Assembly (NCBI RefSeq): GCF_027925385.1
Contig: NZ_AP027142.1
Location: forward strand, 3,310,501-3,374,500
Reading direction: 5' to 3'
DNA: 64,000 bases
From: Methylocystis iwaonis
GTDB taxonomy: Bacteria; Pseudomonadota; Alphaproteobacteria; Rhizobiales; Beijerinckiaceae
Within the stretch, counting starts at the first letter, position 1. Every line of letters begins with the position of its first letter. The notes under the pieces are model-generated. The model was not told where the DNA came from. It did not search any database and saw nothing but the letters and a program-made list of their open reading frames with translations. This document shows, piece by piece, positions 1 to 64,000 of the stretch. Made by a program: the position numbers and the translations under genes.

Positions 1-1297
1 ATGGCCGCTGCCTCTCGAACCGGTCGGGCAGGCCATCCCAGCACGCGGCGTAATCCGCCTGACGGCTTTCGTGCGTCAGGGCAAAGTCTGTCGGATGCTG
101 CGACAAGCGCGACTCGAACATGAAAGCAAGCGTGTTTTCGAGCTTGGCGGGCGCAAGCTCCGCATGTATCGCAATCTCGAACGCCGCCGCATCTGGCCCA
201 TGCGGCAGCATGGCGTTGTGCAAAGAGACGCCGCCTGGAACGAAGCCGCTCGGCTTCGCGTCGTAAGCGCCAAAGATAAGCCCCATGAATTCGCTCATGA
301 CATTCATATGGAACCATGGCGGCCGGAACGTATGCTCAGCGACCTGCCAGCGCGGCGGAAAAATGACGAAGTCGACGTCGCCCACGCCCGCTTGAGCGGA
401 CGGCGAGGTCAGCACGCAGAAGATCGAAGGATCGGGGTGATCGAACAGCAAGGCGCCGACAGGACAGAAGAGACTAAGATCGTATTTGTACGGCGCGTAG
501 TTTCCGTGCCAGGCGACGACATCGAGTGGCGAACTCGGAGTATCGCACACATAAAAGCGCCCGCCCCATTTGACCATCATGACGGAGGGGCGCTGGCTAT
601 CCTCGAAAGCGGCGACAGGCGTGAGAAAATCGCGGGCGTTGGCAAGGCCATTGGCGCCGATGACGCCACGGCTCGGCAGAACGAAAGGCGCGCCATAATT
701 CTCGCACAAATAGCCTCGCGCGGGACCATCTTTCAGACTGACGCGGAATTTCACGCCGCGCGGCAAGACACATATTTCGCCCGGCCCCGCGTCGATGCGT
801 CCGAACTCCGTGTCGAAAATCAGCGCGCCCTGTTCTGGCGCGATCAAAATCTCGCCATCGGCGTTATAGAAATAAGTGTCGGCCATAGACCGCGTCGCAA
901 CATAGACGCCCGCCGCCATTCCAATGCGCGCGTCTGCGTCGCCCGCCGTCGTCATGATCCGCACGCCCTCGATAAAGGTGACGGCGCCGTCGGGCAGCGG
1001 CGTGGGTCCCCATCTCATCTGGTCGATTGGATGCGCCGTCGTCGTTCGGCAGGGCGCCGTCTCCCATAGCGGCAGCTCGGCCGCCCGGAAATTCCGCGCG
1101 TGCAGAACGGAAGGACGAATGCGGTAAAGCCACGAGCGCCGGTTGGACCCTTGCGGCGCAGTGAAGGCCGAGCCGGAGAGCTGCTCTGCATAGAGCCCGA
1201 AAGGGCAACGCTGGGGTGAGTTCTGGCCTCTTGGCAAAGCCCCCGGCAAGGCTTCCGATTCGAACTCATTGCCGAAGCCGCTCATATAGGCCGACAT
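1..1297 (-). CDS. hmgA: Homogentisate 1,2-dioxygenase, 3' end cut by window edge
   Basis: Opens the aromatic ring of homogentisate to maleylacetoacetate in tyrosine/phenylalanine catabolism (cytosolic, Fe(II)-dependent). I read the frame by hand from the ATG at 1297 ([20 protein letters not shown]); it stays open to base 1, giving 432 residues, so only a few C-terminal residues are missing. The iron ligands are visible: His330 and Glu336 in FHMNVMSEF, and His366 in [12 protein letters not shown], spaced exactly as human H335/E341/H371. The start lies 6 bases after the hppD stop, so the two genes are very probably co-transcribed. Identification is firm. Confidence 0.95.
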
Positions 1298-1303
1298 CGC
1301 GCG

Positions 1304-2416
1304 TCACTCCGCAGGTTTCAGCGCGCCGCGGCGCAATTGATCCTCTTCGATCGACTCGAAGAGCGCGCGGAAATTGCCTTCGCCGAATCCCTCGTCGCCC
1401 TTTCGCTGGATGAACTCGAAAAAGATCGGGCCGACGACGGTCTTCGAGAAGATCTGCAAAAGCAGACGCGGCGGCGAACCCGCAGCTCCCTCGACGCCAT
1501 CGATCAATATGCCGAGCCGCTTCAATCTCTCGACCGGCTCCCCGTGGCCCGGGAGACGTCTTTCGATCGCTTCATAATAGGCATCCGGCGGCGCTGGCAT
1601 GAAGTCGAGCCCACGTTCGCGCAGGCGTTCCACAGTCGCGTAGATGTCCCGGCACAAGCAGGCGACATGCTGTACGCCCTCGCCCTTATAGGCGTGGATA
1701 AATTCCTCGATCTGGCTGGTCTCGTCGGCGCTTTCGTTGATCGGAATGCGAATCTTGCCGCAAGGGCTCGTCATCGCGCGCGAGTGAAGCCCGGTGAACC
1801 GCCCCTCTATGTCGAAATAGCGAATTTGCCGAAAGTTGAAGAGGCGCGCATACCAATCGGCAAGCTCGTTCATGCGTCCGCGCCGGACATTATGAGTGAG
1901 ATGGTCGATCACGAGGAGACCGACGCCCTCGGGCCTCGGCTCGGCTGCGCCGGTCCAGCGAAAATCGACGTCCCAGATCGACCCGCGCGCGCCATAGCGG
2001 TCAACCAGATAGATCAACGCGCCGCCGACGCCCTCGATGGCAGGAATATGCAGCTCCATCGGCCCCGGATGCGCGGGGATGACCTTGGCGCCCAAAGCGG
2101 CGGCGCGGCGCAATGCATGGGCGGCGTCCCGCACCCGGAAACCGATCGCGCAGACAGATGGCCCATGGCTTCGCGCGAAGGCCGCGCCGAAACTATCGGG
2201 CTCAGCGTTCAAAACATAGTTGATGTCGCCTTGCCGAAAGAGCGTGACGTTCTTCGACCGGTGGCGGGCGACGGCCGAAAAGCCCATCGTCTGGAACAGC
2301 GCGGCGAGCGCCGCAGGATCGGGATGGGCGTATTCGACGAACTCGAAGCCATCCGTCCCCATCGGATTATCGCCGGGGAGAAGGTCGCTCTCTTCCTGTC
2401 GCGCGAGCGGATCCAT
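1304..2416 (-). CDS. hppD: 4-hydroxyphenylpyruvate dioxygenase
   Basis: Converts 4-hydroxyphenylpyruvate to homogentisate, the step before HmgA, which follows 6 bases downstream. The protein has 370 residues, normal for the family. The three metal ligands of the C-terminal VOC domain can be placed: His172 (IDHLTHN), His250 (GVQHVACL) and Glu334 (FFEFIQRKG). The C-terminal GFGEGNFRALF motif is typical. I chose the ATG at 2416, preceded by GAGAGGAAGAAGACA, over an in-frame upstream start at 2455 without a ribosome site. Confidence 0.95.
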   Translation of the reverse strand: MDPLARQEESDLLPGDNPMGTDGFEFVEYAHPDPAALAALFQTMGFSAVARHRSKNVTLFRQGDINYVLNAEPDSFGAAFARSHGPSVCAIGFRVRDAAHALRRAAALGAKVIPAHPGPMELHIPAIEGVGGALIYLVDRYGARGSIWDVDFRWTGAAEPRPEGVGLLVIDHLTHNVRRGRMNELADWYARLFNFRQIRYFDIEGRFTGLHSRAMTSPCGKIRIPINESADETSQIEEFIHAYKGEGVQHVACLCRDIYATVERLRERGLDFMPAPPDAYYEAIERRLPGHGEPVERLKRLGILIDGVEGAAGSPPRLLLQIFSKTVVGPIFFEFIQRKGDEGFGEGNFRALFESIEEDQLRRGALKPAE

Positions 2417-2528
2417 TGTCTTCTTCCTCTCTTGAGAGGCGAGACGAACAAACACGAAATATAGCGGCGCTGCCGGGGTTGAAGCCCTATCTCGAGCCTA
2501 TCGGGATGTTTTTCGCGGGAGACGGAGA
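2417..2528. promoter_or_regulatory. Divergent promoter region hppD / maiA
   Basis: This 112-base gap separates the divergent hppD-hmgA and maiA units and must carry both start signals. A clear ribosome site (GGAGACGGAGA) precedes maiA. I could not assign -35/-10 boxes or an operator with confidence. Confidence 0.5.
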
Positions 2529-3164
2529 ATGCTCCTTTATGATTACTTTCGCTCGTCGGCCGCCTTTCGGGTGCGCATCGCTCTTGCATTGAAAGGGATT
2601 TCGGTCGAACGCCGCTTCGTCCATCTCGTGAGAGATGGCGGGATGCAAAAGAAAAAAGCCTATCGCGAAAAAAACCCTCAAGCTCTCGTTCCCGCGCTCG
2701 AGCTCGACAATGGCGTGACGCTGACTCAATCCGTGGCGATCATTGAATATCTCGATACGCTGCAGCCAACGCCCCGCCTCATTCCGGATGACCCGATCCT
2801 TGCCGCGAAGTCGCGGGCCGTTGCGCTCGCCGTCGCTTGCGACATTCATCCACTCGGCAATTTGCGGGTGCTCGCCTATTTGAGGGACGAGCTTGGGCAG
2901 AGCGAGCAAGCCATTGCGGACTGGCGCAAACGCTGGGTTCACGACGGATTGGCGGCGATCGAGCAGTTGATCGACCCCGCCCCCTTTTGCTTCGGCGCGC
3001 AGCCGACGATCGCCGACCTCTGCCTCGCGCCGCAGCTCTTCTATGCCGCGCGCTTCACGATCCCGCTCGACGCCTTTCCGAAAGTACGCGCCGTCGGCGC
3101 GACCTGCGACGCGCATCCCGCCTTTCGCGCTGCGCATCCTTCCGCACAGCCAGACGCCGAGTAA
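2529..3164 (+). CDS. maiA: Maleylacetoacetate isomerase (zeta-class GST)
   Basis: Glutathione-dependent cis-trans isomerase turning maleylacetoacetate into fumarylacetoacetate, the step after HmgA. The 211-residue protein has the thioredoxin-like GST N-domain with the zeta-class active-site stretch SSAAFRVRIAL at residues 9-19. The Cys of the eukaryotic SSC motif is Ala, as I recall for many bacterial members. It also has the LVPALELDNG and TQSVAIIEYLD glutathione-binding motifs and an all-helical C-domain. Divergent from hppD-hmgA, so the three catalyse consecutive steps. A ribosome site precedes the ATG. Confidence 0.9.
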   Translation: MLLYDYFRSSAAFRVRIALALKGISVERRFVHLVRDGGMQKKKAYREKNPQALVPALELDNGVTLTQSVAIIEYLDTLQPTPRLIPDDPILAAKSRAVALAVACDIHPLGNLRVLAYLRDELGQSEQAIADWRKRWVHDGLAAIEQLIDPAPFCFGAQPTIADLCLAPQLFYAARFTIPLDAFPKVRAVGATCDAHPAFRAAHPSAQPDAE

Positions 3165-3247
3165 AGGCGCGGTCGGCGCCTTGAAACCGGCCGGCGCTGG
3201 CAAATATAGCCGTCATGCCGGCGCTTGGCGTAAAGGAGCGGGGCGCG

Positions 3248-4417
3248 ATGCGCCATTTTGCACGGGTCCTGGATTTCGATCTCGGCGAGACCACGGACCT
3301 TCTGCGAACGCAGGTCGAGACATTCGCCGCGCGCGAGATCGCCCCGCGCGCAGCGCGGATCGACGCCGATAACGCCTTTCCGAGCGAGCTATGGAGAAAG
3401 CTCGGCGCGCTTGGTTTTCTCGGCGTCACCGTCGCGCCGGAATATGGCGGCGCTGGTCTCGGCTATCTCGAGCATGTGATCCTCATGGAGGAGATCAGCC
3501 GCGCCTCGGCGTCTGTCGGTCTCTCTTATGGCGCGCATTCCAATCTCTGCGTCAACCAAATCCATCGTAACGGCTCGCCCGAGCAAAAGCGCCGCTATTT
3601 GCCCAGGCTCATCTCTGGCGAGCATGTTGGCGCGCTGGCCATGTCCGAACCGGGCGCGGGTTCAGATGTCGCCAACATGCGCTTACGCGCGGAGAAGCGC
3701 GGCGTTTCTTACGTTCTCAACGGCGCCAAAATGTGGGTGACCAACGGGCCGGACGCCGACGTTCTGGTGGTTTACGCGAAAACCAACGCCTCGGCTGGCG
3801 CGCATGGCATCACCGCTTTCATCATCGAAAAGGCGTTTCCGGGCTTTCAGCCCTTGGCCAAAATCGACAAGCTCGGCATGCGCGGCTCGAACACATGCGA
3901 GCTGGCGTTCGAGAATTGCGTCGTCCCGGCGGAAAATGTGCTGGGGCGTCCCGAGCAAGGGATTGCCGTATTGATGAGCGGGCTGGACTATGAGCGCGCG
4001 GTGCTTGCCGGCGGGCCGATCGGCATCATGCGCGCCTGCATGGATGTCGTCCTTCCTTATGTTCACGATCGCAAGCAATTCGGCCAACCAATCGGCGAAT
4101 TCGAGCTCATGCAGGGCAAGCTTGCGGACATGTATACGGCGCTCAGCGCGGCGAGAGCTTATGTCTATGCCGTCGCCAAGGCCTGCGATCTCGGGAACGT
4201 CACGCGCAAAGACGCCGCCGCCGCGATTCTATTCGCGGCCGAGCGCGCCACTTGGATGGCGCTGGAAGCAATCCAATGCCTCGGCGGTAACGGATACACA
4301 AACGACTACCCGGCCGGGCGGCTGCTTCGCGACGCCAAGCTCTATGAGATCGGCGCAGGCACCAGCGAAATCCGTCGAATGCTGATTGGACGTGAATTAT
4401 ATCAGGAGACAGCCTGA
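3248..4417 (+). CDS. ivd: Isovaleryl-CoA dehydrogenase
   Basis: FAD enzyme oxidising isovaleryl-CoA to 3-methylcrotonyl-CoA in leucine breakdown. The 389 residues show the acyl-CoA dehydrogenase signatures [13 protein letters not shown] and [19 protein letters not shown]. The catalytic Glu sits in the IVD-specific context [11 protein letters not shown], not near the C-terminus, which separates IVD from short-chain acyl-CoA dehydrogenases. I preferred the ATG at 3248, after AAGGAGCGGGGCGCG, over an upstream in-frame ATG at 3215. First gene of the leucine run; mccB starts 13 bases after its stop. Confidence 0.95.
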
Positions 4418-4430
4418 AGGAAACGAACCG

Positions 4431-6035
4431 ATGGCGGCGCTGGAGACGTCGATCGATACGCGTTCCTCAGAATTTTCGCACAACCGCGACGCAATGACGG
4501 CGCAGGTCGAACGGCTGCGCGCCATCTCCCGCAAAATTCGAGAAGGCGGGGGAGAGGAAGCACGCGAGCGGCAGCGGCGGCGCGGGAAAATGCTCGTCCG
4601 GGAGCGCATCGACGCGCTGATCGACCCGCTGTCGCCCTTCCTGGAGGTCGGACAATTCGCGGCGCATGATATGTATGACGGCAAGCTGGCCTGCGCTGGC
4701 GTCGTGGCTGGAATCGGCAGGATCAACGGCCGTGAATGCATGATCATTGCGAATGACGCAACGGTGAAGGGCGGCGTCTATTTTCCAATGACCGTCAAGA
4801 AACATTTGCGCGCGCAGGAGATCGCAGCACAAAATAGGCTGCCCTGCCTGTATCTGGTCGATTCAGGCGGCGCCAATCTCCCCACGCAAGACGAAGTCTT
4901 TCCCGACCGCGAGCATTTCGGGCGTATTTTCTACAACCAGGCGCGAATGTCGGCGCAGGGCATTGCGCAAATCGCCGTGGTGATGGGCTCCTGCACGGCC
5001 GGCGGCGCTTATGTCCCCGCCATGTGCGACGAGACCATCATTGTGAGAAACGAAGGAACCATCTTTCTCGCCGGCCCGCCGCTCGTCGAAGCGGCCACGG
5101 GAGAGGTTGTGAGCGCCGAAGAGCTAGGCGGCGCCGAGACGCACTGTCGACGCTCGGGCGTGGCCGATTACCTCGCGGAAAATGACGCGCACGCCATCGC
5201 GCTCGCTCGCGAAGCCGTCGCCACTCTGCCGCACCAACGCGCAGCGCGTTGCGAGAATCCACCGATGCAGCCGCGCCACGATCCGGCGGAGCTTTATGGC
5301 GCCGTTCCCGCCGATTTGCGCAAGCAGTTCGATGTCAAGGAAGTCATCGCGCGCATTGTCGATGGATCGGAGTTCGACGAATTCAAAGCCCTTTATGGCC
5401 CCACTCTTGTGACCGGATTTGCGCGCATCTGGGGCTATCCCGTTGGGATCATCGCAAACAATGGCATTCTCTTTCCAGAGAGCGCGCTCAAGGCTGCGCA
5501 TTTCATCGAGCTTTGCGCACAGCGCAAAATCCCCCTCGTCTTCTTGCAGAACACCACCGGCTTCATGGTGGGGAGCAAAGTCGAAGCGGAAGGCGTCGCC
5601 AAGGAAGGAGCGAAGATGGTGACGGCGGTGTCGACGGCTGCGGTGCCGAAACTCACGGTCGTTATCGGCGCCAGCTTCGGCGCCGGCAATTACGCAATGT
5701 GCGGCCGGGCTTTTTCGCCGAATTTCCTCTGGATGTGGCCAAACGCGCGCATCGGCGTGATGGGCGGCGCCCAGGCTGCCTCGGTGCTGTCCCGTTTGCG
5801 CCGCCAGACCATGCAATCGCGCGGCGAAGAATGGTCTCTCGAACAAGAGCGAGAATTCGCTGCGCCGATCCAGGCGAATTACGAACGGCAAAGCGACCCG
5901 CTCTATTCGAGCGCCCGGCTTTGGGACGACGGCGTCATCGATCCCGCCGATACGCGCCGCGTTTTGGCGTTGGCGCTGTCCGCAAGCGCCAATGCGAAGA
6001 TCGAGGATACCCATTTTGGTCTGTTCCGCATGTGA
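4431..6035 (+). CDS. mccB: Methylcrotonoyl-CoA carboxylase beta (carboxyltransferase) subunit
   Basis: Transfers CO2 from carboxybiotin on MccA to 3-methylcrotonyl-CoA, giving 3-methylglutaconyl-CoA. The 534-residue protein has two crotonase-fold carboxyltransferase halves; the glycine-rich stretches [17 protein letters not shown] and [16 protein letters not shown] are typical oxyanion-hole regions. Its position between ivd and the hydratase, with mccA next, distinguishes it from propionyl-CoA carboxylase beta. The start at 4431 follows AAGGAAACGAACCG; an upstream in-frame codon at 4386 would overlap ivd. Confidence 0.95.
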
Positions 6036-6041
6036 GGTTGC

Positions 6042-6833
6042 ATGGATATTCTCGAATCGATCGACGAACGCGGGGTCGTCCATCTGACGCTCAATCGTCC
6101 ACATCGACGCAACGCCTTCGATCGCGCCTCCATGCTGGAGCTGACGACGATATTGCGCCGCCTCGACTCCGACGCGCGCGTGCGTGTCGTGGCGCTCTCC
6201 GGCGCTGGCGGCAATTTCTGCGCTGGCGGCGACATCGAATGGATGCGCGGTCTCGCCAACGCCTCGCCACAGGCGCAGGAAGACGATGCGCTGGCGCTCT
6301 CGGAGATGTTCCACACACTCGATACGCTCTCGAAGCCGACAGTGGCCATGATAGAGGGCGTTGCTTTCGGCGGGGGCGTCGGTCTCGTCGCTTGCTGCGA
6401 CATCGCCATATGCGACAACAGCTCAAAGTTCTCCATGAGCGAGGTCAGGCTTGGGCTGGCGCCCGCGGTTGTCGGACCGTATGTCGTAAGAGCCGTTGGT
6501 CCCCGGGCGTCGCGCGCCTTGTTCCTGACCGCCGAGCCCATTTCAGCAGACAGAGCCCTGCAAACTGGACTAATTCACGAGATTGCTGAGAAAAACGAAA
6601 TCGAGGCGGCGCGCGATCATGTGATCGATGCGTTGCTGTTCGGCGCACCGGGCGCGCAGGCGCAGACCAAGGACCTTGTCGCGCTCTGTGAGCAACGTCC
6701 GATCGATCTCTCGCTTAGGCGAGAAACGGCGCATGTGATTATGGCGCGTTGGGCCTCTTCGGAAGGAGCAGAAGGCTTGAGCAGCTTTCTTGAAAGGCGT
6801 GCGCCAAATTGGCGTCCACGCCGGCAAGCCTGA
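6042..6833 (+). CDS. liuC: Methylglutaconyl-CoA hydratase (enoyl-CoA hydratase family)
   Basis: Hydrates 3-methylglutaconyl-CoA to HMG-CoA in leucine catabolism, inferred from its place between the two carboxylase subunits. The 263-residue crotonase-fold protein shows the CoA/oxyanion motifs LSGAGGNFCAGGDIEWM (about residues 48-64) and EGVAFGGGVGLVACCDIAI (about 105-123). ATG at 6042, 6 bases after the mccB stop, with a TGAGG ribosome site. Sequence alone supports only enoyl-CoA hydratase/isomerase; the specific role comes from context. Confidence 0.85.
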   Translation: MDILESIDERGVVHLTLNRPHRRNAFDRASMLELTTILRRLDSDARVRVVALSGAGGNFCAGGDIEWMRGLANASPQAQEDDALALSEMFHTLDTLSKPTVAMIEGVAFGGGVGLVACCDIAICDNSSKFSMSEVRLGLAPAVVGPYVVRAVGPRASRALFLTAEPISADRALQTGLIHEIAEKNEIEAARDHVIDALLFGAPGAQAQTKDLVALCEQRPIDLSLRRETAHVIMARWASSEGAEGLSSFLERRAPNWRPRRQA

Positions 6834-6834
6834 C

Positions 6835-8829
6835 ATGTTTCGAAAAGTTCTCATCGCAAACCGCGGGGAGATCGCCTGCCGCATCGCGCGCACAGCGCGC
6901 AGGATGGGCATCGCCACCGTGGCTGTCTATTCGGAGGCGGATCAAAACACCCTGCATGTGGCGGTGGCCGACGAAGCGATTAACATCGGCCCACCGTCGC
7001 CACAGGAAAGCTATTTATCGATCGATCGAATCCTGGACGCAGCGCGTCGAAGCGGCGCGGACGCCATCCACCCGGGCTACGGCTTCCTCTCCGAGAACCC
7101 GGATTTTGCAGAAGAGTGCAAACAGGTAGGACTGACATTTATTGGGCCGTCGGCGGCGGCAATGCGTCTGATGGGCTCCAAGGCGCAAGCCAAGGAATTG
7201 ATGGCGCGCATCGGCGTGCCGATCCTGCCGGGCTATCATGGCGAGGCGCAGGAAACGGCATTGCTCGCCGAAGCTGCAGCGGCGACCGGATTTCCTGTTC
7301 TCGTCAAGGCGTCGGCCGGAGGCGGCGGACGCGGCATGCGCATCGTTTCGACGCCGGGCGAGCTCGATCTCGCCATTGAGAGCGCTCGGCGCGAGGCTGT
7401 CGCAGCTTTCGGCGACGGTCGATTGATGATCGAAAAATATCTGACCCATCCAAGGCACGTGGAGGTCCAGCTTTTCGCGGACGCGTTTGGCGCTGTCGTC
7501 ACCTTTCCAGAGCGTGACTGCTCCTTGCAGCGCAGACGCCAAAAGGTCATCGAAGAAACGCCTGCGGCCCTCCCTACCGATCTGAGTCGCTCGATGCGCG
7601 CGGCGGCAACGAAGGCAGCCCGCCATTCGAGCTATGTCGGGGCAGGCACGGTAGAGTTTCTCGTCCAGGACGACGCCTTTTATTTCCTCGAGATGAATAC
7701 CCGTCTTCAGGTCGAGCATCCGGTCACCGAAATGATTTCCGGTCTCGATCTCGTAGAATGGCAGTTCCGCGTCGCTGCGGGCGAGGCGCTGCCGATGGCT
7801 CAGGACGAAATCGAAACCCGAGGCAGCGCCATCGAAGCGCGGATATGCGCTGAGAACCCGGCCGAAGGGTTCATTCCCGCAACGGGGGTCATCGCGCACC
7901 TACGGTTCCCCCAGCAGGACGCTCATACGCGCGTCGACTCCGGCGTTAGGGAAGGCGATCGAGTCTCGTCCTATTACGACTCTCTCCTCGCCAAGCTCAT
8001 CGTCTGGAGTCCAGATCGCGCTAGCGCCATCATGAGGCTGCAAAAAGCGCTCGATAGCTGCGAACTCGTGGGCGTCGCTACTAATCTCGACTTTTTGCGC
8101 GCGCTGGTAAGAGATCGGCGCTTCGCGCTTGGCGACTATGACACGAGCTTGATAGGCGCATTCCAAGACTGGACGCAGTCCGCCGAGCCGCAAGACGAAA
8201 CATTTCTATTTTCAGCAGCGGCGGCGGCCTGGCTGGACGAGGTAGCCAGAAGCGCAGAACGAGACGCCGGCGCCTCTGGCGATCCCTGGTCGCCATGGGG
8301 CCTGGCTGACGCCTGGCGTCTCTACGACAGCGCCTCGCAGGAAGTCGCATTTCTCTGGGATGGCAAATCGCTATCGGGGCGCGTTCGCCCGCTGGGAGCT
8401 AACGCGTTTTTGCTGGAAACTTCTTCGCAGGCGTTTCAAGTGCAAACGAGCCGGGACGGCGACAGATGGACTATCTTCGTCGACGGCGTGAAGCGCGATG
8501 TCGCGATCATTCGGCAGGGAAAACATTACGTCGTCGTTCTTGCGGGACGCAATTATTCGCTTGAACGCTTGGACCTGTTCGCGCCAAGAGCGACGGATCA
8601 AGCGAGAGAAGAGACTCTCCTGGCGCCGCTCCCTGCCCGGGTAACGCGCATTTTGGTCAAGGCGGGGGATCGGGTCTCGAAAGGAGAACAGCTTCTCATG
8701 CTGGAGGCAATGAAGATGGAAATCACGCTCACTGCGCCGCGCCACGGAGAGGTCGAGAATATCTTTTGCAAAGAGGGAGAGACGGTTCGCGAGGGCGCCG
8801 ATCTCGTGCGCCTCGCGGAGGCGTCGTGA
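6835..8829 (+). CDS. mccA: Methylcrotonoyl-CoA carboxylase alpha (biotin carboxylase/BCCP) subunit
   Basis: ATP- and bicarbonate-dependent biotin carboxylase fused to a biotin carrier domain; partner of MccB. Of 664 residues, the N-terminal 450 are biotin carboxylase (FRKVLIANRGEIACRIARTA, ATP-grasp loop KASAGGGGRGM). The C-terminus carries the biotinyl motif EAMKM with biotin Lys627. The ATG at 6835 lies 1 base after the liuC stop; a further in-frame upstream start at 6790 would overlap liuC by 44 bases and looks less natural. Confidence 0.95.
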   Translation: MFRKVLIANRGEIACRIARTARRMGIATVAVYSEADQNTLHVAVADEAINIGPPSPQESYLSIDRILDAARRSGADAIHPGYGFLSENPDFAEECKQVGLTFIGPSAAAMRLMGSKAQAKELMARIGVPILPGYHGEAQETALLAEAAAATGFPVLVKASAGGGGRGMRIVSTPGELDLAIESARREAVAAFGDGRLMIEKYLTHPRHVEVQLFADAFGAVVTFPERDCSLQRRRQKVIEETPAALPTDLSRSMRAAATKAARHSSYVGAGTVEFLVQDDAFYFLEMNTRLQVEHPVTEMISGLDLVEWQFRVAAGEALPMAQDEIETRGSAIEARICAENPAEGFIPATGVIAHLRFPQQDAHTRVDSGVREGDRVSSYYDSLLAKLIVWSPDRASAIMRLQKALDSCELVGVATNLDFLRALVRDRRFALGDYDTSLIGAFQDWTQSAEPQDETFLFSAAAAAWLDEVARSAERDAGASGDPWSPWGLADAWRLYDSASQEVAFLWDGKSLSGRVRPLGANAFLLETSSQAFQVQTSRDGDRWTIFVDGVKRDVAIIRQGKHYVVVLAGRNYSLERLDLFAPRATDQAREETLLAPLPARVTRILVKAGDRVSKGEQLLMLEAMKMEITLTAPRHGEVENIFCKEGETVREGADLVRLAEAS

Positions 8830-9764
8830 CGCTGCCGTCTCGCGTGCAAATCGTCGAGGTCGGACCGCGCGACGGCCTCCAAAATGAAGCGGCGATCATG
8901 CCGGTCGCCGTGCGCGCGCGGCTCATCGAGCTTCTCTCTCGCGCCGGGCTCAATCGCATCGAAGCGGGGAGCTTTGTCTCGGAGAAAGCCGTCCCGCAAA
9001 TGGTCGCGACGGCGGACGTCTTGCAGACAATACACGTTCCCAAAGACGTGAGGCTGGCCGCGCTTATTCCAAACGTCCGGGGATTCGCTGCTGCAAGGGC
9101 GGCCGGCGTGGGCGAAGTCGCGATATTCGCCGCCGCGACAGAGAGCTTCTCTCTTCATAATTTGGGCTGTGGGGTCGACGAGAGCTTCAGAAGATTTTCC
9201 GAAGTTACGATAGCGGCGAAAGACGCGGGGCTGCCCATGCGTGGCTATGTTTCCTGCGCGCTCGGATGTCCTTATGAAGGCGCGGTCGATCTGGAACGCG
9301 TTGTTGATGTCGCGCAGCGTCTCTTCGCGCTCGGCTGCTATGAGGTTTCACTTGGCGATACGATCGGCGTTGGAACGCCGATGGCCGCACGCAGCCTGAT
9401 CCAGCGCATGACGCAATCTATTCCTGTCGCGCGCATTGCCGTTCATTTCCACGACACCTATGGCCAGGCCCTGGCCAATATCTTCGCCTGTCTGGAGATG
9501 GGCGTTGCCGTCATCGACAGCTCCATCGCAGGTCTTGGCGGTTGTCCTTTTGCGCCCGGCGCCGCTGGGAATGTCGCAACGGAAGACGTTGTTTATATGC
9601 TCGATGGATGCGGCGTCGAGACAGGCGTCGATCTGAACAAGCTCCTCGACGCCACGCGCTTTATCTGCGGGAACCTCGGCAGACCGCCGGAGAGCAAGGT
9701 CGCGCGGGCGCGCCTTGCAGGCGAAGGCTTGCCGGGACAGCGCTGCGCGACAAATCTCTCATAG
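8826..9764 (+). CDS. mvaB: Hydroxymethylglutaryl-CoA lyase
   Basis: Cleaves HMG-CoA to acetoacetate and acetyl-CoA, the final committed step of leucine degradation. The 312 residues form a DRE-TIM barrel: VEVGPRDGLQNE at the N-terminus, the metal-ligand region HFHDTYGQALAN, and the HMG-CoA-lyase signature GLGGCPFAPGAAGNVATED with the catalytic Cys. I chose GTG at 8826, which overlaps the mccA stop as GTGA, so translation is probably coupled. The longer frame from 8766 runs far into the biotin domain and is rejected. Confidence 0.93.
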   Translation: MTLPSRVQIVEVGPRDGLQNEAAIMPVAVRARLIELLSRAGLNRIEAGSFVSEKAVPQMVATADVLQTIHVPKDVRLAALIPNVRGFAAARAAGVGEVAIFAAATESFSLHNLGCGVDESFRRFSEVTIAAKDAGLPMRGYVSCALGCPYEGAVDLERVVDVAQRLFALGCYEVSLGDTIGVGTPMAARSLIQRMTQSIPVARIAVHFHDTYGQALANIFACLEMGVAVIDSSIAGLGGCPFAPGAAGNVATEDVVYMLDGCGVETGVDLNKLLDATRFICGNLGRPPESKVARARLAGEGLPGQRCATNLS

Positions 9765-9784
9765 GCAAGGGCGAGGATTTGCGA

Positions 9785-10954
9785 TTGGGCGCGTGTTCGA
9801 CTGCCGGATTGACCGCCGACCAGCTTGCGATACGCGAGATGGCGATGGCGTTCGCGCAAGAACAGATTGCGCCTTTCGCAAATGATTGGGACAGAGATAA
9901 GTTTTTTCCCGTGGAGACCATGCGCGCCGCAGCCGACCTCGGCATGGCGGCGATCTATGTTAGAGAAAACTCCGGCGGCGCGGGCCTTTCTCGATTGGAT
10001 GCGGCTCTGATCTTCGAAGCGCTGGCGACGGGCTGTCCGGCGATCGCCGCCTATCTCTCGATCCACAATATGTGCGCCTGGATGATTGACGCCTTCGGCT
10101 CCGATGCGCAGCGTGAGATCTGGATGCCGCGCCTCGCCAAGATGCAGTTCCTCACGAGCTATTGCCTGACGGAACCGGGCTGCGGCTCCGACGCGGCTGC
10201 GTTGCGCACCCGCGCCAAAAAGCGCGGCGACGCTTATTTACTAACTGGCGAGAAGCAATTCATCTCGGGCGCGGGCGCTGGTGGCGATGAGCATCTCTAT
10301 CTCGTGATGGCGCGCACAGGCGCGGAGGGACCATCTGGAATCTCCGCCTTTCTCGTCGAAGGCGGAAGTCCCGGCATAAGGCTCGGCGCCAATGAGCGGA
10401 AGATGGGCTGGAACGCGCAACCGACGCGCGCGGTCATTTTAGACGAATGCCAAGTGCCCGCCAGTTGCATGCTCGGGCCCGAAGGACGCGGCTTTGCAAT
10501 GGCGATGGCTGCGCTCGACGGCGGCAGGTTGAACATCGGCGCCTGCTCGATCGGCGGCGCCGACGGCGCGCTCAACCATGCGCTCGCCTATATGAAGGAG
10601 CGCAAGGCTTTTGGTCGCCGGCTCGACGAATTCCAGGCGCTGCAATTTCGTATCGCTGATATGGCCACCGAACTCGAAGCCGCGCGCGCGCTCTTGTGGC
10701 GCGCCGCCTCGGCGCTCGACGCCGGCGCGCCGGATGCGGGGCGACTTTGCGCCATGGCGAAGCGCGTGGCTACAGATATTGGTTTCGAGGTCGCCGATCA
10801 GGCGCTGCAACTGCATGGCGGCTACGGCTATCTTTGCGATTATGGGCTGGAGAAGATCGTGCGCGATCTGCGGGTTCATCGCATCCTCGAAGGCACAAAT
10901 GAAATAATGCGGCTGATCGTGGCCCGTTCGCTTCTCGAAAGCGAAACGAAATGA
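9785..10954 (+). CDS. Isobutyryl-CoA dehydrogenase (acyl-CoA dehydrogenase family)
   Basis: FAD-dependent oxidation of isobutyryl-CoA to methacrylyl-CoA (valine pathway). About 389 residues with TSYCLTEPGCGSDAAALRTRAK and the catalytic Glu near the C-terminus in RILEGTNEIMRLIVAR, as in short/branched-chain acyl-CoA dehydrogenases. No ATG precedes the conserved N-terminus. I place the start at TTG 9785, seven bases after a GAGGA site; the frame is open upstream to 9542, inside mvaB. Valine specificity rests on the following hydrolase gene, which overlaps it by ATGA. Confidence 0.85.
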   Translation: MGACSTAGLTADQLAIREMAMAFAQEQIAPFANDWDRDKFFPVETMRAAADLGMAAIYVRENSGGAGLSRLDAALIFEALATGCPAIAAYLSIHNMCAWMIDAFGSDAQREIWMPRLAKMQFLTSYCLTEPGCGSDAAALRTRAKKRGDAYLLTGEKQFISGAGAGGDEHLYLVMARTGAEGPSGISAFLVEGGSPGIRLGANERKMGWNAQPTRAVILDECQVPASCMLGPEGRGFAMAMAALDGGRLNIGACSIGGADGALNHALAYMKERKAFGRRLDEFQALQFRIADMATELEAARALLWRAASALDAGAPDAGRLCAMAKRVATDIGFEVADQALQLHGGYGYLCDYGLEKIVRDLRVHRILEGTNEIMRLIVARSLLESETK

Positions 10955-12012
10955 GCGAAGAAGAGCCGCTTCTCGTTTCCCGCGAACACGGGCTGGGGCG
11001 CATCCGGCTCAACCGGCCAAAGGCGCTGAACAGCCTGACGCTGGATATGGTCCGGCGTTTCACGCGAGCGCTCGCCGATTTTGCTGACGATCCCAATATC
11101 GTGGCCGTGCTGCTCACCGGGGAAGGCGAACGCGGGCTCTGCGCCGGCGGGGACATTCGCGCGCTTTACGAATGCCGCAACGACGGCAAAGAGCATTACA
11201 AGACCTTTTGGCGAGAGGAATATGCGCTCAATGCGCGCATCGCGTCTTTCCCCAAGCCTTATATCGCGCTGATGGACGGCGTCGTCATGGGCGGCGGCGT
11301 CGGCGTTTCCGCGCATGGGAATCGCCGGATCGCGACCGAACGCACGCAGATCGCCATGCCCGAGACGCGGATCGGCTTCATCCCGGACGTCGGCGGAACG
11401 TGGCTGCTGACGCGAAGAAACGGCGCCGGCGTCTATATGGCGCTCTCGGGCGCTGCGGTCGGCGCGGCTGACGCCATCCATGTCGGGCTGTGCGACTTGA
11501 CGGTCGCTTCCGCTCGCGTCCCCGAGCTCCTCGAAGAGTTGACGCTGGCGCCCAACGCCAATCATGTCGATAGGATACTTTGCTCTTTCGTGATCGACGC
11601 CGGGAAAGGGGAACTGCAGCGGCATGAAGAAGAGCTGCAAGGCATAATCGCTTTGGATAGCGTCGAGCGCGTTTTGGATCATTTACGTTTGAACGGATCG
11701 ACTTTCGGGCGCAAGGCAGCCGAGGAAATTCGCCGTAACTCGCCGACGAGCTTGAAGGTCACGCACGCGCTTTTAGAGCGCGCGAGGATTGCCGGGAGAT
11801 TGGAGGCGTGTCTGATCAACGAGTATCGTGCGGCCTGCAGCCTGCTGGACAGCCACGATCTCTACGAGGGCATACGCGCGGCGCTCATCGATAAGGACAA
11901 GACGCCAAGATGGCTTCCGTCGTCGCTCGAGGAAGTCGACGACATCGCTGTGCAGAAAATTATCGAAGCGCGTGACGACCCAGAACCCGATTTCGGTTCT
12001 TTGCAGCAATAG
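10951..12012 (+). CDS. 3-hydroxyisobutyryl-CoA hydrolase
   Basis: Releases 3-hydroxyisobutyrate from its CoA ester in valine catabolism. At 353 residues it is longer than an ordinary enoyl-CoA hydratase. It has the HIBCH-type pattern: GLCAGGDIRALYE around residue 68, DGVVMGGGVGVSAHG, AMPETRIGFIPDVGGTWLL, and the C-terminal SPTSLKVTHALLERAR motif. Start overlaps the preceding stop (ATGA). The next valine enzyme, 3-hydroxyisobutyrate dehydrogenase, is not in the window. Confidence 0.88.
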   Translation: MSEEEPLLVSREHGLGRIRLNRPKALNSLTLDMVRRFTRALADFADDPNIVAVLLTGEGERGLCAGGDIRALYECRNDGKEHYKTFWREEYALNARIASFPKPYIALMDGVVMGGGVGVSAHGNRRIATERTQIAMPETRIGFIPDVGGTWLLTRRNGAGVYMALSGAAVGAADAIHVGLCDLTVASARVPELLEELTLAPNANHVDRILCSFVIDAGKGELQRHEEELQGIIALDSVERVLDHLRLNGSTFGRKAAEEIRRNSPTSLKVTHALLERARIAGRLEACLINEYRAACSLLDSHDLYEGIRAALIDKDKTPRWLPSSLEEVDDIAVQKIIEARDDPEPDFGSLQQ

Positions 12013-12089
12013 GCGCCAGCCCTTCCCCATCAGCGAGCCCACCCCACTTCATCATTGGCGGGGCAAACGCAGGAGGCGGCGGAACGAGA

Positions 12090-13268
12090 ATGAAAGACCC
12101 GGTGGTCATTGTCGGCGCTGCACGGACGCCGATCGGCGCTTTTCTGGGCGAGTTGGCGCATGTGACTGCCCCACAACTTGGCGCGCGCGCGATTGAAGCG
12201 GCTGTGACCCGCGCAGGAGCGCCGAAAGACCAGATCGACTCATGCGTGATGGGTTGCGTCTTGAGCGCCGGCTTGGGCCAGGCTCCCGCGCGGCAAGCCG
12301 CTCTCGGCGCAGGCCTTGGCGTCGAGACCGGATGCGTCACTGTCAATAAAATGTGCGGCTCCGGCATGCAGGCGCTCATCTCGGCCCATGACCAGCTCCT
12401 GGCCGAGAGCGTCGATCTCGTGGTCGCGGGCGGCATGGAGAGCATGAGCAACGCGCCTTATTTACTGGATCGCGCACGGACCGGCTTTCGTATGGGGCAC
12501 GGGCGTGCGCTCGATCATATGTTTTTGGACGGGCTCGAGGACGCCTATGAAAAAGGGCGGCTGATGGGCGCCTTCGCGGAAGATTGCGCGACCGACTATC
12601 AATTCACGCGCAAGATGCAGGACGCGTTTGCGCTGAGATCGCTTACACGCGCGCAACAAGCCGCGCGGCAAGGTCTTTTCGACGCCGAAATCACGCCCGT
12701 CGCGTCAGCCAAAACCAAGACCGAAGTTCTCAGCGACGAACTTCCCAGAAAAGCCAACGCCGAGGCGATCGAGACGCTTCGACCGGCGTTCAGACCGGAT
12801 GGCACATTGACTGCGGCGAATTCGAGCGCAATCTCGGACGGCGCCGCCGCTTTGGTGTTGACCCGCCTTGAGCACGCAGAGCGCAATGGGCTAACGCCAC
12901 GCGCAAGGCTCGTCCGCCATGTCACCCACGCCGGACCTCCCGGCAAATTCCCGACAGCGCCGATCGCCGCCATACGAAAACTCCTGGACAAGCTCGCTTG
13001 GCGCGCGGAAGACGTCGATCTCTTTGAGATCAACGAAGCCTTCGCTGTCGTCGCAATGGCCGCACAGCGCGACCTTGCTTTGCCCGACGATAAGGTGAAT
13101 ATCCACGGCGGCGCCTGCGCGATCGGCCATCCGATCGGCGCGTCTGGCGCGCGTATCGTCGTGACCCTGCTTGCAGCGCTCGAACGATATGATCTTCGCA
13201 GAGGCGTCGCCGCGCTCTGCATTGGCGGCGGGGAAGCGACGGCCGTCGCAATCGAGCGGTCTCTGTAA
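12090..13268 (+). CDS. Acetyl-CoA acetyltransferase (thiolase)
   Basis: Thiolase, probably cleaving acetoacetyl-CoA derived from acetoacetate or making it. The 392 residues show all three catalytic blocks: Cys in NKMCGSGMQALIS, His in GGACAIGHPIGASGAR, and the second Cys in ALCIGGGEATAVAIE. A strong purine-rich site (GGAGGCGGCGGAACGAGA) precedes the ATG. It sits 77 bases after the hydrolase and closes the leucine/valine run. A ketothiolase for isoleucine or another short-chain beta-ketoacyl-CoA cannot be excluded. Confidence 0.9.
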   Translation: MKDPVVIVGAARTPIGAFLGELAHVTAPQLGARAIEAAVTRAGAPKDQIDSCVMGCVLSAGLGQAPARQAALGAGLGVETGCVTVNKMCGSGMQALISAHDQLLAESVDLVVAGGMESMSNAPYLLDRARTGFRMGHGRALDHMFLDGLEDAYEKGRLMGAFAEDCATDYQFTRKMQDAFALRSLTRAQQAARQGLFDAEITPVASAKTKTEVLSDELPRKANAEAIETLRPAFRPDGTLTAANSSAISDGAAALVLTRLEHAERNGLTPRARLVRHVTHAGPPGKFPTAPIAAIRKLLDKLAWRAEDVDLFEINEAFAVVAMAAQRDLALPDDKVNIHGGACAIGHPIGASGARIVVTLLAALERYDLRRGVAALCIGGGEATAVAIERSL

Positions 13269-13288
13269 GCGCCGACGCTTGGATTTCA

Positions 13289-14410
13289 CTAGCGCCAGCG
13301 CTTGAGTTTCATCATTTTGTGAAGTCGATCCACCGCAAGCTTCGTCGCCGCCTCGGCGGGCGGAACATGCGCTGCGAGGGCGCCCTCGAGCGTAAGCCGC
13401 GTGTTGCGCCCGACCTTCTCCTCGATGGCGGCCAAGGCGATCGCCTCGGAGCCGCCGCCATATTCGACGGCGCCAGCGATCACGCCGCCGGCATTGGCGA
13501 TAAAATCGGGAACGCTGATGATCCCGCGTTCGAACATTCGCGCTTCGGCGTCTTTGGTCGCCGGAACATTTGCGCCTTGAACGACAAGCTTGCAGGCGAG
13601 GCGATCGACATTGTCGGCGCGTAGCGCATCCGGCCGCGCCGCGGGAATCCAAATGTCGCATGGGAGGGCGACCAGCGCGTCACCGGGGATGACTGTTGCC
13701 TTAGGATAGGCGGAAACGCTCTTACCCGCCCGCTTCAGTTCCGTCAGCACTTCTATGTCGATCCCATCGGGGTTTGAGATCGCCCCGGCGATATCCGCAA
13801 CGCCAACCAGGCGCGCGCCTCTCTTTGCGAGGAAACGCGACGCATGCTCGCCGACGGCGCCAAAGCCCTGCACGACGACGCGTGCGCCCTCCAAGGAAAG
13901 GCCGGCGAAAGGCGCGGCGACTTCGGCCGCAATCGCGACGCCGAAACCCGTCGCGCCGATTTCATTGAGCGGAATGCCGCCTATTTCCGCCGGAAGGCCA
14001 ACCGCACGCCCGATTTCATCGTGAATCCAGCCCATCGCCAATTCGTCGGTGCCCATATCCGGGCCAGGTATATATTCGACAAGCGGCGCGATGGCGCACG
14101 CAAAGGCGCGGATCAACCGCTCCTTCTCGTGTCGCGGCATGGTCGGATCGCCAAAAATGACCGATTTGGCGCCCCCGTGCCGCAGAGAGCAGGCGGCGTT
14201 CTTCAGCGTCATCGCGCGCGCCAGGCGAAAACATTCTAGGACCGAGACGTCCGGCGCCATGCGGGTTCCGCCAATCGCAGGCCCCGCGGCGACATTGTCG
14301 ATGACGACGATCGCCCGCAGCCCGACCGATGGCGTGTGCAAATAGACGATCTTCGCGGGCCCGAGCGCATCGCCGAAGGCGAAAAGTTCCGCGTTTGTAT
14401 TGGTCGACAT
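13289..14410 (-). CDS. Leucine/branched-chain (Glu/Leu/Phe/Val family) dehydrogenase
   Basis: NAD-dependent oxidative deamination of a branched-chain or aromatic amino acid to the 2-oxoacid. The 373 residues carry the family motifs: a glycine-rich AGPAIGGTRMA, catalytic Lys in MTLKNAACSLRHGGAKSVI, and a Rossmann domain with VVQGFGAVGEHASRFLAKRGA. Its position between leucine/valine CoA genes and the oxoacid dehydrogenase favours leucine/valine as substrate. ATG at 14410 (MSTNTNAEL) chosen over the 14455 frame start. Convergent with the thiolase; divergent from the E1 alpha gene. Confidence 0.85.
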   Translation of the reverse strand: MSTNTNAELFAFGDALGPAKIVYLHTPSVGLRAIVVIDNVAAGPAIGGTRMAPDVSVLECFRLARAMTLKNAACSLRHGGAKSVIFGDPTMPRHEKERLIRAFACAIAPLVEYIPGPDMGTDELAMGWIHDEIGRAVGLPAEIGGIPLNEIGATGFGVAIAAEVAAPFAGLSLEGARVVVQGFGAVGEHASRFLAKRGARLVGVADIAGAISNPDGIDIEVLTELKRAGKSVSAYPKATVIPGDALVALPCDIWIPAARPDALRADNVDRLACKLVVQGANVPATKDAEARMFERGIISVPDFIANAGGVIAGAVEYGGGSEAIALAAIEEKVGRNTRLTLEGALAAHVPPAEAATKLAVDRLHKMMKLKRWR

Positions 14411-14599
14411 AATGATTAGCTTGGAAGCGCAAGGCCCTTGGTCAAGAGGCGCCATGGCGCGCCGCTATTGTGCAACGCAGGAAGGCGGCGCTTGAAAATT
14501 CGACTGCCCCAACGTGACTTCGAGCTTCGGCGCGCTACTTCAGCCTGCATCGAGGCGCTGACCTGGTTCGCGCTGTGACTTGAACGCGACGAGTCTCGC
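14411..14599. promoter_or_regulatory. Divergent promoter region, leucine dehydrogenase / oxoacid dehydrogenase operon
   Basis: This 189-base gap must hold the promoters of both flanking units. No confident box or operator could be assigned by eye, and no strong ribosome site precedes the E1 alpha ATG. Confidence 0.4.
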
Positions 14600-15691
14600 A
14601 TGGGCATTCACACAAGCGTTGACCCAGAGACAGATACTGTACGCTTCCTTTCGCCAGAAGGCGCCTTATGCCGCCCGATCCCCTCGTCTATTGGCGACGA
14701 ATTGCTCGTGATGCTCTATCGGGCGATGACGCGCACGCGGATCTTCGACGGCAAGGCGGTCGCCTTGCAGCGCACGGGGCAGCTCGGCACCTTTGCGTCC
14801 GCTCTTGGTCAGGAGGCCGTCGGCGTAGGCGCCGCCGCCGCAATGCAGGCGCGCGACGTTCTTGCCCCATCCTATCGAGATCACGGCGCGCAATTCCTGC
14901 GCGGCATGACCATGGCCGAATGCCTGCTCTATTGGGGCGGAGACGAGAGGGGCAGCGATTTCGCCGGCCCTCGCCTCGATTTTCCCAACTGCGTGCCCGT
15001 CGCAACGCAGATCGCGCATGCAGTGGGCGCGGCATATGCCTTCAAGTTACGGCGCGAAGACCGCGTCGTTCTCACCTTCATCGGCGACGGCGGGACCTCC
15101 AATGGTGGTTTCTACGAGGCTTTGAACATGGCCGGCGTTTGGAAAACGCCAGCCGTGATCGTTATCAACAACAACGGCTGGGCGATCTCGACGCCTTGCG
15201 CGCGCGAATGCGCGGCCGCCTCACTGGCGCAAAAAAGCGTCGCTGTCGGCATCGAGGGGCGGCAGGTCGACGGCAATGATGTCGTGGCGGTCTATGACAC
15301 TGTCCGCCAGGCAATCGAAAAGGCGCGCGCCGGACAGGGGCCCACTTTGATCGAAGCCCTCACTTATCGCCTCGGCGACCATACCACGGCCGACGACGCC
15401 ACACGCTATCGCGATCCGGAACTCGTGCGACGCGAATGGACGCGCGAACCAATCGCGCGGCTGCGCGCCTATCTCACCAGGAAAGGCGCTTGGAGCCAAC
15501 ACAAGGAAGACGCGCTGCAACGCGAATGTCTGGAAGAGGTTGGGCAGGCGGTAAACGCCTATCTCGGCGCACAGCCAGCAGACTGCAACGCCATGTTCGA
15601 CCATCTCTACGCCGCGCTTCCCGCATCTTATTCCTACCAGCGCGACATGGCCCGCCGCTTCTCGCCACGCAACGGAGGCGGCCATGGCTGA
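14600..15691 (+). CDS. bkdA1: 2-oxoisovalerate dehydrogenase E1 alpha subunit
   Basis: Thiamine-diphosphate subunit that decarboxylates branched-chain 2-oxoacids. The 363 residues include the ThDP/Mg motif FIGDGGTSNGGFYEALNMAG followed by VINNNGWAIS, and the YRLGDHTTADDATRYR loop typical of branched-chain rather than pyruvate E1 alpha. First gene of a three-gene operon; overlaps E1 beta by 8 bases. The assignment to branched-chain substrates also rests on the neighbouring leucine/valine genes. Confidence 0.88.
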   Translation: MGIHTSVDPETDTVRFLSPEGALCRPIPSSIGDELLVMLYRAMTRTRIFDGKAVALQRTGQLGTFASALGQEAVGVGAAAAMQARDVLAPSYRDHGAQFLRGMTMAECLLYWGGDERGSDFAGPRLDFPNCVPVATQIAHAVGAAYAFKLRREDRVVLTFIGDGGTSNGGFYEALNMAGVWKTPAVIVINNNGWAISTPCARECAAASLAQKSVAVGIEGRQVDGNDVVAVYDTVRQAIEKARAGQGPTLIEALTYRLGDHTTADDATRYRDPELVRREWTREPIARLRAYLTRKGAWSQHKEDALQRECLEEVGQAVNAYLGAQPADCNAMFDHLYAALPASYSYQRDMARRFSPRNGGGHG

Positions 15692-16664
15692 GCTGAACCT
15701 TGTCGAAGCTGTCAACCACGCGCTCGCTTACGAGATGGCGAATGACGAGAGCGTGTTGCTGCTCGGCGAGGACATCGGCGTCAATGGCGGCGTATTTCGC
15801 GCCACCAATGGCCTGCAAGCGCGCTTCGGGTGCGAGAGGGTGATCGATACGCCGCTTGCCGAAGGGGCCATCGCGGGCGTCGCCGTCGGCATGGCCGCCA
15901 TGGGGCTGAAGCCCGTTGCGGAAATCCAGTTCACAGGCTTCATCTATCCAACCATCGATCAGATGATCAACCACGCATCGCGTCTGCGCAATCGCACGCG
16001 CGGGCGGCTGACCTGTCCGATGGTGCTGCGTTCGCCCTATGGCGCCGGCATTCACGCCCCCGAGCATCACTCCGAGAGCCCAGAGGCGATCTTCGCGCAT
16101 ATGCCTGGCTTGCGCGTGGTGATCCCGTCGTCGCCAGCGCGCGCCTATGGCTTGCTGCTCGCAGCCATGCGCGACCCCGATCCGGTCGTGTTTCTCGAGC
16201 CGACGCGACTCTATCGCTTATTCAAACAGGCGGTCGCGGATGACGGGGAAAGCCTGCCGCTCGACGCTTGCTTTCTGTCGCGCGAGGGCAAGGACGTCAC
16301 GCTCGTCGCCTGGGGCGCGATGATGCAAGAGACTCTCGCCGCAGCCGACGCTCTCGAACAGGAAGGCGTCGACGCTGAGGTTATCGATGTCGCGACCATC
16401 AAGCCGCTCGACGTGGAAACGATTCTACGCTCCGTCGAAAAGACCGGTCGCTGCGTGATCATCCACGAAGCGCCCCGCACCGCCGGCTTCGGCGCCGAGA
16501 TCGCCGCTGAAATCGCCGAGCGCGCACTGTTTTCGCTGCTTGCGCCGGTGAAGCGCGTCGCCGCCTATGACGTCGTCGTGCCACTGTCCCGCCTGGAGCG
16601 CCAATACATCCCCAGCGTGGATCGAATCGTCGAGGCCGTGCGCAGCGCCATGGAGGGGTCATGA
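15684..16664 (+). CDS. bkdA2: 2-oxoisovalerate dehydrogenase E1 beta subunit
   Basis: Partner of E1 alpha, completing the ThDP site. The 326 residues show LLGEDIGVNGGVFRATNGL, DTPLAEGAIAGVAVGMA and FTGFIYPTIDQMINHASRLR, all typical of transketolase-like E1 beta. Ribosome site GGAGGCGGCC precedes the ATG inside the end of the E1 alpha gene. The stop overlaps the E2 start (ATGA), so the complex subunits are translationally coupled. Confidence 0.9.
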   Translation: MAELNLVEAVNHALAYEMANDESVLLLGEDIGVNGGVFRATNGLQARFGCERVIDTPLAEGAIAGVAVGMAAMGLKPVAEIQFTGFIYPTIDQMINHASRLRNRTRGRLTCPMVLRSPYGAGIHAPEHHSESPEAIFAHMPGLRVVIPSSPARAYGLLLAAMRDPDPVVFLEPTRLYRLFKQAVADDGESLPLDACFLSREGKDVTLVAWGAMMQETLAAADALEQEGVDAEVIDVATIKPLDVETILRSVEKTGRCVIIHEAPRTAGFGAEIAAEIAERALFSLLAPVKRVAAYDVVVPLSRLERQYIPSVDRIVEAVRSAMEGS

Positions 16665-17761
16665 GGACATTCCGATTGCCTGATCTTGGCGAGGGCTTGC
16701 AGGAAGCCGAGCTGGTCGAATGGCGTGTGAAACCCGGCGAAGAGATCGCTGTCGATCAGCCACTTCTGGCCGTCGAAACCGCGAAGGCGGTCGTTGAGAT
16801 TCCCTCCCCCTGCGCAGGCCGCGTCGAAAGGCTTTTTGCAAACGCAGGCGACATTATCCGCGTCGGCGCGCCTCTCGTCGAGTTTGAAGGGCAAGCCAAC
16901 GACGACGCCGGCACGGTCGTCGGCGCAGTCGAGAGCGGCGCCAACATATTGCGTGAAGCACCGACGTCTCTTGGCCGCTCCCACGGTTCGGTGAGGGTGA
17001 TTCCTGCGGCGCGCGCTCTTGCAAGACAACTCGACGTCGATTTGACGATGGTGACGCCGTCGGGCGCGGATGGCGTCATCACACCCGACGATGTGCGCCG
17101 CGTCGCGAGGGTCTTGAGCGAGACGGAGCCCGCAGAACCTTTGAGAGGTCCGCGGCGCGCCATGGCGCAAAACATGGCCTTTGCGCAAGCAGAGGTGGCC
17201 GCGGCGACGATCATGGACGACGCCGTCGTCGACGCGTGGGAGGCTGGCGCGGATGTCACCATCCGCCTGATCCGCGCGCTTGTGAAAGGTTGCGAAGCTG
17301 AGGCGGGCCTCAATTGCTGGTTCGAGAGCGCAACGCTCTCCCGCCGGATACTGCGAAAAATCGATCTTGGCATTGCCGTGGATATGCCAGACGGGCTCTT
17401 TGTTCCGGTTCTGCGCGATGTGGGAAACCGCGATCCCGCCGATCTGCGCCGAGGACTGGATCGCATGCGCGCCGATGTTCGCGAAAGGCGTATCCCACCG
17501 GAAGAGCTGCGCGGCGCGACAATCACCTTGTCGAATTTCGGGACGATCGCCGGCCGCTACGCCGCGCCCATTGTGTTGCCGCCGACGGTCGCGATACTCG
17601 GGGCGGGCCGTATCAGAGCCGAGGTGAAAGCCAGAGATGGCGCGCCGGCCGTCTCACATGTGCTTCCCTTAAGCCTGACATTCGACCATCGCGTCGTGTC
17701 GGGCGGAGAAGCGGGACGGTTTCTGGCGGCCGCCATATCGGACCTTGCGCTCCCCTCCTGA
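16661..17761 (+). CDS. bkdB: Dihydrolipoamide acyltransferase E2 of branched-chain complex
   Basis: Carries the acyl group on lipoate and transfers it to CoA. Of 366 residues, the N-terminal lipoyl domain has the lipoylation Lys42 in VETAKAVVEI. A peripheral-subunit-binding domain follows at about 107-143 (PAARALARQLDVDLTMVTPSG), then the catalytic domain. The catalytic motif reads DHRVVSGGE with His343: the usual Asp of HRxxD is Ser347. No E3 (lipoamide dehydrogenase) gene follows, so E3 must be shared or encoded elsewhere. Confidence 0.88.
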   Translation: MRTFRLPDLGEGLQEAELVEWRVKPGEEIAVDQPLLAVETAKAVVEIPSPCAGRVERLFANAGDIIRVGAPLVEFEGQANDDAGTVVGAVESGANILREAPTSLGRSHGSVRVIPAARALARQLDVDLTMVTPSGADGVITPDDVRRVARVLSETEPAEPLRGPRRAMAQNMAFAQAEVAAATIMDDAVVDAWEAGADVTIRLIRALVKGCEAEAGLNCWFESATLSRRILRKIDLGIAVDMPDGLFVPVLRDVGNRDPADLRRGLDRMRADVRERRIPPEELRGATITLSNFGTIAGRYAAPIVLPPTVAILGAGRIRAEVKARDGAPAVSHVLPLSLTFDHRVVSGGEAGRFLAAAISDLALPS

Positions 17762-17780
17762 TGTCTTGGTCTGCAGCCTA

Positions 17781-17835
17781 GGACCGCGCGCCTTCAGGCT
17801 CGCTTTGGCGGCGGCGAGCCTGAAGCTCGCGGTCC
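17781..17835. terminator. Long hairpin between convergent operons
   Basis: Arms 17781-17803 and 17814-17835 pair almost completely (GGACCGCG...TTCAGGCTCGC against its complement) around a 10-base loop. It lies 20 bases after the E2 stop and between convergent genes, so a bidirectional termination or mRNA-end role is likely. There is no U-run, so it may instead be an extragenic palindrome. The rest of the gap to 17932 shows nothing. Confidence 0.5.
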
Positions 17836-17932
17836 AGAGCGGACCTCGCTTTCACTGGCGCGCCCACGCCTCCAATCGACTTAGCCCTTTCGAGTCGCGA
17901 AGGCGCGCGCTTGGCCGTCTTCCTCGAACGCG

Positions 17933-19012
17933 CTAAAGGCCCGCGGCCGTCGCGATCGCCTCCACCGCCTCATCGACGCCAGTCGGTTCTATCGGGGCCC
18001 TTTGTGGGCCGCAAAGTACCTTCTCCAACTCGACTGCCAAGCCGCGTGCATCCTTGAGGCCTCCTGACGCCAATGCAAAATTGCAATGACGCTCCGCCCA
18101 ATCGACAAGGCAGTCGGTCTCCGGCCAATCTTTTCTCGGCGCAATGACGACTCCGACCGCGGCACAGGCTGCTTCAACGACAGTGCAGTAGCTGTCCTTG
18201 CAAATGACCGCGTCAACAGAAAACAACAGGTCGAGCGCCGATAGAACCGACGCTTCGCAGGCTGATACGTCGTCGCGAAGCGGCGCGATCGCGCGACGCA
18301 CCAACCAACGTACGCCATCTACCCTCGGAAGATCGAGCGAACCGGGGTTTGGCAAGCCTCCAAGGGTCAGCAGCACGAGCCTCTCGCCATTACCCACATT
18401 GAGCCGTTTGCGCAACTCGTCCCTGCGTCGGACGCCTTTGCGCGCGATCGGCCCGATCGGCCGCCCACTCGAAATATCCGACATGCTCATATGCGGGCGC
18501 GGCTGTAGAAACAATTCCGCAGTGGAATAAGCCTCGCGCAGCGTTCCAAGGACGCGGGAAGCTTCGGGACGGCCACTGAAGAAATTCTCGTAAATATCCG
18601 CCCAATTCATGCAACATAGGGCGATATTGCGCACGCCCGCGCGACGCGCCGCTGCGAGGCTCAGTGGACTGATATTCGATACAACCAGTGACGGCTCGAG
18701 CGCCCGCATGAATTGCGACTCGACATTCAAAAGGGTTTCCCACGCCTTGTATAAACGCATATAGGCGGCCGCGCTGGCCTCCAAATCGACAGACATCGCA
18801 TCCGGAGCGTCGACGGTTACGTCCATAGGCGCCTGGAGGATCTCGATGCCGGAGGAAATGAACTCTTCGACCACGCGCCTCGGGTGTTTGGTTCGCAGGA
18901 CGATCCGGAGGCCCGAAAAGCGCTCCTGCAACCGGTCGATAACAGGAGCGGTTTGTGACAGATGCCCAAAGCCATGGTTCGATATGTCAAACAAGATCGT
19001 CTTGACGCTCAT
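17933..19012 (-). CDS. GT-B fold glycosyltransferase-like protein
   Basis: Probable sugar transferase of the exopolysaccharide locus; donor and acceptor unknown. The 359-residue protein begins with an MSVKTILFDI strand and the glycine/histidine loop SNHGFGHLSQTAPVIDRL. That loop recalls MurG-like (GT28) and arabinokinase N-terminal GT-B domains. Its C-half has a nucleotide-sugar-site-like stretch VICKDSYCTVVEAACAAVGVVIAP. Start ATG 19012 preferred to an in-frame start at 19030. Fcl lies upstream on the same strand, 61 bases away. Confidence 0.65.
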   Translation of the reverse strand: MSVKTILFDISNHGFGHLSQTAPVIDRLQERFSGLRIVLRTKHPRRVVEEFISSGIEILQAPMDVTVDAPDAMSVDLEASAAAYMRLYKAWETLLNVESQFMRALEPSLVVSNISPLSLAAARRAGVRNIALCCMNWADIYENFFSGRPEASRVLGTLREAYSTAELFLQPRPHMSMSDISSGRPIGPIARKGVRRRDELRKRLNVGNGERLVLLTLGGLPNPGSLDLPRVDGVRWLVRRAIAPLRDDVSACEASVLSALDLLFSVDAVICKDSYCTVVEAACAAVGVVIAPRKDWPETDCLVDWAERHCNFALASGGLKDARGLAVELEKVLCGPQRAPIEPTGVDEAVEAIATAAGL

Positions 19013-19073
19013 GCACCAAAGCCTCAGCACAACTGACTTTTACTTCTGCATTCCAGGCCTATGGGCACGCCCG

Positions 19074-20027
19074 CTAAGCAGCAACAGCCCCGCACGCATC
19101 CGATTGGTGGAGGCGTTCAAGATACCACTTGTATGTGCTCGCGATCCCGTCTTTGAGCGCCACCTGCGGCCGCCACCCGAGCTTGGCGATGCGGCTCGAA
19201 TCCATCAGCTTGCGCGGCGTTCCGTCGGGTTTCGAGGAATCGAAAACGATGTTTCCGGTGAAGCCGACGGCGCAGGCGATCAGCTCCGCAAGATCGCGAA
19301 TCGCGATCTCCGACCCTGCGCCGCAATTGATATGCTCGTAACCGTCGTAATGATCCATGCAGAAGACCACGCCCTTCGCCAAATCGTCTACATGCAGAAA
19401 TTCTCGCATCGGCGAACCCGTTCCCCAGACCACAACGTCACGACGGCCGTCACATTTCGCTTCGTGGAATTTCCGCATGAGCGCGGGTAGCACATGACTG
19501 GTCGTCAGGTCGAAGCTATCGTTTGGGCCATATAAATTGCAAGGCATCACGGAGATATAACGTCGCCCATATTGACGCCGATACGCCTGACAGAGCTTGA
19601 TGCCTGCGATCTTGGCGACGGCGTACCATTCATTTGTCGGCTCCAGGGGCCCGGAAAGCAACGCCTCCTCCTTGATCGGCTGCGGCGCGAACTTTGGATA
19701 GATGCAGGAGGATCCCAGGAACACGAGCCGGTCGACGTTAGCGGCGTGCGCAGAATGAATGATGTTCGTTTCGATAGCGAGATTGTCGTATATGAACTCG
19801 GCCGGGAATGCGTCATTTGCAAATATGCCGCCGACTTTCGCCGCTGCGAATATAATGGCGTCCGCGCGGTTTTGTTTCAGCCACAACTCGACCGACCGCT
19901 GATCCCGTAAATCGACGACGGAGCGATCGACTTTCAGCACTTCGTCGCCACGCGACTCCAAACATCTGGTTACCGCCGAGCCAACCATGCCTTTGTGGCC
20001 AGCCACCCATATGCGCTGTCTGCCCAT
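19074..20027 (-). CDS. fcl: GDP-L-fucose synthase
   Basis: Epimerase-reductase converting GDP-4-keto-6-deoxymannose to GDP-L-fucose, a precursor for fucosylated exopolysaccharide. The 317-residue SDR protein has the NAD(P) motif VAGHKGMVGSAV, then GSSCIYPKFAPQPIKE. The catalytic set Ser106/Ser107, Tyr135 and Lys139 (NEWYAVAK) matches E. coli Fcl. Ribosome site GGAGGAGCGAGCAC precedes the ATG. The preceding enzyme, GDP-mannose 4,6-dehydratase, is not in this window. Confidence 0.93.
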   Translation of the reverse strand: MGRQRIWVAGHKGMVGSAVTRCLESRGDEVLKVDRSVVDLRDQRSVELWLKQNRADAIIFAAAKVGGIFANDAFPAEFIYDNLAIETNIIHSAHAANVDRLVFLGSSCIYPKFAPQPIKEEALLSGPLEPTNEWYAVAKIAGIKLCQAYRRQYGRRYISVMPCNLYGPNDSFDLTTSHVLPALMRKFHEAKCDGRRDVVVWGTGSPMREFLHVDDLAKGVVFCMDHYDGYEHINCGAGSEIAIRDLAELIACAVGFTGNIVFDSSKPDGTPRKLMDSSRIAKLGWRPQVALKDGIASTYKWYLERLHQSDACGAVAA

Positions 20028-20104
20028 GTGCTCGCTCCTCCAACACTAACTCGATACACGTCGAGGCAAACGAGTGACTACCTTCTGCCCCGCGCCGCCT
20101 ATTG

Positions 20105-22303
20105 CTATTTTGCCTCCGCCGCCTGAGCGGTCTTCGTCGCAACGGCGCCAAAATCGAGGTGACGTTTTTCCTTCCTCTTTGCCGACGCGTATTTCTCGTG
20201 CCTTATGAGATAACTGGCGAGGCGCCCATAGCCGCTCTGCGCGTGCTTCTTCAGATTGACTTGCGTCAGCACGACCGTTGTCTCTTCGCGGCGTATATCT
20301 TTGAGGAGCTCGATCGCGTTGCGGGCGTCTTCGAAGCGCGTGCTCTCCCATTTCACAAGGAAAAGGACTTCGTCAGCGAAACGCGCCAGCAAACGCGTAT
20401 CGGCCACGTCGAGCAACGGAGGCGCGTCGAAGAACACCCAGTCATATCGTTCTCGCAGCGCCGCGAGCACGGCAAGCAAGCGCACAGCCGCATTCGATTC
20501 CGATAGATCGTCGGAAATTCGGCCGAAGGGAAGATAGTCGACGCCTAGGCTCTGAATCCGTTGGATCGAGTCGAATATGCTCCGATCGAACACGCCTGGA
20601 TCGAGACAAGACTGCGTCCCGGTCGTCAGGCCATCACGTTGCAAAGCCTGGGGCCAGATATCGAAATCGACGACCACCGCCCGCCGTCCATGGATCGCGG
20701 AGAGGACAGCGAGACTAAGGCAGAGCGTCGTCTTGCCTTCGTCTGCGCCGCCTGACGTCACCATGACCGTTTTCGATGCGTTCCCCGGCGCCACTCGAAA
20801 CTCCGGTTGCAGGGCGTCGGTCAATAATTGGACCGATTGCGCAAACGGCGTGGAGCGCTCCATCAGCAGCTTTCGATATGGCCATTCCTTCTTTGGGAGC
20901 CGAATATGCGGCACGACCGCAGCGCAAGGAACGCCCAGTGACGTCATAACGTCCCGTTCAGTCCTTATCCGACGGTCGAATTGAGCCAGCCAAGCTGCGA
21001 GCCAATTTCCTGCGTAGCCGAAGGCGAGCATCGCGGGGATCACGAGCAGAAGAGGATTTATCGAGCTGGGCCTGTCCGGTATCGGGGCGTAAGAGAGAAC
21101 CCGCGCATCCGGTTTGCAGTGCGCTATCCGCTCGCGGATAATGTTCACCTGCCGCTCCAAAGCTGGCTGCAATTGGCGCGCTGCGGACGCCTGCGTCAAG
21201 GCTTCGCGGATACGCTGATCCGTGAATTTGTTGCGCCCACTGGCGTCGTGAATCGCCTCTGCCTGGTTCTGCAGGAGATTTCGAGCCAGGCTGTCCGTCT
21301 GTATTGCTTGCGACCTTATGACATCCAGTTGGGCCGATATCCGGGTCAGTTCGAGCTCCAGCGCATTTCGCTTCGTTTCCACAGAGCTGGCGACGAAGAG
21401 ATCGGCCATCCGGTTGACAAGACCAGCCGTCTTGATTGGATCTGGAGACGAAAAGTTTATCGAAATGACATCCGAGTGACCCTCTTGAGAAACTTTCACG
21501 CGCTTCTCAAAATCCTCTGGCCGGGGCCCGCCGCCGGATGGCTTTTTCGTCAATGCGCCTAACCAGATTTCGAAACGGCGCTTCAGCTCGGAGACGCTGA
21601 GCTGACCAGTCTGCGACGCCTCGAAACCGCCCGTGGCCTCCGTCGCCGAGCTAACCGGATCGGGGGACGGCTCCCATAATCCGAGCATCGCGCGGCGTAG
21701 AAAGTCGCGAGAAAGAAGTTTCGCCATAGCGGTCTCGATTGCCGCAGGCTGAACGGGCGCCGCTGGCGGCTGGGCGCCATTTGGCGTTTCTGCACCGGTA
21801 GCGGAGTCCTTTTGCATTTCGATCAGAAGCTGCGATTTGGCGGAATAGGTCGGACTAAATAAGAGCCCGCCAAAACCGACCAAGCCGCCCCCCAGGAATG
21901 CGCCAGCCGCAATAAAAAGAATTCGCTTTCCGAGCGACGCCTTCCGAGAGACGGCGCCCCGGTTCGGGGCGTGATCCGCGGGCTGTTGCATCGGCGAAGC
22001 CCGCTCGACCGACTCGGACGTCTTTTGCGTCCGTTGCGCGGAAACGCCGAATGAAAAAAGATCGATCGAGGCGGGCGTCGCCGCTGTTTGCGGGCAACTC
22101 GACCAAAGACGCTGCTTAAAGCGCTTCCGACCATTCATCGCCGGCGTGCGGCCTTTCGCGTGAAGCGCTTTGGAGCCAACCCGAAGCGTTTGCTTGCCAT
22201 GCTTGGCCCCCGAGCCGCCGATGTCTTCCGGCCCCTCGGCCACCCGCTTCCCGCGCGTCTTGTTGCTTCCAAGAGGTTTCTGTCTCGAGAATTTCACTAG
22301 CAT
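20105..22303 (-). CDS. Polysaccharide chain-length/tyrosine autokinase (Wzz + BY-kinase)
   Basis: Inner-membrane co-polymerase controlling exopolysaccharide length, fused to a bacterial tyrosine kinase (732 residues). Order: an unusual 120-residue basic cytoplasmic extension, TM1 about 127-150, a periplasmic coiled-coil region about 310-395, TM2 about 414-440, and the kinase domain. That domain has Walker A 517-525 (GGADEGKTT), Walker A' 543-549 (VVVDFDI) and Walker B 621-627. A short Tyr cluster lies at 692, 698 and 705. The usual Arg after Walker A' is replaced by Trp-Pro. Start ATG 22303 follows CAGGGCGC. Confidence 0.88.
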   Translation of the reverse strand: MLVKFSRQKPLGSNKTRGKRVAEGPEDIGGSGAKHGKQTLRVGSKALHAKGRTPAMNGRKRFKQRLWSSCPQTAATPASIDLFSFGVSAQRTQKTSESVERASPMQQPADHAPNRGAVSRKASLGKRILFIAAGAFLGGGLVGFGGLLFSPTYSAKSQLLIEMQKDSATGAETPNGAQPPAAPVQPAAIETAMAKLLSRDFLRRAMLGLWEPSPDPVSSATEATGGFEASQTGQLSVSELKRRFEIWLGALTKKPSGGGPRPEDFEKRVKVSQEGHSDVISINFSSPDPIKTAGLVNRMADLFVASSVETKRNALELELTRISAQLDVIRSQAIQTDSLARNLLQNQAEAIHDASGRNKFTDQRIREALTQASAARQLQPALERQVNIIRERIAHCKPDARVLSYAPIPDRPSSINPLLLVIPAMLAFGYAGNWLAAWLAQFDRRIRTERDVMTSLGVPCAAVVPHIRLPKKEWPYRKLLMERSTPFAQSVQLLTDALQPEFRVAPGNASKTVMVTSGGADEGKTTLCLSLAVLSAIHGRRAVVVDFDIWPQALQRDGLTTGTQSCLDPGVFDRSIFDSIQRIQSLGVDYLPFGRISDDLSESNAAVRLLAVLAALRERYDWVFFDAPPLLDVADTRLLARFADEVLFLVKWESTRFEDARNAIELLKDIRREETTVVLTQVNLKKHAQSGYGRLASYLIRHEKYASAKRKEKRHLDFGAVATKTAQAAEAK

Positions 22304-22641
22304 GCGCCCTGCCCATTGAATGAAAGTCCGTCGCTTTAACGACGGGTCCTAAACAATGCTTCAGGAAAGTTTACGTGAGTTTTTGGTCAAAACAACGCAT
22401 GCAAAACGTATAACCCATAATTGCCGGAGATGCCCACACTGGCTCGCGCACGTTTGAATTAGTCAATTGGTCATACGTATTGTTACGCAGCCGCGCATTA
22501 TGGACAATACACGCCATATTTTCAAAAAATGCGTTGATGCTTCACCTATTTTTAATTAGAGGTAGGAAGTCGGGATGACCTCAAAATAACTCGACGAGCA
22601 CTATTCTTTATTGCTCGCGTTCTCGTTCCCGGAGGGGGCCT
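22304..22641. promoter_or_regulatory. AT-rich divergent promoter region, BY-kinase / LuxR regulator
   Basis: This 338-base gene-free stretch is clearly more AT-rich than its surroundings, especially 22380-22570, with runs such as AATTAGTCAATTGG and TATTTTTAATTAGAGG. It must hold the promoters of both the kinase gene and the regulator gene; the LuxR-type regulator may bind here. I could not name boxes reliably. Confidence 0.5.
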
Positions 22642-23487
22642 ATGCACAGGCGCAGCTATCCAGACCACAAGACTGTCGTGACTGCCATAGTTGAGCGCAA
22701 TGGCTTGTTTAGAGACGGGCTTGTCGAAATACTTCAAACGAGCCGTTTCGACGTCATCCTATCCGCCCCAGTAATAGACGCAGACGCCATAGCGTTGATC
22801 CGCGACCAGAAACCCGACCTGCTGGTCATCGACCTTGGGCAGGATCTCCGGGACACGCTCAGTCAGATCAGGCTCTTCAAAAGCTTTCGTGCGGACGCGC
22901 CGGTCGCTGTGCTTGCGCCAAGCTTGGACAGCGACCTGGCGCCACTGCTCCAAGAGGGCGTCTCGGCCTTCCTCAGTAGCTCGATGCGGGGCGAGGCGCT
23001 CATCAAGGCGCTAGAACTCGTCATGCTCGGAGAGACCGTCTTACCGCAACAACTTCTCGCGACGCTGCTCGTCAACTCCAAGAGCGCTCCTACCGCCCTG
23101 CCCCAACTGCAAATCGAGACCTCGGTGAATGAATTGAAATGCAGGATCGACGCAACCGCCGTCGCTGGCGAACGCGCGCAGCATAACGCGCTAGCAAAGA
23201 ATGACACGACGCCCCAATTCTCGGACCAAGAGCGACGCATCCTGCGCTGCCTCGTCGATGGCGACTCCAACAAATCTATCGCCCGTAGAATCGGCATCGC
23301 AGAGGCGACCGTCAAAGTGCATGTGAAAGCAATCTTACGCAAAATTCGACTACAAAATCGGACCCAGGCCGCCGTCTGGGCTCTGAGCCAAAACCAGCTC
23401 CTGGTCGCCGAGAGCGCCAAAGGAAAGCTCGACTCCTCAAGCAATCGAGAGTCCTCGGTCGCTCTCATCGACACGCCGCCTCAATAG
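22642..23487 (+). CDS. LuxR/NarL-type response regulator with atypical receiver
   Basis: Transcription factor, likely controlling the surrounding exopolysaccharide genes. The 281-residue protein has an N-terminal receiver-like domain (residues 12-130) and a C-terminal LuxR helix-turn-helix (about 195-255: FSDQERRILRCLVDGDSNKS, then IARRIGIAEATVKVHVKAIL). The receiver is degenerate: the acidic pocket reads ERNG instead of DDH, and the conserved Lys is replaced (FLSSS). The Asp of VIDL remains. No histidine kinase gene is nearby. Ribosome site GGAGGGGGCCT. Its stop overlaps the convergent sugar transferase by 7 bases. Confidence 0.85.
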   Translation: MHRRSYPDHKTVVTAIVERNGLFRDGLVEILQTSRFDVILSAPVIDADAIALIRDQKPDLLVIDLGQDLRDTLSQIRLFKSFRADAPVAVLAPSLDSDLAPLLQEGVSAFLSSSMRGEALIKALELVMLGETVLPQQLLATLLVNSKSAPTALPQLQIETSVNELKCRIDATAVAGERAQHNALAKNDTTPQFSDQERRILRCLVDGDSNKSIARRIGIAEATVKVHVKAILRKIRLQNRTQAAVWALSQNQLLVAESAKGKLDSSSNRESSVALIDTPPQ

Positions 23488-24947
23488 GCGCGCCCGAGGA
23501 TAAGTGCGACCGGCGTGCGCATCAGTATCCACATATCCAGCCAGAGCGACCAATTCTTCACGTAAAGGACGTCGAAATCAACGCGCCGTTTCATGTCGCT
23601 GAGCATAGCCGTCTCGCCACGAAAGCCGTTCACTTGCGCCAAACCGGTCATGCCAGGAAGGACATGTAAGCGATACACATAGTCCTGTATGAGCGCCTTA
23701 TATTGAGCGTCATGCGCGAGCGCATGGGGGCGCGGTCCGACAAGCGACATATCGCCCTTCAGCACGTTGAACAATTGGGGCAGCTCGTCGATGCTCGTCT
23801 TGCGCAACACGCGGCCGACGCAATTGACCCGCGCATCATTCTTCCGCGCTTGCTCGATCGACGCGCCATTTTCCAATACGTTCATCGTACGGAATTTGTA
23901 GATGACGAACTTCCTTTCATTGAAACCACTCCGCATTTGCCTGAATATAACTGGACCTGGGCTCCCCGCCTTGATAGCGATCGCCGTCGCAAGCATGACG
24001 GGAGAAAGCAAGAGAAGCGCTAAGGACGCGAGTGCGATATCGCATCCGCGCTTGATGGCTCGCTCTGTCGCGCTCATCGCGATGCGTGGCATTTCAATCG
24101 ACGTCGCGCTGCTCACCAATCTCCGTAAAGATCGGTCCGGAATGAGACGCACGGGAAGCGCTGAACAGCGCAGGCGCAGGTCTATCTCTGCGATCAGATC
24201 CACGTCGCGCCAACGAAACGCAATGACGAACTCGTCCGCGTTCGTCTCGGCGGAAATTCTCCTGGCTTCCTCCAATTTGGATTGCCCGCGCTCCGTTAGC
24301 TGGCCGTTTGCAGCGGCCTCGTCATCGAGCGTTACGCGAGCAACCTCGCTGAGCCCGAAAGACAGGTTCAAATGAGCGGCGCTCAAACGCCCCAGCTCCT
24401 CGGCGTCGCCAATAACGACCGCCCGACGCCCCGCTACCGAATGTTTCGCTGTGAAGGCTCGCAGGGCGCGCGCAAACGCGCGCCGGATCGCGAGCAACAA
24501 CGCCAGATCGACTGCCCCTGAAGCGAACAAAAGCCCGACATAAAACGAATCCGCCAGCCGCAAGGGGTAGATGAGCGCAAGCTGCATCGCTAGCGCCAGC
24601 AACCATGAGAGAATGACGTGATTCCGATGCTGCCGCGCGTCCAGCAGCGCGCTCATGCGATAAAGACCTTTTGATTGGCAGAGCAAGGCGTAAACAACGA
24701 AACCGACCTCGCTCAGCGCAATCGTTCGGTCAAGAAAGGGCGTTAACGACAGGAAAGATTGCCCAATATACTCGACCGCAAGAGCCCCGCCGAAAATTGC
24801 CGCAGCCTCTGACAGCGCCACACCCGCCAGCACATAGGGATATGAGATGCGCCATCTCGATGTGTCCGAGCTGAATGTATTTCCTGCTCCCTCCCACCAC
24901 GACGATGCGCTGCGAACGACATGAGGAGATAAACGCTGCCAGAGCAT
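23481..24947 (-). CDS. Undecaprenyl-phosphate sugar phosphotransferase (WcaJ/ExoY-type initiating enzyme)
   Basis: Starts repeat-unit assembly by transferring a sugar phosphate to the lipid carrier in the inner membrane. The 488 residues hold several N-terminal membrane segments (about 37-160), a CoA-binding-like Rossmann domain, and the C-terminal bacterial sugar transferase domain. Signatures are KRGCDIALASLALLLLSPVM, SPGPVIFRQMRSGFNERKF, IYKFRTM, RVNCVGRVLRKTSIDELPQL and LSLVGPRPHA. ATG at 24947 follows CGGAGAAATATTCA. Confidence 0.93.
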   Translation of the reverse strand: MLWQRLSPHVVRSASSWWEGAGNTFSSDTSRWRISYPYVLAGVALSEAAAIFGGALAVEYIGQSFLSLTPFLDRTIALSEVGFVVYALLCQSKGLYRMSALLDARQHRNHVILSWLLALAMQLALIYPLRLADSFYVGLLFASGAVDLALLLAIRRAFARALRAFTAKHSVAGRRAVVIGDAEELGRLSAAHLNLSFGLSEVARVTLDDEAAANGQLTERGQSKLEEARRISAETNADEFVIAFRWRDVDLIAEIDLRLRCSALPVRLIPDRSLRRLVSSATSIEMPRIAMSATERAIKRGCDIALASLALLLLSPVMLATAIAIKAGSPGPVIFRQMRSGFNERKFVIYKFRTMNVLENGASIEQARKNDARVNCVGRVLRKTSIDELPQLFNVLKGDMSLVGPRPHALAHDAQYKALIQDYVYRLHVLPGMTGLAQVNGFRGETAMLSDMKRRVDFDVLYVKNWSLWLDMWILMRTPVALILGRAY

Positions 24948-25204
24948 TGAATATTTCTCCGCCGATAGTTTCGCCCGAGAAATATACTTCTATGTGTCCT
25001 GGCCTATTCTACTCAATTGCTTTGGAGAGTTACTCCGCTCGATCGATTTTGCTTCTATTACGCATGTACCCCCAGGTATGACGCGCTGCTTGCTTGTTTG
25101 ATCACACTCGAAGGGCCTTCCTTTTCCGCGGCGCCACGCGCGAACCACTTAAGCGTGCGGTGTGTTGAATCCGCCGGTCAGTGGAACGCCTCGGCTAACA
25201 CAGC
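24948..25204. promoter_or_regulatory. Intergenic region upstream of sugar phosphotransferase
   Basis: 257 bases between two genes on the minus strand. The part next to the phosphotransferase start (24950-25075) is AT-rich and probably carries its promoter. No open frame there shows protein-like character, and no clear hairpin was found downstream of the WecG-type gene. Confidence 0.35.
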
Positions 25205-26053
25205 TTAGACCTTCTGCACCTTCATCAAACGGCGCAGTAACAATTCTCGCGCGCTCAAACATAGGAAGGTGGGAACCACGATCGCATAACGTCGCCAGAG
25301 CCGTCTCGGCTCGCAAGCCAATCGGAAAAGCCATTCCAGACCGCTTCGCTGCAGCCATTTCGGCGCCTCTGGTTTGGTTCCTGCCAAAAAATCGAAGGCC
25401 GCTCCGACGCCAACCATGACGGGCGCGTCGATACGGTCGAAATTCGCCACCATCCAGCGTTCCTGCTTGGGCGCGCCAAGGCCGATCCATAGGACATCCG
25501 GCCTCGCCGCATTGATCTCCTCGACCGTTTCGAGGTTCTCGGCGGCCGAAAGCTCACGAAAGGGAGGACAGAGTGCGCCGACCACTTTGAGCCCAGGATG
25601 GGCGGTGATCAGCTTCGCGCTCAGCGCAGCGGCGGTTCCCGGAGCCCCGCCAACGTAAAAATGACGCAGACCGAGCCCGCACGACATTGCCGTAATTGTC
25701 CGCATGAAATCCGTTCCACGCACCCGTTCGACCCCGGATTTTCCGAGCAACTTCGAAAGCCACACGATGGGCATTCCATCTGGCAGAGATAGGGCTGCAT
25801 TCCTGTAGATTTCGTTCAACGTCGCATCCTGCCGGGCGGCGAGAAGCGCGTTTGCGTCCGTAACGCAAATATAGACTTTCCGACGCTCACGGATCGATCG
25901 CTCGACAAGCTCCGACGCCTCTGTGAGATTCGTAGCGCTAAGCCTAACCCCAAACACACTTACATCCTCAGCGATCTTTTCTCGTACAGTCGCTGGACCG
26001 GCGCCGTGACGAGAAGCGTCGCAAGGTCTTTCGAAAGCTCGCAATGGCCGCAT
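25205..26053 (-). CDS. WecG/TagA/CpsF family glycosyltransferase
   Basis: Adds a sugar (family members use UDP-ManNAc/ManNAcA or glucose) to the lipid-linked intermediate. About 282 residues with family blocks VYICVTDANALLAARQD, NAALSLPDGMPIVW, RVRGTDFM, FYVGGAPGTA, DVLWIGLGAPKQERWM and GVGAAFDFLAGTKPEAP. The true N-terminus is uncertain: ATG 26053 has a poorly spaced AAGG, and homology-like sequence only begins around VFGVRLSATNLTEA, some 30 residues in. Divergent from the RraA-like gene. Confidence 0.88.
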   Translation of the reverse strand: MRPLRAFERPCDASRHGAGPATVREKIAEDVSVFGVRLSATNLTEASELVERSIRERRKVYICVTDANALLAARQDATLNEIYRNAALSLPDGMPIVWLSKLLGKSGVERVRGTDFMRTITAMSCGLGLRHFYVGGAPGTAAALSAKLITAHPGLKVVGALCPPFRELSAAENLETVEEINAARPDVLWIGLGAPKQERWMVANFDRIDAPVMVGVGAAFDFLAGTKPEAPKWLQRSGLEWLFRLACEPRRLWRRYAIVVPTFLCLSARELLLRRLMKVQKV

Positions 26054-26425
26054 CCTTCTTTCGCCGATACATCGCACTCGGCTCTGATGCGCCAACGATA
26101 TGCGGACGACGACAGAACGGATATTGCGCAAGCGGATGCAGCTTGGCGCCCGGGACTAACTCTCGAGGATGCCTCCGATTGGATGAAGGCTTCCCCGCGC
26201 CACTCCAAAATTCATACGACATTCGCAAACCATCGCCTCGCTTTAGCGAGCGCTGCGGCGGCCCCTTAGAGGTAGCCCGTATATCTAATTCAGTAGAAGC
26301 GCAGGATGTGGCATTCAATCTGTGTAAGTTTTTTCTCTGGCGGAGAAAAACTTTTCCGGCGCGGTGGGCAAGGAAGACGGCGGGCGTGGATGGAGCGGAC
26401 GCATTTCCGATCCCACGAGGGAAAC
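26054..26425. promoter_or_regulatory. Divergent intergenic region with hairpin, WecG-type / RraA-like genes
   Basis: A 372-base gap with no convincing gene. It contains an 11-bp hairpin at 26326-26353 (AAGTTTTTTCTC paired with GAGAAAAACTT, one extra T, 5-base loop) 72 bases before the RraA-like start. It could be a leader hairpin or an attenuator-like structure; function is not known. Confidence 0.4.
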
Positions 26426-27193
26426 ATGCTCATGAAACAATTTGCTTCGACAGCCGTGTCTTCGACGGGAAATGTCGTGCCGACGGGGGTGACCCCGCCG
26501 CGTTCAGCAAAGATCCACCTTGGCCCCGGATTCCGCATAAGACTCGATTTCGACAGGCCGGCGCCTGAGCTGCTGGAGGCATTCGAAGGGCTCGACGTCG
26601 CCGACATCTCCGACCAGATGAACAGGCTCTATGCTGTCGATCCCGAAATCAAGTCCCTGGCTGCGTCTGAAAAGCGATTGATCGGACCAGCCTGTACAGT
26701 GCGGGTTTTTCCTGGCGACAATCTTATGGTGCATAAGTCGCTCGATGTCGCGCGGCCTGGCGACGTCGTCGTTATCGACGCTCGAGGATCTTCTCTAAAC
26801 GCTGTGCTTGGCGACATGGTTTGCACAAAGGCGAAGCATCGGGGCATTGCTGGCTTTGTGGTCGACGGATATGTGCGCGACATAGACGGCGTGCGAGAAA
26901 CCGGCTTTCCGGTTTTCGCGCGTGGCACAACGCCCGTAGGGCCGCTCCACAGAGGCCCCGGCGAAATCAATTATCCAGTTTGCTGCGGCGGCGTCGTCGT
27001 CCACCCGGGCGACATTGTTGTCGGAGACTCGAGCGGAATCGTCATTGTGCCACAGGCGCACGCAATCGAAATCCGCGACCGACTGCAGGACTACCTGCGT
27101 AGAAGCGCGGATTACCGGCGGAGCCTAAGGGCAGGAACCTTTTCGAATGCATGGGTCGACGACATCCTTGGCTCCTTGGGGTGGAGGTTCTGA
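26426..27193 (+). CDS. RraA-like/HMG-aldolase superfamily protein
   Basis: Probable metal-dependent aldolase or decarboxylase acting on a 2-oxoacid. 255 residues with the class II HMG/CHA-aldolase fingerprint: LGDMVCTKAKHRGIAG, then FVVDGYVRDIDGV, in which the Arg-Asp pair binds substrate and metal. Those residues argue for enzyme activity rather than the RNase E-inhibitor role of E. coli RraA. ATG at 26426 after GAGGGAAAC; an in-frame upstream extension from 26306 is low quality. Placed beside an ATP-grasp and an oxidoreductase inside an exopolysaccharide locus, which is an odd setting. Confidence 0.78.
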   Translation: MLMKQFASTAVSSTGNVVPTGVTPPRSAKIHLGPGFRIRLDFDRPAPELLEAFEGLDVADISDQMNRLYAVDPEIKSLAASEKRLIGPACTVRVFPGDNLMVHKSLDVARPGDVVVIDARGSSLNAVLGDMVCTKAKHRGIAGFVVDGYVRDIDGVRETGFPVFARGTTPVGPLHRGPGEINYPVCCGGVVVHPGDIVVGDSSGIVIVPQAHAIEIRDRLQDYLRRSADYRRSLRAGTFSNAWVDDILGSLGWRF

Positions 27194-27339
27194 GCACATT
27201 TAGAGGTCCGCGCACTGACATACTCGGAAGATTGGCGATGACGGCGCCTGCCTGGCGGTCAAGGCGGCCCTGCGTTCGTCACCATTATTGAAAAAAGACG
27301 GGTTCGTCCCACCCGGCTGAAATCCTGCGAGGAGCGTTC

Positions 27340-28590
27340 ATGGTTGATCATAACGATTTCAGTTCCCCTCAAAAGCAACCAGCCGCGATCGTGATCGACG
27401 GGACATACAATAATTTGTCTGTGGCCCGCAGCCTCATCCGCAAAGGGATCAAAGTTTATGTCCTTTGCGATGCGAGCGAACCCGTTCGATACTCTCGCGG
27501 CGTCACATGGCTACGCATGTCCGATGGCGGATCGCCCGCGTCATGGGAAAAGTTCCTGCTTGGGCCGGAGTCGGATTACCTTGGCGGAGCGGCGCTGCTT
27601 GCCTGTAGCGATCCCGCTATAAAGTTGATCTCTCAAAATAGTGAAGCGCTCTCGCGCAAATTTCTGATCGAGGAGGGTGATCCAGCAACCCGGCTTTGCC
27701 TCCTCGACAAGCTGCAAACCTATTATAGAGCTCGGGAGGCCGGCGTGCCGACGGTCGATTTCGCGCTCGTCGATTCCGCTGCTCAACTCTCCGAGCTGAC
27801 GTCCAAGTTTCGCTTTCCGTTCATTCTCAAACCCCTCTACTCTCCGGACTCGGCTCGGCTCGGCGGAAAATTCCTGATGGCTCGCAATGAGAGCGAGCTG
27901 CTCGCTCTCAAGGATCGGCTCGCGACAGGGATCAAGACCGTTGCAATGGAATTTGTTCCGGGCGGCGACGATCTCCTCTGCAGCTATTATTGCTACATGG
28001 ATGAAAGAGGGGAGCCGATCGTCGAATTTACAAAGCGATTGCTTCGCCGCTCCCCGATACACACGGGCAGCGCGTGCTACCATATTTCGGACTGGAATCC
28101 CGAAGCCGCCGAGCTGGGACGAAAATTCTTCAAACATGTGAAGCTCCGCGGGATCGGAAATATCGAATTCAAACGCGACCTACGGGATGGCCGTCTGAAG
28201 GTCATCGAAGCCAACGCCCGCTTCACCTTGGGAGACCCTTTGCTTGTGGCAAGCGGCGTCGATCTTGCCTGGATCACCTACGCCCGTCTGACAGATCAGC
28301 CAGTGATCCCGACGCAGGATTATAGAAAGGATCTGGTATTTTGGCTGCCTGCTGAGGATCTCCGCACCTTTTGGCAATTGCGGTCGCGAGGCGAGATTAC
28401 CCTTTTTGATTGGTTGCGCAGCGTATCGCGCGCGCGCGTCCTTCCCTATTTTTCATGGAAAGACCCAGCGCCGAGCCTCTACTGCAATGCGCAGCGCGCC
28501 TTACGGCTCGTTGAGATGTGCCGCGCGAGACTCCTCGGGAAATCTATCGACTTCCGCCTTCCCGGAGTCCAGGCGGGTAAGAACTCATGA
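27340..28590 (+). CDS. ATP-grasp domain carboxylate ligase, unknown substrate
   Basis: Probable ATP-dependent carboxylate-amine or carboxylate-thiol ligase. The 416 residues begin with a Rossmann-like pre-ATP domain (AIVIDGTYNNLSVARSLIRK), followed by ATP-grasp features. These are LLDKLQTYYRAREAGVPTVD, FPFILKPLYSPDSARLGGKF (nucleotide-binding Lys), MEFVPGGDDLLCSYYCYMDE, and the metal-binding end IGNIEFKRDLRDGRLKVIEANARF. Ribosome site GAGGAGCGTTC. The stop overlaps the next gene's ATG (ATGA), so the two are translationally coupled. Product unknown; possibly an activated residue for polysaccharide decoration. Confidence 0.8.
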   Translation: MVDHNDFSSPQKQPAAIVIDGTYNNLSVARSLIRKGIKVYVLCDASEPVRYSRGVTWLRMSDGGSPASWEKFLLGPESDYLGGAALLACSDPAIKLISQNSEALSRKFLIEEGDPATRLCLLDKLQTYYRAREAGVPTVDFALVDSAAQLSELTSKFRFPFILKPLYSPDSARLGGKFLMARNESELLALKDRLATGIKTVAMEFVPGGDDLLCSYYCYMDERGEPIVEFTKRLLRRSPIHTGSACYHISDWNPEAAELGRKFFKHVKLRGIGNIEFKRDLRDGRLKVIEANARFTLGDPLLVASGVDLAWITYARLTDQPVIPTQDYRKDLVFWLPAEDLRTFWQLRSRGEITLFDWLRSVSRARVLPYFSWKDPAPSLYCNAQRALRLVEMCRARLLGKSIDFRLPGVQAGKNS

Positions 28591-29516
28591 GCCGAATTGC
28601 ACTTTTGTCTCCCGGAGGGCTTGGCGCGGCAATCGGGCGCGCTTTGGCGGCGACGGGCCATGAAGTCTTCTGCGAAGTTTCCGGTCGAAGCGAACAAACC
28701 AGGCAGCGCGCCGCCGAAGCCGGCCTTGTTCTGACGACATCGCTTCCTGAAGTAATCGACGCGTGTGACGTGATCCTTTCTTTTGTGCCCCCTGCCCAGG
28801 CATTATCTGTCGCTCGACTGGTTGCGCGGCGCCGGAGCGAGCGCGACATTCTGACATCCTCCTCTCGGCCCCTTTATGTGGATGGCAACTCTATTTCGCC
28901 ATTGACGGCGCAAGACGTGCTCGACGCGCTTGCGCCGGCCGATGTCGCTTCTGCGAAGGTGAGCGTGTTCGGTCCATCGGATAGCCTGACCATAGACAAC
29001 ATCATCGTCATAAGCGGAGAGAACGCCCGTGAAGCAGCGGCGCTTTTCGAACCGCTTACGCGAGTCAAAATAGCAGGCGACGATTTCGTCGCAGCCGCCG
29101 CCGTTAAAATGTCTATGGCGAGCGTGACAAAAACATTGCCGGTTCTTTTTTTGGAGGCGATGGGCGCCGCCGCCAACTCCAGCCAGCTCGAACTCACGAT
29201 AAGCCTTTTTGAGGAACTCTATCCGGGCATGTTGCAGTTTCTACGTCGAACGCTTCCAACCTATGTCCATCACGCAAGGCGCCGGCTGGATGAAATGCGA
29301 GAGATCGAAACTTGGGTCGACGCGATGGGAGGAGACGCCGCGATCACGAGGAGCGGCAGGCTTGTCTTGGAGCGGCTTCGATTGGAGGAAATCCCGGCCG
29401 AGGAGTCCAAGAACCTGGTTGCTCTTATAAGGGCCGCGCTGACGCGAACTGCTTTGCCGCGGGATTCGAATGACGCCGAGCAGAACATTCGGCATGAAAT
29501 TCATGCCCAAGCATAG
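28587..29516 (+). CDS. NAD(P)-dependent beta-hydroxyacid dehydrogenase-like protein (DUF1932 C-domain)
   Basis: Oxidoreductase of the 6-phosphogluconate/3-hydroxyisobutyrate dehydrogenase superfamily. 309 residues: N-terminal Rossmann fold with SPGGLGAAIGRALAATGHEV, then an all-helical C-domain resembling DUF1932. The presumed catalytic Lys lies in AAVKMSMASVTK. Translationally coupled to the ATP-grasp gene and downstream of the RraA-like gene, so the three probably act on one oxo/hydroxy-acid. Not the valine-pathway enzyme: it lacks that family's C-terminal motifs and lies far from the valine genes. Confidence 0.78.
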   Translation: MSRIALLSPGGLGAAIGRALAATGHEVFCEVSGRSEQTRQRAAEAGLVLTTSLPEVIDACDVILSFVPPAQALSVARLVARRRSERDILTSSSRPLYVDGNSISPLTAQDVLDALAPADVASAKVSVFGPSDSLTIDNIIVISGENAREAAALFEPLTRVKIAGDDFVAAAAVKMSMASVTKTLPVLFLEAMGAAANSSQLELTISLFEELYPGMLQFLRRTLPTYVHHARRRLDEMREIETWVDAMGGDAAITRSGRLVLERLRLEEIPAEESKNLVALIRAALTRTALPRDSNDAEQNIRHEIHAQA

Positions 29517-29675
29517 CCCAAAGGTTTAGAATTATGCGACTTCGGATTATCTCCGAAGAGCATTTTCCAACCTGCAAGGGACGCCTTTAAGAATTTGCTC
29601 AAGGTCCGCGTAGCGCATCTTCGCGCCTCGCAAAACTCTCCGATCCGTTTAACGTCAATTATGCGGGGCTTTGCT

Positions 29676-30968
29676 GTGAAGATCCTGATGAGCGCATTTT
29701 CATGTGGCCCGGGGCAGGGATCCGAGCCTGGCGTCGGCTGGAATATGGCGATCGAAACGGCTCGATTGGGTCATGTTGTTCATGTGCTGACCCAAACAGA
29801 GTTCCGTCCCGAAATAGAAAGAGAGATGGCTGCGGGAGCCTTGCCGCCAAATCTTACTTTCGACATATACATGCCGCCCTGGCTCGAGGCGTTGCGGGAC
29901 CGCGGCTTGAAGATGGGTTTCTTTTCCCTCACCTGGCACACGGTGAATTTCCTATGGCAGTTTTGCGCGCTTCAGCGCGCCTGGCGCCGTTATCGACACG
30001 CAGGCTTCGACATTATTCACCACGTTACGCTGGCGGGAATCCGCTATCCGACTCTTCTCGCGTCACTTGGGCTTCCCACAGTGATCGGGCCCTTAGGCGG
30101 CGGCGAAAGAGCGCCGTTCGCGCTACGCAAAAGCATGCCGTTGAAGGATCGGCTTTCGGAGCTTTTTCGCGACATGCACAATGTGGCGTTGCGGATCGAC
30201 CCGTTTACTCGATCGGCCTTCCGTAATGGCGCGCTTATTTTCGTGCGTTCTGAAGAATCTCTCGCAGCGGTCCCGCCGCGATACCGGGACAAAGCCGTTG
30301 TCGACGTCGGAATGGGCATCGCCGAGGCTGAGGAAACGCGACCGCAGCGTCGCGTCCCGGGCCGTCCATTTCGGCTGCTTTATGCAGGGCGGCTGGTTTA
30401 TTGGAAGGGCGGCCATCTGGCCATCCGCGCGCTCGCCGCTGCCCGTTCGCGCGGCGCCGAAGCGACATTGACGCTTGTCGGAAGCGGGCCTGCGCGAGCG
30501 GATTTCGAGCAGTTGGCGCAGCGTCTTGGGGTTTCCGAGCATGTCCGATTTCGTGGTCAGGCGCCCCATGACGAAACGCTGACGATGTTTCGCGAACATC
30601 ACGCCTTTCTTTTTCCCAGCCTGCATGACGCGGCCCCGACCGTGGTGCTCGAAGCCTTCGCCAATGGATTGCCCGCGATCTGCCTGGGGTTGGGCGGTCC
30701 GGCGAAAATGGTGGAGGAGACCTGCGGATGCGTCATTCCGGCCGCGGGGCGAAGCGAGGCGGAATGCGTCGGCGCGCTTGCCGATGCGATAGCTTCTCTT
30801 GCGCTGGATGAGGACAAGCGTCTCGATTTGGCAAATGGCGCAGTCCGACGCTACCAGCGCTACAAGTGGCCGTCCGTGACGGCGGCGCTTTACGCCGAGA
30901 TCGAAAAGCGTTTACCGGCGCGGTACATGGAAAGTCGCGACGCGGAGCAGAGCTTATCCGCTCGATGA
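29676..30968 (+). CDS. Glycosyltransferase family 4
   Basis: Retaining GT-B glycosyltransferase of the exopolysaccharide locus. About 430 residues with the N-terminal MKILMSAFSCGPGQGSEPGV stretch, LLYAGRLVYWKGGHLAIRAL, and the donor-site LFPSLHDAAPTVVLEAFANG (E-x7-E). I prefer GTG 29676, which gives the canonical family start and has GCGGGG seven bases upstream; ATG 29661 (+5 residues) and an upstream TTG are alternatives. About 160 bases after the oxidoreductase, same strand. Confidence 0.87.
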   Translation: MKILMSAFSCGPGQGSEPGVGWNMAIETARLGHVVHVLTQTEFRPEIEREMAAGALPPNLTFDIYMPPWLEALRDRGLKMGFFSLTWHTVNFLWQFCALQRAWRRYRHAGFDIIHHVTLAGIRYPTLLASLGLPTVIGPLGGGERAPFALRKSMPLKDRLSELFRDMHNVALRIDPFTRSAFRNGALIFVRSEESLAAVPPRYRDKAVVDVGMGIAEAEETRPQRRVPGRPFRLLYAGRLVYWKGGHLAIRALAAARSRGAEATLTLVGSGPARADFEQLAQRLGVSEHVRFRGQAPHDETLTMFREHHAFLFPSLHDAAPTVVLEAFANGLPAICLGLGGPAKMVEETCGCVIPAAGRSEAECVGALADAIASLALDEDKRLDLANGAVRRYQRYKWPSVTAALYAEIEKRLPARYMESRDAEQSLSAR

Positions 30969-31061
30969 AGGTCGTGATCCGCTTGCGTCGGGCGCGGTTC
31001 CCACCCGCAAGCGCGTGATCGGGAATCCAGAGCCACAAGAGCGCTGGTTTTGCCGAGAGCC

Positions 31062-31145
31062 CGTCATTGCGAGCGAAGCGAAGCAACCCAGGGCAGCGAT
31101 GTGGCGCTGGATTGCTTCGTCGGCTCCGCCTCCTCGCAATGACGG
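31062..31145. repeat. Extragenic palindrome, family B
   Basis: Imperfect inverted repeat starting CGTCATTGCGAGCGAAGC and ending CCTCGCAATGACGG, with internal CTGGATTGCTTCGTCG. The same element recurs at 39570 and 54312. A fragment of the second family (GGGAATCCAGAGCCACAAGA) lies directly upstream at 31021-31040. The 286-base gap 30969-31254 holds only these repeats, between convergent glycosyltransferase genes. Confidence 0.85.
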
Positions 31146-31254
31146 CGGTGATTTCCTGTGCATCCAGACGGCGCGAGCGTCGGGGACGGCGCAGAACCAA
31201 ATCTCGTATGACAGACCCCGGTGCGAGCCAATTCCGGAAATTGTTCGACGCGAT

Positions 31255-32484
31255 TTACTGAGGCGTTTTTTGTCGGGTCTCGGCGTAAACGCGTATAGAT
31301 TGGCGCCGCCTGCTCGCGTCCGCCGTCGCAATAGCCCTTTCGTAGATTCGCATGAGCGACTTGTGATTGACGCCTTCGGTAAAATTGTCAGCATAGGCCC
31401 GATAGGCAGCTCGGCGCATATGAGCGCGCGCTACTCCATCCGCCATCATGCCGCGAACTTTCTGCACAAGATCGGATGCATCGCCCGGCCGAAACAAGAG
31501 CCCGGTCACGCCATTTTCAATAATCTCCCCAATGGGCCCGAAGCCTGGCGCGATGACGGGCGTTCCTTTGCCAAAGGCCTCGACGATCACGCGCGGGAAA
31601 TTTTCGTAGCATCTTGACGGCACGATCAGCGCTTCGGCGTCTCCAACGAGTTCGTAGACAGCTTCTATGTCGAGCTGTCCAAGCCACTCGATCGCAGGCT
31701 CTTGCGAGCAAGCATCTTTTACGCGCCCCGCCATCGGGCCGTCGCCGATAATCTTGAGAGGGACCTCGCGGCCGAGCGCGCCCCAGGCCTCCAGCAATAG
31801 ATCGACGCCCTTCTCGCTAGAAAGGCGTCCAGCATATATGACGTAGCCGCCGCGCCCGGGACCCGGCTGGGCGTCACGGGCGAGGAAGTTAGGCTTCGTC
31901 GCAACTCTACTGGCTGGAAAGCCGCCCGCGACGAGCTTGCTTCTGCCGAATTCGCTAAGTGCAATATACATATCGACGGCGCTGCGCCATGTCCCTGCGA
32001 GTTTATGGATCGCGAGCATCCCGGAGATTGTCGCGGTCGCTGCGCGACTTGCGCGGTAGCACTTATTTTTGATCGCGGGCCAAGGAACCATTTTGCCGCA
32101 GCAGTCTTCACACACCCTTCCCTGACGGAAGAAAAGCCCGTTGGGGCAAAGAAGCCGGTAATTATGCAGGGTCTGGACGACTGCCGCGCCGTGCTGCTTG
32201 GTTGCGTAATATGCAGAGGGAGAAATCAGCGGCAAGGTGTTGTGGAAATGCACGACCTGGGGGCGCCGGTCACGCACGATCGCGCCAAGGTCGTTGAATG
32301 CTTGTCTGCTCCAGATGGTGTTGGCGGCGAGCGTGAGGGGCGGCATCCCCTCGAGAGAGTCGTTGTGGACAAAGTATTCGGTCACATTGTGTCCGTGCGA
32401 CCTCAGCATTTTCACCTCGTCCTCGACACACTGATCCTCTCCGCCTCTTTGCTGATAAAAGTCGTGCGCGACGACGATGTCCAT
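31255..32484 (-). CDS. Glycosyltransferase family 4
   Basis: Second GT4 enzyme of the locus, 409 residues. N-domain: DIVVAHDFYQQRGGEDQCVE, VVHFHNTLPLISPS, then TLHNYRLLCPNGLFFRQGRV and a Cys-containing segment (CEDCCGKMV) often seen in this subgroup. C-domain: YVIYAGRLSSEKGVDLLLEA, IIGDGP, and the donor-binding ALIVPSRCYENFPRVIVEAF with the E-x7-E pattern. Linkage and donor cannot be told from sequence. Transcribed with the upstream deacetylase (45-base gap). Confidence 0.88.
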   Translation of the reverse strand: MDIVVAHDFYQQRGGEDQCVEDEVKMLRSHGHNVTEYFVHNDSLEGMPPLTLAANTIWSRQAFNDLGAIVRDRRPQVVHFHNTLPLISPSAYYATKQHGAAVVQTLHNYRLLCPNGLFFRQGRVCEDCCGKMVPWPAIKNKCYRASRAATATISGMLAIHKLAGTWRSAVDMYIALSEFGRSKLVAGGFPASRVATKPNFLARDAQPGPGRGGYVIYAGRLSSEKGVDLLLEAWGALGREVPLKIIGDGPMAGRVKDACSQEPAIEWLGQLDIEAVYELVGDAEALIVPSRCYENFPRVIVEAFGKGTPVIAPGFGPIGEIIENGVTGLLFRPGDASDLVQKVRGMMADGVARAHMRRAAYRAYADNFTEGVNHKSLMRIYERAIATADASRRRQSIRVYAETRQKTPQ

Positions 32485-32529
32485 CGGGGAGCCCTCGCTG
32501 CCTTCAAAATTTGGATATGTATCGCCGTC

Positions 32530-33267
32530 TCAGCGACTCTCTTCGGCGCATAATTGCCCGTTCGAGAGCGTGCGCGCGTCTTTTGCCAGATCGCCGAGAA
32601 GCGCGAGGATATATTCCAGACGCTCCCACTGATTATTGTCTTGCAGCTCCCATGAATGGCCCCAGAGGTGAAACACGCCCCCTCTTGTCGTGGCCTCGCA
32701 AGCGAGCGAGCGCGCCAATACGGGCCAATCGCGCGAGCGGCCATGGGTGACGAAGCGCCATATGCTCCTGAGCGCCGCCCGCTTTAATGTATTTCTCGCA
32801 TAGACCATCGCGTCGTGGGGGTGGGCCTGGATCGTCGTCGGCATCAGCATGATGCCGCCCACGCGTTGCGGAAGATCGAGAGATAGCAGCGCAACGGTTC
32901 GAAACCCGACATAGCCCGCCCGCTCCGCCATGAGCATATGCTGACGGCTGTATCGCCCCTGAGGGGGGCAAAACATTCTGCAAGAGACACCCGTGACACT
33001 CTCGACCCAGCTTTTCGAGCCGGAGATCTCCGCCTCTGCGCGTGGAAGGGAAACCTCGGTCAGGACTTGATGCCCAAGCGTATGCGCGCCGATTTCGAAC
33101 GCCGCGCTCAACTCGCGGATTTCGCATTCTGTCAGAGTTGCTTTCTCATTGGCGCGAGGGATGTAGAACGTGCCGGAGACATCGAATTTCGCCAGTAGCT
33201 CCGCCACGCGCAGATCCAGCGGATGTCCGTCGTCCCAACTGGTCGTAATAAAGGTTTTGGAGGCCAC
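32530..33267 (-). CDS. Polysaccharide deacetylase (NodB/CE4-like)
   Basis: Likely removes N- or O-acetyl groups from the polysaccharide. 245 residues with the CE4 blocks FITTSWDDGHPLD (Asp-Asp of motif 1), FEIGAHTLGHQVLTEV (His-x4-His metal site), and CRMFCPPQGRYS. No signal peptide is visible, so a cytoplasmic role is possible. The GTG at 33267 follows TTGAGGAGAACCGAATCC; the longer frame from 33354 adds a basic low-quality N-terminus. Confidence 0.85.
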   Translation of the reverse strand: MASKTFITTSWDDGHPLDLRVAELLAKFDVSGTFYIPRANEKATLTECEIRELSAAFEIGAHTLGHQVLTEVSLPRAEAEISGSKSWVESVTGVSCRMFCPPQGRYSRQHMLMAERAGYVGFRTVALLSLDLPQRVGGIMLMPTTIQAHPHDAMVYARNTLKRAALRSIWRFVTHGRSRDWPVLARSLACEATTRGGVFHLWGHSWELQDNNQWERLEYILALLGDLAKDARTLSNGQLCAEESR

Positions 33268-33935
33268 GGATTCGGTTCTCCTCAATCGGAAGCGGCGCTT
33301 TCGAAACGAAAAAGCGCTACTCGGTCGCTGAGGCATTAGCGCCCGGGCGCGCACATCTTTGAATTGGTCAAAGGTAGCGGCGCCAATCTCTCACGCTCGA
33401 AGTCGTGGTAATCCGGACTTGCCTCGGCATTGGCGTGTTCGCGTCTTGAGCGTCCGCTCGACCCGCCAATCTCGAATGTCCATATGCAGTGAGAAGAGCG
33501 ACACAGCGGCGCCCGGACCTCGCCGGTGTCGCCGAGATAGTCGTGCAAAGCCCGACGACCGATGCGAGCGCGACCTTAACGATAAGAACACGCCGTTCGC
33601 CGGGATAATGCTCAAGCCCAAGCATCTCGTCGCGGTAATTTTCGTCGACCTGGCGACCGATCGCGTCGCAACAAGGTCAACTCCCAGTAAACATTGAGAT
33701 TACCTCGGAAGTTGACGCCTTGGGACGCCGTTTCTCTTGGCGCCCGAGGGTTTCAATTATCTGGGCCTTGGCCATTTTGCTTGTTGTGAGATTGCAACAG
33801 TGAGCATAAACTCTCGTACGTACGTAACATTCTCGATTGCGTAAATTGGCGGATGCATGAGACGTTCAGGCGGAAATATCTATAGCGTAACGCATCCTAT
33901 CGCCGTGTAGCTCAACGAAAAGGATTACCCGATCC
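33268..33935. promoter_or_regulatory. Gene-poor divergent region upstream of the export lipoprotein
   Basis: 668 bases. The left part (33268-33660) contains overlapping open frames on both strands with no recognisable protein character. The right part (33760-33920) is AT-rich, with CGTACGTACGTAACATTC at 33816-33833 and ATATCTATAGCGTAACGC near 33880, and presumably holds the promoter of the Wza-type gene. Confidence 0.4.
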
Positions 33936-35108
33936 ATGCGAGGCTTGATCCCCTTCACGGGCTTGCTGTTGCTGCCGCTCGCCCTCGAAGGATGTTTCAC
34001 GCCCGGCTCAGGGCCGCAGATCGAGGCTGTTTACGCGAATGCGGTAACCCAAGAGGGCGAGGTACTCCGCCCGAACTATGAGCTGATCGAATACTCCAGC
34101 CCGATCCTCGAGATCCTGCGGCGCCGGTCCAGCGACAGCCTTTACGGCCACTTCGGCGGCGGCCGCTTGGGGCCCTCGCAGGTCACGATCGGGGTTGGCG
34201 ACGTCATCGGACTTTCGGTCTACGAAGCCTCCGCGGGAGGGCTCTTCACGCCGGCCGCAACGGACACGATCCGACAAGGCAATTACGTGAATTTCCCGCA
34301 GCAGGTCGTCGAGCAAGACGGAACCGTGAGCGTTCCTTACGCCGGCCGCATTATGGCGAGAGGAAAGACAACCCGTCAGCTCGAGCAGGAAATCGTCAGC
34401 CAGCTCAAAACGCGAGCGGTCGAGCCGCAGATTGTCGTCAGCCTCGTCGATTCGCGTTCGAGCCTCTTTTCGGTTCTCGGCGAAGCGCAGAGGCCCGGTA
34501 GCTTCCCAGTCAACTGGGCTGGCCAAAAACTGCTCGCGGGCATCGCTCTCGCAGGCGGCCCGAAGTGGGCCGATTACGAGACTTCCATCACGATCAATCG
34601 TGGCGGGAAGACCGCGACGGCTATGATGCAGAACATCATCGCCGATCCTCGCGAGAACATCTTTCTGCGCCCCGGGGATTCGGTCTTTTTGCGACGCGAG
34701 CCGAGATTCTACACAGCGCTCGGAGCGGCAGGCAAAAGCGGCCATTATCCAATCGACGTGCCCAAGATCACCCTTGCGGAGGCCGTCGGCCGCGCGCAAG
34801 GACTTCTCGATACGCAAGCCGATCCGACAGGCGTGTTTCTGCTCCGCTGGGAGAAGAAACAAGCGCTCGAGAAAATCGGGCGCCCGGTGGCGAGCTACGT
34901 TACGCCGACCGTCCCGACCATCTATCACTTTGATCTAAGAGATCCCAATCATTTGCTGGCGTCCCAGCAAATCGACGTCATCCACAGCGACGTCATCTAC
35001 ATCAGCAACGCGCCGACAGTCGAGCTGCGAAAGACGCTTCAGGTTCTGGCGGACCTCTCCTACATAACGCTGAACGCCGCCCAAACGAGTTTCGTGTTGC
35101 ACTACTGA
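33936..35108 (+). CDS. Polysaccharide export outer-membrane lipoprotein (Wza/GumB-like)
   Basis: Forms the outer-membrane export channel for the exopolysaccharide. 390 residues: lipoprotein signal peptide with lipobox LEGC (Cys20), then the Poly_export domain (VTIGVGDVIGLSVYEASAGG, QQVVEQDGTVSVPYAGRI, QIVVSLVDSRSSLFSVLGEA) and SLBB domains (SGHYPIDVPKITLAEAVGRA). It ends in an aromatic C-terminus (SFVLHY). AAAAGGA precedes the ATG. Partner of the BY-kinase/Wzz protein about 12 kb upstream. Confidence 0.92.
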   Translation: MRGLIPFTGLLLLPLALEGCFTPGSGPQIEAVYANAVTQEGEVLRPNYELIEYSSPILEILRRRSSDSLYGHFGGGRLGPSQVTIGVGDVIGLSVYEASAGGLFTPAATDTIRQGNYVNFPQQVVEQDGTVSVPYAGRIMARGKTTRQLEQEIVSQLKTRAVEPQIVVSLVDSRSSLFSVLGEAQRPGSFPVNWAGQKLLAGIALAGGPKWADYETSITINRGGKTATAMMQNIIADPRENIFLRPGDSVFLRREPRFYTALGAAGKSGHYPIDVPKITLAEAVGRAQGLLDTQADPTGVFLLRWEKKQALEKIGRPVASYVTPTVPTIYHFDLRDPNHLLASQQIDVIHSDVIYISNAPTVELRKTLQVLADLSYITLNAAQTSFVLHY

Positions 35109-35130
35109 TACGAGATCCGTTTGATTTGGT

Positions 35131-35211
35131 GTCATTCCCGACGCTCGCGTAGCGAGCGATCGAGAATCCAGGGCAACAACAGCGCGTTTGCGGCATTGGA
35201 TTCTCGCTCGG
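35131..35211. repeat. Extragenic palindrome, family A
   Basis: Element beginning GTCATTCCCGACGCTCGCG, with AGCGAGCGATCGAGAATCCA and a complementary TTGGATTCTCGCTCGG further on. It fills most of the 129-base gap between the export lipoprotein and the lytic transglycosylase, which are convergent, so it may also act at mRNA ends. Related copies lie near 40.2-40.5 kb, 46.7 kb and, degenerate, 54.2 kb. Confidence 0.8.
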
Positions 35212-35237
35212 CGCTTAAGCATGGCCTAACCCGGCCG

Positions 35238-36110
35238 TCAGCCTCTGTTTCGGGCAAATAGGAAACGCCCCCATTTGGCGTGCACCTTTTGCTTGAGCGC
35301 CCGGATGCGCGCCTCATGCCACACCCAGAAGCTATCGGAGCTTTTGAACCGTTTTGGCGATTGCGGCCTAATAAGAAGTTTGGCCGGAAGCGGCGCCCCG
35401 GCCGACACATTCAAGGTCGGGGCAATCGCGCGCGGTTCAGCATTCGCGCTTGAAATGAGTCGCGGCGCGATTGCGTCCTCGCGCTTGAACCCGGAGTCGA
35501 TCTGCGAAAGATACAGCTTTGCGCGCCGACAATAGTCGATCGAACGCGCGGTCATGCGCTCTTCTCCGAGGCCCGCTCGGTATTTCATCAATGCGCGACA
35601 GATGTCGCCGTTCGACATACGCCAGGCTTTGGCGAGGTAACCCACGCCGTAGTAAATGTTGGTTTGCGGCGCAGCGAGGTCGCTCATGGCGCCCTTGAAG
35701 CCCATCATGGCGGCGGTGCTGGGAAGCACTTGCATCAGCCCAACCTCCCCCACTGCCCCCCTCGCCTCCGGATCATAGGCGCTTTCGATATAGGCGACGG
35801 CTTCTGCGAGGTCTTCTGGAAGATTCCTGGTCTTGGCCTCGGCGCGCACCATGCCGATCAACCTGGCTCGAGGCGAGGTGAGATGCGCGTCGATCAAGAG
35901 CTTTGCTTGCGCTGGCGGCTCCTCTTGCGCCGTCAGGAGCTTGATGCCGCTCGTCGCCTCGCGCGCGGCCATGGGGGCCTCGATTGGCGCCGGCTTTTGC
36001 GGTCGATTGCAAATATCTGAAGCGAGCGCGCCGGATAGCAGGCAAATCCCAAAGGATGTGCGCGCCGGGCGGAACAACCCCGACAATTGCTGGTTCTCAC
36101 GTCGCTGCAT
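35238..36110 (-). CDS. Lytic transglycosylase (SLT/GH23 domain)
   Basis: Periplasmic peptidoglycan-cleaving enzyme, perhaps opening the wall for assembly of the export machine. About 290 residues: N-terminal hydrophobic stretch (FGICLLSGALASDIC), then the SLT domain at about 95-200. The catalytic Glu is in AVAYIESAYDPEARGAVGEV, followed by GLMQVLPSTAAMMG and the tyrosine-rich NIYYGVGYLAK. ATG 36110 chosen; the open frame reaches 36695 only because it runs antisense through the DegT gene. Its Cys-containing N-terminus could be a lipoprotein signal. Confidence 0.85.
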   Translation of the reverse strand: MQRRENQQLSGLFRPARTSFGICLLSGALASDICNRPQKPAPIEAPMAAREATSGIKLLTAQEEPPAQAKLLIDAHLTSPRARLIGMVRAEAKTRNLPEDLAEAVAYIESAYDPEARGAVGEVGLMQVLPSTAAMMGFKGAMSDLAAPQTNIYYGVGYLAKAWRMSNGDICRALMKYRAGLGEERMTARSIDYCRRAKLYLSQIDSGFKREDAIAPRLISSANAEPRAIAPTLNVSAGAPLPAKLLIRPQSPKRFKSSDSFWVWHEARIRALKQKVHAKWGRFLFARNRG

Positions 36111-36243
36111 TGGATGCTCGCATGTCAGCAGGTCTCGCGTCGGAGTTGAAAAAGCGATGGCGCTTATGAACGCCTCGCGCCGCGCCGATTGGTCTGTTTC
36201 CACGAGACCAGCGCGCCGCTGGGTCTCGCGAAACGCAAAACGC

Positions 36244-37506
36244 CTAAACTCTTTCCTTTGGCGCGTTGTCGATACGCGGAGATTGGACATCCTGCGCGTA
36301 GTTCGCCAGTACCTCGGCGACGCAGCTTGCCAGCTCCTCGGCGTAAGACGCGGTGATTCTCGGATGCGTCGGCAGCGTGAGAATGGCGCGCACGAAGGCG
36401 GAGATCGTGCTGGAGCGTCCTGGAATGGTCGCATTCGCGGGAAGCTCGTGCACATTAGGATACAACATGAGGCCGATGTCATAGCCGCGCCGCAACACTT
36501 CCCGATAGACGCGCTCCCTGTTCTCTTTTCCGACGACGATCGGATAGCTGAACCAGGACGAGGACGCGCGCGTCTCTTCGTCCGTTTCCGCCGCCGCGCA
36601 AAGGTCTCGGAATCTTTTGTCATAGATCGCAGCGATCTTTCGCCGATGCGCATTGATGCGCTCGACATCGCGGGACTTGTGGTTCCATTCCGCAAAGGCG
36701 CCCAGTGACGGACGGGTCGTGATCGTCTCGTCCAGAGTTGGCGTTTCGATCAGAACGCGGGGAATAAGATCGGCGATTTTCCCCTGCTGCACGCTTAGTC
36801 TTCGCGCCCGAAACGCGAAGGGAAACACCAGCGGACTTGTCAGAAATGCATAGCGAAGCACCGTCTTCGCCATTCCGAGATACTGCCGCGGCCGCAGACG
36901 TGGCCAGCGCGACACTTCGCGCGAGAGCGCGTCGAAAAGCTCGGCATCTCTTGTGGCGATAAAACCGCCCCAGATGAAGTTCTGAATCTTGAAGCCCGAC
37001 AGGCTGAACACGCTGGCGTCGCCGAACGCGCCGACCGGCTGTCCGTCGAGCGTCGCGCCGAGAGCCACGGCGCAATCCTCGAAGACTTTCACGCCGTTAC
37101 TGTGGCACAGGCCGACAATCTCCTGCGTCCTGTTCTGGGTGACGCAATAATGCGTGAGCAACACGCAAGCCGCGCTGTCGTCGATGAGAGAGCGCAGATG
37201 GGCGACATCCATATTCGTGGAATCGGGAAGGCAATCGACGAACACCGGCTCGCCGCCGGCAAATCTCACCATGTTGACGACATCGGCAATCGTCAAAGGC
37301 GACATCAGGACGCGCCGCCTCGTATCGGTCAGCGCGCTTTTGACCAGAAGGTATATCCCCGCCCGCGCCCGCCCGAGCGGAAGGATATGGGCGCCACCCA
37401 GCCTCTCCGAGCTTTGCGCGATGAAGGTTCTTTCTGATTGCGCGTTTCCCGAGACCCACGGCGTGAGGTACCGCATCGGGTAGACGATCTGCCTCGGCTG
37501 GACCAT
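36244..37506 (-). CDS. DegT/DnrJ/EryC1/StrS-family aminotransferase-like protein
   Basis: PLP-dependent enzyme of the sugar aminotransferase family, probably making an amino sugar. 420 residues with LMSPLTIADVVNMVRFAGGE, VFVDCLPDSTNMDV, HYCVTQNRTQEIVGLC, FEDCAVALGATLDGQPVGAF, and the PLP-lysine region FSLSGFKIQNFIWGGFI. In place of the usual S-F-H-x-x-K motif it has SGFK. It follows the GMC-type gene on the same strand after 47 bases. Substrate unknown. Confidence 0.82.
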   Translation of the reverse strand: MVQPRQIVYPMRYLTPWVSGNAQSERTFIAQSSERLGGAHILPLGRARAGIYLLVKSALTDTRRRVLMSPLTIADVVNMVRFAGGEPVFVDCLPDSTNMDVAHLRSLIDDSAACVLLTHYCVTQNRTQEIVGLCHSNGVKVFEDCAVALGATLDGQPVGAFGDASVFSLSGFKIQNFIWGGFIATRDAELFDALSREVSRWPRLRPRQYLGMAKTVLRYAFLTSPLVFPFAFRARRLSVQQGKIADLIPRVLIETPTLDETITTRPSLGAFAEWNHKSRDVERINAHRRKIAAIYDKRFRDLCAAAETDEETRASSSWFSYPIVVGKENRERVYREVLRRGYDIGLMLYPNVHELPANATIPGRSSTISAFVRAILTLPTHPRITASYAEELASCVAEVLANYAQDVQSPRIDNAPKERV

Positions 37507-37553
37507 TCGAACAACTCCACATTTGCTTCAGGCGCACAACAGGACCGAGCCTG

Positions 37554-39242
37554 TCATGGCGTTCGAAGCGTGCTTTCTGCGTTCGCCAGTTTCGTAACGA
37601 TGTCGGCGCTCGAACCACGGTCCAGAGTGGATGCGATATGATCGGCGAGTCGAAGCGCCAGAGCGACGATGGTCGTCGTTGGAAAATCGCCGCCTGCTGT
37701 GGGAAAAATCGAGCTGCCGGCGACATACATATTCGTGATTTCGTGAATGCGGCAGTTGGGATCAACGACGCCGAGCTTGGGCGACTCATGCATGCGCGTC
37801 GTTCCCATATGGTGCCAGCATCCCTCCTGCGAGAAACTTTCCGGCCAGCCATTTTCGACGATGGGCGGGTCGAGCGCTATGTCGGCGACTCCGGAGCGGC
37901 TCAACTCTTCAGCGACAAGAGCGACCGTACGGTCGATGGTTCTCTTGGTTTGGTCGCCGAGGCGCCAATCGACTTTCACCCGGTTCAAGCCGAGCTGATC
38001 CCTCGCCATGGAAAGCGTCACGCGGCTATCGGGATTGGGAGCCGGTTCGCAAATGACCTGGAGCCGTGTGTGGTCGATGAGCGAGCGCATCTGCAGCGAG
38101 CCCATTTGCAGATAACGCGCGGCGATGAAGCCGAGAGTATTGAGCGGCTGCCCCGCCAGCGTCAGGAATTCGCGCAGCAGGGAGCGTTGCGTTTCTTGAA
38201 CGCCTTCGAGTCGGCGCTTGAGGCGGACAAGCGCGTCTTTGACGCCGGTGTATTCGCCCGGGAATATCGGCACGAAGGTGATGTTGGTATTCAACAGCCG
38301 CTCGCGCTCGCGCGCTTTGGGACTTAAAGAGAGATGCCCGGCGATGCAGGTGCCGTGGGCGGCGACGGCGTCGTTGCGGTAATGGAATTTCGCGTCATAG
38401 AGCATGTTGTCGGACCATCCGTCGCGGAAGCGGACGGTTGCCGTCGTCAGGCAGGGATGATCCATGAAAAAGCGTCCGACCAAATCATGATGATTGCCGA
38501 GCCCCTGCGGCCGATCCTTGTTGGACAGCAACAAAAGGCGCGCGTTCTCTATGCCCCCGGTCGCCAGGATAAAGATTTTCGCTGCAACAGTCGCCGAGCG
38601 CCCGTTCAACATTCTCAATCGCGCGTAGCGAACCGACTGGCCGCCCTCTGTCGAAATGTCGGTGACATTGGCATTGAGGAAGACGGTGACATGGCGCGCT
38701 TGCTTCAATTGCGAGCGGTAGACCTGACCAAATCGCACCGGCGGGCTGAATTGAGAGATAACGTCGATAACATCGTCGCCGGCATAAGAGTGGCGCCGGA
38801 CGTTGCTGCGTCCGATAGCGTCTACCCAGAAAGACGCGTCGAAATTGGTTGGGCCAAGCTGCAGAATGGAATGGGTGCGCTCATAATAGGGCTCGAGCTC
38901 CGATCTTTCGAACGGCCAGCCGCTATAGGGGACCCAGTGGCGCGCGACGAAGTCGTCTTCTTCGAAGGGCCTGCACCAGCCGCCCCAGCAGTTGCTGCTT
39001 CCGCCAAGGTAGCGGCTACGGCAGCCATCGGCGAAACGATAGGGCAGCCCAACGCTCTCCCCACGATAAAGGTCGCGGTTGGCCTCCTCGCTTTGGAAGC
39101 CGCCGCTCTCGATAAGAACGACCTCTATGCCGCGTTTCTCGAACTCGAGCGCGAGGGTGATCCCCGCAACGCCCCCGCCTATGATGCAGATCTCGGATTC
39201 TATCCTGTATTCATCGTCCAAACCCAACGCGTCGATGAACAT
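37554..39242 (-). CDS. GMC-type FAD oxidoreductase
   Basis: FAD-dependent alcohol/sugar oxidoreductase of the glucose-methanol-choline superfamily. 562 residues: FAD-binding ICIIGGGVAGITLALEFEKR (GxGxxG), LGGSSNCWGGWCRPFEEDDF, LATGGIENARLLLLSNKD. At the C-terminus are the catalytic His region WHHMGTTRMHESPKLGVVD and the second FAD motif MYVAGSSIFPTAGGDFPTTT. No signal peptide, so probably cytoplasmic. Its co-orientation with the DegT gene suggests a sugar oxidised and then aminated, which is inference. Confidence 0.85.
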   Translation of the reverse strand: MFIDALGLDDEYRIESEICIIGGGVAGITLALEFEKRGIEVVLIESGGFQSEEANRDLYRGESVGLPYRFADGCRSRYLGGSSNCWGGWCRPFEEDDFVARHWVPYSGWPFERSELEPYYERTHSILQLGPTNFDASFWVDAIGRSNVRRHSYAGDDVIDVISQFSPPVRFGQVYRSQLKQARHVTVFLNANVTDISTEGGQSVRYARLRMLNGRSATVAAKIFILATGGIENARLLLLSNKDRPQGLGNHHDLVGRFFMDHPCLTTATVRFRDGWSDNMLYDAKFHYRNDAVAAHGTCIAGHLSLSPKARERERLLNTNITFVPIFPGEYTGVKDALVRLKRRLEGVQETQRSLLREFLTLAGQPLNTLGFIAARYLQMGSLQMRSLIDHTRLQVICEPAPNPDSRVTLSMARDQLGLNRVKVDWRLGDQTKRTIDRTVALVAEELSRSGVADIALDPPIVENGWPESFSQEGCWHHMGTTRMHESPKLGVVDPNCRIHEITNMYVAGSSIFPTAGGDFPTTTIVALALRLADHIASTLDRGSSADIVTKLANAESTLRTP

Positions 39243-39569
39243 GATCCGCTTTTCCTTGAATAATTACGGATCGATCAGACCATGAGAGCAATATTATATC
39301 AATAACGAGCGGCGTTGAATTCTGGATATGCTTGGCTGGCAAAAAGGTCTAAGCCGAATGGGCTAAGTATGATTTTTTCGAGACAGGGACATTCTTCATC
39401 ATTTGGGCTTGTGTGGTGAAACGCGGTTGCGCTCGAACGGTAGCAACCGTGAGAGAAGGCGAGGCGCCTTTCCGACCCTTGCCGCTTGAGTCGCGCTTGG
39501 CAACGAATACTTAGGCGTCGGCGGGAACGACAACCGGCTCATGTTTACGGGAGGCGCCAAGCTGCAAAC

Positions 39570-39653
39570 CGTCATTGCGAGCGAAGCGAAGCAATCCAGA
39601 GCAGCGGTGCGGCCCTGGATTGCTTCGTCGCTTACGCTCCTCGCAATGACGGC
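39570..39653. repeat. Extragenic palindrome, family B
   Basis: Nearly identical to the copy at 31062-31145: CGTCATTGCGAGCGAAGCGA at the left, CTGGATTGCTTCGTCGCT in the middle, CTCCTCGCAATGACGG at the right. The ends are inverted repeats of each other, as in REP-type elements. Confidence 0.88.
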
Positions 39654-39789
39654 GTCCAGTTGGAGTCCGGCGCCGGCATTACGGCGGCCAGCATTATCGC
39701 GAGGCAGGCATGGCTCGTAGAGGAAAGCGCGCCGCTGTCATAGCGCTTGGGAAAAGCGCGCCTCGGCGTCAGCCCAAAGCGCAGCAAGA

Positions 39790-39820
39790 CGCCGGAGTCA
39801 GCCGTTTGCTGGCTCCGGCG
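39790..39820 (-). terminator. Hairpin downstream of the 36-residue protein gene
   Basis: Arms CGCCGGAGTCAGC (39790-39802) and GCTGGCTCCGGCG (39808-39820) pair with one G-T mismatch around a 5-base loop, 28 bases after the small gene's stop. There is no strong U-run, so it may be rho-assisted. Confidence 0.5.
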
Positions 39821-39848
39821 AAATTCAGAAGTGAGGAAGAGTTGGCTG

Positions 39849-39959
39849 TCAGCCGATCAAACCGGTGATGTTGTGAAGCACGATGATGAATCCCGCTGCG
39901 ACTGCAGCGACGACAACGAGGGCCCTGAATAGTTCTTTGCTGTTGTGGGCTGTCTGCAT
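39849..39959 (-). CDS. Small single-span membrane protein, 36 residues, uncharacterised
   Basis: Read by hand: MQTAHNSKELFRALVVVAAV followed by AAGFIIVLHNITGLIG. A short polar N-terminus (residues 1-12, net basic) precedes one hydrophobic span at about 13-28. Support for a real gene: an ideal ribosome site (GGAGGAAACAAATC before the ATG), a good sigma70-like promoter at 40023-40051, and a hairpin after the stop. I do not recognise the family. The topology is like small inner-membrane regulators or assembly subunits. Flanked by extragenic repeats, 570 bases from the Rrf2 gene. Confidence 0.7.
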   Translation of the reverse strand: MQTAHNSKELFRALVVVAAVAAGFIIVLHNITGLIG

Positions 39960-40022
39960 GATTTGTTTCCTCCAGCAGTCCCCTTATCGGGCTTTGCGAG
40001 GAAAGGTTAGGACCGGCGCCAA

Positions 40023-40051
40023 ATTATCTCAACGAAGATTACGTGCGACAA
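40023..40051 (-). promoter_or_regulatory. Predicted sigma70-type promoter of the 36-residue protein
   Basis: On the minus strand TTGTCG (40051-40046), 17 bases, then GATAAT (40028-40023), giving a leader of roughly 55 bases before the ATG at 39959. The DNA further upstream (40050-40110) is strikingly AT-rich, as an UP element would be. Confidence 0.5.
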
Positions 40052-40214
40052 ATATACGCATCTCTGTTTATTTTAATAGTTCTATATTATAGCATTTCTA
40101 ATCTCATCTTTTTCTACAGCATTCTCGCATTCAAATCCGTTTAGGCACTCTGGTGTCGTCGTGCGCTGCCGCAGGTGCGAACCGAGAACACACTAAACTG
40201 CCTGCTTGGTTCAT

Positions 40215-40521
40215 CGTTATTCCCGACGCTCGCGCAGCGAGTGATACCGTTTCCGTTTGAATAGCTCGCATTGGCGCTTGTCATTCCCGACGGGCCGAAG
40301 GCCCGATCGGGAATCCAGAGCCACAAGAGCGCAGGTTTTGCTCTGGATTCCCGATCACTCGCTACGCGAGCGTCGGGAATGGCACCGAACCAATCAAGCG
40401 GAGTATGATGGGGAATTCAGTGCAGAACCGACGAGGCTCTGGATTCCCGCCCGTCGGGAATGACACATCCCAATGCGAGCTGTTCAAACGGAGATAGCGT
40501 GACGCGCCCCAATGCGAGTTG
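40215..40521. repeat. Composite palindromic repeat cluster, family A
   Basis: Contains several pieces: TTATTCCCGACGCTCGCG at 40217-40234; a complete long inverted element 40280-40384 (GTCATTCCCGACGGGCC... to ...GCGAGCGTCGGGAATGG); and CTGGATTCCCGCCCGTCGGGAATGACA near 40439-40465 in pieces. Outside them TCCGTTTGAATAGCTCGCAT (40252-40271) recurs inverted at 40473-40492 (one base different). CCAATGCGAG occurs again at 40510-40519. The 568-base gap 39960-40527 otherwise holds only the AT-rich promoter area. Confidence 0.75.
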
Positions 40522-40527
40522 CACGAG

Positions 40528-40977
40528 TCAGATATCGAAGAAGATCGCTTCCGCGTTGTTTTTCGCTCGGTCGCCCATCTCTTGAAGAGAACAATTGTCA
40601 AGCACGTTCGACAAGGCTTCCTGGGCGCGCTGCATGATCTTGCGCACGGCGCAGGTGTTTTCGTCGAAGCAATCGTCACAGCGCCGGTAGCGCGTCTTAC
40701 TCGCGCAAGGCACCGGCGCCAAAGGCCCGTCGATCGCGCGCACGAGTTCGCCGACGGTAATCTCGCTCGCCGGGCGCGACAGAGCGTAGCCGCCGCCCTT
40801 CCCCATCTTCGAATGGACAAATCCCGCGTTGCGCAGCTCGCAGAGGATGGCGTCGAGAAACTTTTTCGGGATGCATTGCTTTTCGGAAATTTCGAGCACG
40901 GGAACCGGGCGCCCGGGCTCGGACTGCGCCAGATGCACCATGGCTTTGAGGCCGTATTTTCCCTTTTTTGTCAGCAC
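40528..40977 (-). CDS. Rrf2-family transcriptional regulator with four-Cys motif
   Basis: Probable regulator of the adjoining encapsulin/cysteine genes. 149 residues: N-terminal winged helix (KYGLKAMVHLAQ, IPKKFLDAILCELRNAGFVH, MGKGGGYALSRP) and a C-terminal cluster C-x8-C-x2-C-x5-C (about residues 94-112) that could bind an Fe-S cluster or sense thiols. GTG 40977 chosen because it aligns with the usual Rrf2 start and has GGGAAG upstream; ATG 41022 would add 15 residues. Very similar to the Rrf2 protein at 54.5 kb. Lies downstream of the cysteine desulfurase on the same strand. Confidence 0.85.
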   Translation of the reverse strand: MLTKKGKYGLKAMVHLAQSEPGRPVPVLEISEKQCIPKKFLDAILCELRNAGFVHSKMGKGGGYALSRPASEITVGELVRAIDGPLAPVPCASKTRYRRCDDCFDENTCAVRKIMQRAQEALSNVLDNCSLQEMGDRAKNNAEAIFFDI

Positions 40978-41154
40978 GCGGATGACTTCCCGAAAGCGAG
41001 CGCTTTCCGCTGTTATCCCCATGCAGCTAATCAGTCAACTATTTCCATAGATTATACAGGCTTCAAAACAGACAAACGGTCGAGCCTCTAAATGAGCCGA
41101 TCATGTGGGTGAATGGGCGGCTGACGCCATGCCGCCCCTCTCTTTTGCCCCAGC

Positions 41155-43392
41155 TCAGAAGCCGCCGCGGCCCGCCTGCAGCTTCAACAGCGCCGCCACC
41201 AGCGCATCGACGTCCGCGCAGGTGTTGTAGAAGGCGAGCGAAGGCCGCACCGTCGCCTCGAGGCCGAAACGGCGCAGGATCGGCTGGGCGCAATGATGGC
41301 CCGCGCGCACGGCGATGCCTTCCCGATCGAGCGCCTTGCCGACCTCCTGCGTGCTGTGGCCGTCGAGCACGAAGGACAGCACGGAGGCCTTCTCGGCCGC
41401 CGTCCCGATAAAGGTCAGGCCAGGCACCAGGCGCATTTTCTCGGTGGCATAGACGAGAAGGTCATGCTCGTAACGGGCGATGACCTCCATGCCGATGCTC
41501 TCGACATAATCGAGCGCCGCGCCGAGACCCACTGCGTCGGCGATATTGCCCGTACCCGCCTCGAAACGCTCCGGCGCGCCCTGATAGATCGTCTTCTCGA
41601 AGGTAACGTCGGCGATCATATTGCCGCCGCCCTGCCAGGGCGGCATATTTTCGAGCACTGCGTCCTTGCCGTAGACGACGCCGATGCCGGTCGGCCCGAA
41701 GACCTTGTGGCCCGAGAAGATGAAGAAGTCGCAGTCGATTGACTGCACGTCGACCGGCATATGCGAGACGGATTGCGCGCCGTCGATCAGCACGCAGGCG
41801 CCGTGGCGATGCGCCATGGCGGTGATCTCGCGCACCGGCGTCACCGTGCCGAGCGCATTGGAGACCTGCGTCACGGCGACGATGCGCGTCTTCGGATTGA
41901 GCAGCTTCTCATATTCTTCGAGAATGAGCTGGCCGCGATCGTCGACCGGCGCGACGCGCAGCCGCGCGCCCTTCTCGGCGCAGAGCATCTGCCAGGGAAC
42001 GATATTGGCGTGATGCTCCAGCCAGGAGACGACGATCTCGTCACCCTCGCGCACATTGCGGCGGCCCCAGGCCTGGGCGACGAGATTGATGCCCTCCGTG
42101 GCGCCGCGCACGAACACAATGTCCTTAACGCTGGGCGCCTTCAAAAAGCGGCGAACCTTTTCGCGCGCGGCCTCATAGGCGTCGGTCGAGCGCGCGGCGA
42201 GCGCATGGGCGGCGCGGTGGATGTTGGAGTTTTCATACTCGTAGAAATGCGACAGCCGGTCGATGACCGACTGCGGCTTCTGCGTCGTCGCCGCATTGTC
42301 GAGCCAGACGAGCGGCTTGCCATGAACCTGCTGCTGCAGGATCGGGAAGTCGCGCTTCACCCGATAGGGATCGAAGACCTGGCGCGTCTCAGTGGAGCTG
42401 GGCGAAAGCTGCGGCGCGAAGCCCTGCGGCTCGGCGGCAGGCTGCGCCGGCGCGGCGGCGGGATGGCCGCCCGTATGGCTCACGAAGTAAAGCGCGTCGC
42501 TCGCGGCGGGGCCGGATTGGCCGGGCGTCGGGAAGCTCTCGAAGCCGCTCGAAAATTGCTCGCCGCCGACGGGCGGCGTGGCGAGCGAAGCGGAGTCCGA
42601 GAGACGGTGCGGATCGGCTTCCGACGGCCCTGAGATGGCGAAGCTCTCCGGCGCGGCGGGAGCCCTGGCCTCGGCCTCCGCCGGCGCGCTCGGCGCGGAG
42701 ACCGGAATGTTCGGCTGTCCGAGCTCCGGCTGCGGCGCGACCGCCGGCGTATGCGGCGAGAGATAGGACGGCGCGGGCGCGGCCGGCGCGCTCGTGGGGG
42801 CCGCCCGCTCATGCAGGAAGTAGAGATTATCGACCGCAGGGCTCGCGCTTACCCCGGCGGGGCCGATCGCTTCCGGCGCGTTGACGTGGCTTTGTGGCAC
42901 GAGCGACATGTCTGCGGCGAGAAGGCGCGGAATGAGGCTGTAATCGACGTCCGAGGGAATAGCGGAAGGGGTGGAGCTGCCGAGCGACGCGCCTGGCTGC
43001 GGAATTTGGTCGAGACCGAGCGGGCGCGTCGGCGACTGCAAACCCGTCGGCGCGGCCGGCGCGGGGATGTTCGGCGTCGGGATGACGGAGAGGATTGTCG
43101 TTTGCGGCACGTCCGGCGGCCCCATCTGGGTGCGCGCGGGGGCGAGCGGCGCGACCGTCGTCACGACCGAAGGCGCCGGCGCGTCGGGCAGGCTCGGCGT
43201 CAGCGCCGGCGGACCGAAGGGCAGCGAGGAATTGGCCAGCGGAACCGGCGGCTGCTGGAAAAAAGCGTTGGCCAGCCGCGCGATCATATTCGGGTCGATT
43301 GTCGGCGCGGCGTGATGGCCGGCGTCCTGAGCGGGGAGATTGTCGAGCGGCAAATCGGCGGAAGCGGGAATGGCGGGCTTCGCAGGCGACAT
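41155..43392 (-). CDS. Cysteine desulfurase (SufS-like) with long N-terminal encapsulin-targeting domain
   Basis: Takes sulfur from cysteine and is the presumed cargo of the neighbouring shell protein. 745 residues. Residues 1-337 are Pro/Ala/Ser-rich and look disordered, with isolated hydrophobic motifs: IDPNMIARLANAFFQQ (32-47), DYSLIPRLLAA (150-160), NLYFLHE (189-195) and ALYFVSHT (300-307). Residues 338-745 are a class V aminotransferase fold with PLP-Lys563 (FIFSGHKVFGPTG) and catalytic Cys701 (AGHHCAQP). Known family 2A encapsulin systems have exactly this cargo architecture. RBS GAGGAAG precedes the ATG. Starts 61 bases after the encapsulin gene. Confidence 0.93.
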   Translation of the reverse strand: MSPAKPAIPASADLPLDNLPAQDAGHHAAPTIDPNMIARLANAFFQQPPVPLANSSLPFGPPALTPSLPDAPAPSVVTTVAPLAPARTQMGPPDVPQTTILSVIPTPNIPAPAAPTGLQSPTRPLGLDQIPQPGASLGSSTPSAIPSDVDYSLIPRLLAADMSLVPQSHVNAPEAIGPAGVSASPAVDNLYFLHERAAPTSAPAAPAPSYLSPHTPAVAPQPELGQPNIPVSAPSAPAEAEARAPAAPESFAISGPSEADPHRLSDSASLATPPVGGEQFSSGFESFPTPGQSGPAASDALYFVSHTGGHPAAAPAQPAAEPQGFAPQLSPSSTETRQVFDPYRVKRDFPILQQQVHGKPLVWLDNAATTQKPQSVIDRLSHFYEYENSNIHRAAHALAARSTDAYEAAREKVRRFLKAPSVKDIVFVRGATEGINLVAQAWGRRNVREGDEIVVSWLEHHANIVPWQMLCAEKGARLRVAPVDDRGQLILEEYEKLLNPKTRIVAVTQVSNALGTVTPVREITAMAHRHGACVLIDGAQSVSHMPVDVQSIDCDFFIFSGHKVFGPTGIGVVYGKDAVLENMPPWQGGGNMIADVTFEKTIYQGAPERFEAGTGNIADAVGLGAALDYVESIGMEVIARYEHDLLVYATEKMRLVPGLTFIGTAAEKASVLSFVLDGHSTQEVGKALDREGIAVRAGHHCAQPILRRFGLEATVRPSLAFYNTCADVDALVAALLKLQAGRGGF

Positions 43393-43453
43393 GAAGGCGG
43401 CTTCCTCGGCGTGAAAGAGAGCCGGCGGCGCTGGGCCGCCGGCGTTGTTGCGA

Positions 43454-44401
43454 TCAGACGCGCTTGTCGTCGTATTCGTGGAACTTGCTCACATCGACAT
43501 CCTCGAGCACGCCGAGGGCGTCATGCGTCAGCACTGCGGCCGAGCAATAGAGCGAGATCAGATAGGAGGCGATCGCCTTGCGGTTGATGCCCATGAAGCG
43601 AACCGACAGACTCGGCGCCACCTCGCCGGGGACGCCCGGCTGGAACAGGCCGATGACGCCCTGCTTCTTCTCGCCGGTGCGCAGCAGAAGAATATTTGTC
43701 TTGCCGTTCTCGTCGATGTAGAGCTTGTCGCTCGGCACCAGCGGCAGGCCGCGCCAGGTGATGAAGGGCGAGCCGAACAGCGTGACGGTTGGCGGCGGCA
43801 CGCCGCGGCGGGTGCATTCCCGGCCGAACGCCGCAATGGCGCGCGGATGCGCCAGGAAGAACGCCGGCTCCTTCCACACTTTGGAGATCAGCTCGTCGAG
43901 ATCGTCCGGCGTCGGCGGTCCCTTGCGGGTCTTGATCCTCATCGACGGATGCGCATTGGCGAGGAAGCCATATTCCGCATTGTTGATGAGTTCGGCCTCC
44001 TGCCTCTCCTTCACCTTCTCGGTGAGGAGACGGACCTGCTCCTGAATCTGATCATAGGGATGGTTGTAAAGATCCGAGACGCGGGTCTGAACGTCGAGGA
44101 TCGTCGTCACCGCGTTCATCGAATATTCGCGCGGCGCATCTTCGTAATCGACGAAGGTCTCCGGTAGGTCCGCATCACGATCGCGCGCCGGGCTGCATTG
44201 CACGACGGCGTCGCTCAACGCCGACGATTCCTTGACGCGGTTCAGGCGGTAGATGCCGGCTTCGACCGGCACCCAGGGGAGGAAGGACACGAGCCAGCGC
44301 GGCGTGATGCCCGACCATTGCGGGCGGGTTTTCGTTGCGTTGGCGAGCTGGCGCGCCGCCGCCTCGCTCAATGTTCGGCGGACTTCGGGTTCTGCAGTCA
44401 T
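43454..44401 (-). CDS. Family 2A encapsulin shell protein (SrpI-like)
   Basis: HK97-fold protein expected to self-assemble into an icosahedral nanocompartment. 315 residues, the size of cyanobacterial SrpI. Recognisable family sequence includes NATKTRPQWSGITPRWLVSF, LPWVPVEAGIYRLNRV, EYSMNAVTTILDVQTRVSDL, AEYGFLANAHPSMRI, TLFGSPFITWRGLPLVPSDK, GVIGLFQPGVPGEVAPSLSV and RFMGINRKAIASYLISLYCS. Databases often label such proteins phage capsid or major membrane protein I. No other phage gene is present, and a desulfurase cargo follows directly. RBS CTAGGA precedes the ATG. Confidence 0.93.
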   Translation of the reverse strand: MTAEPEVRRTLSEAAARQLANATKTRPQWSGITPRWLVSFLPWVPVEAGIYRLNRVKESSALSDAVVQCSPARDRDADLPETFVDYEDAPREYSMNAVTTILDVQTRVSDLYNHPYDQIQEQVRLLTEKVKERQEAELINNAEYGFLANAHPSMRIKTRKGPPTPDDLDELISKVWKEPAFFLAHPRAIAAFGRECTRRGVPPPTVTLFGSPFITWRGLPLVPSDKLYIDENGKTNILLLRTGEKKQGVIGLFQPGVPGEVAPSLSVRFMGINRKAIASYLISLYCSAAVLTHDALGVLEDVDVSKFHEYDDKRV

Positions 44402-44725
44402 GCAATCGTCCTAGGAGGGTCGACGGGAACAGACGGGCGCCGCGCGGGAGGGCGCGTCGTCTTTTCAAATACAAGAAATCGCTAACATGTTGCTTGCGAC
44501 AGCGTGAACTCTACACGCTATCGTTCTGGATTCAAGAGTATTTCATGGAATTAATACATGACAAAGTTCTACTATATTAGAATACATATACTAATACGAC
44601 CAGCCGTACATGCTGCTGACAGCCGAGGCGAAGATAGCAAAGCGCGTTTTGCGGCTATTGCCTTTTCTGATGATATAGTCTATGACTTTTATAGATTAAT
44701 TCGCGCGCTGCTTGAAGGCCGTGGA
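44402..44725. promoter_or_regulatory. Divergent control region, encapsulin / serine acetyltransferase, with inverted repeats
   Basis: 324 bases, AT-rich in its right two thirds. Three inverted repeats are visible: AGCGTG-N7-CACGCT at 44501-44519; TATTAG-N10-CTAATA at 44575-44596; TCTAT-N7-ATAGA at 44679-44695. The last shares ATAGATTA with the Rrf2 gene's own upstream region (41047-41054). They are candidate operators for the Rrf2 regulator. The frame extending the acetyltransferase upstream to 44558 is treated as non-coding. Confidence 0.5.
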
Positions 44726-45667
44726 ATGACGCAACAGTTCGAGACAATTTTCCTGGACCCGGACGGATTCGACGTCGAAGACATCGTCTCAGCTCTCGCC
44801 ATCTTGCGTCGAAAGTCGCAGACGAATCGTTACGGAAACGGCCGGCTTCCCGAGCTGCCGTCGCGCGCGGCCATACTCGACACTGTCGAGGATTTGACCG
44901 CGGTTCTCTATCCACGGCATTTCGGCCCTTATGAGCTGACGCCGGAGACGACGGACGCCTTCTTGACCCGGACTCTCGGCCGTGCGCTGCGGATGCTGCG
45001 TGAGCAGGTCCGCCGCGAGCTCAAGCTCTTCGAACCCGAAGCCGCCGACGATGCGCTCGCGACCCGCGCCAGACTGATCACAGAAGAATTCGCGCAGGCG
45101 CTGCCACAGGTCCGCATGCTTCTCGATACGGATATTCGCGCCGCCTTCACAGGCGATCCGGCGGCCAAGAGTCTCGACGAAGTCGTCTTCTGCTATCCTG
45201 GCGTTTCCGCCATCATCCGCCATCGTCTCGCGCATCGGCTTTATTTGCTCGGCGCGACGATGATCGCCCGCATCGTCGCCGAGATCGCGCATTCGCAAAC
45301 CGGCATCGATATTCACCCCGGCGCGACCATCGGCGAAAGCTTTTTCATCGATCACGGGACAGGCGTCGTCATCGGCGAGACGGCGATCATCGGCAAGCGC
45401 GTGCGCCTCTATCAGGCCGTTACCCTCGGAGCCAAGCGTTTCGACGTCGACGAGAACGGCGCACTCGAAAAAGGCAAGCCGCGCCATCCGATCATCGAGG
45501 ACGACGTCGTGATCTATGCGGGCGCCACCGTGCTCGGCCGTATCACCATCGGTCGTGGCTCCGCCATCGGCGGCAATGTCTGGCTCACCCAGAGCGTGCC
45601 GCCCGGCGCCAACATTTCCCAGGCGAAGGCGCGCGTGGAAGTCTTCGACCATGGGGCAGGCATATGA
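44726..45667 (+). CDS. Serine O-acetyltransferase (EpsC/CysE type)
   Basis: Makes O-acetylserine, the carbon skeleton for cysteine. 313 residues: long alpha-helical N-domain, then a left-handed beta-helix of hexapeptide repeats (TGIDIHPGATIGESFFIDHG, TGVVIGETAIIGKRV, YQAVTLGAKRFDVDENG, AIGGNVWLTQSVPPG). Catalytic His in DIHPG and IDHGTG. The length and DENG/KGKPRHP insert fit the EpsC branch. ATG 44726 follows GAAGGCCGTGGA; the ORF's earlier start at 44558 lies in the AT-rich promoter area. Cysteine synthase follows 52 bases downstream. Confidence 0.9.
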   Translation: MTQQFETIFLDPDGFDVEDIVSALAILRRKSQTNRYGNGRLPELPSRAAILDTVEDLTAVLYPRHFGPYELTPETTDAFLTRTLGRALRMLREQVRRELKLFEPEAADDALATRARLITEEFAQALPQVRMLLDTDIRAAFTGDPAAKSLDEVVFCYPGVSAIIRHRLAHRLYLLGATMIARIVAEIAHSQTGIDIHPGATIGESFFIDHGTGVVIGETAIIGKRVRLYQAVTLGAKRFDVDENGALEKGKPRHPIIEDDVVIYAGATVLGRITIGRGSAIGGNVWLTQSVPPGANISQAKARVEVFDHGAGI

Positions 45668-45719
45668 GTTTCGATCGGCGGACCGGAAGCGCTTCGGCAG
45701 GAAGTGAAAGGATAGACGA

Positions 45720-46703
45720 ATGACTATTCACAGCGTGAACTTCACCCCGGCGGCGCGGCCAGGGCGCGGCCGGATCTACGACTCCATCACCCAAACCATC
45801 GGCGACACGCCGATCGTGCGGCTCGATCGCATTGCGCGCCTCAAAGGCGTGAAGGCGAATATTCTGGCGAAGCTCGAATTCTTCAATCCCATCTCCAGCG
45901 TCAAGGACCGCATCGGCGTTGCGATGATCGAGACGCTCGAAAAGGAGGGGCGTATTGCGCCCGGCAGGACGGTTCTAATCGAGCCGACATCCGGCAACAC
46001 CGGCATTGCGCTCGCCTTCGTCGCCGCCGCGCGCGGCTACCGGCTCATTCTGGTGATGCCTGAATCGATGTCGCTCGAACGGCGCAAGATGCTCGCTCTG
46101 CTCGGCGCGGAGCTCGTGCTCACGCCTGCCTCGCAAGGAATGAAGGGCGCGCTCGCGAAAGCCAATGAGCTTCTTGCGCAGAACCCCGACGCGCTCATCC
46201 CCCAGCAGTTCGAGAACCCCGCCAATCCCGAAATTCATCGCGCGACCACGGCGGAGGAAATCTGGAACGACACCAATGGCGAGATCGATTATTTCATTTC
46301 AGGCGTCGGCACGGGCGGCACGATCACCGGCGTCGGACAAGTGCTGAAGCGGCGCAACCAAAATCTGCGCGTCGTCGCCGTGGAGCCGGAAGACTCGGCG
46401 GTGCTCTCCGGCCGCCCGCCGGGACCGCACAAGATTCAGGGCATTGGCGCAGGCTTCGTGCCGCCCGTTCTCGACCGGAGCGTGATCGACGAGATCGTCA
46501 CCATCGGCAATCAGACGGCGCTCGACACCGCGCGACTCATTGCACGGACCGAAGGCGTCCCCGTCGGCATTTCTTCGGGCGCGGCGCTCGCGGCCGCATT
46601 GGAGATCGGCGCCCGCCCGGAGGCCGAAGGAAAGAATATTGTCGTGATCGTTCCGTCTTTCGCGGAGCGTTATCTCTCCACGGCGCTTTTCGAAGGGTTG
46701 TAG
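45720..46703 (+). CDS. cysK: Cysteine synthase A (O-acetylserine sulfhydrylase)
   Basis: PLP enzyme joining O-acetylserine and sulfide to cysteine. 327 residues with the PLP-lysine block [18 protein letters not shown] (about residues 53-70), [34 protein letters not shown] for phosphate binding, and [12 protein letters not shown] at the C-terminus. Ribosome site AAAGGATAGACGA. With the upstream acetyltransferase it forms a two-gene cysteine biosynthesis unit diverging from the encapsulin-desulfurase pair, which consumes cysteine. Confidence 0.95.
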
Positions 46704-46707
46704 CCGC

Positions 46708-46813
46708 CGTCATTCCCGGCGGGCTGAAAGCCCGACCGGGAATCCAGAGCCCGCAACAGCGCTGTTTCGCGCTGGATTCCCGATCGCTTGCTTTGCGAGC
46801 GTCGGGAATGACG
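46708..46813. repeat. Extragenic palindrome, family A
   Basis: Complete copy: CGTCATTCCCGGCGGGCTGA at the left, CGACCGGGAATCCAGAGCCC, then CTGGATTCCCGATCGCTTGC and GCGAGCGTCGGGAATGACG at the right. Ends are inverted repeats. It sits between the convergent cysK and DUF6165 genes and could also end their transcripts. Confidence 0.85.
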
Positions 46814-46822
46814 CGACTCGCC

Positions 46823-47236
46823 TCAGCAGTAGGATTTTTCCTCGACCAGAGACGAGCCGCAGAGTTGGTTCAGCCGATATTTCAGCGCGGCGCGCCGGTC
46901 GTTCTGGTGATAAACGCTGCGCGCAAGCTCGATGAAACGCGGGCCGAAATCGCCCTTGCGCTCACAGTCGCGGATTTCGTCCTCGATCGCCCAAAGCGCC
47001 GCATTCACCTCGGCCAATTGGCGACGTACGGACTCCAGATCGGAGGCCCCGAGACCGAGACGAAACTCCGTTTCGCGCAAGAGCTTCAGCTCCTGCCGAA
47101 CATTGGTAAGCTTCTTTGCATCTTCGATGTGATGCTCCTTGAGCTCCAATATGGAGATGCGATCGAAGAGTTCTCCGATCGAAGACGGAAGCATCAAGGG
47201 ATCATTGTTTCCGAAGATCGACTGCTTCGTCGTCAT
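46823..47236 (-). CDS. DUF6165-like protein
   Basis: Function unknown. 137 residues, mostly helical: LPSSIGELFDRISILELKEH followed by two predicted amphipathic coiled-coil helices (residues 35-105) and the end YRLNQLCGSSLVEEKSYC. The pattern resembles small DUF6165 proteins, as far as I recall. The ATG at 47236 overlaps the stop of the upstream TPR gene (ATGA), so the two are translationally coupled and may work together, perhaps in glycan transfer. Confidence 0.7.
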   Translation of the reverse strand: MTTKQSIFGNNDPLMLPSSIGELFDRISILELKEHHIEDAKKLTNVRQELKLLRETEFRLGLGASDLESVRRQLAEVNAALWAIEDEIRDCERKGDFGPRFIELARSVYHQNDRRAALKYRLNQLCGSSLVEEKSYC

Positions 47237-49053
47237 AGCCTCGCTCGCAAAGCCTCCGTCATGTCCGCAATCACGCCGCCCCAATCGCCCAACGTGCGCG
47301 GGCGAAAAAGCCGCGCGGTCGGATACCATGGGCTATCGTCGCGCTGCAGCAGCCAGCGCCACTCGGGCACATATTTGAGGGCGATCCATAGCGGACGACC
47401 TAGCGCGCCCGCGAGATGGGCGATCGACGTGTCGATCGTGATGACGAGGTCCATCGCCTCCATCGCCGCCGCCGTGTCGAGAAAAGCATCGGGCCCCGTG
47501 TCGAAATCCGGGCCCAGCTCCTCGATCCGAAACACCCCATTGGCCTTCGTGATTTCCTGCACGCCCTCGTTCTTCTGCAGGCTGATGAGACGAACGCCCG
47601 GAAGCTCGGCGAGCGGCGCGAAAGCGGAAAGCGGCGCGCTGCGGGTATCATCCGACTGGGCGGTCGAGCTGCCGCGCCAGGAGACGCCGATCTTGAACCC
47701 GTGGGCGCCGATCCGCTGCCGCCAGACGTCACGCCGCCGAGGATCGGCCGCCAGGTAACGCGCGGGCGCCGGTATGCTGTCGACCCTCGTCCCTAAGACG
47801 AGCGGAAGGCTGCAAAGCGGCGTGAAAAGATCGAACTCGTCGACCCGCACATCCGTCACCAGCTCGGTCGGCGGGTCGAGTGTCTCGATCAAAGCGCGCA
47901 TGCTCGCGCGACAACCAAATGCAACTCGGCGCGCAGGTTCTCGCGCCAATAAGGGAAAATAGCGGCTATATTGGATGACGTCGCCGAGACCGGCTTCATC
48001 CATCACCAGCAGGCGCTTACCTGTTAAATCCTCGCCGCGCCATTCCGGCCAGGGCAACCACGCTTTCAAGTGTAGAGTGTGGCTATTCGCCCGCCGATAT
48101 TCGAAGAGCGGAAGCCCCTCGGGATAGCGGCCAAGCAGCAACAAGAGAGCGCCCTTGTTGCTTTTCACATCTTCATTTTCAGGGTTGATCGCCAGCGCCG
48201 CATCGAATGTGCGCAAAGCGGCGTCGATCTCTCCGAGTTCTTTGAGCGCAATGGCCTGGCCGCTCAAGGCATCCGCGTCATTGGGGGAGAGCTCCAGCGC
48301 GCGGATGAAGGCGTCCCGCGCCGTCTCATACAAGCCGAGCTTCAAAGCGACAGTGCCATAGGCGCGCCAGGCCAGCGACACGTTTGCGTCGCAAGCAAGG
48401 GCTTCTTTTGCGCTGGCGAAGGCTTCGTCGCGCCGATTGAGCGAGAGAAGCGCCGTAGAGCGATTGACGAGAAGCTCGACGTCGCGCGGTGAAAGGCGCA
48501 AGGCAGCATCGTAGATTTTCAACGCCTCGTCGAAGCGTTTCGCCGCGAGCAGCGCATCGGCCTTGAGGCGCAAGGCGCGCTGGTTGCGCGGGTCTTTCTC
48601 GAGCAGCCGATCGCAATAGGCGATCGCCTCCAGAAATCGCCCACGCTTGCTCTCGGCGAAAGCCGCCGAATCCGCGGCAATCGCATAGCTCGGGTTGATT
48701 TCCAGCGCCCGCGCAAAGGCGAGAAGCGCGTCGTCGACCGCGCCGAGCCCCAATAATGAGACGCCGAAATTGTACCATAGATCCTCTTCTCGCGGCGCAA
48801 GAGCGAGCGCGGCGTCGTAATCGAAGAGGGCTTCATTGTCGCGGCCCAATGCGTGCAGAGACAGCGCGCGTCCCCTCAGCGCGTCGATGCAGTTTTTATC
48901 GAATTTGAGCGCCTTGCTATAAGCGGCATGCGCCTGCGCATAGCGCCGCGCCAAAAGCTCGGCCGCGCCTTTCGCGACAAAATACGCCGCGCCTACTGGC
49001 GGCGCGAAGGCGCTGGGCGCATGTCGTACTGTCTGATGTCGAGACCGGGCCAT
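47233..49053 (-). CDS. TPR-repeat protein with glycosyltransferase-like C-domain
   Basis: 606 residues. About eight tetratricopeptide repeats (residues 30-330; for example YAQAHAAYSKALKFDKNCID, YETARDAFIRALELSPNDAD) precede a GT9/heptosyltransferase-like domain. That domain has LVMDEAGLGDVIQYSRYFPL, KIGVSWRGSS and TIDTSIAHLAGALGRPLWI. Possible function: protein or lipopolysaccharide glycosylation. The ATG at 49053 is the first ATG; an in-frame TTG lies two codons earlier. Coupled to the DUF6165 gene. Confidence 0.85.
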   Translation of the reverse strand: MARSRHQTVRHAPSAFAPPVGAAYFVAKGAAELLARRYAQAHAAYSKALKFDKNCIDALRGRALSLHALGRDNEALFDYDAALALAPREEDLWYNFGVSLLGLGAVDDALLAFARALEINPSYAIAADSAAFAESKRGRFLEAIAYCDRLLEKDPRNQRALRLKADALLAAKRFDEALKIYDAALRLSPRDVELLVNRSTALLSLNRRDEAFASAKEALACDANVSLAWRAYGTVALKLGLYETARDAFIRALELSPNDADALSGQAIALKELGEIDAALRTFDAALAINPENEDVKSNKGALLLLLGRYPEGLPLFEYRRANSHTLHLKAWLPWPEWRGEDLTGKRLLVMDEAGLGDVIQYSRYFPLLAREPARRVAFGCRASMRALIETLDPPTELVTDVRVDEFDLFTPLCSLPLVLGTRVDSIPAPARYLAADPRRRDVWRQRIGAHGFKIGVSWRGSSTAQSDDTRSAPLSAFAPLAELPGVRLISLQKNEGVQEITKANGVFRIEELGPDFDTGPDAFLDTAAAMEAMDLVITIDTSIAHLAGALGRPLWIALKYVPEWRWLLQRDDSPWYPTARLFRPRTLGDWGGVIADMTEALRARL

Positions 49054-49166
49054 AGGCAAAGGTGAGCCGAAAAAAGGAAGTCGCCGGCTGCAAGCCTATG
49101 AAGACAAGCTTTCCGCAAGCTGACTGCCTCGACCGGTCCAATTTGCGCCAGGCATATGCATAGCGA

Positions 49167-49589
49167 TCAGCGCGGCGTCTGCGCGCCCTGCCCCGCGAAG
49201 GCGCCGTCGACCCAGACGCCTTCCTTCAAAATCTTTCCCGATTTATCAGTGAGCACGCCGCGCCCATTCGGTCTATCATTTTTGAATTCGCCCGACCATT
49301 TGTTGCCGTTCTGGCTCGTATAGACGCCTGCGCCTTCGCGGCGGTCATTCACGAAGCCGCCGGTATATTGCTGCCCATCCGGATAAGTGATCGCGCCCTG
49401 CCCATGTCTTTTATCGTCTTTGAACGCGCCGACATATTTCGACCAATCGTCATAAGTGTAAGCGCCTTCGCAATCGGTCCACACGACCTTTCGGCTCGCC
49501 GGGCAAGGCGGGAGCTTGCCGGCCGCAATGACTGATTGCGGCGCCGACATCGACAGCAGGAGCAGCGTCAGAAGCAGAAAACGCGACAA
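49167..49589 (-). CDS. Secreted MORN-repeat protein
   Basis: 140 residues: signal peptide (hydrophobic FLLLTLLLLSMSAPQ, likely cut near IAAG), a two-Cys linker, then four MORN-type repeats at about 50-125 (YVGAFKDDKRHGQGAITYPD, YTGGFVNDRREGAGVYTSQN, WSGEFKNDRPNGRGVLTDKS). MORN repeats serve as membrane or protein contact surfaces; the role here is unknown. Start taken at TTG 49589, just after GAGGAGG; the frame extends to 49619 but without a ribosome site. Confidence 0.75.
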   Translation of the reverse strand: MSRFLLLTLLLLSMSAPQSVIAAGKLPPCPASRKVVWTDCEGAYTYDDWSKYVGAFKDDKRHGQGAITYPDGQQYTGGFVNDRREGAGVYTSQNGNKWSGEFKNDRPNGRGVLTDKSGKILKEGVWVDGAFAGQGAQTPR

Positions 49590-49608
49590 GGGGCCTCCTC
49601 CTCGGTTC

Positions 49609-51816
49609 TCAATGTGCAAGCGGCGACGGGCGAAGCTGGAAGTTCACGACAAGCGGCGCCGAATAGGTTTCCGGCGTCTTGCCCGGCGCGCCCGGCGCAG
49701 GGGCGTCGATCGCCTCGATATGGAAAGGCGTGCGATTGCCGGAAGTCGTCCAAAGGCCGCGGCCTTTCCAGCCAGCGGACGGATCGTCGATGCGGCCGTC
49801 GACGCCCTTTGCATAGAAACCCATCGGATAGGGGACGCGCAGCTCGACAATCTGTCCGTTCACCAGCGCGTGCAGCGAGTCCGATTGATTGCCGGTGGCG
49901 AAGGGCGTGTTCGGCCCGAGGCCCAGAATATCGTGCTGATCCACCCAGGCGTAATAGGGCGTCTCCGCCGCGCCCGGCGCGCCGGCGAAACCGGGGCCCG
50001 GAAGCGGATAGAAGCTCCAGCCCTCAGGGCATTTCTCGCCCTTTTCGGCGCCGGCCCCGTTGAGCGGCCCCTTGCATTTGCGGCGGTCGAAGCTCGCCAG
50101 ATGCCCGCTGCCGAGCGCCGCCCAAAAGACGCCGTTGCGATCTACGTCCGCGCCGCGAATGCCATAGCCCGGCGACGGCACTTTGTAGATTTCGGTGAGC
50201 GCCGTCTCCGGCGGATTGGCGCCGAGCGCGACGCGCACCGCATAGCCGGGGAAAGTGAGATTGGAGCCCCACACGGAACCGTCGAGCGGGCTGGAGGCGA
50301 CGCTGTAGAGCCCGTAAGGCACGCGCGTGTCTTTCGTCGCGTCGATCGGCTTGCCCGGTTGGTTGTAGTCCTCCGAGCGCTTGCCGTCGCCATTGGTGTC
50401 GACGACGAGCGCCGTCCACCCCTGCGATTGCGCGCTGTCGCCGGTCTCCCAGAATTTCCTGGTGTTGACCCAGCCGAGGACGGCAAGCTCCCCCTGCCCC
50501 ACATTGTTGAGGAACAGCGTGTCGCTCTTATCCTCGGCAAAATTCAAATGATGCGAGCCGAAGCAGGTGTCGATGAAGGCCCATTTCTTCGTCTTCGGAT
50601 CATAGACCGAGACCTGACGCGCATTGCCGACGAAGCCTTCGGGCTTAGCGGGCAACGGATAAAGCTGCGCAGAACGCAGTGGGGAGTCCTTCGTGCAATA
50701 ATCTGGCGTGTTCTTTGGCGAGCGGATTTGCGCCGCGAAATAGACGCGGCCTTGCGAATCCATCGTCGGCGTATGGGCGTTGAATTTGCTGTTCCACAAG
50801 GCCTCATTGCCGAAATAGGGCGAAGGCGCGATCACCGGATTGGCGAGGAGCGAGCTTGGCGCATCCGCGTCGCGCAACTGCGCGGGCAGCAGCGATTTCG
50901 TGTTCCTGACCGGATCGAGAACCGGAATGTCGTCGCTGCCGAGTTCGGTCGCGCCATAGATCAGGCCATAGGGATTGACGGTCGGCTTGCGCTTGTCGGT
51001 CAAAGTCAGGTCGTGGAGATAATGCTTCGCGTCCGCATAATCATGCACGGTGACGACGATGTTGCGCTCGACGCCGGACGGGCGAGGCGGCGTCTCATGC
51101 GGCAACTCTCCGCCGGCGATACGGTCGGTCCAATCAGCAAAAAGCGCGAGCTGCCCGCCATCCGGCGAATCGAGACGGGCAATCCCGTTGATCATTGCCG
51201 TGCCGCCCTGACCCGATTGCAGGCGCCGCCGCCAAGCCTCGATGGATGAATCGAAGTGCCCCAGCGAAGCGGGAATGGCGCGCGTGGCCAGATTGCCGAG
51301 CTGATGACAAGGACCGCAACCATTAGTCTTCACAAGATCGAGCCATTGCTCTTGCGATGTAAAATTCTCAGGCACACCATTGCCGCTCGCTCCCGTGCCG
51401 GGAAACTTCTCACGGCCGGGAACTTTGAGCAGGGAAAGCCAGTAGATCGGCGGATAATATTGCGCCGCGGCCGAGAGGCTCGGCGCAACGACTGCCTGCA
51501 GATCGATCTTTTGTCCCGGCTCCGCGGCGACCTTTGGCGAATCGACCAGCCCATAGCCGCGCACCCAAAGCCGGTAATGCGCTTTGGGCAGATCCGGGAT
51601 GACGTAGCGCCCCGCCTCGTCCGTCACCGCGATCTTCGCGAAACGAGTCCCGAGTTCCGTCGTCTCGGCGATGACCCATACGCCCGCCTCGGCGCCGACG
51701 CGGCTCGTCACGACGCCGCCGATGTCGTCGGGGTCGAGCGTGAGCGCTGTTTCGGCGCCGGCTTGGGCCGCGGCGGACAGCGAGAGGCTCAAAGCAAGGA
51801 CGACGGATGATTTCAT
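49609..51816 (-). CDS. Periplasmic monoheme protein with carboxypeptidase-regulatory-like domain
   Basis: 735 residues, exported (signal peptide 1-22, AQAGA cut site). An N-terminal beta-sandwich of the carboxypeptidase regulatory type (residues 32-110: GGVVTSRVGAEAGVWVIAET, AGRYVIPDLPKAHYRLWVRG) is followed by one c-type heme motif CGPCH (167-171). A long propeller-like region follows, with repeated strand motifs (VYFAAQIRS, VFWAALGSG). Function unknown; probably an electron-transferring or binding protein. Divergent from the arylsulfotransferase-family gene, 230 bases apart. Confidence 0.75.
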   Translation of the reverse strand: MKSSVVLALSLSLSAAAQAGAETALTLDPDDIGGVVTSRVGAEAGVWVIAETTELGTRFAKIAVTDEAGRYVIPDLPKAHYRLWVRGYGLVDSPKVAAEPGQKIDLQAVVAPSLSAAAQYYPPIYWLSLLKVPGREKFPGTGASGNGVPENFTSQEQWLDLVKTNGCGPCHQLGNLATRAIPASLGHFDSSIEAWRRRLQSGQGGTAMINGIARLDSPDGGQLALFADWTDRIAGGELPHETPPRPSGVERNIVVTVHDYADAKHYLHDLTLTDKRKPTVNPYGLIYGATELGSDDIPVLDPVRNTKSLLPAQLRDADAPSSLLANPVIAPSPYFGNEALWNSKFNAHTPTMDSQGRVYFAAQIRSPKNTPDYCTKDSPLRSAQLYPLPAKPEGFVGNARQVSVYDPKTKKWAFIDTCFGSHHLNFAEDKSDTLFLNNVGQGELAVLGWVNTRKFWETGDSAQSQGWTALVVDTNGDGKRSEDYNQPGKPIDATKDTRVPYGLYSVASSPLDGSVWGSNLTFPGYAVRVALGANPPETALTEIYKVPSPGYGIRGADVDRNGVFWAALGSGHLASFDRRKCKGPLNGAGAEKGEKCPEGWSFYPLPGPGFAGAPGAAETPYYAWVDQHDILGLGPNTPFATGNQSDSLHALVNGQIVELRVPYPMGFYAKGVDGRIDDPSAGWKGRGLWTTSGNRTPFHIEAIDAPAPGAPGKTPETYSAPLVVNFQLRPSPLAH

Positions 51817-52046
51817 AGGCGCTTCCTTCGAGGCGACGTCTTCGGCGCGGCAAACTAACATGTTCTTACCTATCCACAAGAAGGATATTTTATATTGCCG
51901 CGACAAGCGCGCGCTCGTCATGCACAACTTTTTCCTTATATAAAAGCACCAAACACTCTATTCTCTTCGTCCCGGTCGCAGGCTATTGCATACCAAAACA
52001 CTATAGTTATAATCGCCTCAGTTCCAGGCGACGGAGAGGTAGACTC
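51817..52046. promoter_or_regulatory. AT-rich divergent promoter region
   Basis: 230 bases between the monoheme protein and the arylsulfotransferase-family gene. Strongly AT-rich at 51870-52020 (AAGGATATTTTATATTGCCG, ACACTATAGTTATAATCG). It presumably holds both promoters; a TATAAT-like sequence at 52008-52013 (TTATAATCG) could be the -10 of the plus-strand gene. Confidence 0.45.
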
Positions 52047-53474
52047 ATGGCTCATTCGACGGCTTGCGCGCTCGTTCAGAACCAATCTCGCAAGCAGCGG
52101 CTCCTCGCTTTGACGGGCGCCGCTTTCTTTTTCTTCGCGATGCGCGCGGCGCCGCCCGCCCACGCCGAACCGAGCGTCTACCCCACCGGAACCACGATCT
52201 ACGATCCGGCCAAGGCCTATAATTCCTACGTGCTCTTTCCGGGCGGCGACGACGTTTCCCGCTTGATCGACCTCACCGGAAAGGTCGTGCACGAATGGAA
52301 ATATTCGGGGCAGCCCGTCGCCTTTATCGATCCGGCGCTTGTCGGCGGCGCGCGCGGCCATGTCTTCGTCACGCTGGAAACGGAGGAAGGCAAAGGCACG
52401 GATCTCGTGCCCGGCCGCACCTTCACGCGAATCCGCAAAAGCGTCGGCGAGGTGGACTGGAACGGCGCCAAGCTCTGGGAATTCGGCGCCAACGCGCCCG
52501 GCGGCCGTGCGCAGCAACATCACGACATTGCACGGCTGCCAAACGGCAATACGCTCGTGCTCTCGAATATCGTCTACCCGCTGCCGGGCTTCGCCACGCC
52601 GCAAGTGCTCGACGACGTCGCCTATGAAGTGAATCCGGAGGGCGACATCGTCTGGACATGGGCTGCATCGGACCATATCGACGAGATCGGCTTTACCGCC
52701 GACGAGCTGAAACTCGTAAAGAACTCGAAAAGCGCCGACTATCTTCACGTCAATGATCTGAAGCCCGTCGGCCCGAACCATTGGTTCGACGAAGGCGACC
52801 AGCGTTTCGCGCCGGACAATCTCATCTTCGATTCACGCTCTGCGAACTTCATCGCGATCATCGACCGCAAGACGCGCAAGATCGCCTGGACCCTGGGGCC
52901 GCATTATCCGGGGATTTCGGAAGATGGGAGCCCGACCTCGCGGAAGGTGCCACGTCCGGTCGATCAGATCTCCGGCCAGCACGACGCGCATATCATTCCA
53001 AAAGGCTTGCCGGGCGCGGGCAATCTCCTCGTCTTCGACAACCAGGGCGAGGCCGGCTATCCGCACGCCGCCGTCTCCATCACCGGCGGCTCGCGCGTGC
53101 TCGAGATCAATCCAGTGACGAAGGAAATTGTCTGGCAATATACGGGCGCCAGCTCGGGCCAGCAGGGATGGGCGTTCCGAAGCACGCATATCAGCAATGC
53201 GCGCCGGCTTCCCAACGGCAACACCTTCATCGACGAAGGTCAGATCGGCCGTTTCTTCCAGGTGACGCCGGCGGGCGAGATCGTCTGGGAATATGTCAAT
53301 CCTTATCCGCGCCGCGGCAAAGATCCCGAGACCGGTCGCGCCACTGTGAGTTACGCGGTCTATCGGGCGCAGCCGGTTCCTTACGAATGGGCGCCGGAGG
53401 GAACGCCGCATAGCGAAGAAAGCGTGACGCCGCCAGAGAACGCGAGTTTCCATATTTCGGCCAAAGCAAAGTAA
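52047..53474 (+). CDS. Arylsulfotransferase (ASST) family protein
   Basis: Periplasmic beta-propeller enzyme family transferring sulfate between phenolic compounds without PAPS. 475 residues: signal peptide 1-41 (AAPPAHA cut), then propeller blades with conserved HHDIARLPNGNTLVLSN, WFDEGDQRFAPDNLIFDSR, QHDAHIIPKGLPGAGNLLVF, STHISNARRLPNGNTFIDEG and VTPAGEIVWEYVNPY. Several His in these blades are candidates for the sulfated catalytic residue. Ribosome site GGAGAGGTAGACTC. Physiological substrate unknown. Confidence 0.82.
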   Translation: MAHSTACALVQNQSRKQRLLALTGAAFFFFAMRAAPPAHAEPSVYPTGTTIYDPAKAYNSYVLFPGGDDVSRLIDLTGKVVHEWKYSGQPVAFIDPALVGGARGHVFVTLETEEGKGTDLVPGRTFTRIRKSVGEVDWNGAKLWEFGANAPGGRAQQHHDIARLPNGNTLVLSNIVYPLPGFATPQVLDDVAYEVNPEGDIVWTWAASDHIDEIGFTADELKLVKNSKSADYLHVNDLKPVGPNHWFDEGDQRFAPDNLIFDSRSANFIAIIDRKTRKIAWTLGPHYPGISEDGSPTSRKVPRPVDQISGQHDAHIIPKGLPGAGNLLVFDNQGEAGYPHAAVSITGGSRVLEINPVTKEIVWQYTGASSGQQGWAFRSTHISNARRLPNGNTFIDEGQIGRFFQVTPAGEIVWEYVNPYPRRGKDPETGRATVSYAVYRAQPVPYEWAPEGTPHSEESVTPPENASFHISAKAK

Positions 53475-53499
53475 GCACGGCGATCGAGCGAGGCCAGCG

Positions 53500-53676
53500 A
53501 TGTTTCACGTCTATTTGATCAAGATCGGCGTCGACCCCGTCGGCGTCGTCGCGGACGGACCCGAGGGCTACCGCTTCTACGCGATCGAAGACTCTTTTCG
53601 AGAACTCGAAGAGCTCGTATTCGACCGCGCGGAGGATGCGAGAAGCGCTGCGGTCATTTTGTTCGATAGCAAATGA
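53500..53676 (+). CDS. Small uncharacterised protein, 58 residues
   Basis: Read by hand: begins MFHVYLIKIGVDPVGVVADG and ends SAAVILFDSK. Acidic, apparently soluble, mixed alpha/beta (a strand, a turn, a helix FRELEELVFDRAEDA). No family recognised. It fits neatly between the arylsulfotransferase (25 bases before) and the cupin (49 bases after), all on the plus strand, with GCGAGG before the ATG. Confidence 0.55.
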   Translation: MFHVYLIKIGVDPVGVVADGPEGYRFYAIEDSFRELEELVFDRAEDARSAAVILFDSK

Positions 53677-53725
53677 GGTCGATGCATGGCCGCTCGAGCC
53701 GCTCGTATCCGGGAGTGAGATAGAC

Positions 53726-54226
53726 ATGGGTAAATTGCTGAACGCGTCGCTCGGCGCGGGTCTTGTTCTGGGCCTCGCGGGGGCGCTTCAAGTCGCCCTC
53801 CCGAGCCGGGCGGACACGGAAAACGGATTCATCCGCCTTTTGCCCGAGCAGGCGCCCTTCAAATCGCCGCTTGGCGCAGGGCCGTCCCAGGCGATCATCT
53901 ATGGCGATCCTTCCAAACCCGGTCTCTATGTCGTGCGCAACCGCTTCCCGCCCGGCGCGCATTCCAACCCGCATTTCCATTCCCAGGACCGGCACGCGAC
54001 CGTCATCAAGGGCGTCTGGTACACTGGAGTGGGCGAGAAGATCGACTTCAACGCCGCCGCGCCGCTGAAGGAAGGCTCTTACATGCTGCATCCGGCCAAT
54101 GGCGTGCATTGGGACGGCGCCGGCGCGGAAGAGGTTGTCGTGCAGATCATCGGCGTCGGACCGGTAACGACGACGCAAGTCGGCGCGCCGGATCCGCAGA
54201 GCAGCAATTGGCCGAAACCGAAGTAA
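53726..54226 (+). CDS. Exported cupin-domain protein
   Basis: 166 residues: signal peptide (GAGLVLGLAGALQVALPSRA) and one cupin barrel. The metal-site motif is NPHFHSQDRHATVIKGVWYT (about residues 87-106), with the second half EGSYMLHPANGVHWDG (about 122-137). Such small periplasmic cupins are of unknown specificity. Ribosome site GGGAGTGAGATAGAC. Probably co-transcribed with the arylsulfotransferase-family gene. Confidence 0.8.
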   Translation: MGKLLNASLGAGLVLGLAGALQVALPSRADTENGFIRLLPEQAPFKSPLGAGPSQAIIYGDPSKPGLYVVRNRFPPGAHSNPHFHSQDRHATVIKGVWYTGVGEKIDFNAAAPLKEGSYMLHPANGVHWDGAGAEEVVVQIIGVGPVTTTQVGAPDPQSSNWPKPK

Positions 54227-54243
54227 AATAAACGACTGTTGCC

Positions 54244-54394
54244 CTTCCGCCGCTCGCGAAGCGAGCGATCAGGAACCCAGAACAAATCCAGCGCTATATT
54301 TTGGCGCCCACCGTCATTGCGAGGAGCAGAGCGACGAAGCAATCCAGGGCAGCTATAGCGGCTCTGGATTGCTTCGCTTCGCTCGCAACGACGG
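54244..54394. repeat. Two extragenic palindromes side by side (degenerate A, then B)
   Basis: 54244-54290 is a decayed family A half (CCGCTCGCGAAGCGAGCGAT, then AGGAACCCAGAACAAATCC). 54312-54394 is a family B copy (CGTCATTGCGAGGAGCAGAG ... CTGGATTGCTTCGCTTCGCT, CGCAACGACGG) in which the two arms are swapped relative to the other copies. The 277-base gap 54227-54503 contains nothing else. Confidence 0.8.
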
Positions 54395-54503
54395 AAGGCT
54401 CTGAATTTCCGGTCGGGGTTCCAGCCCGCCGGGAATAACAGCCCCACTTTTCGAGGCGGCGCGATTTCTCGCCACTCGACCGCACCCGGGCGAGCGGAAA
54501 GCG

Positions 54504-54938
54504 TCACCGCAAAATCTGCGTCTCTCGATTGCCGCGGTTGCGCAGCGACGCAATGCTGGTGCGGTCCAGAATGAGCGCGATCGAATCGCGCACGTCCAGC
54601 ATGATGTCGCGGATCGCGCAGGCGTCTTCGTCCGGGCAGTCGGCGCAGCGCTGATAGGCCGTGCGGCTCGCGCAGGCGATCGGCGCGAGCGGGCCGTCGA
54701 GGATGCGGATGATCTGGCCGACGGTGATCTTCTCCGCCGGGCGCGCCAGATGATAGCCGCCGCCCTTGCCCTTCCGGCTGTTGAGAATGCCGGCGTTGCG
54801 CAGCTCGACCAGGATGGCGTCCAGGAATTTCCGAGGGATGTTGTTGGCGGTCGCGATATCGCCAGCCAGACATTTGTCGTCCGCCTTGGCGAGATGGATG
54901 AGCGCCTTCAGCCCGTATTTCGCTTTATTCGAGAGCAT
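54504..54938 (-). CDS. Rrf2-family transcriptional regulator with four-Cys motif
   Basis: 144 residues: winged helix MLSNKAKYGLKALIHLAKAD, NNIPRKFLDAILVELRNAGI, KGKGGGYHLARPAEKITVGQ, then the cluster C-x8-C-x2-C-x5-C (CASRTAYQRCADCPDEDAC). Shares the same fingerprint and long identical stretches with the Rrf2 protein at 40.5 kb, so the two are paralogues. It lies between the cupin and the TonB system; its target is unknown. It could sense redox, Fe-S or sulfur status, like IscR/CymR relatives. Confidence 0.88.
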   Translation of the reverse strand: MLSNKAKYGLKALIHLAKADDKCLAGDIATANNIPRKFLDAILVELRNAGILNSRKGKGGGYHLARPAEKITVGQIIRILDGPLAPIACASRTAYQRCADCPDEDACAIRDIMLDVRDSIALILDRTSIASLRNRGNRETQILR

Positions 54939-55124
54939 TCTTCTTTCGAGGCCAAATCGGCCTGCCCGCGCGCTTGGGAGGCCCTCCGATGCGGACCGCC
55001 CCGATCAACGCTAGCTATCATATAGGAACATCGGGCGAAAGCAGAAGCGCAAATCTGCCTGCCTATCGGCCTCCGCCGCCTGGGCGGTCGGGGCAAGCAA
55101 CTGATTTTATAATCTGAAATTATC
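54939..55124. promoter_or_regulatory. Upstream region of the second Rrf2 gene
   Basis: 186 bases between the Rrf2 start and the terminator of the exb operon. It includes CTATCATATAGGAACATCG at 55014-55032, a possible promoter or autoregulatory site. No gene seen. Confidence 0.35.
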
Positions 55125-55204
55125 AAAAAACACGTCCCGGGCCCGGGAGAAACTGGGCGCTCCGAGGACGGCGGAGCGCCTTGAGGAAACGAGCCCGGGA
55201 CGTT
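55125..55204 (-). terminator. Strong nested terminator of the exbD operon
   Basis: On the minus strand an outer stem (ACGTCCCGGGCTC with CCCGGGACGT) encloses an inner hairpin (GGCGCTCCG ... CGGAGCGCC) and is followed by GTTTTTTG. It starts 9 bases after the exbD stop. Confidence 0.8.
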
Positions 55205-55212
55205 TCGCGCGC

Positions 55213-55648
55213 CTATTGCGCCGCCGAAGCGGCCCTGGCGCCCGATCCAGCGCCCTCGGAGACGAGAGCGACCTTCACATAGCCGGCGGCGTTGATCACG
55301 CCCATCGCCTCGGCGACCTTGCCATAGGCGACGGCCTTGTCGGCGCGCAGATGGATGCGGCGGTCCTTGTTGTTCTCGCTGTTCTCCTTGAGCACGGCGA
55401 GCAGGCCCTCGACGCCGGTCGCCTCTTTCTTGTCGACGAAATAGGAGCCGTTGGCGTCGACGCTGACAACGATCGGCGGCTGCTGGTCATTGAGCTGCTT
55501 GGCCGCCGTCTTGGGCAGATCGACAGGCACGCCCGAGGTCATCAAGGGCGCCGCCACCATGAAGACGATGAGCAGCACCAGCATGACGTCGACGAGCGGC
55601 GTGACATTGATGTCGGCGATAGGCTGCGAGTCGAATTCCGAATCGTGC

Positions 55649-55668
<20 letters not shown>
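55213..55668 (-). CDS. exbD: ExbD/TolR-family biopolymer transport protein
   Basis: Part of the proton-motive-force motor energising TonB. 151 residues: cytoplasmic N-terminus, one TM (about 24-43: PLVDVMLVLLIVFMVAAPLM) with the functional Asp of TPLVDVMLVLLIVF, and a periplasmic domain with an Ala/Gly-rich tail. Its ATG lies inside the end of exbB (20-base overlap). The gene order tonB-exbB-exbD favours ExbD over TolR. Confidence 0.9.
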
Positions 55669-56392
<724 letters not shown>

Positions 56393-56417
56393 TTATCTGC
56401 CTTTCAATAGCTGGGAA

Positions 56418-57188
56418 TCAGGGGCTGAAGGTGAAGGAGCCCGAAAGCGAGACCGGCTTGCCGGGCGCGGCGACGGAGCCGCAACGGCCCCCGAGCCGGT
56501 TGGCGACCGCATCGAAAGCGCCATTGCCCGAAGGCGTGATCGAGAAAGAGGTCATCGATCCGGTGGCGCCGAAGGTCGCGCGGTAGCCGATATGCGCGGT
56601 GCGCGGCGCCTGCGAATCCGGATAGGCGTTGGCGGCGGCGCGCTGCATGCAAGCGTGGAACTGGTTGGCGATCGCCGAGGCCGTTGCGCCCGAGGGAGCC
56701 GCCGGCGCACGAACAGCAGGCGCATCCGTTCTCGCGGCCGTCGGCGCGCGGGCGGTCGCCGGCTTCGCGGCGACCGGCTTTTCGATTTTCTTCTCGAGCT
56801 TGGGCTTGATGGCGGGTTTCTCGATCGGCTTCGGCGGTTCGATCGGCGCAATCGGGTCCAAGACCGGCGGGGGCGGCGGCGGCTCGTCAGGGAGCACGAG
56901 CTCCTCGGGCGGCGGCGGCGTGTCCTCTGGCGGGGGCGGCTCCTCGGCCGGCACGGGCGCAAGTTCGATTACTTGCTGCTCTTCGACGGGCGCCTCCGCG
57001 GCTTTGAAAGACAGGGTGACGATCAGGCCGAGCAGAAGAGCGTAGAGGGCGGCCGCGCCCAATTGGGCGGGATAATTCGGCCGCAGCCCACTCGGCTGCA
57101 GCAATCCCTGCACACCCTGCGGATCAACGAGGAAATCATCGCCGGCGGCGTCGGCGGAGTCGAAATTCGGCGCGGCGGCTGTCGCCAT
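56418..57188 (-). CDS. tonB: TonB-like energy transducer
   Basis: Couples the ExbBD motor to outer-membrane receptors. 256 residues: cytoplasmic 40 residues, one TM (42-61: QLGAAALYALLLGLIVTLSF), a Pro/Glu- then Pro/Lys-rich periplasmic spacer (about 70-145), and a C-terminal domain (about 175-256) with HIGYRATFGATGSMTSFSIT. The Tyr-Pro motif common in TonB C-domains is not obvious, so this is a divergent TonB. First gene of the operon; receptor and barrel genes follow upstream on the same strand. Confidence 0.85.
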   Translation of the reverse strand: MATAAAPNFDSADAAGDDFLVDPQGVQGLLQPSGLRPNYPAQLGAAALYALLLGLIVTLSFKAAEAPVEEQQVIELAPVPAEEPPPPEDTPPPPEELVLPDEPPPPPPVLDPIAPIEPPKPIEKPAIKPKLEKKIEKPVAAKPATARAPTAARTDAPAVRAPAAPSGATASAIANQFHACMQRAAANAYPDSQAPRTAHIGYRATFGATGSMTSFSITPSGNGAFDAVANRLGGRCGSVAAPGKPVSLSGSFTFSP

Positions 57189-57307
57189 CGATGTCGCCCT
57201 TTCTCATGAAAACCAGACGCCCAATGACTAGCGTATATTTCCTATAGACGCAATGTGATTATAGCTGCATCGCACATTCTTTTCACTTCATGCGTCAGCC
57301 GCGCAAC

Positions 57308-57339
57308 AAAAAAGGGCTCGGAACAAATGCCCCGAGCCC
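57308..57339 (-). terminator. Rho-independent terminator of the outer-membrane protein gene
   Basis: On the minus strand GGGCTCGG (57339-57332), a 10-base loop, CCGAGCCC (57321-57314), then TTTTTTG. It begins 23 bases after the stop at 57363: a textbook intrinsic terminator. The remaining gap to 57188 upstream is AT-rich and probably contains the tonB promoter. Confidence 0.88.
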
Positions 57340-57362
57340 AAAGCGCCGCAAACCACCAAAAC

Positions 57363-58109
57363 CTATTTAACGAGCGCCGGCGGCGCCGCGAGCGGGCCAG
57401 CGGAGAAATGATAGTTTATTCCAGCGCGCACCACATGTCCGGCGCTCGAAACATTCGCATTGAGGACGCCGCGATTAGTGTTGTAGGCGACGCCTGTCTC
57501 GGCAAGCCAGGCATAGAGATATTCACCCTTGATCGAGATTTTGTCGTTCCAGGCATATTCGAAGCCGGCGCCAGCGGTCCAACCGGGACGCAGCGTCGGC
57601 CCCGAACTCAACTGCCCATAGGTGAAAGGCGGAAGGCTCGAAAAATTATTCGAGATGAAATTCGTTCCGTAAGCCAAGCCGGCGCTGACATAAGCGAGCC
57701 AGCGCGGCGCGAAGGCGTAGCCCACTCTGCCACGCAGGGTCCCGAGCACCCCGGAGTCGGTCCGGCCGGGATAGCTCCAACCCGTGCGACCAGGCTGAAT
57801 GCTGCCGCGATAGCCGAAATCGGCTTCCGCGCCGAGAACGATCGTATCGGTCCATTGCCAATTATAGCCGATCGTTCCACCACCCACGAAAGCCGAGCCG
57901 CGCAGGGGCGTTTGATTGACGAGCGTGAATGCGCCCTCGCCGAGAATTGCGCCCGCGTAAACGCCGACATAGCCGCCCTGCCAGCTAAACACCGGCGGCG
58001 GCGGGGGCGGTGGAGGCGCTTTGGCGCTCGGCAGATCGGCCGCCGCCGCCGATCCTGCGAGCAGCGAGATCGTCATAGCGGCCAGATGGAAGACGGTAAT
58101 TCTCTTCAT
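57363..58109 (-). CDS. Outer-membrane beta-barrel protein (Omp25/31-like)
   Basis: 248 residues: signal peptide 1-24 (LLAGSAAAADLPSAK), a run of eight prolines (36-43), then an eight-stranded-type barrel (WQGGYVGVYAGAILGEGAFT, VGGGTIGYNWQWTDTIVLGA, GRVGYAFAPRWLAYVSAGLA, NDKISIKGEYLYAWL), ending in VRAGINYHF plus a short tail. Typical abundant alphaproteobacterial surface protein. ATG 58109 follows CAGGAGTTCGTACG; the frame's extension to 58307 has no membrane-protein character. 34 bases from the receptor gene. Confidence 0.87.
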   Translation of the reverse strand: MKRITVFHLAAMTISLLAGSAAAADLPSAKAPPPPPPPPVFSWQGGYVGVYAGAILGEGAFTLVNQTPLRGSAFVGGGTIGYNWQWTDTIVLGAEADFGYRGSIQPGRTGWSYPGRTDSGVLGTLRGRVGYAFAPRWLAYVSAGLAYGTNFISNNFSSLPPFTYGQLSSGPTLRPGWTAGAGFEYAWNDKISIKGEYLYAWLAETGVAYNTNRGVLNANVSSAGHVVRAGINYHFSAGPLAAPPALVK

Positions 58110-58143
58110 CGTACGAACTCCTGAACGTGTAGCGAGACGTTGC

Positions 58144-60612
58144 TCAATAGAGCTTGACGCGCAGCGTCGCGCCGAAGGTGCGTGGGTTGTATGCGTCGAA
58201 GGTGACGGTGGACGGCGAGGGTGACAGGCCCGTAGACGCGATCGTTTGTGCGACGATGATGCGCTCGTCGAGAAGATTGCGGACCCAGAGATTGAAACTG
58301 TAGACATCGTCGTCAGTCTTCAGACCGACGCCAGCGTTCCAGATCGCGTAGGCTGGCATGAACAGCGGATAGATGGACAGCGGATTGGAAAGCTGCGTGC
58401 GCGCCCGCCATGCGGCGTTGGAATAGCTGAAGAGCGTCACGGGCCCCGTATAGCCGACGTCGCGGAAGATCGCACCAAGCGGATATTCGTGATTGAAGCC
58501 GAGGTTGAAGGAGAACGGCGCAACCGGGTTATTTCCCGAAACGCCGCCGGTGATGCTGTGGCCCGAGAGGCTCATATAGGCCGGCGCCGCCACGCCGCCG
58601 ATATTGCTCGAGGCCGGCCACAGGAATTCCGGCGATGGCGAGGCCTTGGGGAAATCGACGTATTGGGCGTTGGTATAAGCGCCCGAGAAGGTCAGCCAGA
58701 GGCGATCGATCGGGCTCCAGCGTCCGTCGATTTCGAAACCGCGCAGACGCACATGACCGATGTTGCCGAGATAGTTCTTGCGAATCGGCACGCCGGAGAC
58801 GTCGGTATAATCCGTGTTCACGAGCACCGACTGGAAATTGTAGATATCATTCCAATAGGCGTTGGCGTTGAGGATGAGCCGGTTGTCGAACCAGTTCGTC
58901 TTGACGCCGATTTCATAGTCCCATGAGACTTCCGGCTTGGTGATGACGGGCTGCCACCCTTGGAAAACGCCGGCGCTGTTGAGGATCGGCAAGGCCTGGG
59001 TATTGACCGCGCCGGATTTTTCGCCGCGCGCCACCGAGCCATAGGTCATGACGTTTTCGTTGATGCGATAGGAGGGATTGAAAAGTCCCGAGATCGAATT
59101 GACGCGTTTCTGCTGTCCGCCCGTGTCGAAGAACGTCGTGCCGCCGGTCGCCTGCCTGACCGCCGCGAGCTGGCTGAGGCTGGAAAGCCCCTGAATCCAG
59201 CCGAAATCCGACCCCTCACGTATCTCGTAAGTGTCGCGCAACCCCGCCGTCAGCGCCCATTTTTCGTCGATGTGCCAAGTTCCCTGGCCGAAAGCAGCCG
59301 TGCTGAAAGTGCGCGCGACGCCGTCGTTGCGATAGGAGAGGCCCCAGAGATTATAGGGATTGGCGTTGATGTTGTTGGCGAACCACTGGCTCGCCTGTGA
59401 ACCGAAATCGACGTGGTTATACGACCAGACATGTTCGTAGAGATTGTAGTTGCCGATCGTCCACTCGAATTCCTGGCCCTGCGGCGACGCAAGGCGCGTT
59501 TCGTGCGAGAATTGATCGACCTTCACGTCATAGGCGTTCGCGCTGATGTCGGTGAGCTGATTGCCGGTCGAGTTGTTGGGATGCAGAATGAATTGACGCC
59601 AGGCCGAGACGCCGGTCAGCGTATTCTCTCCCAAAGTGTAATTGAACTCGTTCGAGACGCCGGTCGTGCGCTGATCGAGCTTGCCCAGTCGCGTGAGATA
59701 AGGCTGGTAGGGATCGAATGTGAGGATCGGCGTGCGCAGGCGCGTCCAGAGATTTTGCGCATAGGTCCTCGCCAGAGCGCCATTTGCCCATAGCGGGAAG
59801 GAGTTTCCGACGACGCCGCTGTAGTTGTTGTATTCATCGGAACGCAGGCGGTCGAAAATCAGGCGATCGGTGAAGTTCTCGCCGACATAGAGCAACTGCC
59901 CGCGAATGCCCCAGCGATTATTGTCCAGGAGCTTCTGGCTGTTGAACTGGTTATGGATCCAGCCGTCGCCACGATCGTAATAGAGCGTCACACGATAGGC
60001 GAGCTTGTCGTCGATGATCGGACCGGTGACGTTGAGCTTTTGCGTGACGCGGTTGTAGGCGCCGATGGTCGTCTCGGACGTCGCAGATCGGGCAAAGGAC
60101 GGCAATTGCGTGCGGATCACGACGGCGCCCACCGTCGTGTTTTTGCCGAGCAGCGTGCCTTGCGGGCCGCGCGCAACCTCGAGCGATTGCAAATCGACGA
60201 AGTCGGCCCATTGGAAGCCGACATGCGTGTAGAAGACGTTGTCGACGATGAGGCCGACCGCCGACTCGGAACCGTCGGCGCCGCCAGAGATGCCGGAAAT
60301 GCCGCGAATCGACATGGCCGAGGTGCGCGGATTGTTGATCGACGGCACGAAATTCGGGACTTTCTGCGCGAAGTCCTGCAGGCGCTCGAGACGCTCTCTC
60401 TCCTGCGTCTTGGCGCCGACCACGCTGACCGGCAACGGCACATCCTGCGCTTTCTCCTCGCGCTGACGCGCCGTGACCTTTACCTCCTCCACCTGCGCAT
60501 CCTGGGCGCGAGCGGCGTCGGCGACCAGCGTCGCAAGCGCGCCAAGGGACAGCGGCGCGAGTGCGGCGCTGGAAAGAAGCATTCTACGAAACGCGAAGCC
60601 GTTACGGCGCAT
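58144..60612 (-). CDS. TonB-dependent outer-membrane receptor
   Basis: Gated 22-stranded barrel for uptake of a siderophore, sugar or other large substrate. 822 residues: signal peptide 1-36 (VADAARAQ cut), TonB box region (VEEVKVTARQREEKAQDVPL), plug (PNFVPSINNPRTSAMSIRGI, VDLQSLEVARGPQGTLLGKN), and barrel ending ARTFGATLRVKLY-like (YNPRTFGATLRVKLY). The pattern resembles the broad group of Fe-siderophore or organic-nutrient receptors annotated in sphingomonads. Substrate not assignable. ATG 60612 preferred over 60648. Confidence 0.92.
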   Translation of the reverse strand: MRRNGFAFRRMLLSSAALAPLSLGALATLVADAARAQDAQVEEVKVTARQREEKAQDVPLPVSVVGAKTQERERLERLQDFAQKVPNFVPSINNPRTSAMSIRGISGISGGADGSESAVGLIVDNVFYTHVGFQWADFVDLQSLEVARGPQGTLLGKNTTVGAVVIRTQLPSFARSATSETTIGAYNRVTQKLNVTGPIIDDKLAYRVTLYYDRGDGWIHNQFNSQKLLDNNRWGIRGQLLYVGENFTDRLIFDRLRSDEYNNYSGVVGNSFPLWANGALARTYAQNLWTRLRTPILTFDPYQPYLTRLGKLDQRTTGVSNEFNYTLGENTLTGVSAWRQFILHPNNSTGNQLTDISANAYDVKVDQFSHETRLASPQGQEFEWTIGNYNLYEHVWSYNHVDFGSQASQWFANNINANPYNLWGLSYRNDGVARTFSTAAFGQGTWHIDEKWALTAGLRDTYEIREGSDFGWIQGLSSLSQLAAVRQATGGTTFFDTGGQQKRVNSISGLFNPSYRINENVMTYGSVARGEKSGAVNTQALPILNSAGVFQGWQPVITKPEVSWDYEIGVKTNWFDNRLILNANAYWNDIYNFQSVLVNTDYTDVSGVPIRKNYLGNIGHVRLRGFEIDGRWSPIDRLWLTFSGAYTNAQYVDFPKASPSPEFLWPASSNIGGVAAPAYMSLSGHSITGGVSGNNPVAPFSFNLGFNHEYPLGAIFRDVGYTGPVTLFSYSNAAWRARTQLSNPLSIYPLFMPAYAIWNAGVGLKTDDDVYSFNLWVRNLLDERIIVAQTIASTGLSPSPSTVTFDAYNPRTFGATLRVKLY

Positions 60613-60634
60613 TGGAACACCCACCCGTTTGCTT

Positions 60635-60664
60635 ATTATATCTACCAACTATGTATATTTGTAA
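60635..60664 (-). promoter_or_regulatory. Predicted promoter of the TonB-dependent receptor
   Basis: Minus strand: TTACAA (60664-60659), 18 bases, TATAAT (60640-60635), giving a leader of about 16 bases to the ATG at 60612. A perfect -10 in otherwise GC-rich DNA. No Fur-like 19-bp palindrome was noticed. Confidence 0.45.
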
Positions 60665-60771
60665 CTGCCGGTCAAGCTGGCAATCGCATTCGCGCCCGAT
60701 CTCGCCGCCAGACTGCGCCCAATATCGCCTGATGTTGCAAAACGGCAACAAAACGCACACAAAACAAAATC

Positions 60772-60799
60772 GGCCGCGATCTCGTGAGAGATCGCGGCC
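60772..60799 (-). terminator. Perfect-stem terminator of the cytochrome b gene
   Basis: 12-bp perfect stem GGCCGCGATCTC / GAGATCGCGGCC with a 4-base loop. On the minus strand it is followed by GATTTTGTTTTGTG, about 70 bases after the cytochrome b stop. The gap 60613-60868 otherwise holds the receptor promoter. Confidence 0.8.
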
Positions 60800-60868
60800 T
60801 TGTCGCCACGTAGGAGAACGCGAGGGGACCTACGCGGCTATTCCATCGTTCGTGACTATGGATAAAGT

Positions 60869-61615
60869 TCAGAAAGCGGCGATATCGACCTGCGCCCCGG
60901 GCACAAAGCGCAGGCCGAACGCGAAAGCGGCGACGATCGCGACGAACAGGAGAAAGGCGACCGCGCCGCGAGAAGATCGCAGCGTTTCCTCGGCCGGCAC
61001 GAATTCACTGGGTTTGCTTCCCGTCACCATGGCGCGGATGATCGGCTCCCGCGCAACGACGACATGCGCGAGCACTGCGGCGACATGCACGAAGACCGCC
61101 GCGAGAATGAGGTAAAAGAGCTTGCGATGAAGCGAGGTCAGCAGGAGGCTTGCGTCCTTGCTGACAAGAGGGGCAAGCGGCCCCGCATTGAATATCTCAT
61201 CGTCGCCGAAGAGCCCGAAAGCCGCCTGCGCGCCGAGCGCCGCCAGCAGCGCGATCACCATCAATGCGCCGAGCGGGTTGTGCCCAACATAGCGTGTATG
61301 TCGACCGCGTCCAACCGCGCTCACATAATGCAACACGCTGCGCGGCCCTTTTAAAAAACTGGCGAAACGCGCATGCCGCGCCCCGACGAAGCCCCAGACG
61401 ATGCGGAAAGTCACGAGGACGATAACCGCATAGCCGAAAAACAAATGCAGCGAGAAATAGGCCGCGCCGAGCTTGTTGGACGCATAGGCTCCGGCGAATG
61501 CGGCGACGAGGCTCCAATGGAAGAACCGTGTCGGCCAATCCCAGACCTTGCGATAAGTCCTCGTCTCACTGTACGACGTCGCAGAAGAGAGACGGTCATT
61601 CTCGATGGTGGTCAT
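60869..61615 (-). CDS. Cytochrome b561-type membrane protein
   Basis: Inner-membrane diheme b cytochrome, probably passing electrons between quinol and a periplasmic c cytochrome. 248 residues with four or five membrane spans and candidate heme His residues in RFFHWSLVAAF, FSLHLFFGYAV, SLHRKLFYLIL and VFVHVAAVLAHV. The cytochrome c gene follows on the 5' side (38 bases upstream, same strand), suggesting the two work as a pair. Confidence 0.85.
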   Translation of the reverse strand: MTTIENDRLSSATSYSETRTYRKVWDWPTRFFHWSLVAAFAGAYASNKLGAAYFSLHLFFGYAVIVLVTFRIVWGFVGARHARFASFLKGPRSVLHYVSAVGRGRHTRYVGHNPLGALMVIALLAALGAQAAFGLFGDDEIFNAGPLAPLVSKDASLLLTSLHRKLFYLILAAVFVHVAAVLAHVVVAREPIIRAMVTGSKPSEFVPAEETLRSSRGAVAFLLFVAIVAAFAFGLRFVPGAQVDIAAF

Positions 61616-61653
61616 ATCGGCCTCGTCACCGTTTTAGTCTTATTTCGCCTTGG

Positions 61654-62148
61654 TTATTTCGCCTTGTAGGTCTCGTGGCAGCCCTTGCAGTCACCCGCCA
61701 GAGCCGCGACGGCCGCTTTGAAAGCGTCGGTCGCGCCCTTTTCTTTGGCGTTGACCTCGACGAGCGCCTGGGCGTGCGCCTGGAAATCTTTCAGCTTCTT
61801 GTCGAAATCGGCGCGATTGCTCCAGACGTCGGCCTTGGCCTTGGATTCGGGCTCGCCGGGGTTCGAGCCTTCGGGAAAGGCGTCTTCGACAATCGTCGAC
61901 AAAAAGGCGATTCTCGACGCGCGCTTTGTCGCCTCCGCTTCGTCATACGGGGCGGTCCCCTTCGAAACAGCGCCGAAATAGCGAAAGTAATTGCCGATCA
62001 GCAGGAAACCGGCCTTGCGGTTCTCGACGGCCTGCTTACCAGGCGCGGGCGCGTTCTGCGCCTGAGCGCCAGCCACAATAGCGACGCTCGCGAGGGCAAC
62101 GGCGGCGGCAATCATGAGAGGCCCGGCGCGGTGTGATAGACGAGACAT
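61654..62148 (-). CDS. Cytochrome c' / c556-type heme protein
   Basis: Exported four-helix-bundle cytochrome, 164 residues: signal peptide 1-31 (VAIVAGAQAQ), helices with NRKAGFLLIGNYFRYFGAVS, and the heme motif near the C-terminus CKGCHETYKAK, the hallmark of c'/c556. Roles of the family include electron transfer and NO binding. ATG 62148 after GGAGTTCGTTGCAT; the frame to 62253 overlaps the peroxiredoxin end and is less likely. Confidence 0.87.
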   Translation of the reverse strand: MSRLSHRAGPLMIAAAVALASVAIVAGAQAQNAPAPGKQAVENRKAGFLLIGNYFRYFGAVSKGTAPYDEAEATKRASRIAFLSTIVEDAFPEGSNPGEPESKAKADVWSNRADFDKKLKDFQAHAQALVEVNAKEKGATDAFKAAVAALAGDCKGCHETYKAK

Positions 62149-62197
62149 ATGCAACGAACTCCATTTGCGATGAGTAATAGTGGTGGAAACAGCCGGC

Positions 62198-62752
62198 TTA
62201 CGGCTTGTGCTCTTCACGCCATTTGCGAACGAACTCGAGCGTGCTCTCGACATGCCGGCTCGGGTTGGAGTCGGTCAGTGAGAAAGCGACTTTTCCGTCC
62301 GGCAGGATCACATAAGAGATGCGGTCGGCAACCGTATCCCCCGAGGCGCTCGGCTTGAGCCGCTTGGCGTCATAGGCGTTGATCACCTTGAAGGCTGGAT
62401 CGGCGGCAACAGGAAATTTGTCGCGGCACTCTTTCGTCGAGAATTCGCGCTGCGTCTCGATCGTGTCGCTCGATACGCCGATGAGGGATGCGCCCGCCGC
62501 AGCAAAACTGTCATAGCTTTCGGCGAATTCATGCGCCTCGATCGTGCAGCCGCGCGTAAACGATTTCGGATAGAAGTAGAGGACGACGGGGCCCTTCTTC
62601 AAAGCCTCCGTGAGGGAGAAGTTGAAATCCTTGCCGCCGATCGCCGCTTGCGCGGCGAAGTCCGGCGCTGCGTCGCCGGGCTTCAACGCGGCTTGCGCCG
62701 CGCTGGCCGACAAAGCGAGGAACAGCGAAATGATGACGCGCGTGATGTTCAT
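62198..62752 (-). CDS. Exported peroxiredoxin (BCP/PrxQ family)
   Basis: Thiol peroxidase. 184 residues: signal peptide 1-21, thioredoxin-fold with LKPGDAAPDF, the peroxidatic Cys in YPKSFTRGCTIEAHEF (about 60-75), SSDTIETQREF. The PrxQ resolving Cys five residues later is His (TIEAH), so a 1-Cys mechanism or a resolving role for the later Cys of TKECRDKF is possible. In a cluster with cytochromes and a rhodanese-like protein. Confidence 0.87.
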   Translation of the reverse strand: MNITRVIISLFLALSASAAQAALKPGDAAPDFAAQAAIGGKDFNFSLTEALKKGPVVLYFYPKSFTRGCTIEAHEFAESYDSFAAAGASLIGVSSDTIETQREFSTKECRDKFPVAADPAFKVINAYDAKRLKPSASGDTVADRISYVILPDGKVAFSLTDSNPSRHVESTLEFVRKWREEHKP

Positions 62753-62767
62753 CGCGACGGACCTTTT

Positions 62768-63304
62768 CTATTTCGCCTGTTGAGCAGGAGCCGCGGCAGC
62801 CGTTTGCGCGGCGCTAGGCGCGGCGGCGCTCTGCGCAGGCGGCGCGATCTTCAACAGGGAACCGCCCTCGTCTTCATAATCGCGCACGCCGATGGCGCCG
62901 ACGACACGGAATCCATAAGACGAGAGCAGATCACCGACAGCGCCGGCGCGATGCGCGCGATTTGAAACGACGACGATCAGCCGATCCCGGGGGATATAGG
63001 CGAGACTATTCTGCACCTCTTTCGTCTGAATGCTGAGATAGACAGGAAAGCCCCCCACTTTCGTGAGCTCGTCGGGCCGCCGCACATCGAGAACGAGCAG
63101 CTCACCGGGACGCGCCGCGAGCGCATCGAAAGCCGCGCGATTGAGGCGAAGCGTCTTATAGGTATAGGCCGGGTCATTTGCCGGCGTGACAGGCGCCGGA
63201 TTCGTCGCCGCGGGCGCCGCCGCTGCGGGCGCAGCCGGATTGTCGGCGGCGAAGGCCGTCGTGGCGGCGAGAAAAGAGACGAGGAACAAGAGCGGTGTCT
63301 TCAT
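62768..63304 (-). CDS. Exported rhodanese-like protein lacking the catalytic Cys
   Basis: 178 residues: signal peptide 1-19, Ala/Pro-rich linker, rhodanese fold (NRAAFDALAARPGELLVLDV, RRPDELTKVGGFP) and an Ala/Gln-rich tail. The active-site loop reads VVVSNRAHRAG: Ser stands where the sulfur-carrying Cys of an active rhodanese would be. So it probably binds or signals rather than transfers sulfur. 15 bases upstream of the peroxiredoxin gene, same strand. Confidence 0.75.
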   Translation of the reverse strand: MKTPLLFLVSFLAATTAFAADNPAAPAAAAPAATNPAPVTPANDPAYTYKTLRLNRAAFDALAARPGELLVLDVRRPDELTKVGGFPVYLSIQTKEVQNSLAYIPRDRLIVVVSNRAHRAGAVGDLLSSYGFRVVGAIGVRDYEDEGGSLLKIAPPAQSAAAPSAAQTAAAAPAQQAK

Positions 63305-63328
63305 GGCGTGTATCCTTTGGGAACTGTG

Positions 63329-64000
63329 TCAGCCGCGCAGATGGGCGTTGAAGAAATCGATGGTGCGCCCCCATGCGAGCTTCGCCGCAGCCTCGTCGTA
63401 GCGAGGCGTGGTGTCATTGTTGAAGCCATGCTGTACGCCGGGATAGACGTGCGCTTCATAGGAGATCTTCGCGTCCTTGAGCGCCGCCTCATAGGCCGGC
63501 CAGCCTGCATTGATGCGATCGTCATTGCCGGCGTAATGGAGCAGCAGAGGCGCCTTGATGTTCTTGACGTCCTCGGCCTTCGGCTGTCCGCCGTAAAACG
63601 GCACGGACGCCGCCAGATCCGGAACTTTGGTCGCCAGGAAATTGGAGACGCCGCCGCCGTAGCAGAAGCCCACGACGCCAACCTTGCCATTGCCGTCCGG
63701 CAGCGCCTTCAGCGCCGAAACCGCCGCGACGAAATCCTTGCGTGTTTTTTCCTGATCGAGCTTTTGGAAAAGTTCGCGCGCTTTGTCTTCATCGCCAGGG
63801 TAGCCGCCGAGCGGCGCCAGCGCGTCCGGCGCAAAGGCGATGAAATTGGCGAGCGCCAGGCGGCGCGCAATATCTTCGATGTGCGGATTGAGGCCGCGGT
63901 TCTCATGGACGACGAGAACGACAGGCAGCTTCCCGCTGACATTCGCCGGCTTTACGAGATAGCCCTTCACCACGCTATTGCCGTCCGGCGACGGATATTC
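63329..64000 (-). CDS. Dienelactone hydrolase family protein, 5' end cut by window edge
   Basis: Alpha/beta hydrolase, 223 residues visible, the frame being open through base 64000 ([20 protein letters not shown]). The N-terminus with its probable signal peptide lies outside; full-length relatives have about 290 residues. Triad: Cys in [14 protein letters not shown], Asp in [12 protein letters not shown], His in [11 protein letters not shown], the Cys-Asp-His set of dienelactone hydrolases. Actual substrate unknown. First gene of the rhodanese-peroxiredoxin-cytochrome run. Confidence 0.87.

Follow-up and report, generated by a model that had tools for sequence, protein, structure and literature searches.

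Benisch, Andreas and Giessen reportedly described in 2024 (Sci. Adv. eadk9345) a sulfur-storing family 2A encapsulin from Acinetobacter baumannii. Passages of the survey by Andreas and Giessen (2021; PMC8346489) count 1281 family 2A operons, single out serine O-acetyltransferases (SATs) and rhodaneses as the accessory genes with the highest enrichment in the desulfurase operons among them, and already tie the SATs to cysteine synthase. In the case of Synechococcus elongatus PCC 7942, passages of Nichols et al. (2021; PMC8049743) give two N-terminal motifs of the family 2A cargo that belong to the loading region (LARLANEFFS and AASPYYFLDG), name F262 and Y273 of the shell protein SrpI as close to cargo density, and report no growth defect for the shell and cargo knock-outs. 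The term Rrf2 does not occur in the main text of either PMC8346489 or PMC8049743.

The window analysed here, a stretch of 64,000 nucleotides from Methylocystis iwaonis, contains what is very probably a Methylocystis family 2A encapsulin operon, whose product would be a desulfurase-loaded sulfur store, locally fed by SAT and cysteine synthase (CysK) and controlled by an Rrf2-family regulator. The five genes lie where the first-pass annotation had put them; shell, cargo, Rrf2 and cysK clear curated models and the SAT clears the EpsC model:

40528..41022, minus strand: Rrf2-family regulator with the motif CX8CX2CX5C (Pfam Rrf2, NCBIfam rrf2_super); probable start near 40977
41155..43392, minus strand: cargo cysteine desulfurase, 745 aa, with a SufS-like catalytic domain at about residues 338-745 (NF041166)
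43454..44401, minus strand: family 2A encapsulin shell protein, 315 aa (NF041162 and Pfam SrpI-like)
44558..45667, plus strand: SAT of the EpsC type, ending in GAGI (EpsC model); probable start 44726
45720..46703, plus strand: cysteine synthase CysK (TIGR01139)

Identification of the shell as a family 2A encapsulin holds up in the profile search that had been proposed for it: the ORF scores 516.7 bits against the curated model NF041162 (encap_f2a, cut-off 380) and 359.8 bits against Pfam SrpI-like, which is its sole Pfam domain. It also exceeds the cut-off of the 2B model (444 versus 400), with the best stretch beginning at profile position 209 of 450. We assign the protein to 2A rather than 2B because the 2A score is the higher one, the 2B match starts that far into the profile, and the cyclic-nucleotide-binding domain that marks family 2B shells is absent from the Pfam result. 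A sequence search of the PDB ranks the family 2A shell of A. baumannii, 8t6r (458.6 bits), and SrpI (6x8m) first, and a Mycobacterium smegmatis relative (8wol) has been deposited with 60 chains. A structure search likewise returns family 2A shells, those of A. baumannii and S. elongatus, as fold neighbours; as the underlying model is poor (mean pLDDT 52.7), this list counts as support only and the claim is carried by sequence. By alignment, the counterparts of SrpI F262 and Y273 in the shell of the window are F269 and Y280, which among 27 shells are nearly invariant and invariant, respectively.

The first-pass annotation had feared that the gene could be mislabelled as a phage capsid, and had named profile matches to phage capsids alone as the result that would speak against an encapsulin. 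A phage or prophage capsid with its present neighbours by chance does find some echo in weak PHROG matches (a family without assigned function at 21.5 bits, E 0.0003; a major head protein at 15.2 bits, E 0.022) and in phage capsids further down the fold list (E 0.003 and worse), the latter being expected from the shared HK97 fold. Yet the encapsulin models surpass the phage families by hundreds of bits, no phage family appeared when a selection of the neighbouring ORFs was run against Pfam, and 78 of 80 relatives' loci have the cargo gene no further than 4.5 kb from the shell gene. The capsid reading is refuted by the profile scores and retains next to no credibility.

The desulfurase beside the shell had been described at first pass as carrying a long disordered N-terminus, and the analysis supports that description. 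The ORF reaches 882 bits against NF041166 (f2_encap_cargo1, cut-off 800), its catalytic domain is SufS-like (567.7 bits), and it carries RAGHHCAQP and SGHK, the active-site cysteine and PLP lysine motifs, each of which recurs as a pattern in 73 of the 75 cargo proteins in the comparison. The N-terminal region contains the following elements:

42382..43392, minus strand: codes for the long N-terminal region of cargo loading, residues 1-337, pLDDT below 50 throughout
43258..43287, minus strand: motif MIARLANAFF, residues 36-45, counterpart of the published LARLANEFFS
42814..42834, minus strand: motif VDNLYFL, residues 187-193, counterpart of the published AASPYYFLDG
42481..42501, minus strand: SDALYFV, residues 298-304, a second YF motif from a pattern search

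The structure model supports disorder of this region, in which it draws three short helices; the longest, at residues 34-45 and of low confidence, covers the first conserved motif. Patterns of the MIARLANAFF type occur in 56 of the 75 cargo proteins, and those of the YF type in 70.

From these features we infer how the compartment might be filled and what it might store. The shell, probably of sixty subunits as in solved relatives, would enclose the SufS-like desulfurase, which would be brought inside by its long floppy N-terminus and would remove sulfur from cysteine entering through the shell; the sulfur would then build up inside as a store, as others have reported for a relative. In this respect the first-pass annotation had recognised the described system correctly, in its shell, its cargo desulfurase and its sulfur role. 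Alternatively, the encapsulated enzyme could be a delivery device that hands persulfide to a specific acceptor for iron-sulfur clusters or thio-cofactors, as proposed in passages of PMC8346489 for rhodanese-containing operons and in keeping with the SufS-like catalytic domain. We regard delivery as improbable: no rhodanese and no SufE/SufU family was found among the ORFs scanned (a subset, at about 23-63 kb), and further desulfurases are encoded elsewhere in the genome, next to suf and nif genes.

In the case of the SAT, the ORF passes the EpsC model (164.6 bits, cut-off 150) and stays below the cysE cut-off (169.1 versus 210.65). Whereas the same-species homologue (locus L001) aligns from residue 1, those in loci L002-L008 and L011 align only from ORF residues 39-73, and the true start is therefore probably the ATG at 44726, which would make the divergent intergenic region about 324 bases long (44402-44725) instead of 156. 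CysK scores 445.1 bits against TIGR01139 (cysK, cut-off 350.95) and shares 86% identity over 320 aa with the genome's other CysK. A C-terminal isoleucine in SAT is needed for the SAT-CysK complex; of the 62 SATs near shells, 40 end in this residue, as do 14 of the 15 at loci where SAT and CysK are both nearby. Elsewhere the genome encodes three further SATs above the cysE cut-off, another CysK above its own, a SufS-like desulfurase beside sufD, a nifS, and a cysE beside nifQ. As these genes exist outside the locus, the divergent SAT and CysK may constitute a dedicated supply that provides the compartment with extra cysteine, separately from the housekeeping set.

How common this gene set is differs strongly between its members. 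The first-pass annotation had considered a complete cycle of making, desulfurating and regulating cysteine in one place to be less usual. For the SAT, a known accessory, this did not stand, as a SAT is found within 4.5 kb of the shell, on either side, in 62 of the 80 relatives' loci; it did stand for CysK (16 of 80) and Rrf2 (5 of 80), and cargo, SAT, CysK and Rrf2 occur together in only two relatives, one of them the same species. Within the genus, 19 of 39 genomes carry the shell, which is adjoined by Rrf2 in nine and by CysK in seven; an Rrf2 at a distance of up to 2.6 kb was not detected in ten of the 19, nor a CysK up to 1.4 kb away in 12, some of the contigs being short or fragmented. 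With CysK and Rrf2 undetected there so often, both are dispensable for the core system, and while the shell-cargo core is already described, their addition is local variation.

These counts bear on a simpler view of the locus, namely that SAT and CysK take part in general cysteine synthesis within a stress regulon and share no more than a promoter region with the shell, the compartment being a protective sink for excess cysteine. The high identity of CysK to its paralogue and its presence beside the shell in a minority of the genus carriers are compatible with this, but the proximity of SAT and shell in most relatives, irrespective of the side, suggests a lasting link, and we hold the sink to be unlikely. 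As to the origin of the supply genes, the CysKs that neighbour shells sit in separate branches of the CysK tree, by which CysK seems to have been recruited to shell loci more than once, although not all forks are well supported.

The Rrf2 ORF scores 132.5 bits against Pfam Rrf2 and 123.3 bits against NCBIfam rrf2_super (cut-off 73.3), and its true start is probably residue 16, at about 40977. With the genome's other, cysK-linked Rrf2 it shares 63% identity over 134 aa. In 33 of the 37 genus genomes that gave a CysK hit, a CysK away from the encapsulin has an Rrf2 at most 2.5 kb off (observed gaps 720-1147 bases), and all seven genus genomes with CysK beside the shell have Rrf2 there as well. 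Since the paralogues of the locus's CysK and Rrf2 adjoin each other elsewhere in the genome, the pair at the shell suggests a borrowed cysteine module. CymR is the cysteine regulator of Bacillus and Staphylococcus, and the Rrf2 of the locus, a paralogue of the regulator beside the housekeeping cysK, would most likely act in the manner of CymR, as a repressor through which cysteine or O-acetylserine status switches the divergent promoters. Its signal is nevertheless not fixed, because the protein remains under both the CymR cut-off (88 versus 195 bits) and the IscR cut-off (86.5 versus 207.55).

These two nearly equal scores could also be read in favour of an iron-sulfur sensor of the IscR/NsrR type, by which the locus would answer iron-sulfur demand or redox stress instead of cysteine. 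All five encapsulin-linked Rrf2 copies at the 80 loci carry the motif CX8CX2CX5C, as do the two paralogues that were compared, and an iron-sulfur cluster could be bound by the four cysteines of this motif. Their spacing, however, is unlike the IscR pattern, and the closest genus paralogues mostly adjoin cysK, so that a sensor of this kind seems somewhat unlikely.

The regulator would be expected to act in the region between shell and SAT, where we noted:

44402..44725, no strand: divergent control region of shell and SAT, from an alignment of five Methylocystis upstream regions
44508-44535, minus strand: promoter-like TTGAAT-16-TAGAGT for the shell, conserved, identified by eye
44572-44591: weak dyad, operator candidate and top scorer

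The TTGAAT site is not in the output of the consensus promoter scan, which gave 44564-44537 (minus) and 44551-44578 (plus) instead. The score of the dyad is reached by one of 60 column shuffles in a test on five of the nine upstream regions linked to Rrf2, and as an operator it is a weak lead. Two other candidates were rejected. The palindrome ATTAGAATACATATACTAAT is unique in the window, but its letters are changed in other species, where only a dyad in roughly the same register persists; and a TAGAC-type string, found upstream of nine of the loci L001-L011 and of just one (L019) of L012-L050, precedes shells irrespective of whether an Rrf2 was detected, and is thus not a specific Rrf2 site. 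Rfam (gathering threshold) and tRNA scans across the window gave no matches.

A further element lies in the gap between shell and cargo:

43421..43443, minus strand: GC hairpin of nine pairs, all G-C, followed by TCTCTTTCAC

Hairpins with at least eight G-C pairs that lie at most 75 nt after the stop codon follow 40 of 80 shell genes, compared with 67 of 461 other long ORFs, a mechanically picked control that may contain cargo, SAT and CysK genes as well as spurious frames. The corresponding counts are 22 of 72 for cargo, 6 of 61 for SAT and 4 of 18 for CysK genes. Control windows, which are mostly coding and thus a less fair comparison than the long ORFs, have such a hairpin in 5.8% of 2378 and 4.7% of 5064 cases, and a hand-picked and hence biased set of 19 loci gave 15, against 5.5% of 1837 windows. 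Fold z-scores of the shell-cargo gaps are unremarkable (median -1.16, 24 of 74 below -2), many gap lengths in that set being negative because the first Met was used as cargo start. A literature search for intergenic terminators in encapsulin operons gave nothing relevant. The hairpin is a candidate attenuator or mRNA stabiliser, and it would offer a simple possible explanation for a many-copy shell and a few-copy cargo from one operon. A fuller scheme, in which the CymR-like Rrf2 and CysK of Methylocystis were copied from the housekeeping module, the store is filled and its need reported by the SAT-CysK complex or its metabolite, and the terminator-like hairpin determines the shell-to-cargo ratio here and in many related operons of family 2A, is put forward tentatively, as a possibility that we do not favour as a whole.

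With this locus, a nanocompartment that probably stores sulfur is placed in methanotrophs, and the local regulator and cysteine supply give a ready genetic handle. As these genes stand beside the shell in some species of the genus and were not found there in others, they provide a natural contrast by which it becomes testable when and why cells fill their compartments.

Compared with the operons described in passages of PMC8346489, the window has the same shell-cargo pair, and its SAT corresponds to a top accessory of that survey. The closest solved shell is that of A. baumannii. Judged by the passages of PMC8049743, SrpI and its cargo CyD share with the window the shell family, an adjacent SufS-like desulfurase with a long disordered N-terminus, both motifs and the two shell residues near cargo density, whereas in the window the cargo N-terminus is longer (337 residues versus 225 in S. 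elongatus), there are two cargo YF motifs, and CysK and Rrf2 are local. CymR and the Rrf2 of the window are both of the Rrf2 family (solved chains 2y75 and 3t8r were matched), and like a cysteine regulator the latter is linked to cysK, at this locus and through its paralogue also in the genus; unlike the CymR model, to which it scores far below the cut-off, it has a four-cysteine motif.

All five genes of the locus stand where the first-pass annotation had placed them, and its family 2A shell is confirmed by an HMM search, in which the NCBIfam model encap_f2a scores 516.7 bits (cut-off 380).

40528-41022, minus strand, Rrf2 regulator
41155-43392, minus strand, cysteine desulfurase (cargo)
shell-cargo gap, hairpin of nine pairs, all G-C, then TCTCTTTCAC
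43454-44401, minus strand, family 2A encapsulin (shell)
44558-45667, plus strand, serine acetyltransferase (SAT)
45720-46703, plus strand, cysteine synthase (CysK)

The desulfurase, likewise proposed as cargo, is recovered by f2_encap_cargo1 (882 bits, cut-off 800), its catalytic part scoring 567.7 bits with the SufS model. The solved shells nearest to that of the window are 8t6r (A. baumannii family 2A, 458.6 bits) and 6x8m (SrpI, 447.8 bits). A phage capsid, the mislabelling that had been feared, is out: the shell scores 359.8 bits with the SrpI-like model in the Pfam profile scan, besides its encap_f2a score, versus only 21.5 and 15.2 bits with PHROGs, and Foldseek, run on a poor predicted model (mean pLDDT 52.7), gives its top seven places to family 2 encapsulins (2A in four, 2B in three; all with an E of 1.5e-17 or better), phage capsids ranking below them (E 0.003 or worse).

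The SrpI paper (Nichols et al. 2021, PMC8049743) describes a disordered N-terminal cargo domain, shown to load the cargo, with the motifs LARLANEFFS and AASPYYFLDG, and names shell residues F262 and Y273 near cargo density. In the window cargo, IARLANAFF starts at residue 37, VDNLYFL at 187 and SDALYFV at 298; among 75 cargo proteins, that of the window included, a pattern for the first SrpI motif matches 56, one for the second 70, and both match 53. AlphaFold2 (22 sequences) gives a pLDDT below 50 throughout residues 1-337 and places three short helices there (34-45, 153-160 and 264-267), the longest of which covers the first motif. F262 and Y273 of SrpI correspond by alignment to F269 and Y280 of the window shell, the former nearly invariant and the latter invariant among 27 shells.

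Neighbouring genes were surveyed at the best 80 of at least 552 confirmed relatives, taking the best tblastn match within 4.5 kb of the shell. In this sample, which is weighted to close relatives and contains many loci with incomplete flanks, cargo lies near the shell in 78 of 80 loci, SAT in 62 (at least 50% identical to the window SAT in 48), CysK in 16 and Rrf2 in 5, a profile built from the window Rrf2 yielding no extra Rrf2 in these loci; all four occur together at two, L001 and L002. Restricting the survey to the 52 loci flanked on each side by 4.5 kb or more leaves counts of 52, 41, 13 and 4, and again two for all four. L001, from Methylocystis sp. Sn-Cys, is the nearest record found (shell 100%, cargo 98%, Rrf2, SAT and CysK 99% identical). 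The window's own genome (4.48 Mb) holds a single shell match; Granulicella sp. S156 carries two family 2A shell loci on separate contigs (L061, L063).

Within Methylocystis, the shell is present in 19 of 39 genomes, the window's own included, and in 18 of the 30 with at least 90% completeness and at most 5% contamination. Rrf2 lies 2.3-2.6 kb from the shell in nine of the 19, and a CysK at least 85% identical lies 1.1-1.4 kb from it in seven, all of which also have Rrf2 beside the shell; genome G001, with Rrf2 at 5.4 kb, falls outside the nine, and G016 is too fragmented for judging shell neighbours. Genome G002 has Rrf2 without CysK beside the shell, and its second CysK (C1:3937374-3938354, 88% identical to the window CysK) lies about 1.4 Mb away.

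The encapsulin-locus genes are extra copies on top of housekeeping ones, since the same genome holds other desulfurases and SATs elsewhere: a SufS-like desulfurase beside SufD (50% identical over 387 aligned columns), NifS and a SAT clustered with NifQ, and three other SATs above the cysE cut-off. A C-terminal Ile, the residue that anchors the SAT-CysK complex, ends SAT in 14 of the 15 loci with both genes and in 40 of 62 SATs overall. CysK and Rrf2 look like a borrowed cysteine module, because both have paralogues in the genome and because 33 of the 37 Methylocystis genomes that gave a CysK match carry, away from the encapsulin, a CysK no more than 2.5 kb from an Rrf2 (gaps 720-1147 bases; G001, G013, G023 and G036 lack such a pair). 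The second CysK of the genome is 86% identical to that of the window; the gene order at L132:4927-7482 is cysK, a TauE-type sulfite exporter and a divergent Rrf2 (63% identical to the encapsulin-linked Rrf2 over 134 residues), and this unit is the probable source of the encapsulin-locus copies. In the CysK tree, the window CysK clusters with the other copy in its genome and with L002 (support 97/99). A different branch (94/95) unites the shell-near CysKs of Rhodoblastus, Rhodopseudomonas and methylococcal loci with L006 and L055, and a third (88/89) holds those from Magnetospirillum, an acidobacterium and two Hyphomicrobium, the last two forks not being strongly supported. CysK was probably recruited to encapsulin loci more than once.

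The Rrf2 protein scores 88 with the CymR model (cut-off 195) and 86.5 with the IscR model (cut-off 207.55), and since both fall below cut-off, model scores cannot name it. The motif CX8CX2CX5C is kept in all five encapsulin-linked Rrf2 proteins of the 80 loci and in both paralogues, and the gene linkage favours cysteine sensing. Five of the nine Methylocystis with a linked Rrf2 have, in the shell-SAT intergenic region, a stretch that by eye resembles a promoter, together with a dyad; this dyad, the best in the intergenic alignment, was matched by one of 60 column shuffles and makes a weak operator candidate, and a consensus promoter scan chose sites other than the stretch picked by eye. A third Rrf2 (54504-54938, minus strand) has the identical four-cysteine motif and lies close to an arylsulfotransferase-like gene (52047-53474, plus strand), ExbB/ExbD- or TolQ/TolR-like genes (55213-56392, minus strand) and a TonB receptor (58144-60648, minus strand); 52047-60648 is perhaps a second, sulfur-ester uptake unit governed by a sister regulator. 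Upstream of the locus, 23481-37506 carries polysaccharide export, polysaccharide deacetylase and glycosyltransferase genes.

Hairpins with at least 8 G-C pairs within 75 bases of the stop codon follow 40 of 80 shell genes, 6 of 61 SAT and 4 of 18 CysK genes and 67 of 461 other long ORFs, the rate being raised at the cargo gene end as well (22/72). In a picked set of loci the stems differ in sequence yet still pair. Because the cargo gene begins GC-rich and some of the 75-base stretches reach into it, codon usage may account for part of the excess after shell genes. If the hairpin cuts read-through or protects the shell message, it would explain many shells per cargo.

The operon survey (Andreas & Giessen 2021, PMC8346489) ranks SAT and rhodanese highest for enrichment among the accessory genes of family 2A operons, so the SAT link is already known. 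The scanned ORFs of the window included no rhodanese; a short protein at 62768-63304 is rhodanese-like by eye, without Cys at the expected place, and matches nothing in Pfam or NCBIfam at E 0.001. The open-licence literature, with PMC8049743 and PMC8346489 taken by their main text, yielded nothing on encapsulin with Methylocystis and, on encapsulin with Rrf2, only a review on iron. The locus, which comes from a methanotroph, can safely be counted among the known family 2A sulfur encapsulins: its core is already known, its local cysteine gene set is unusually full for such a locus, and the extra regulator and the hairpin offer leads.
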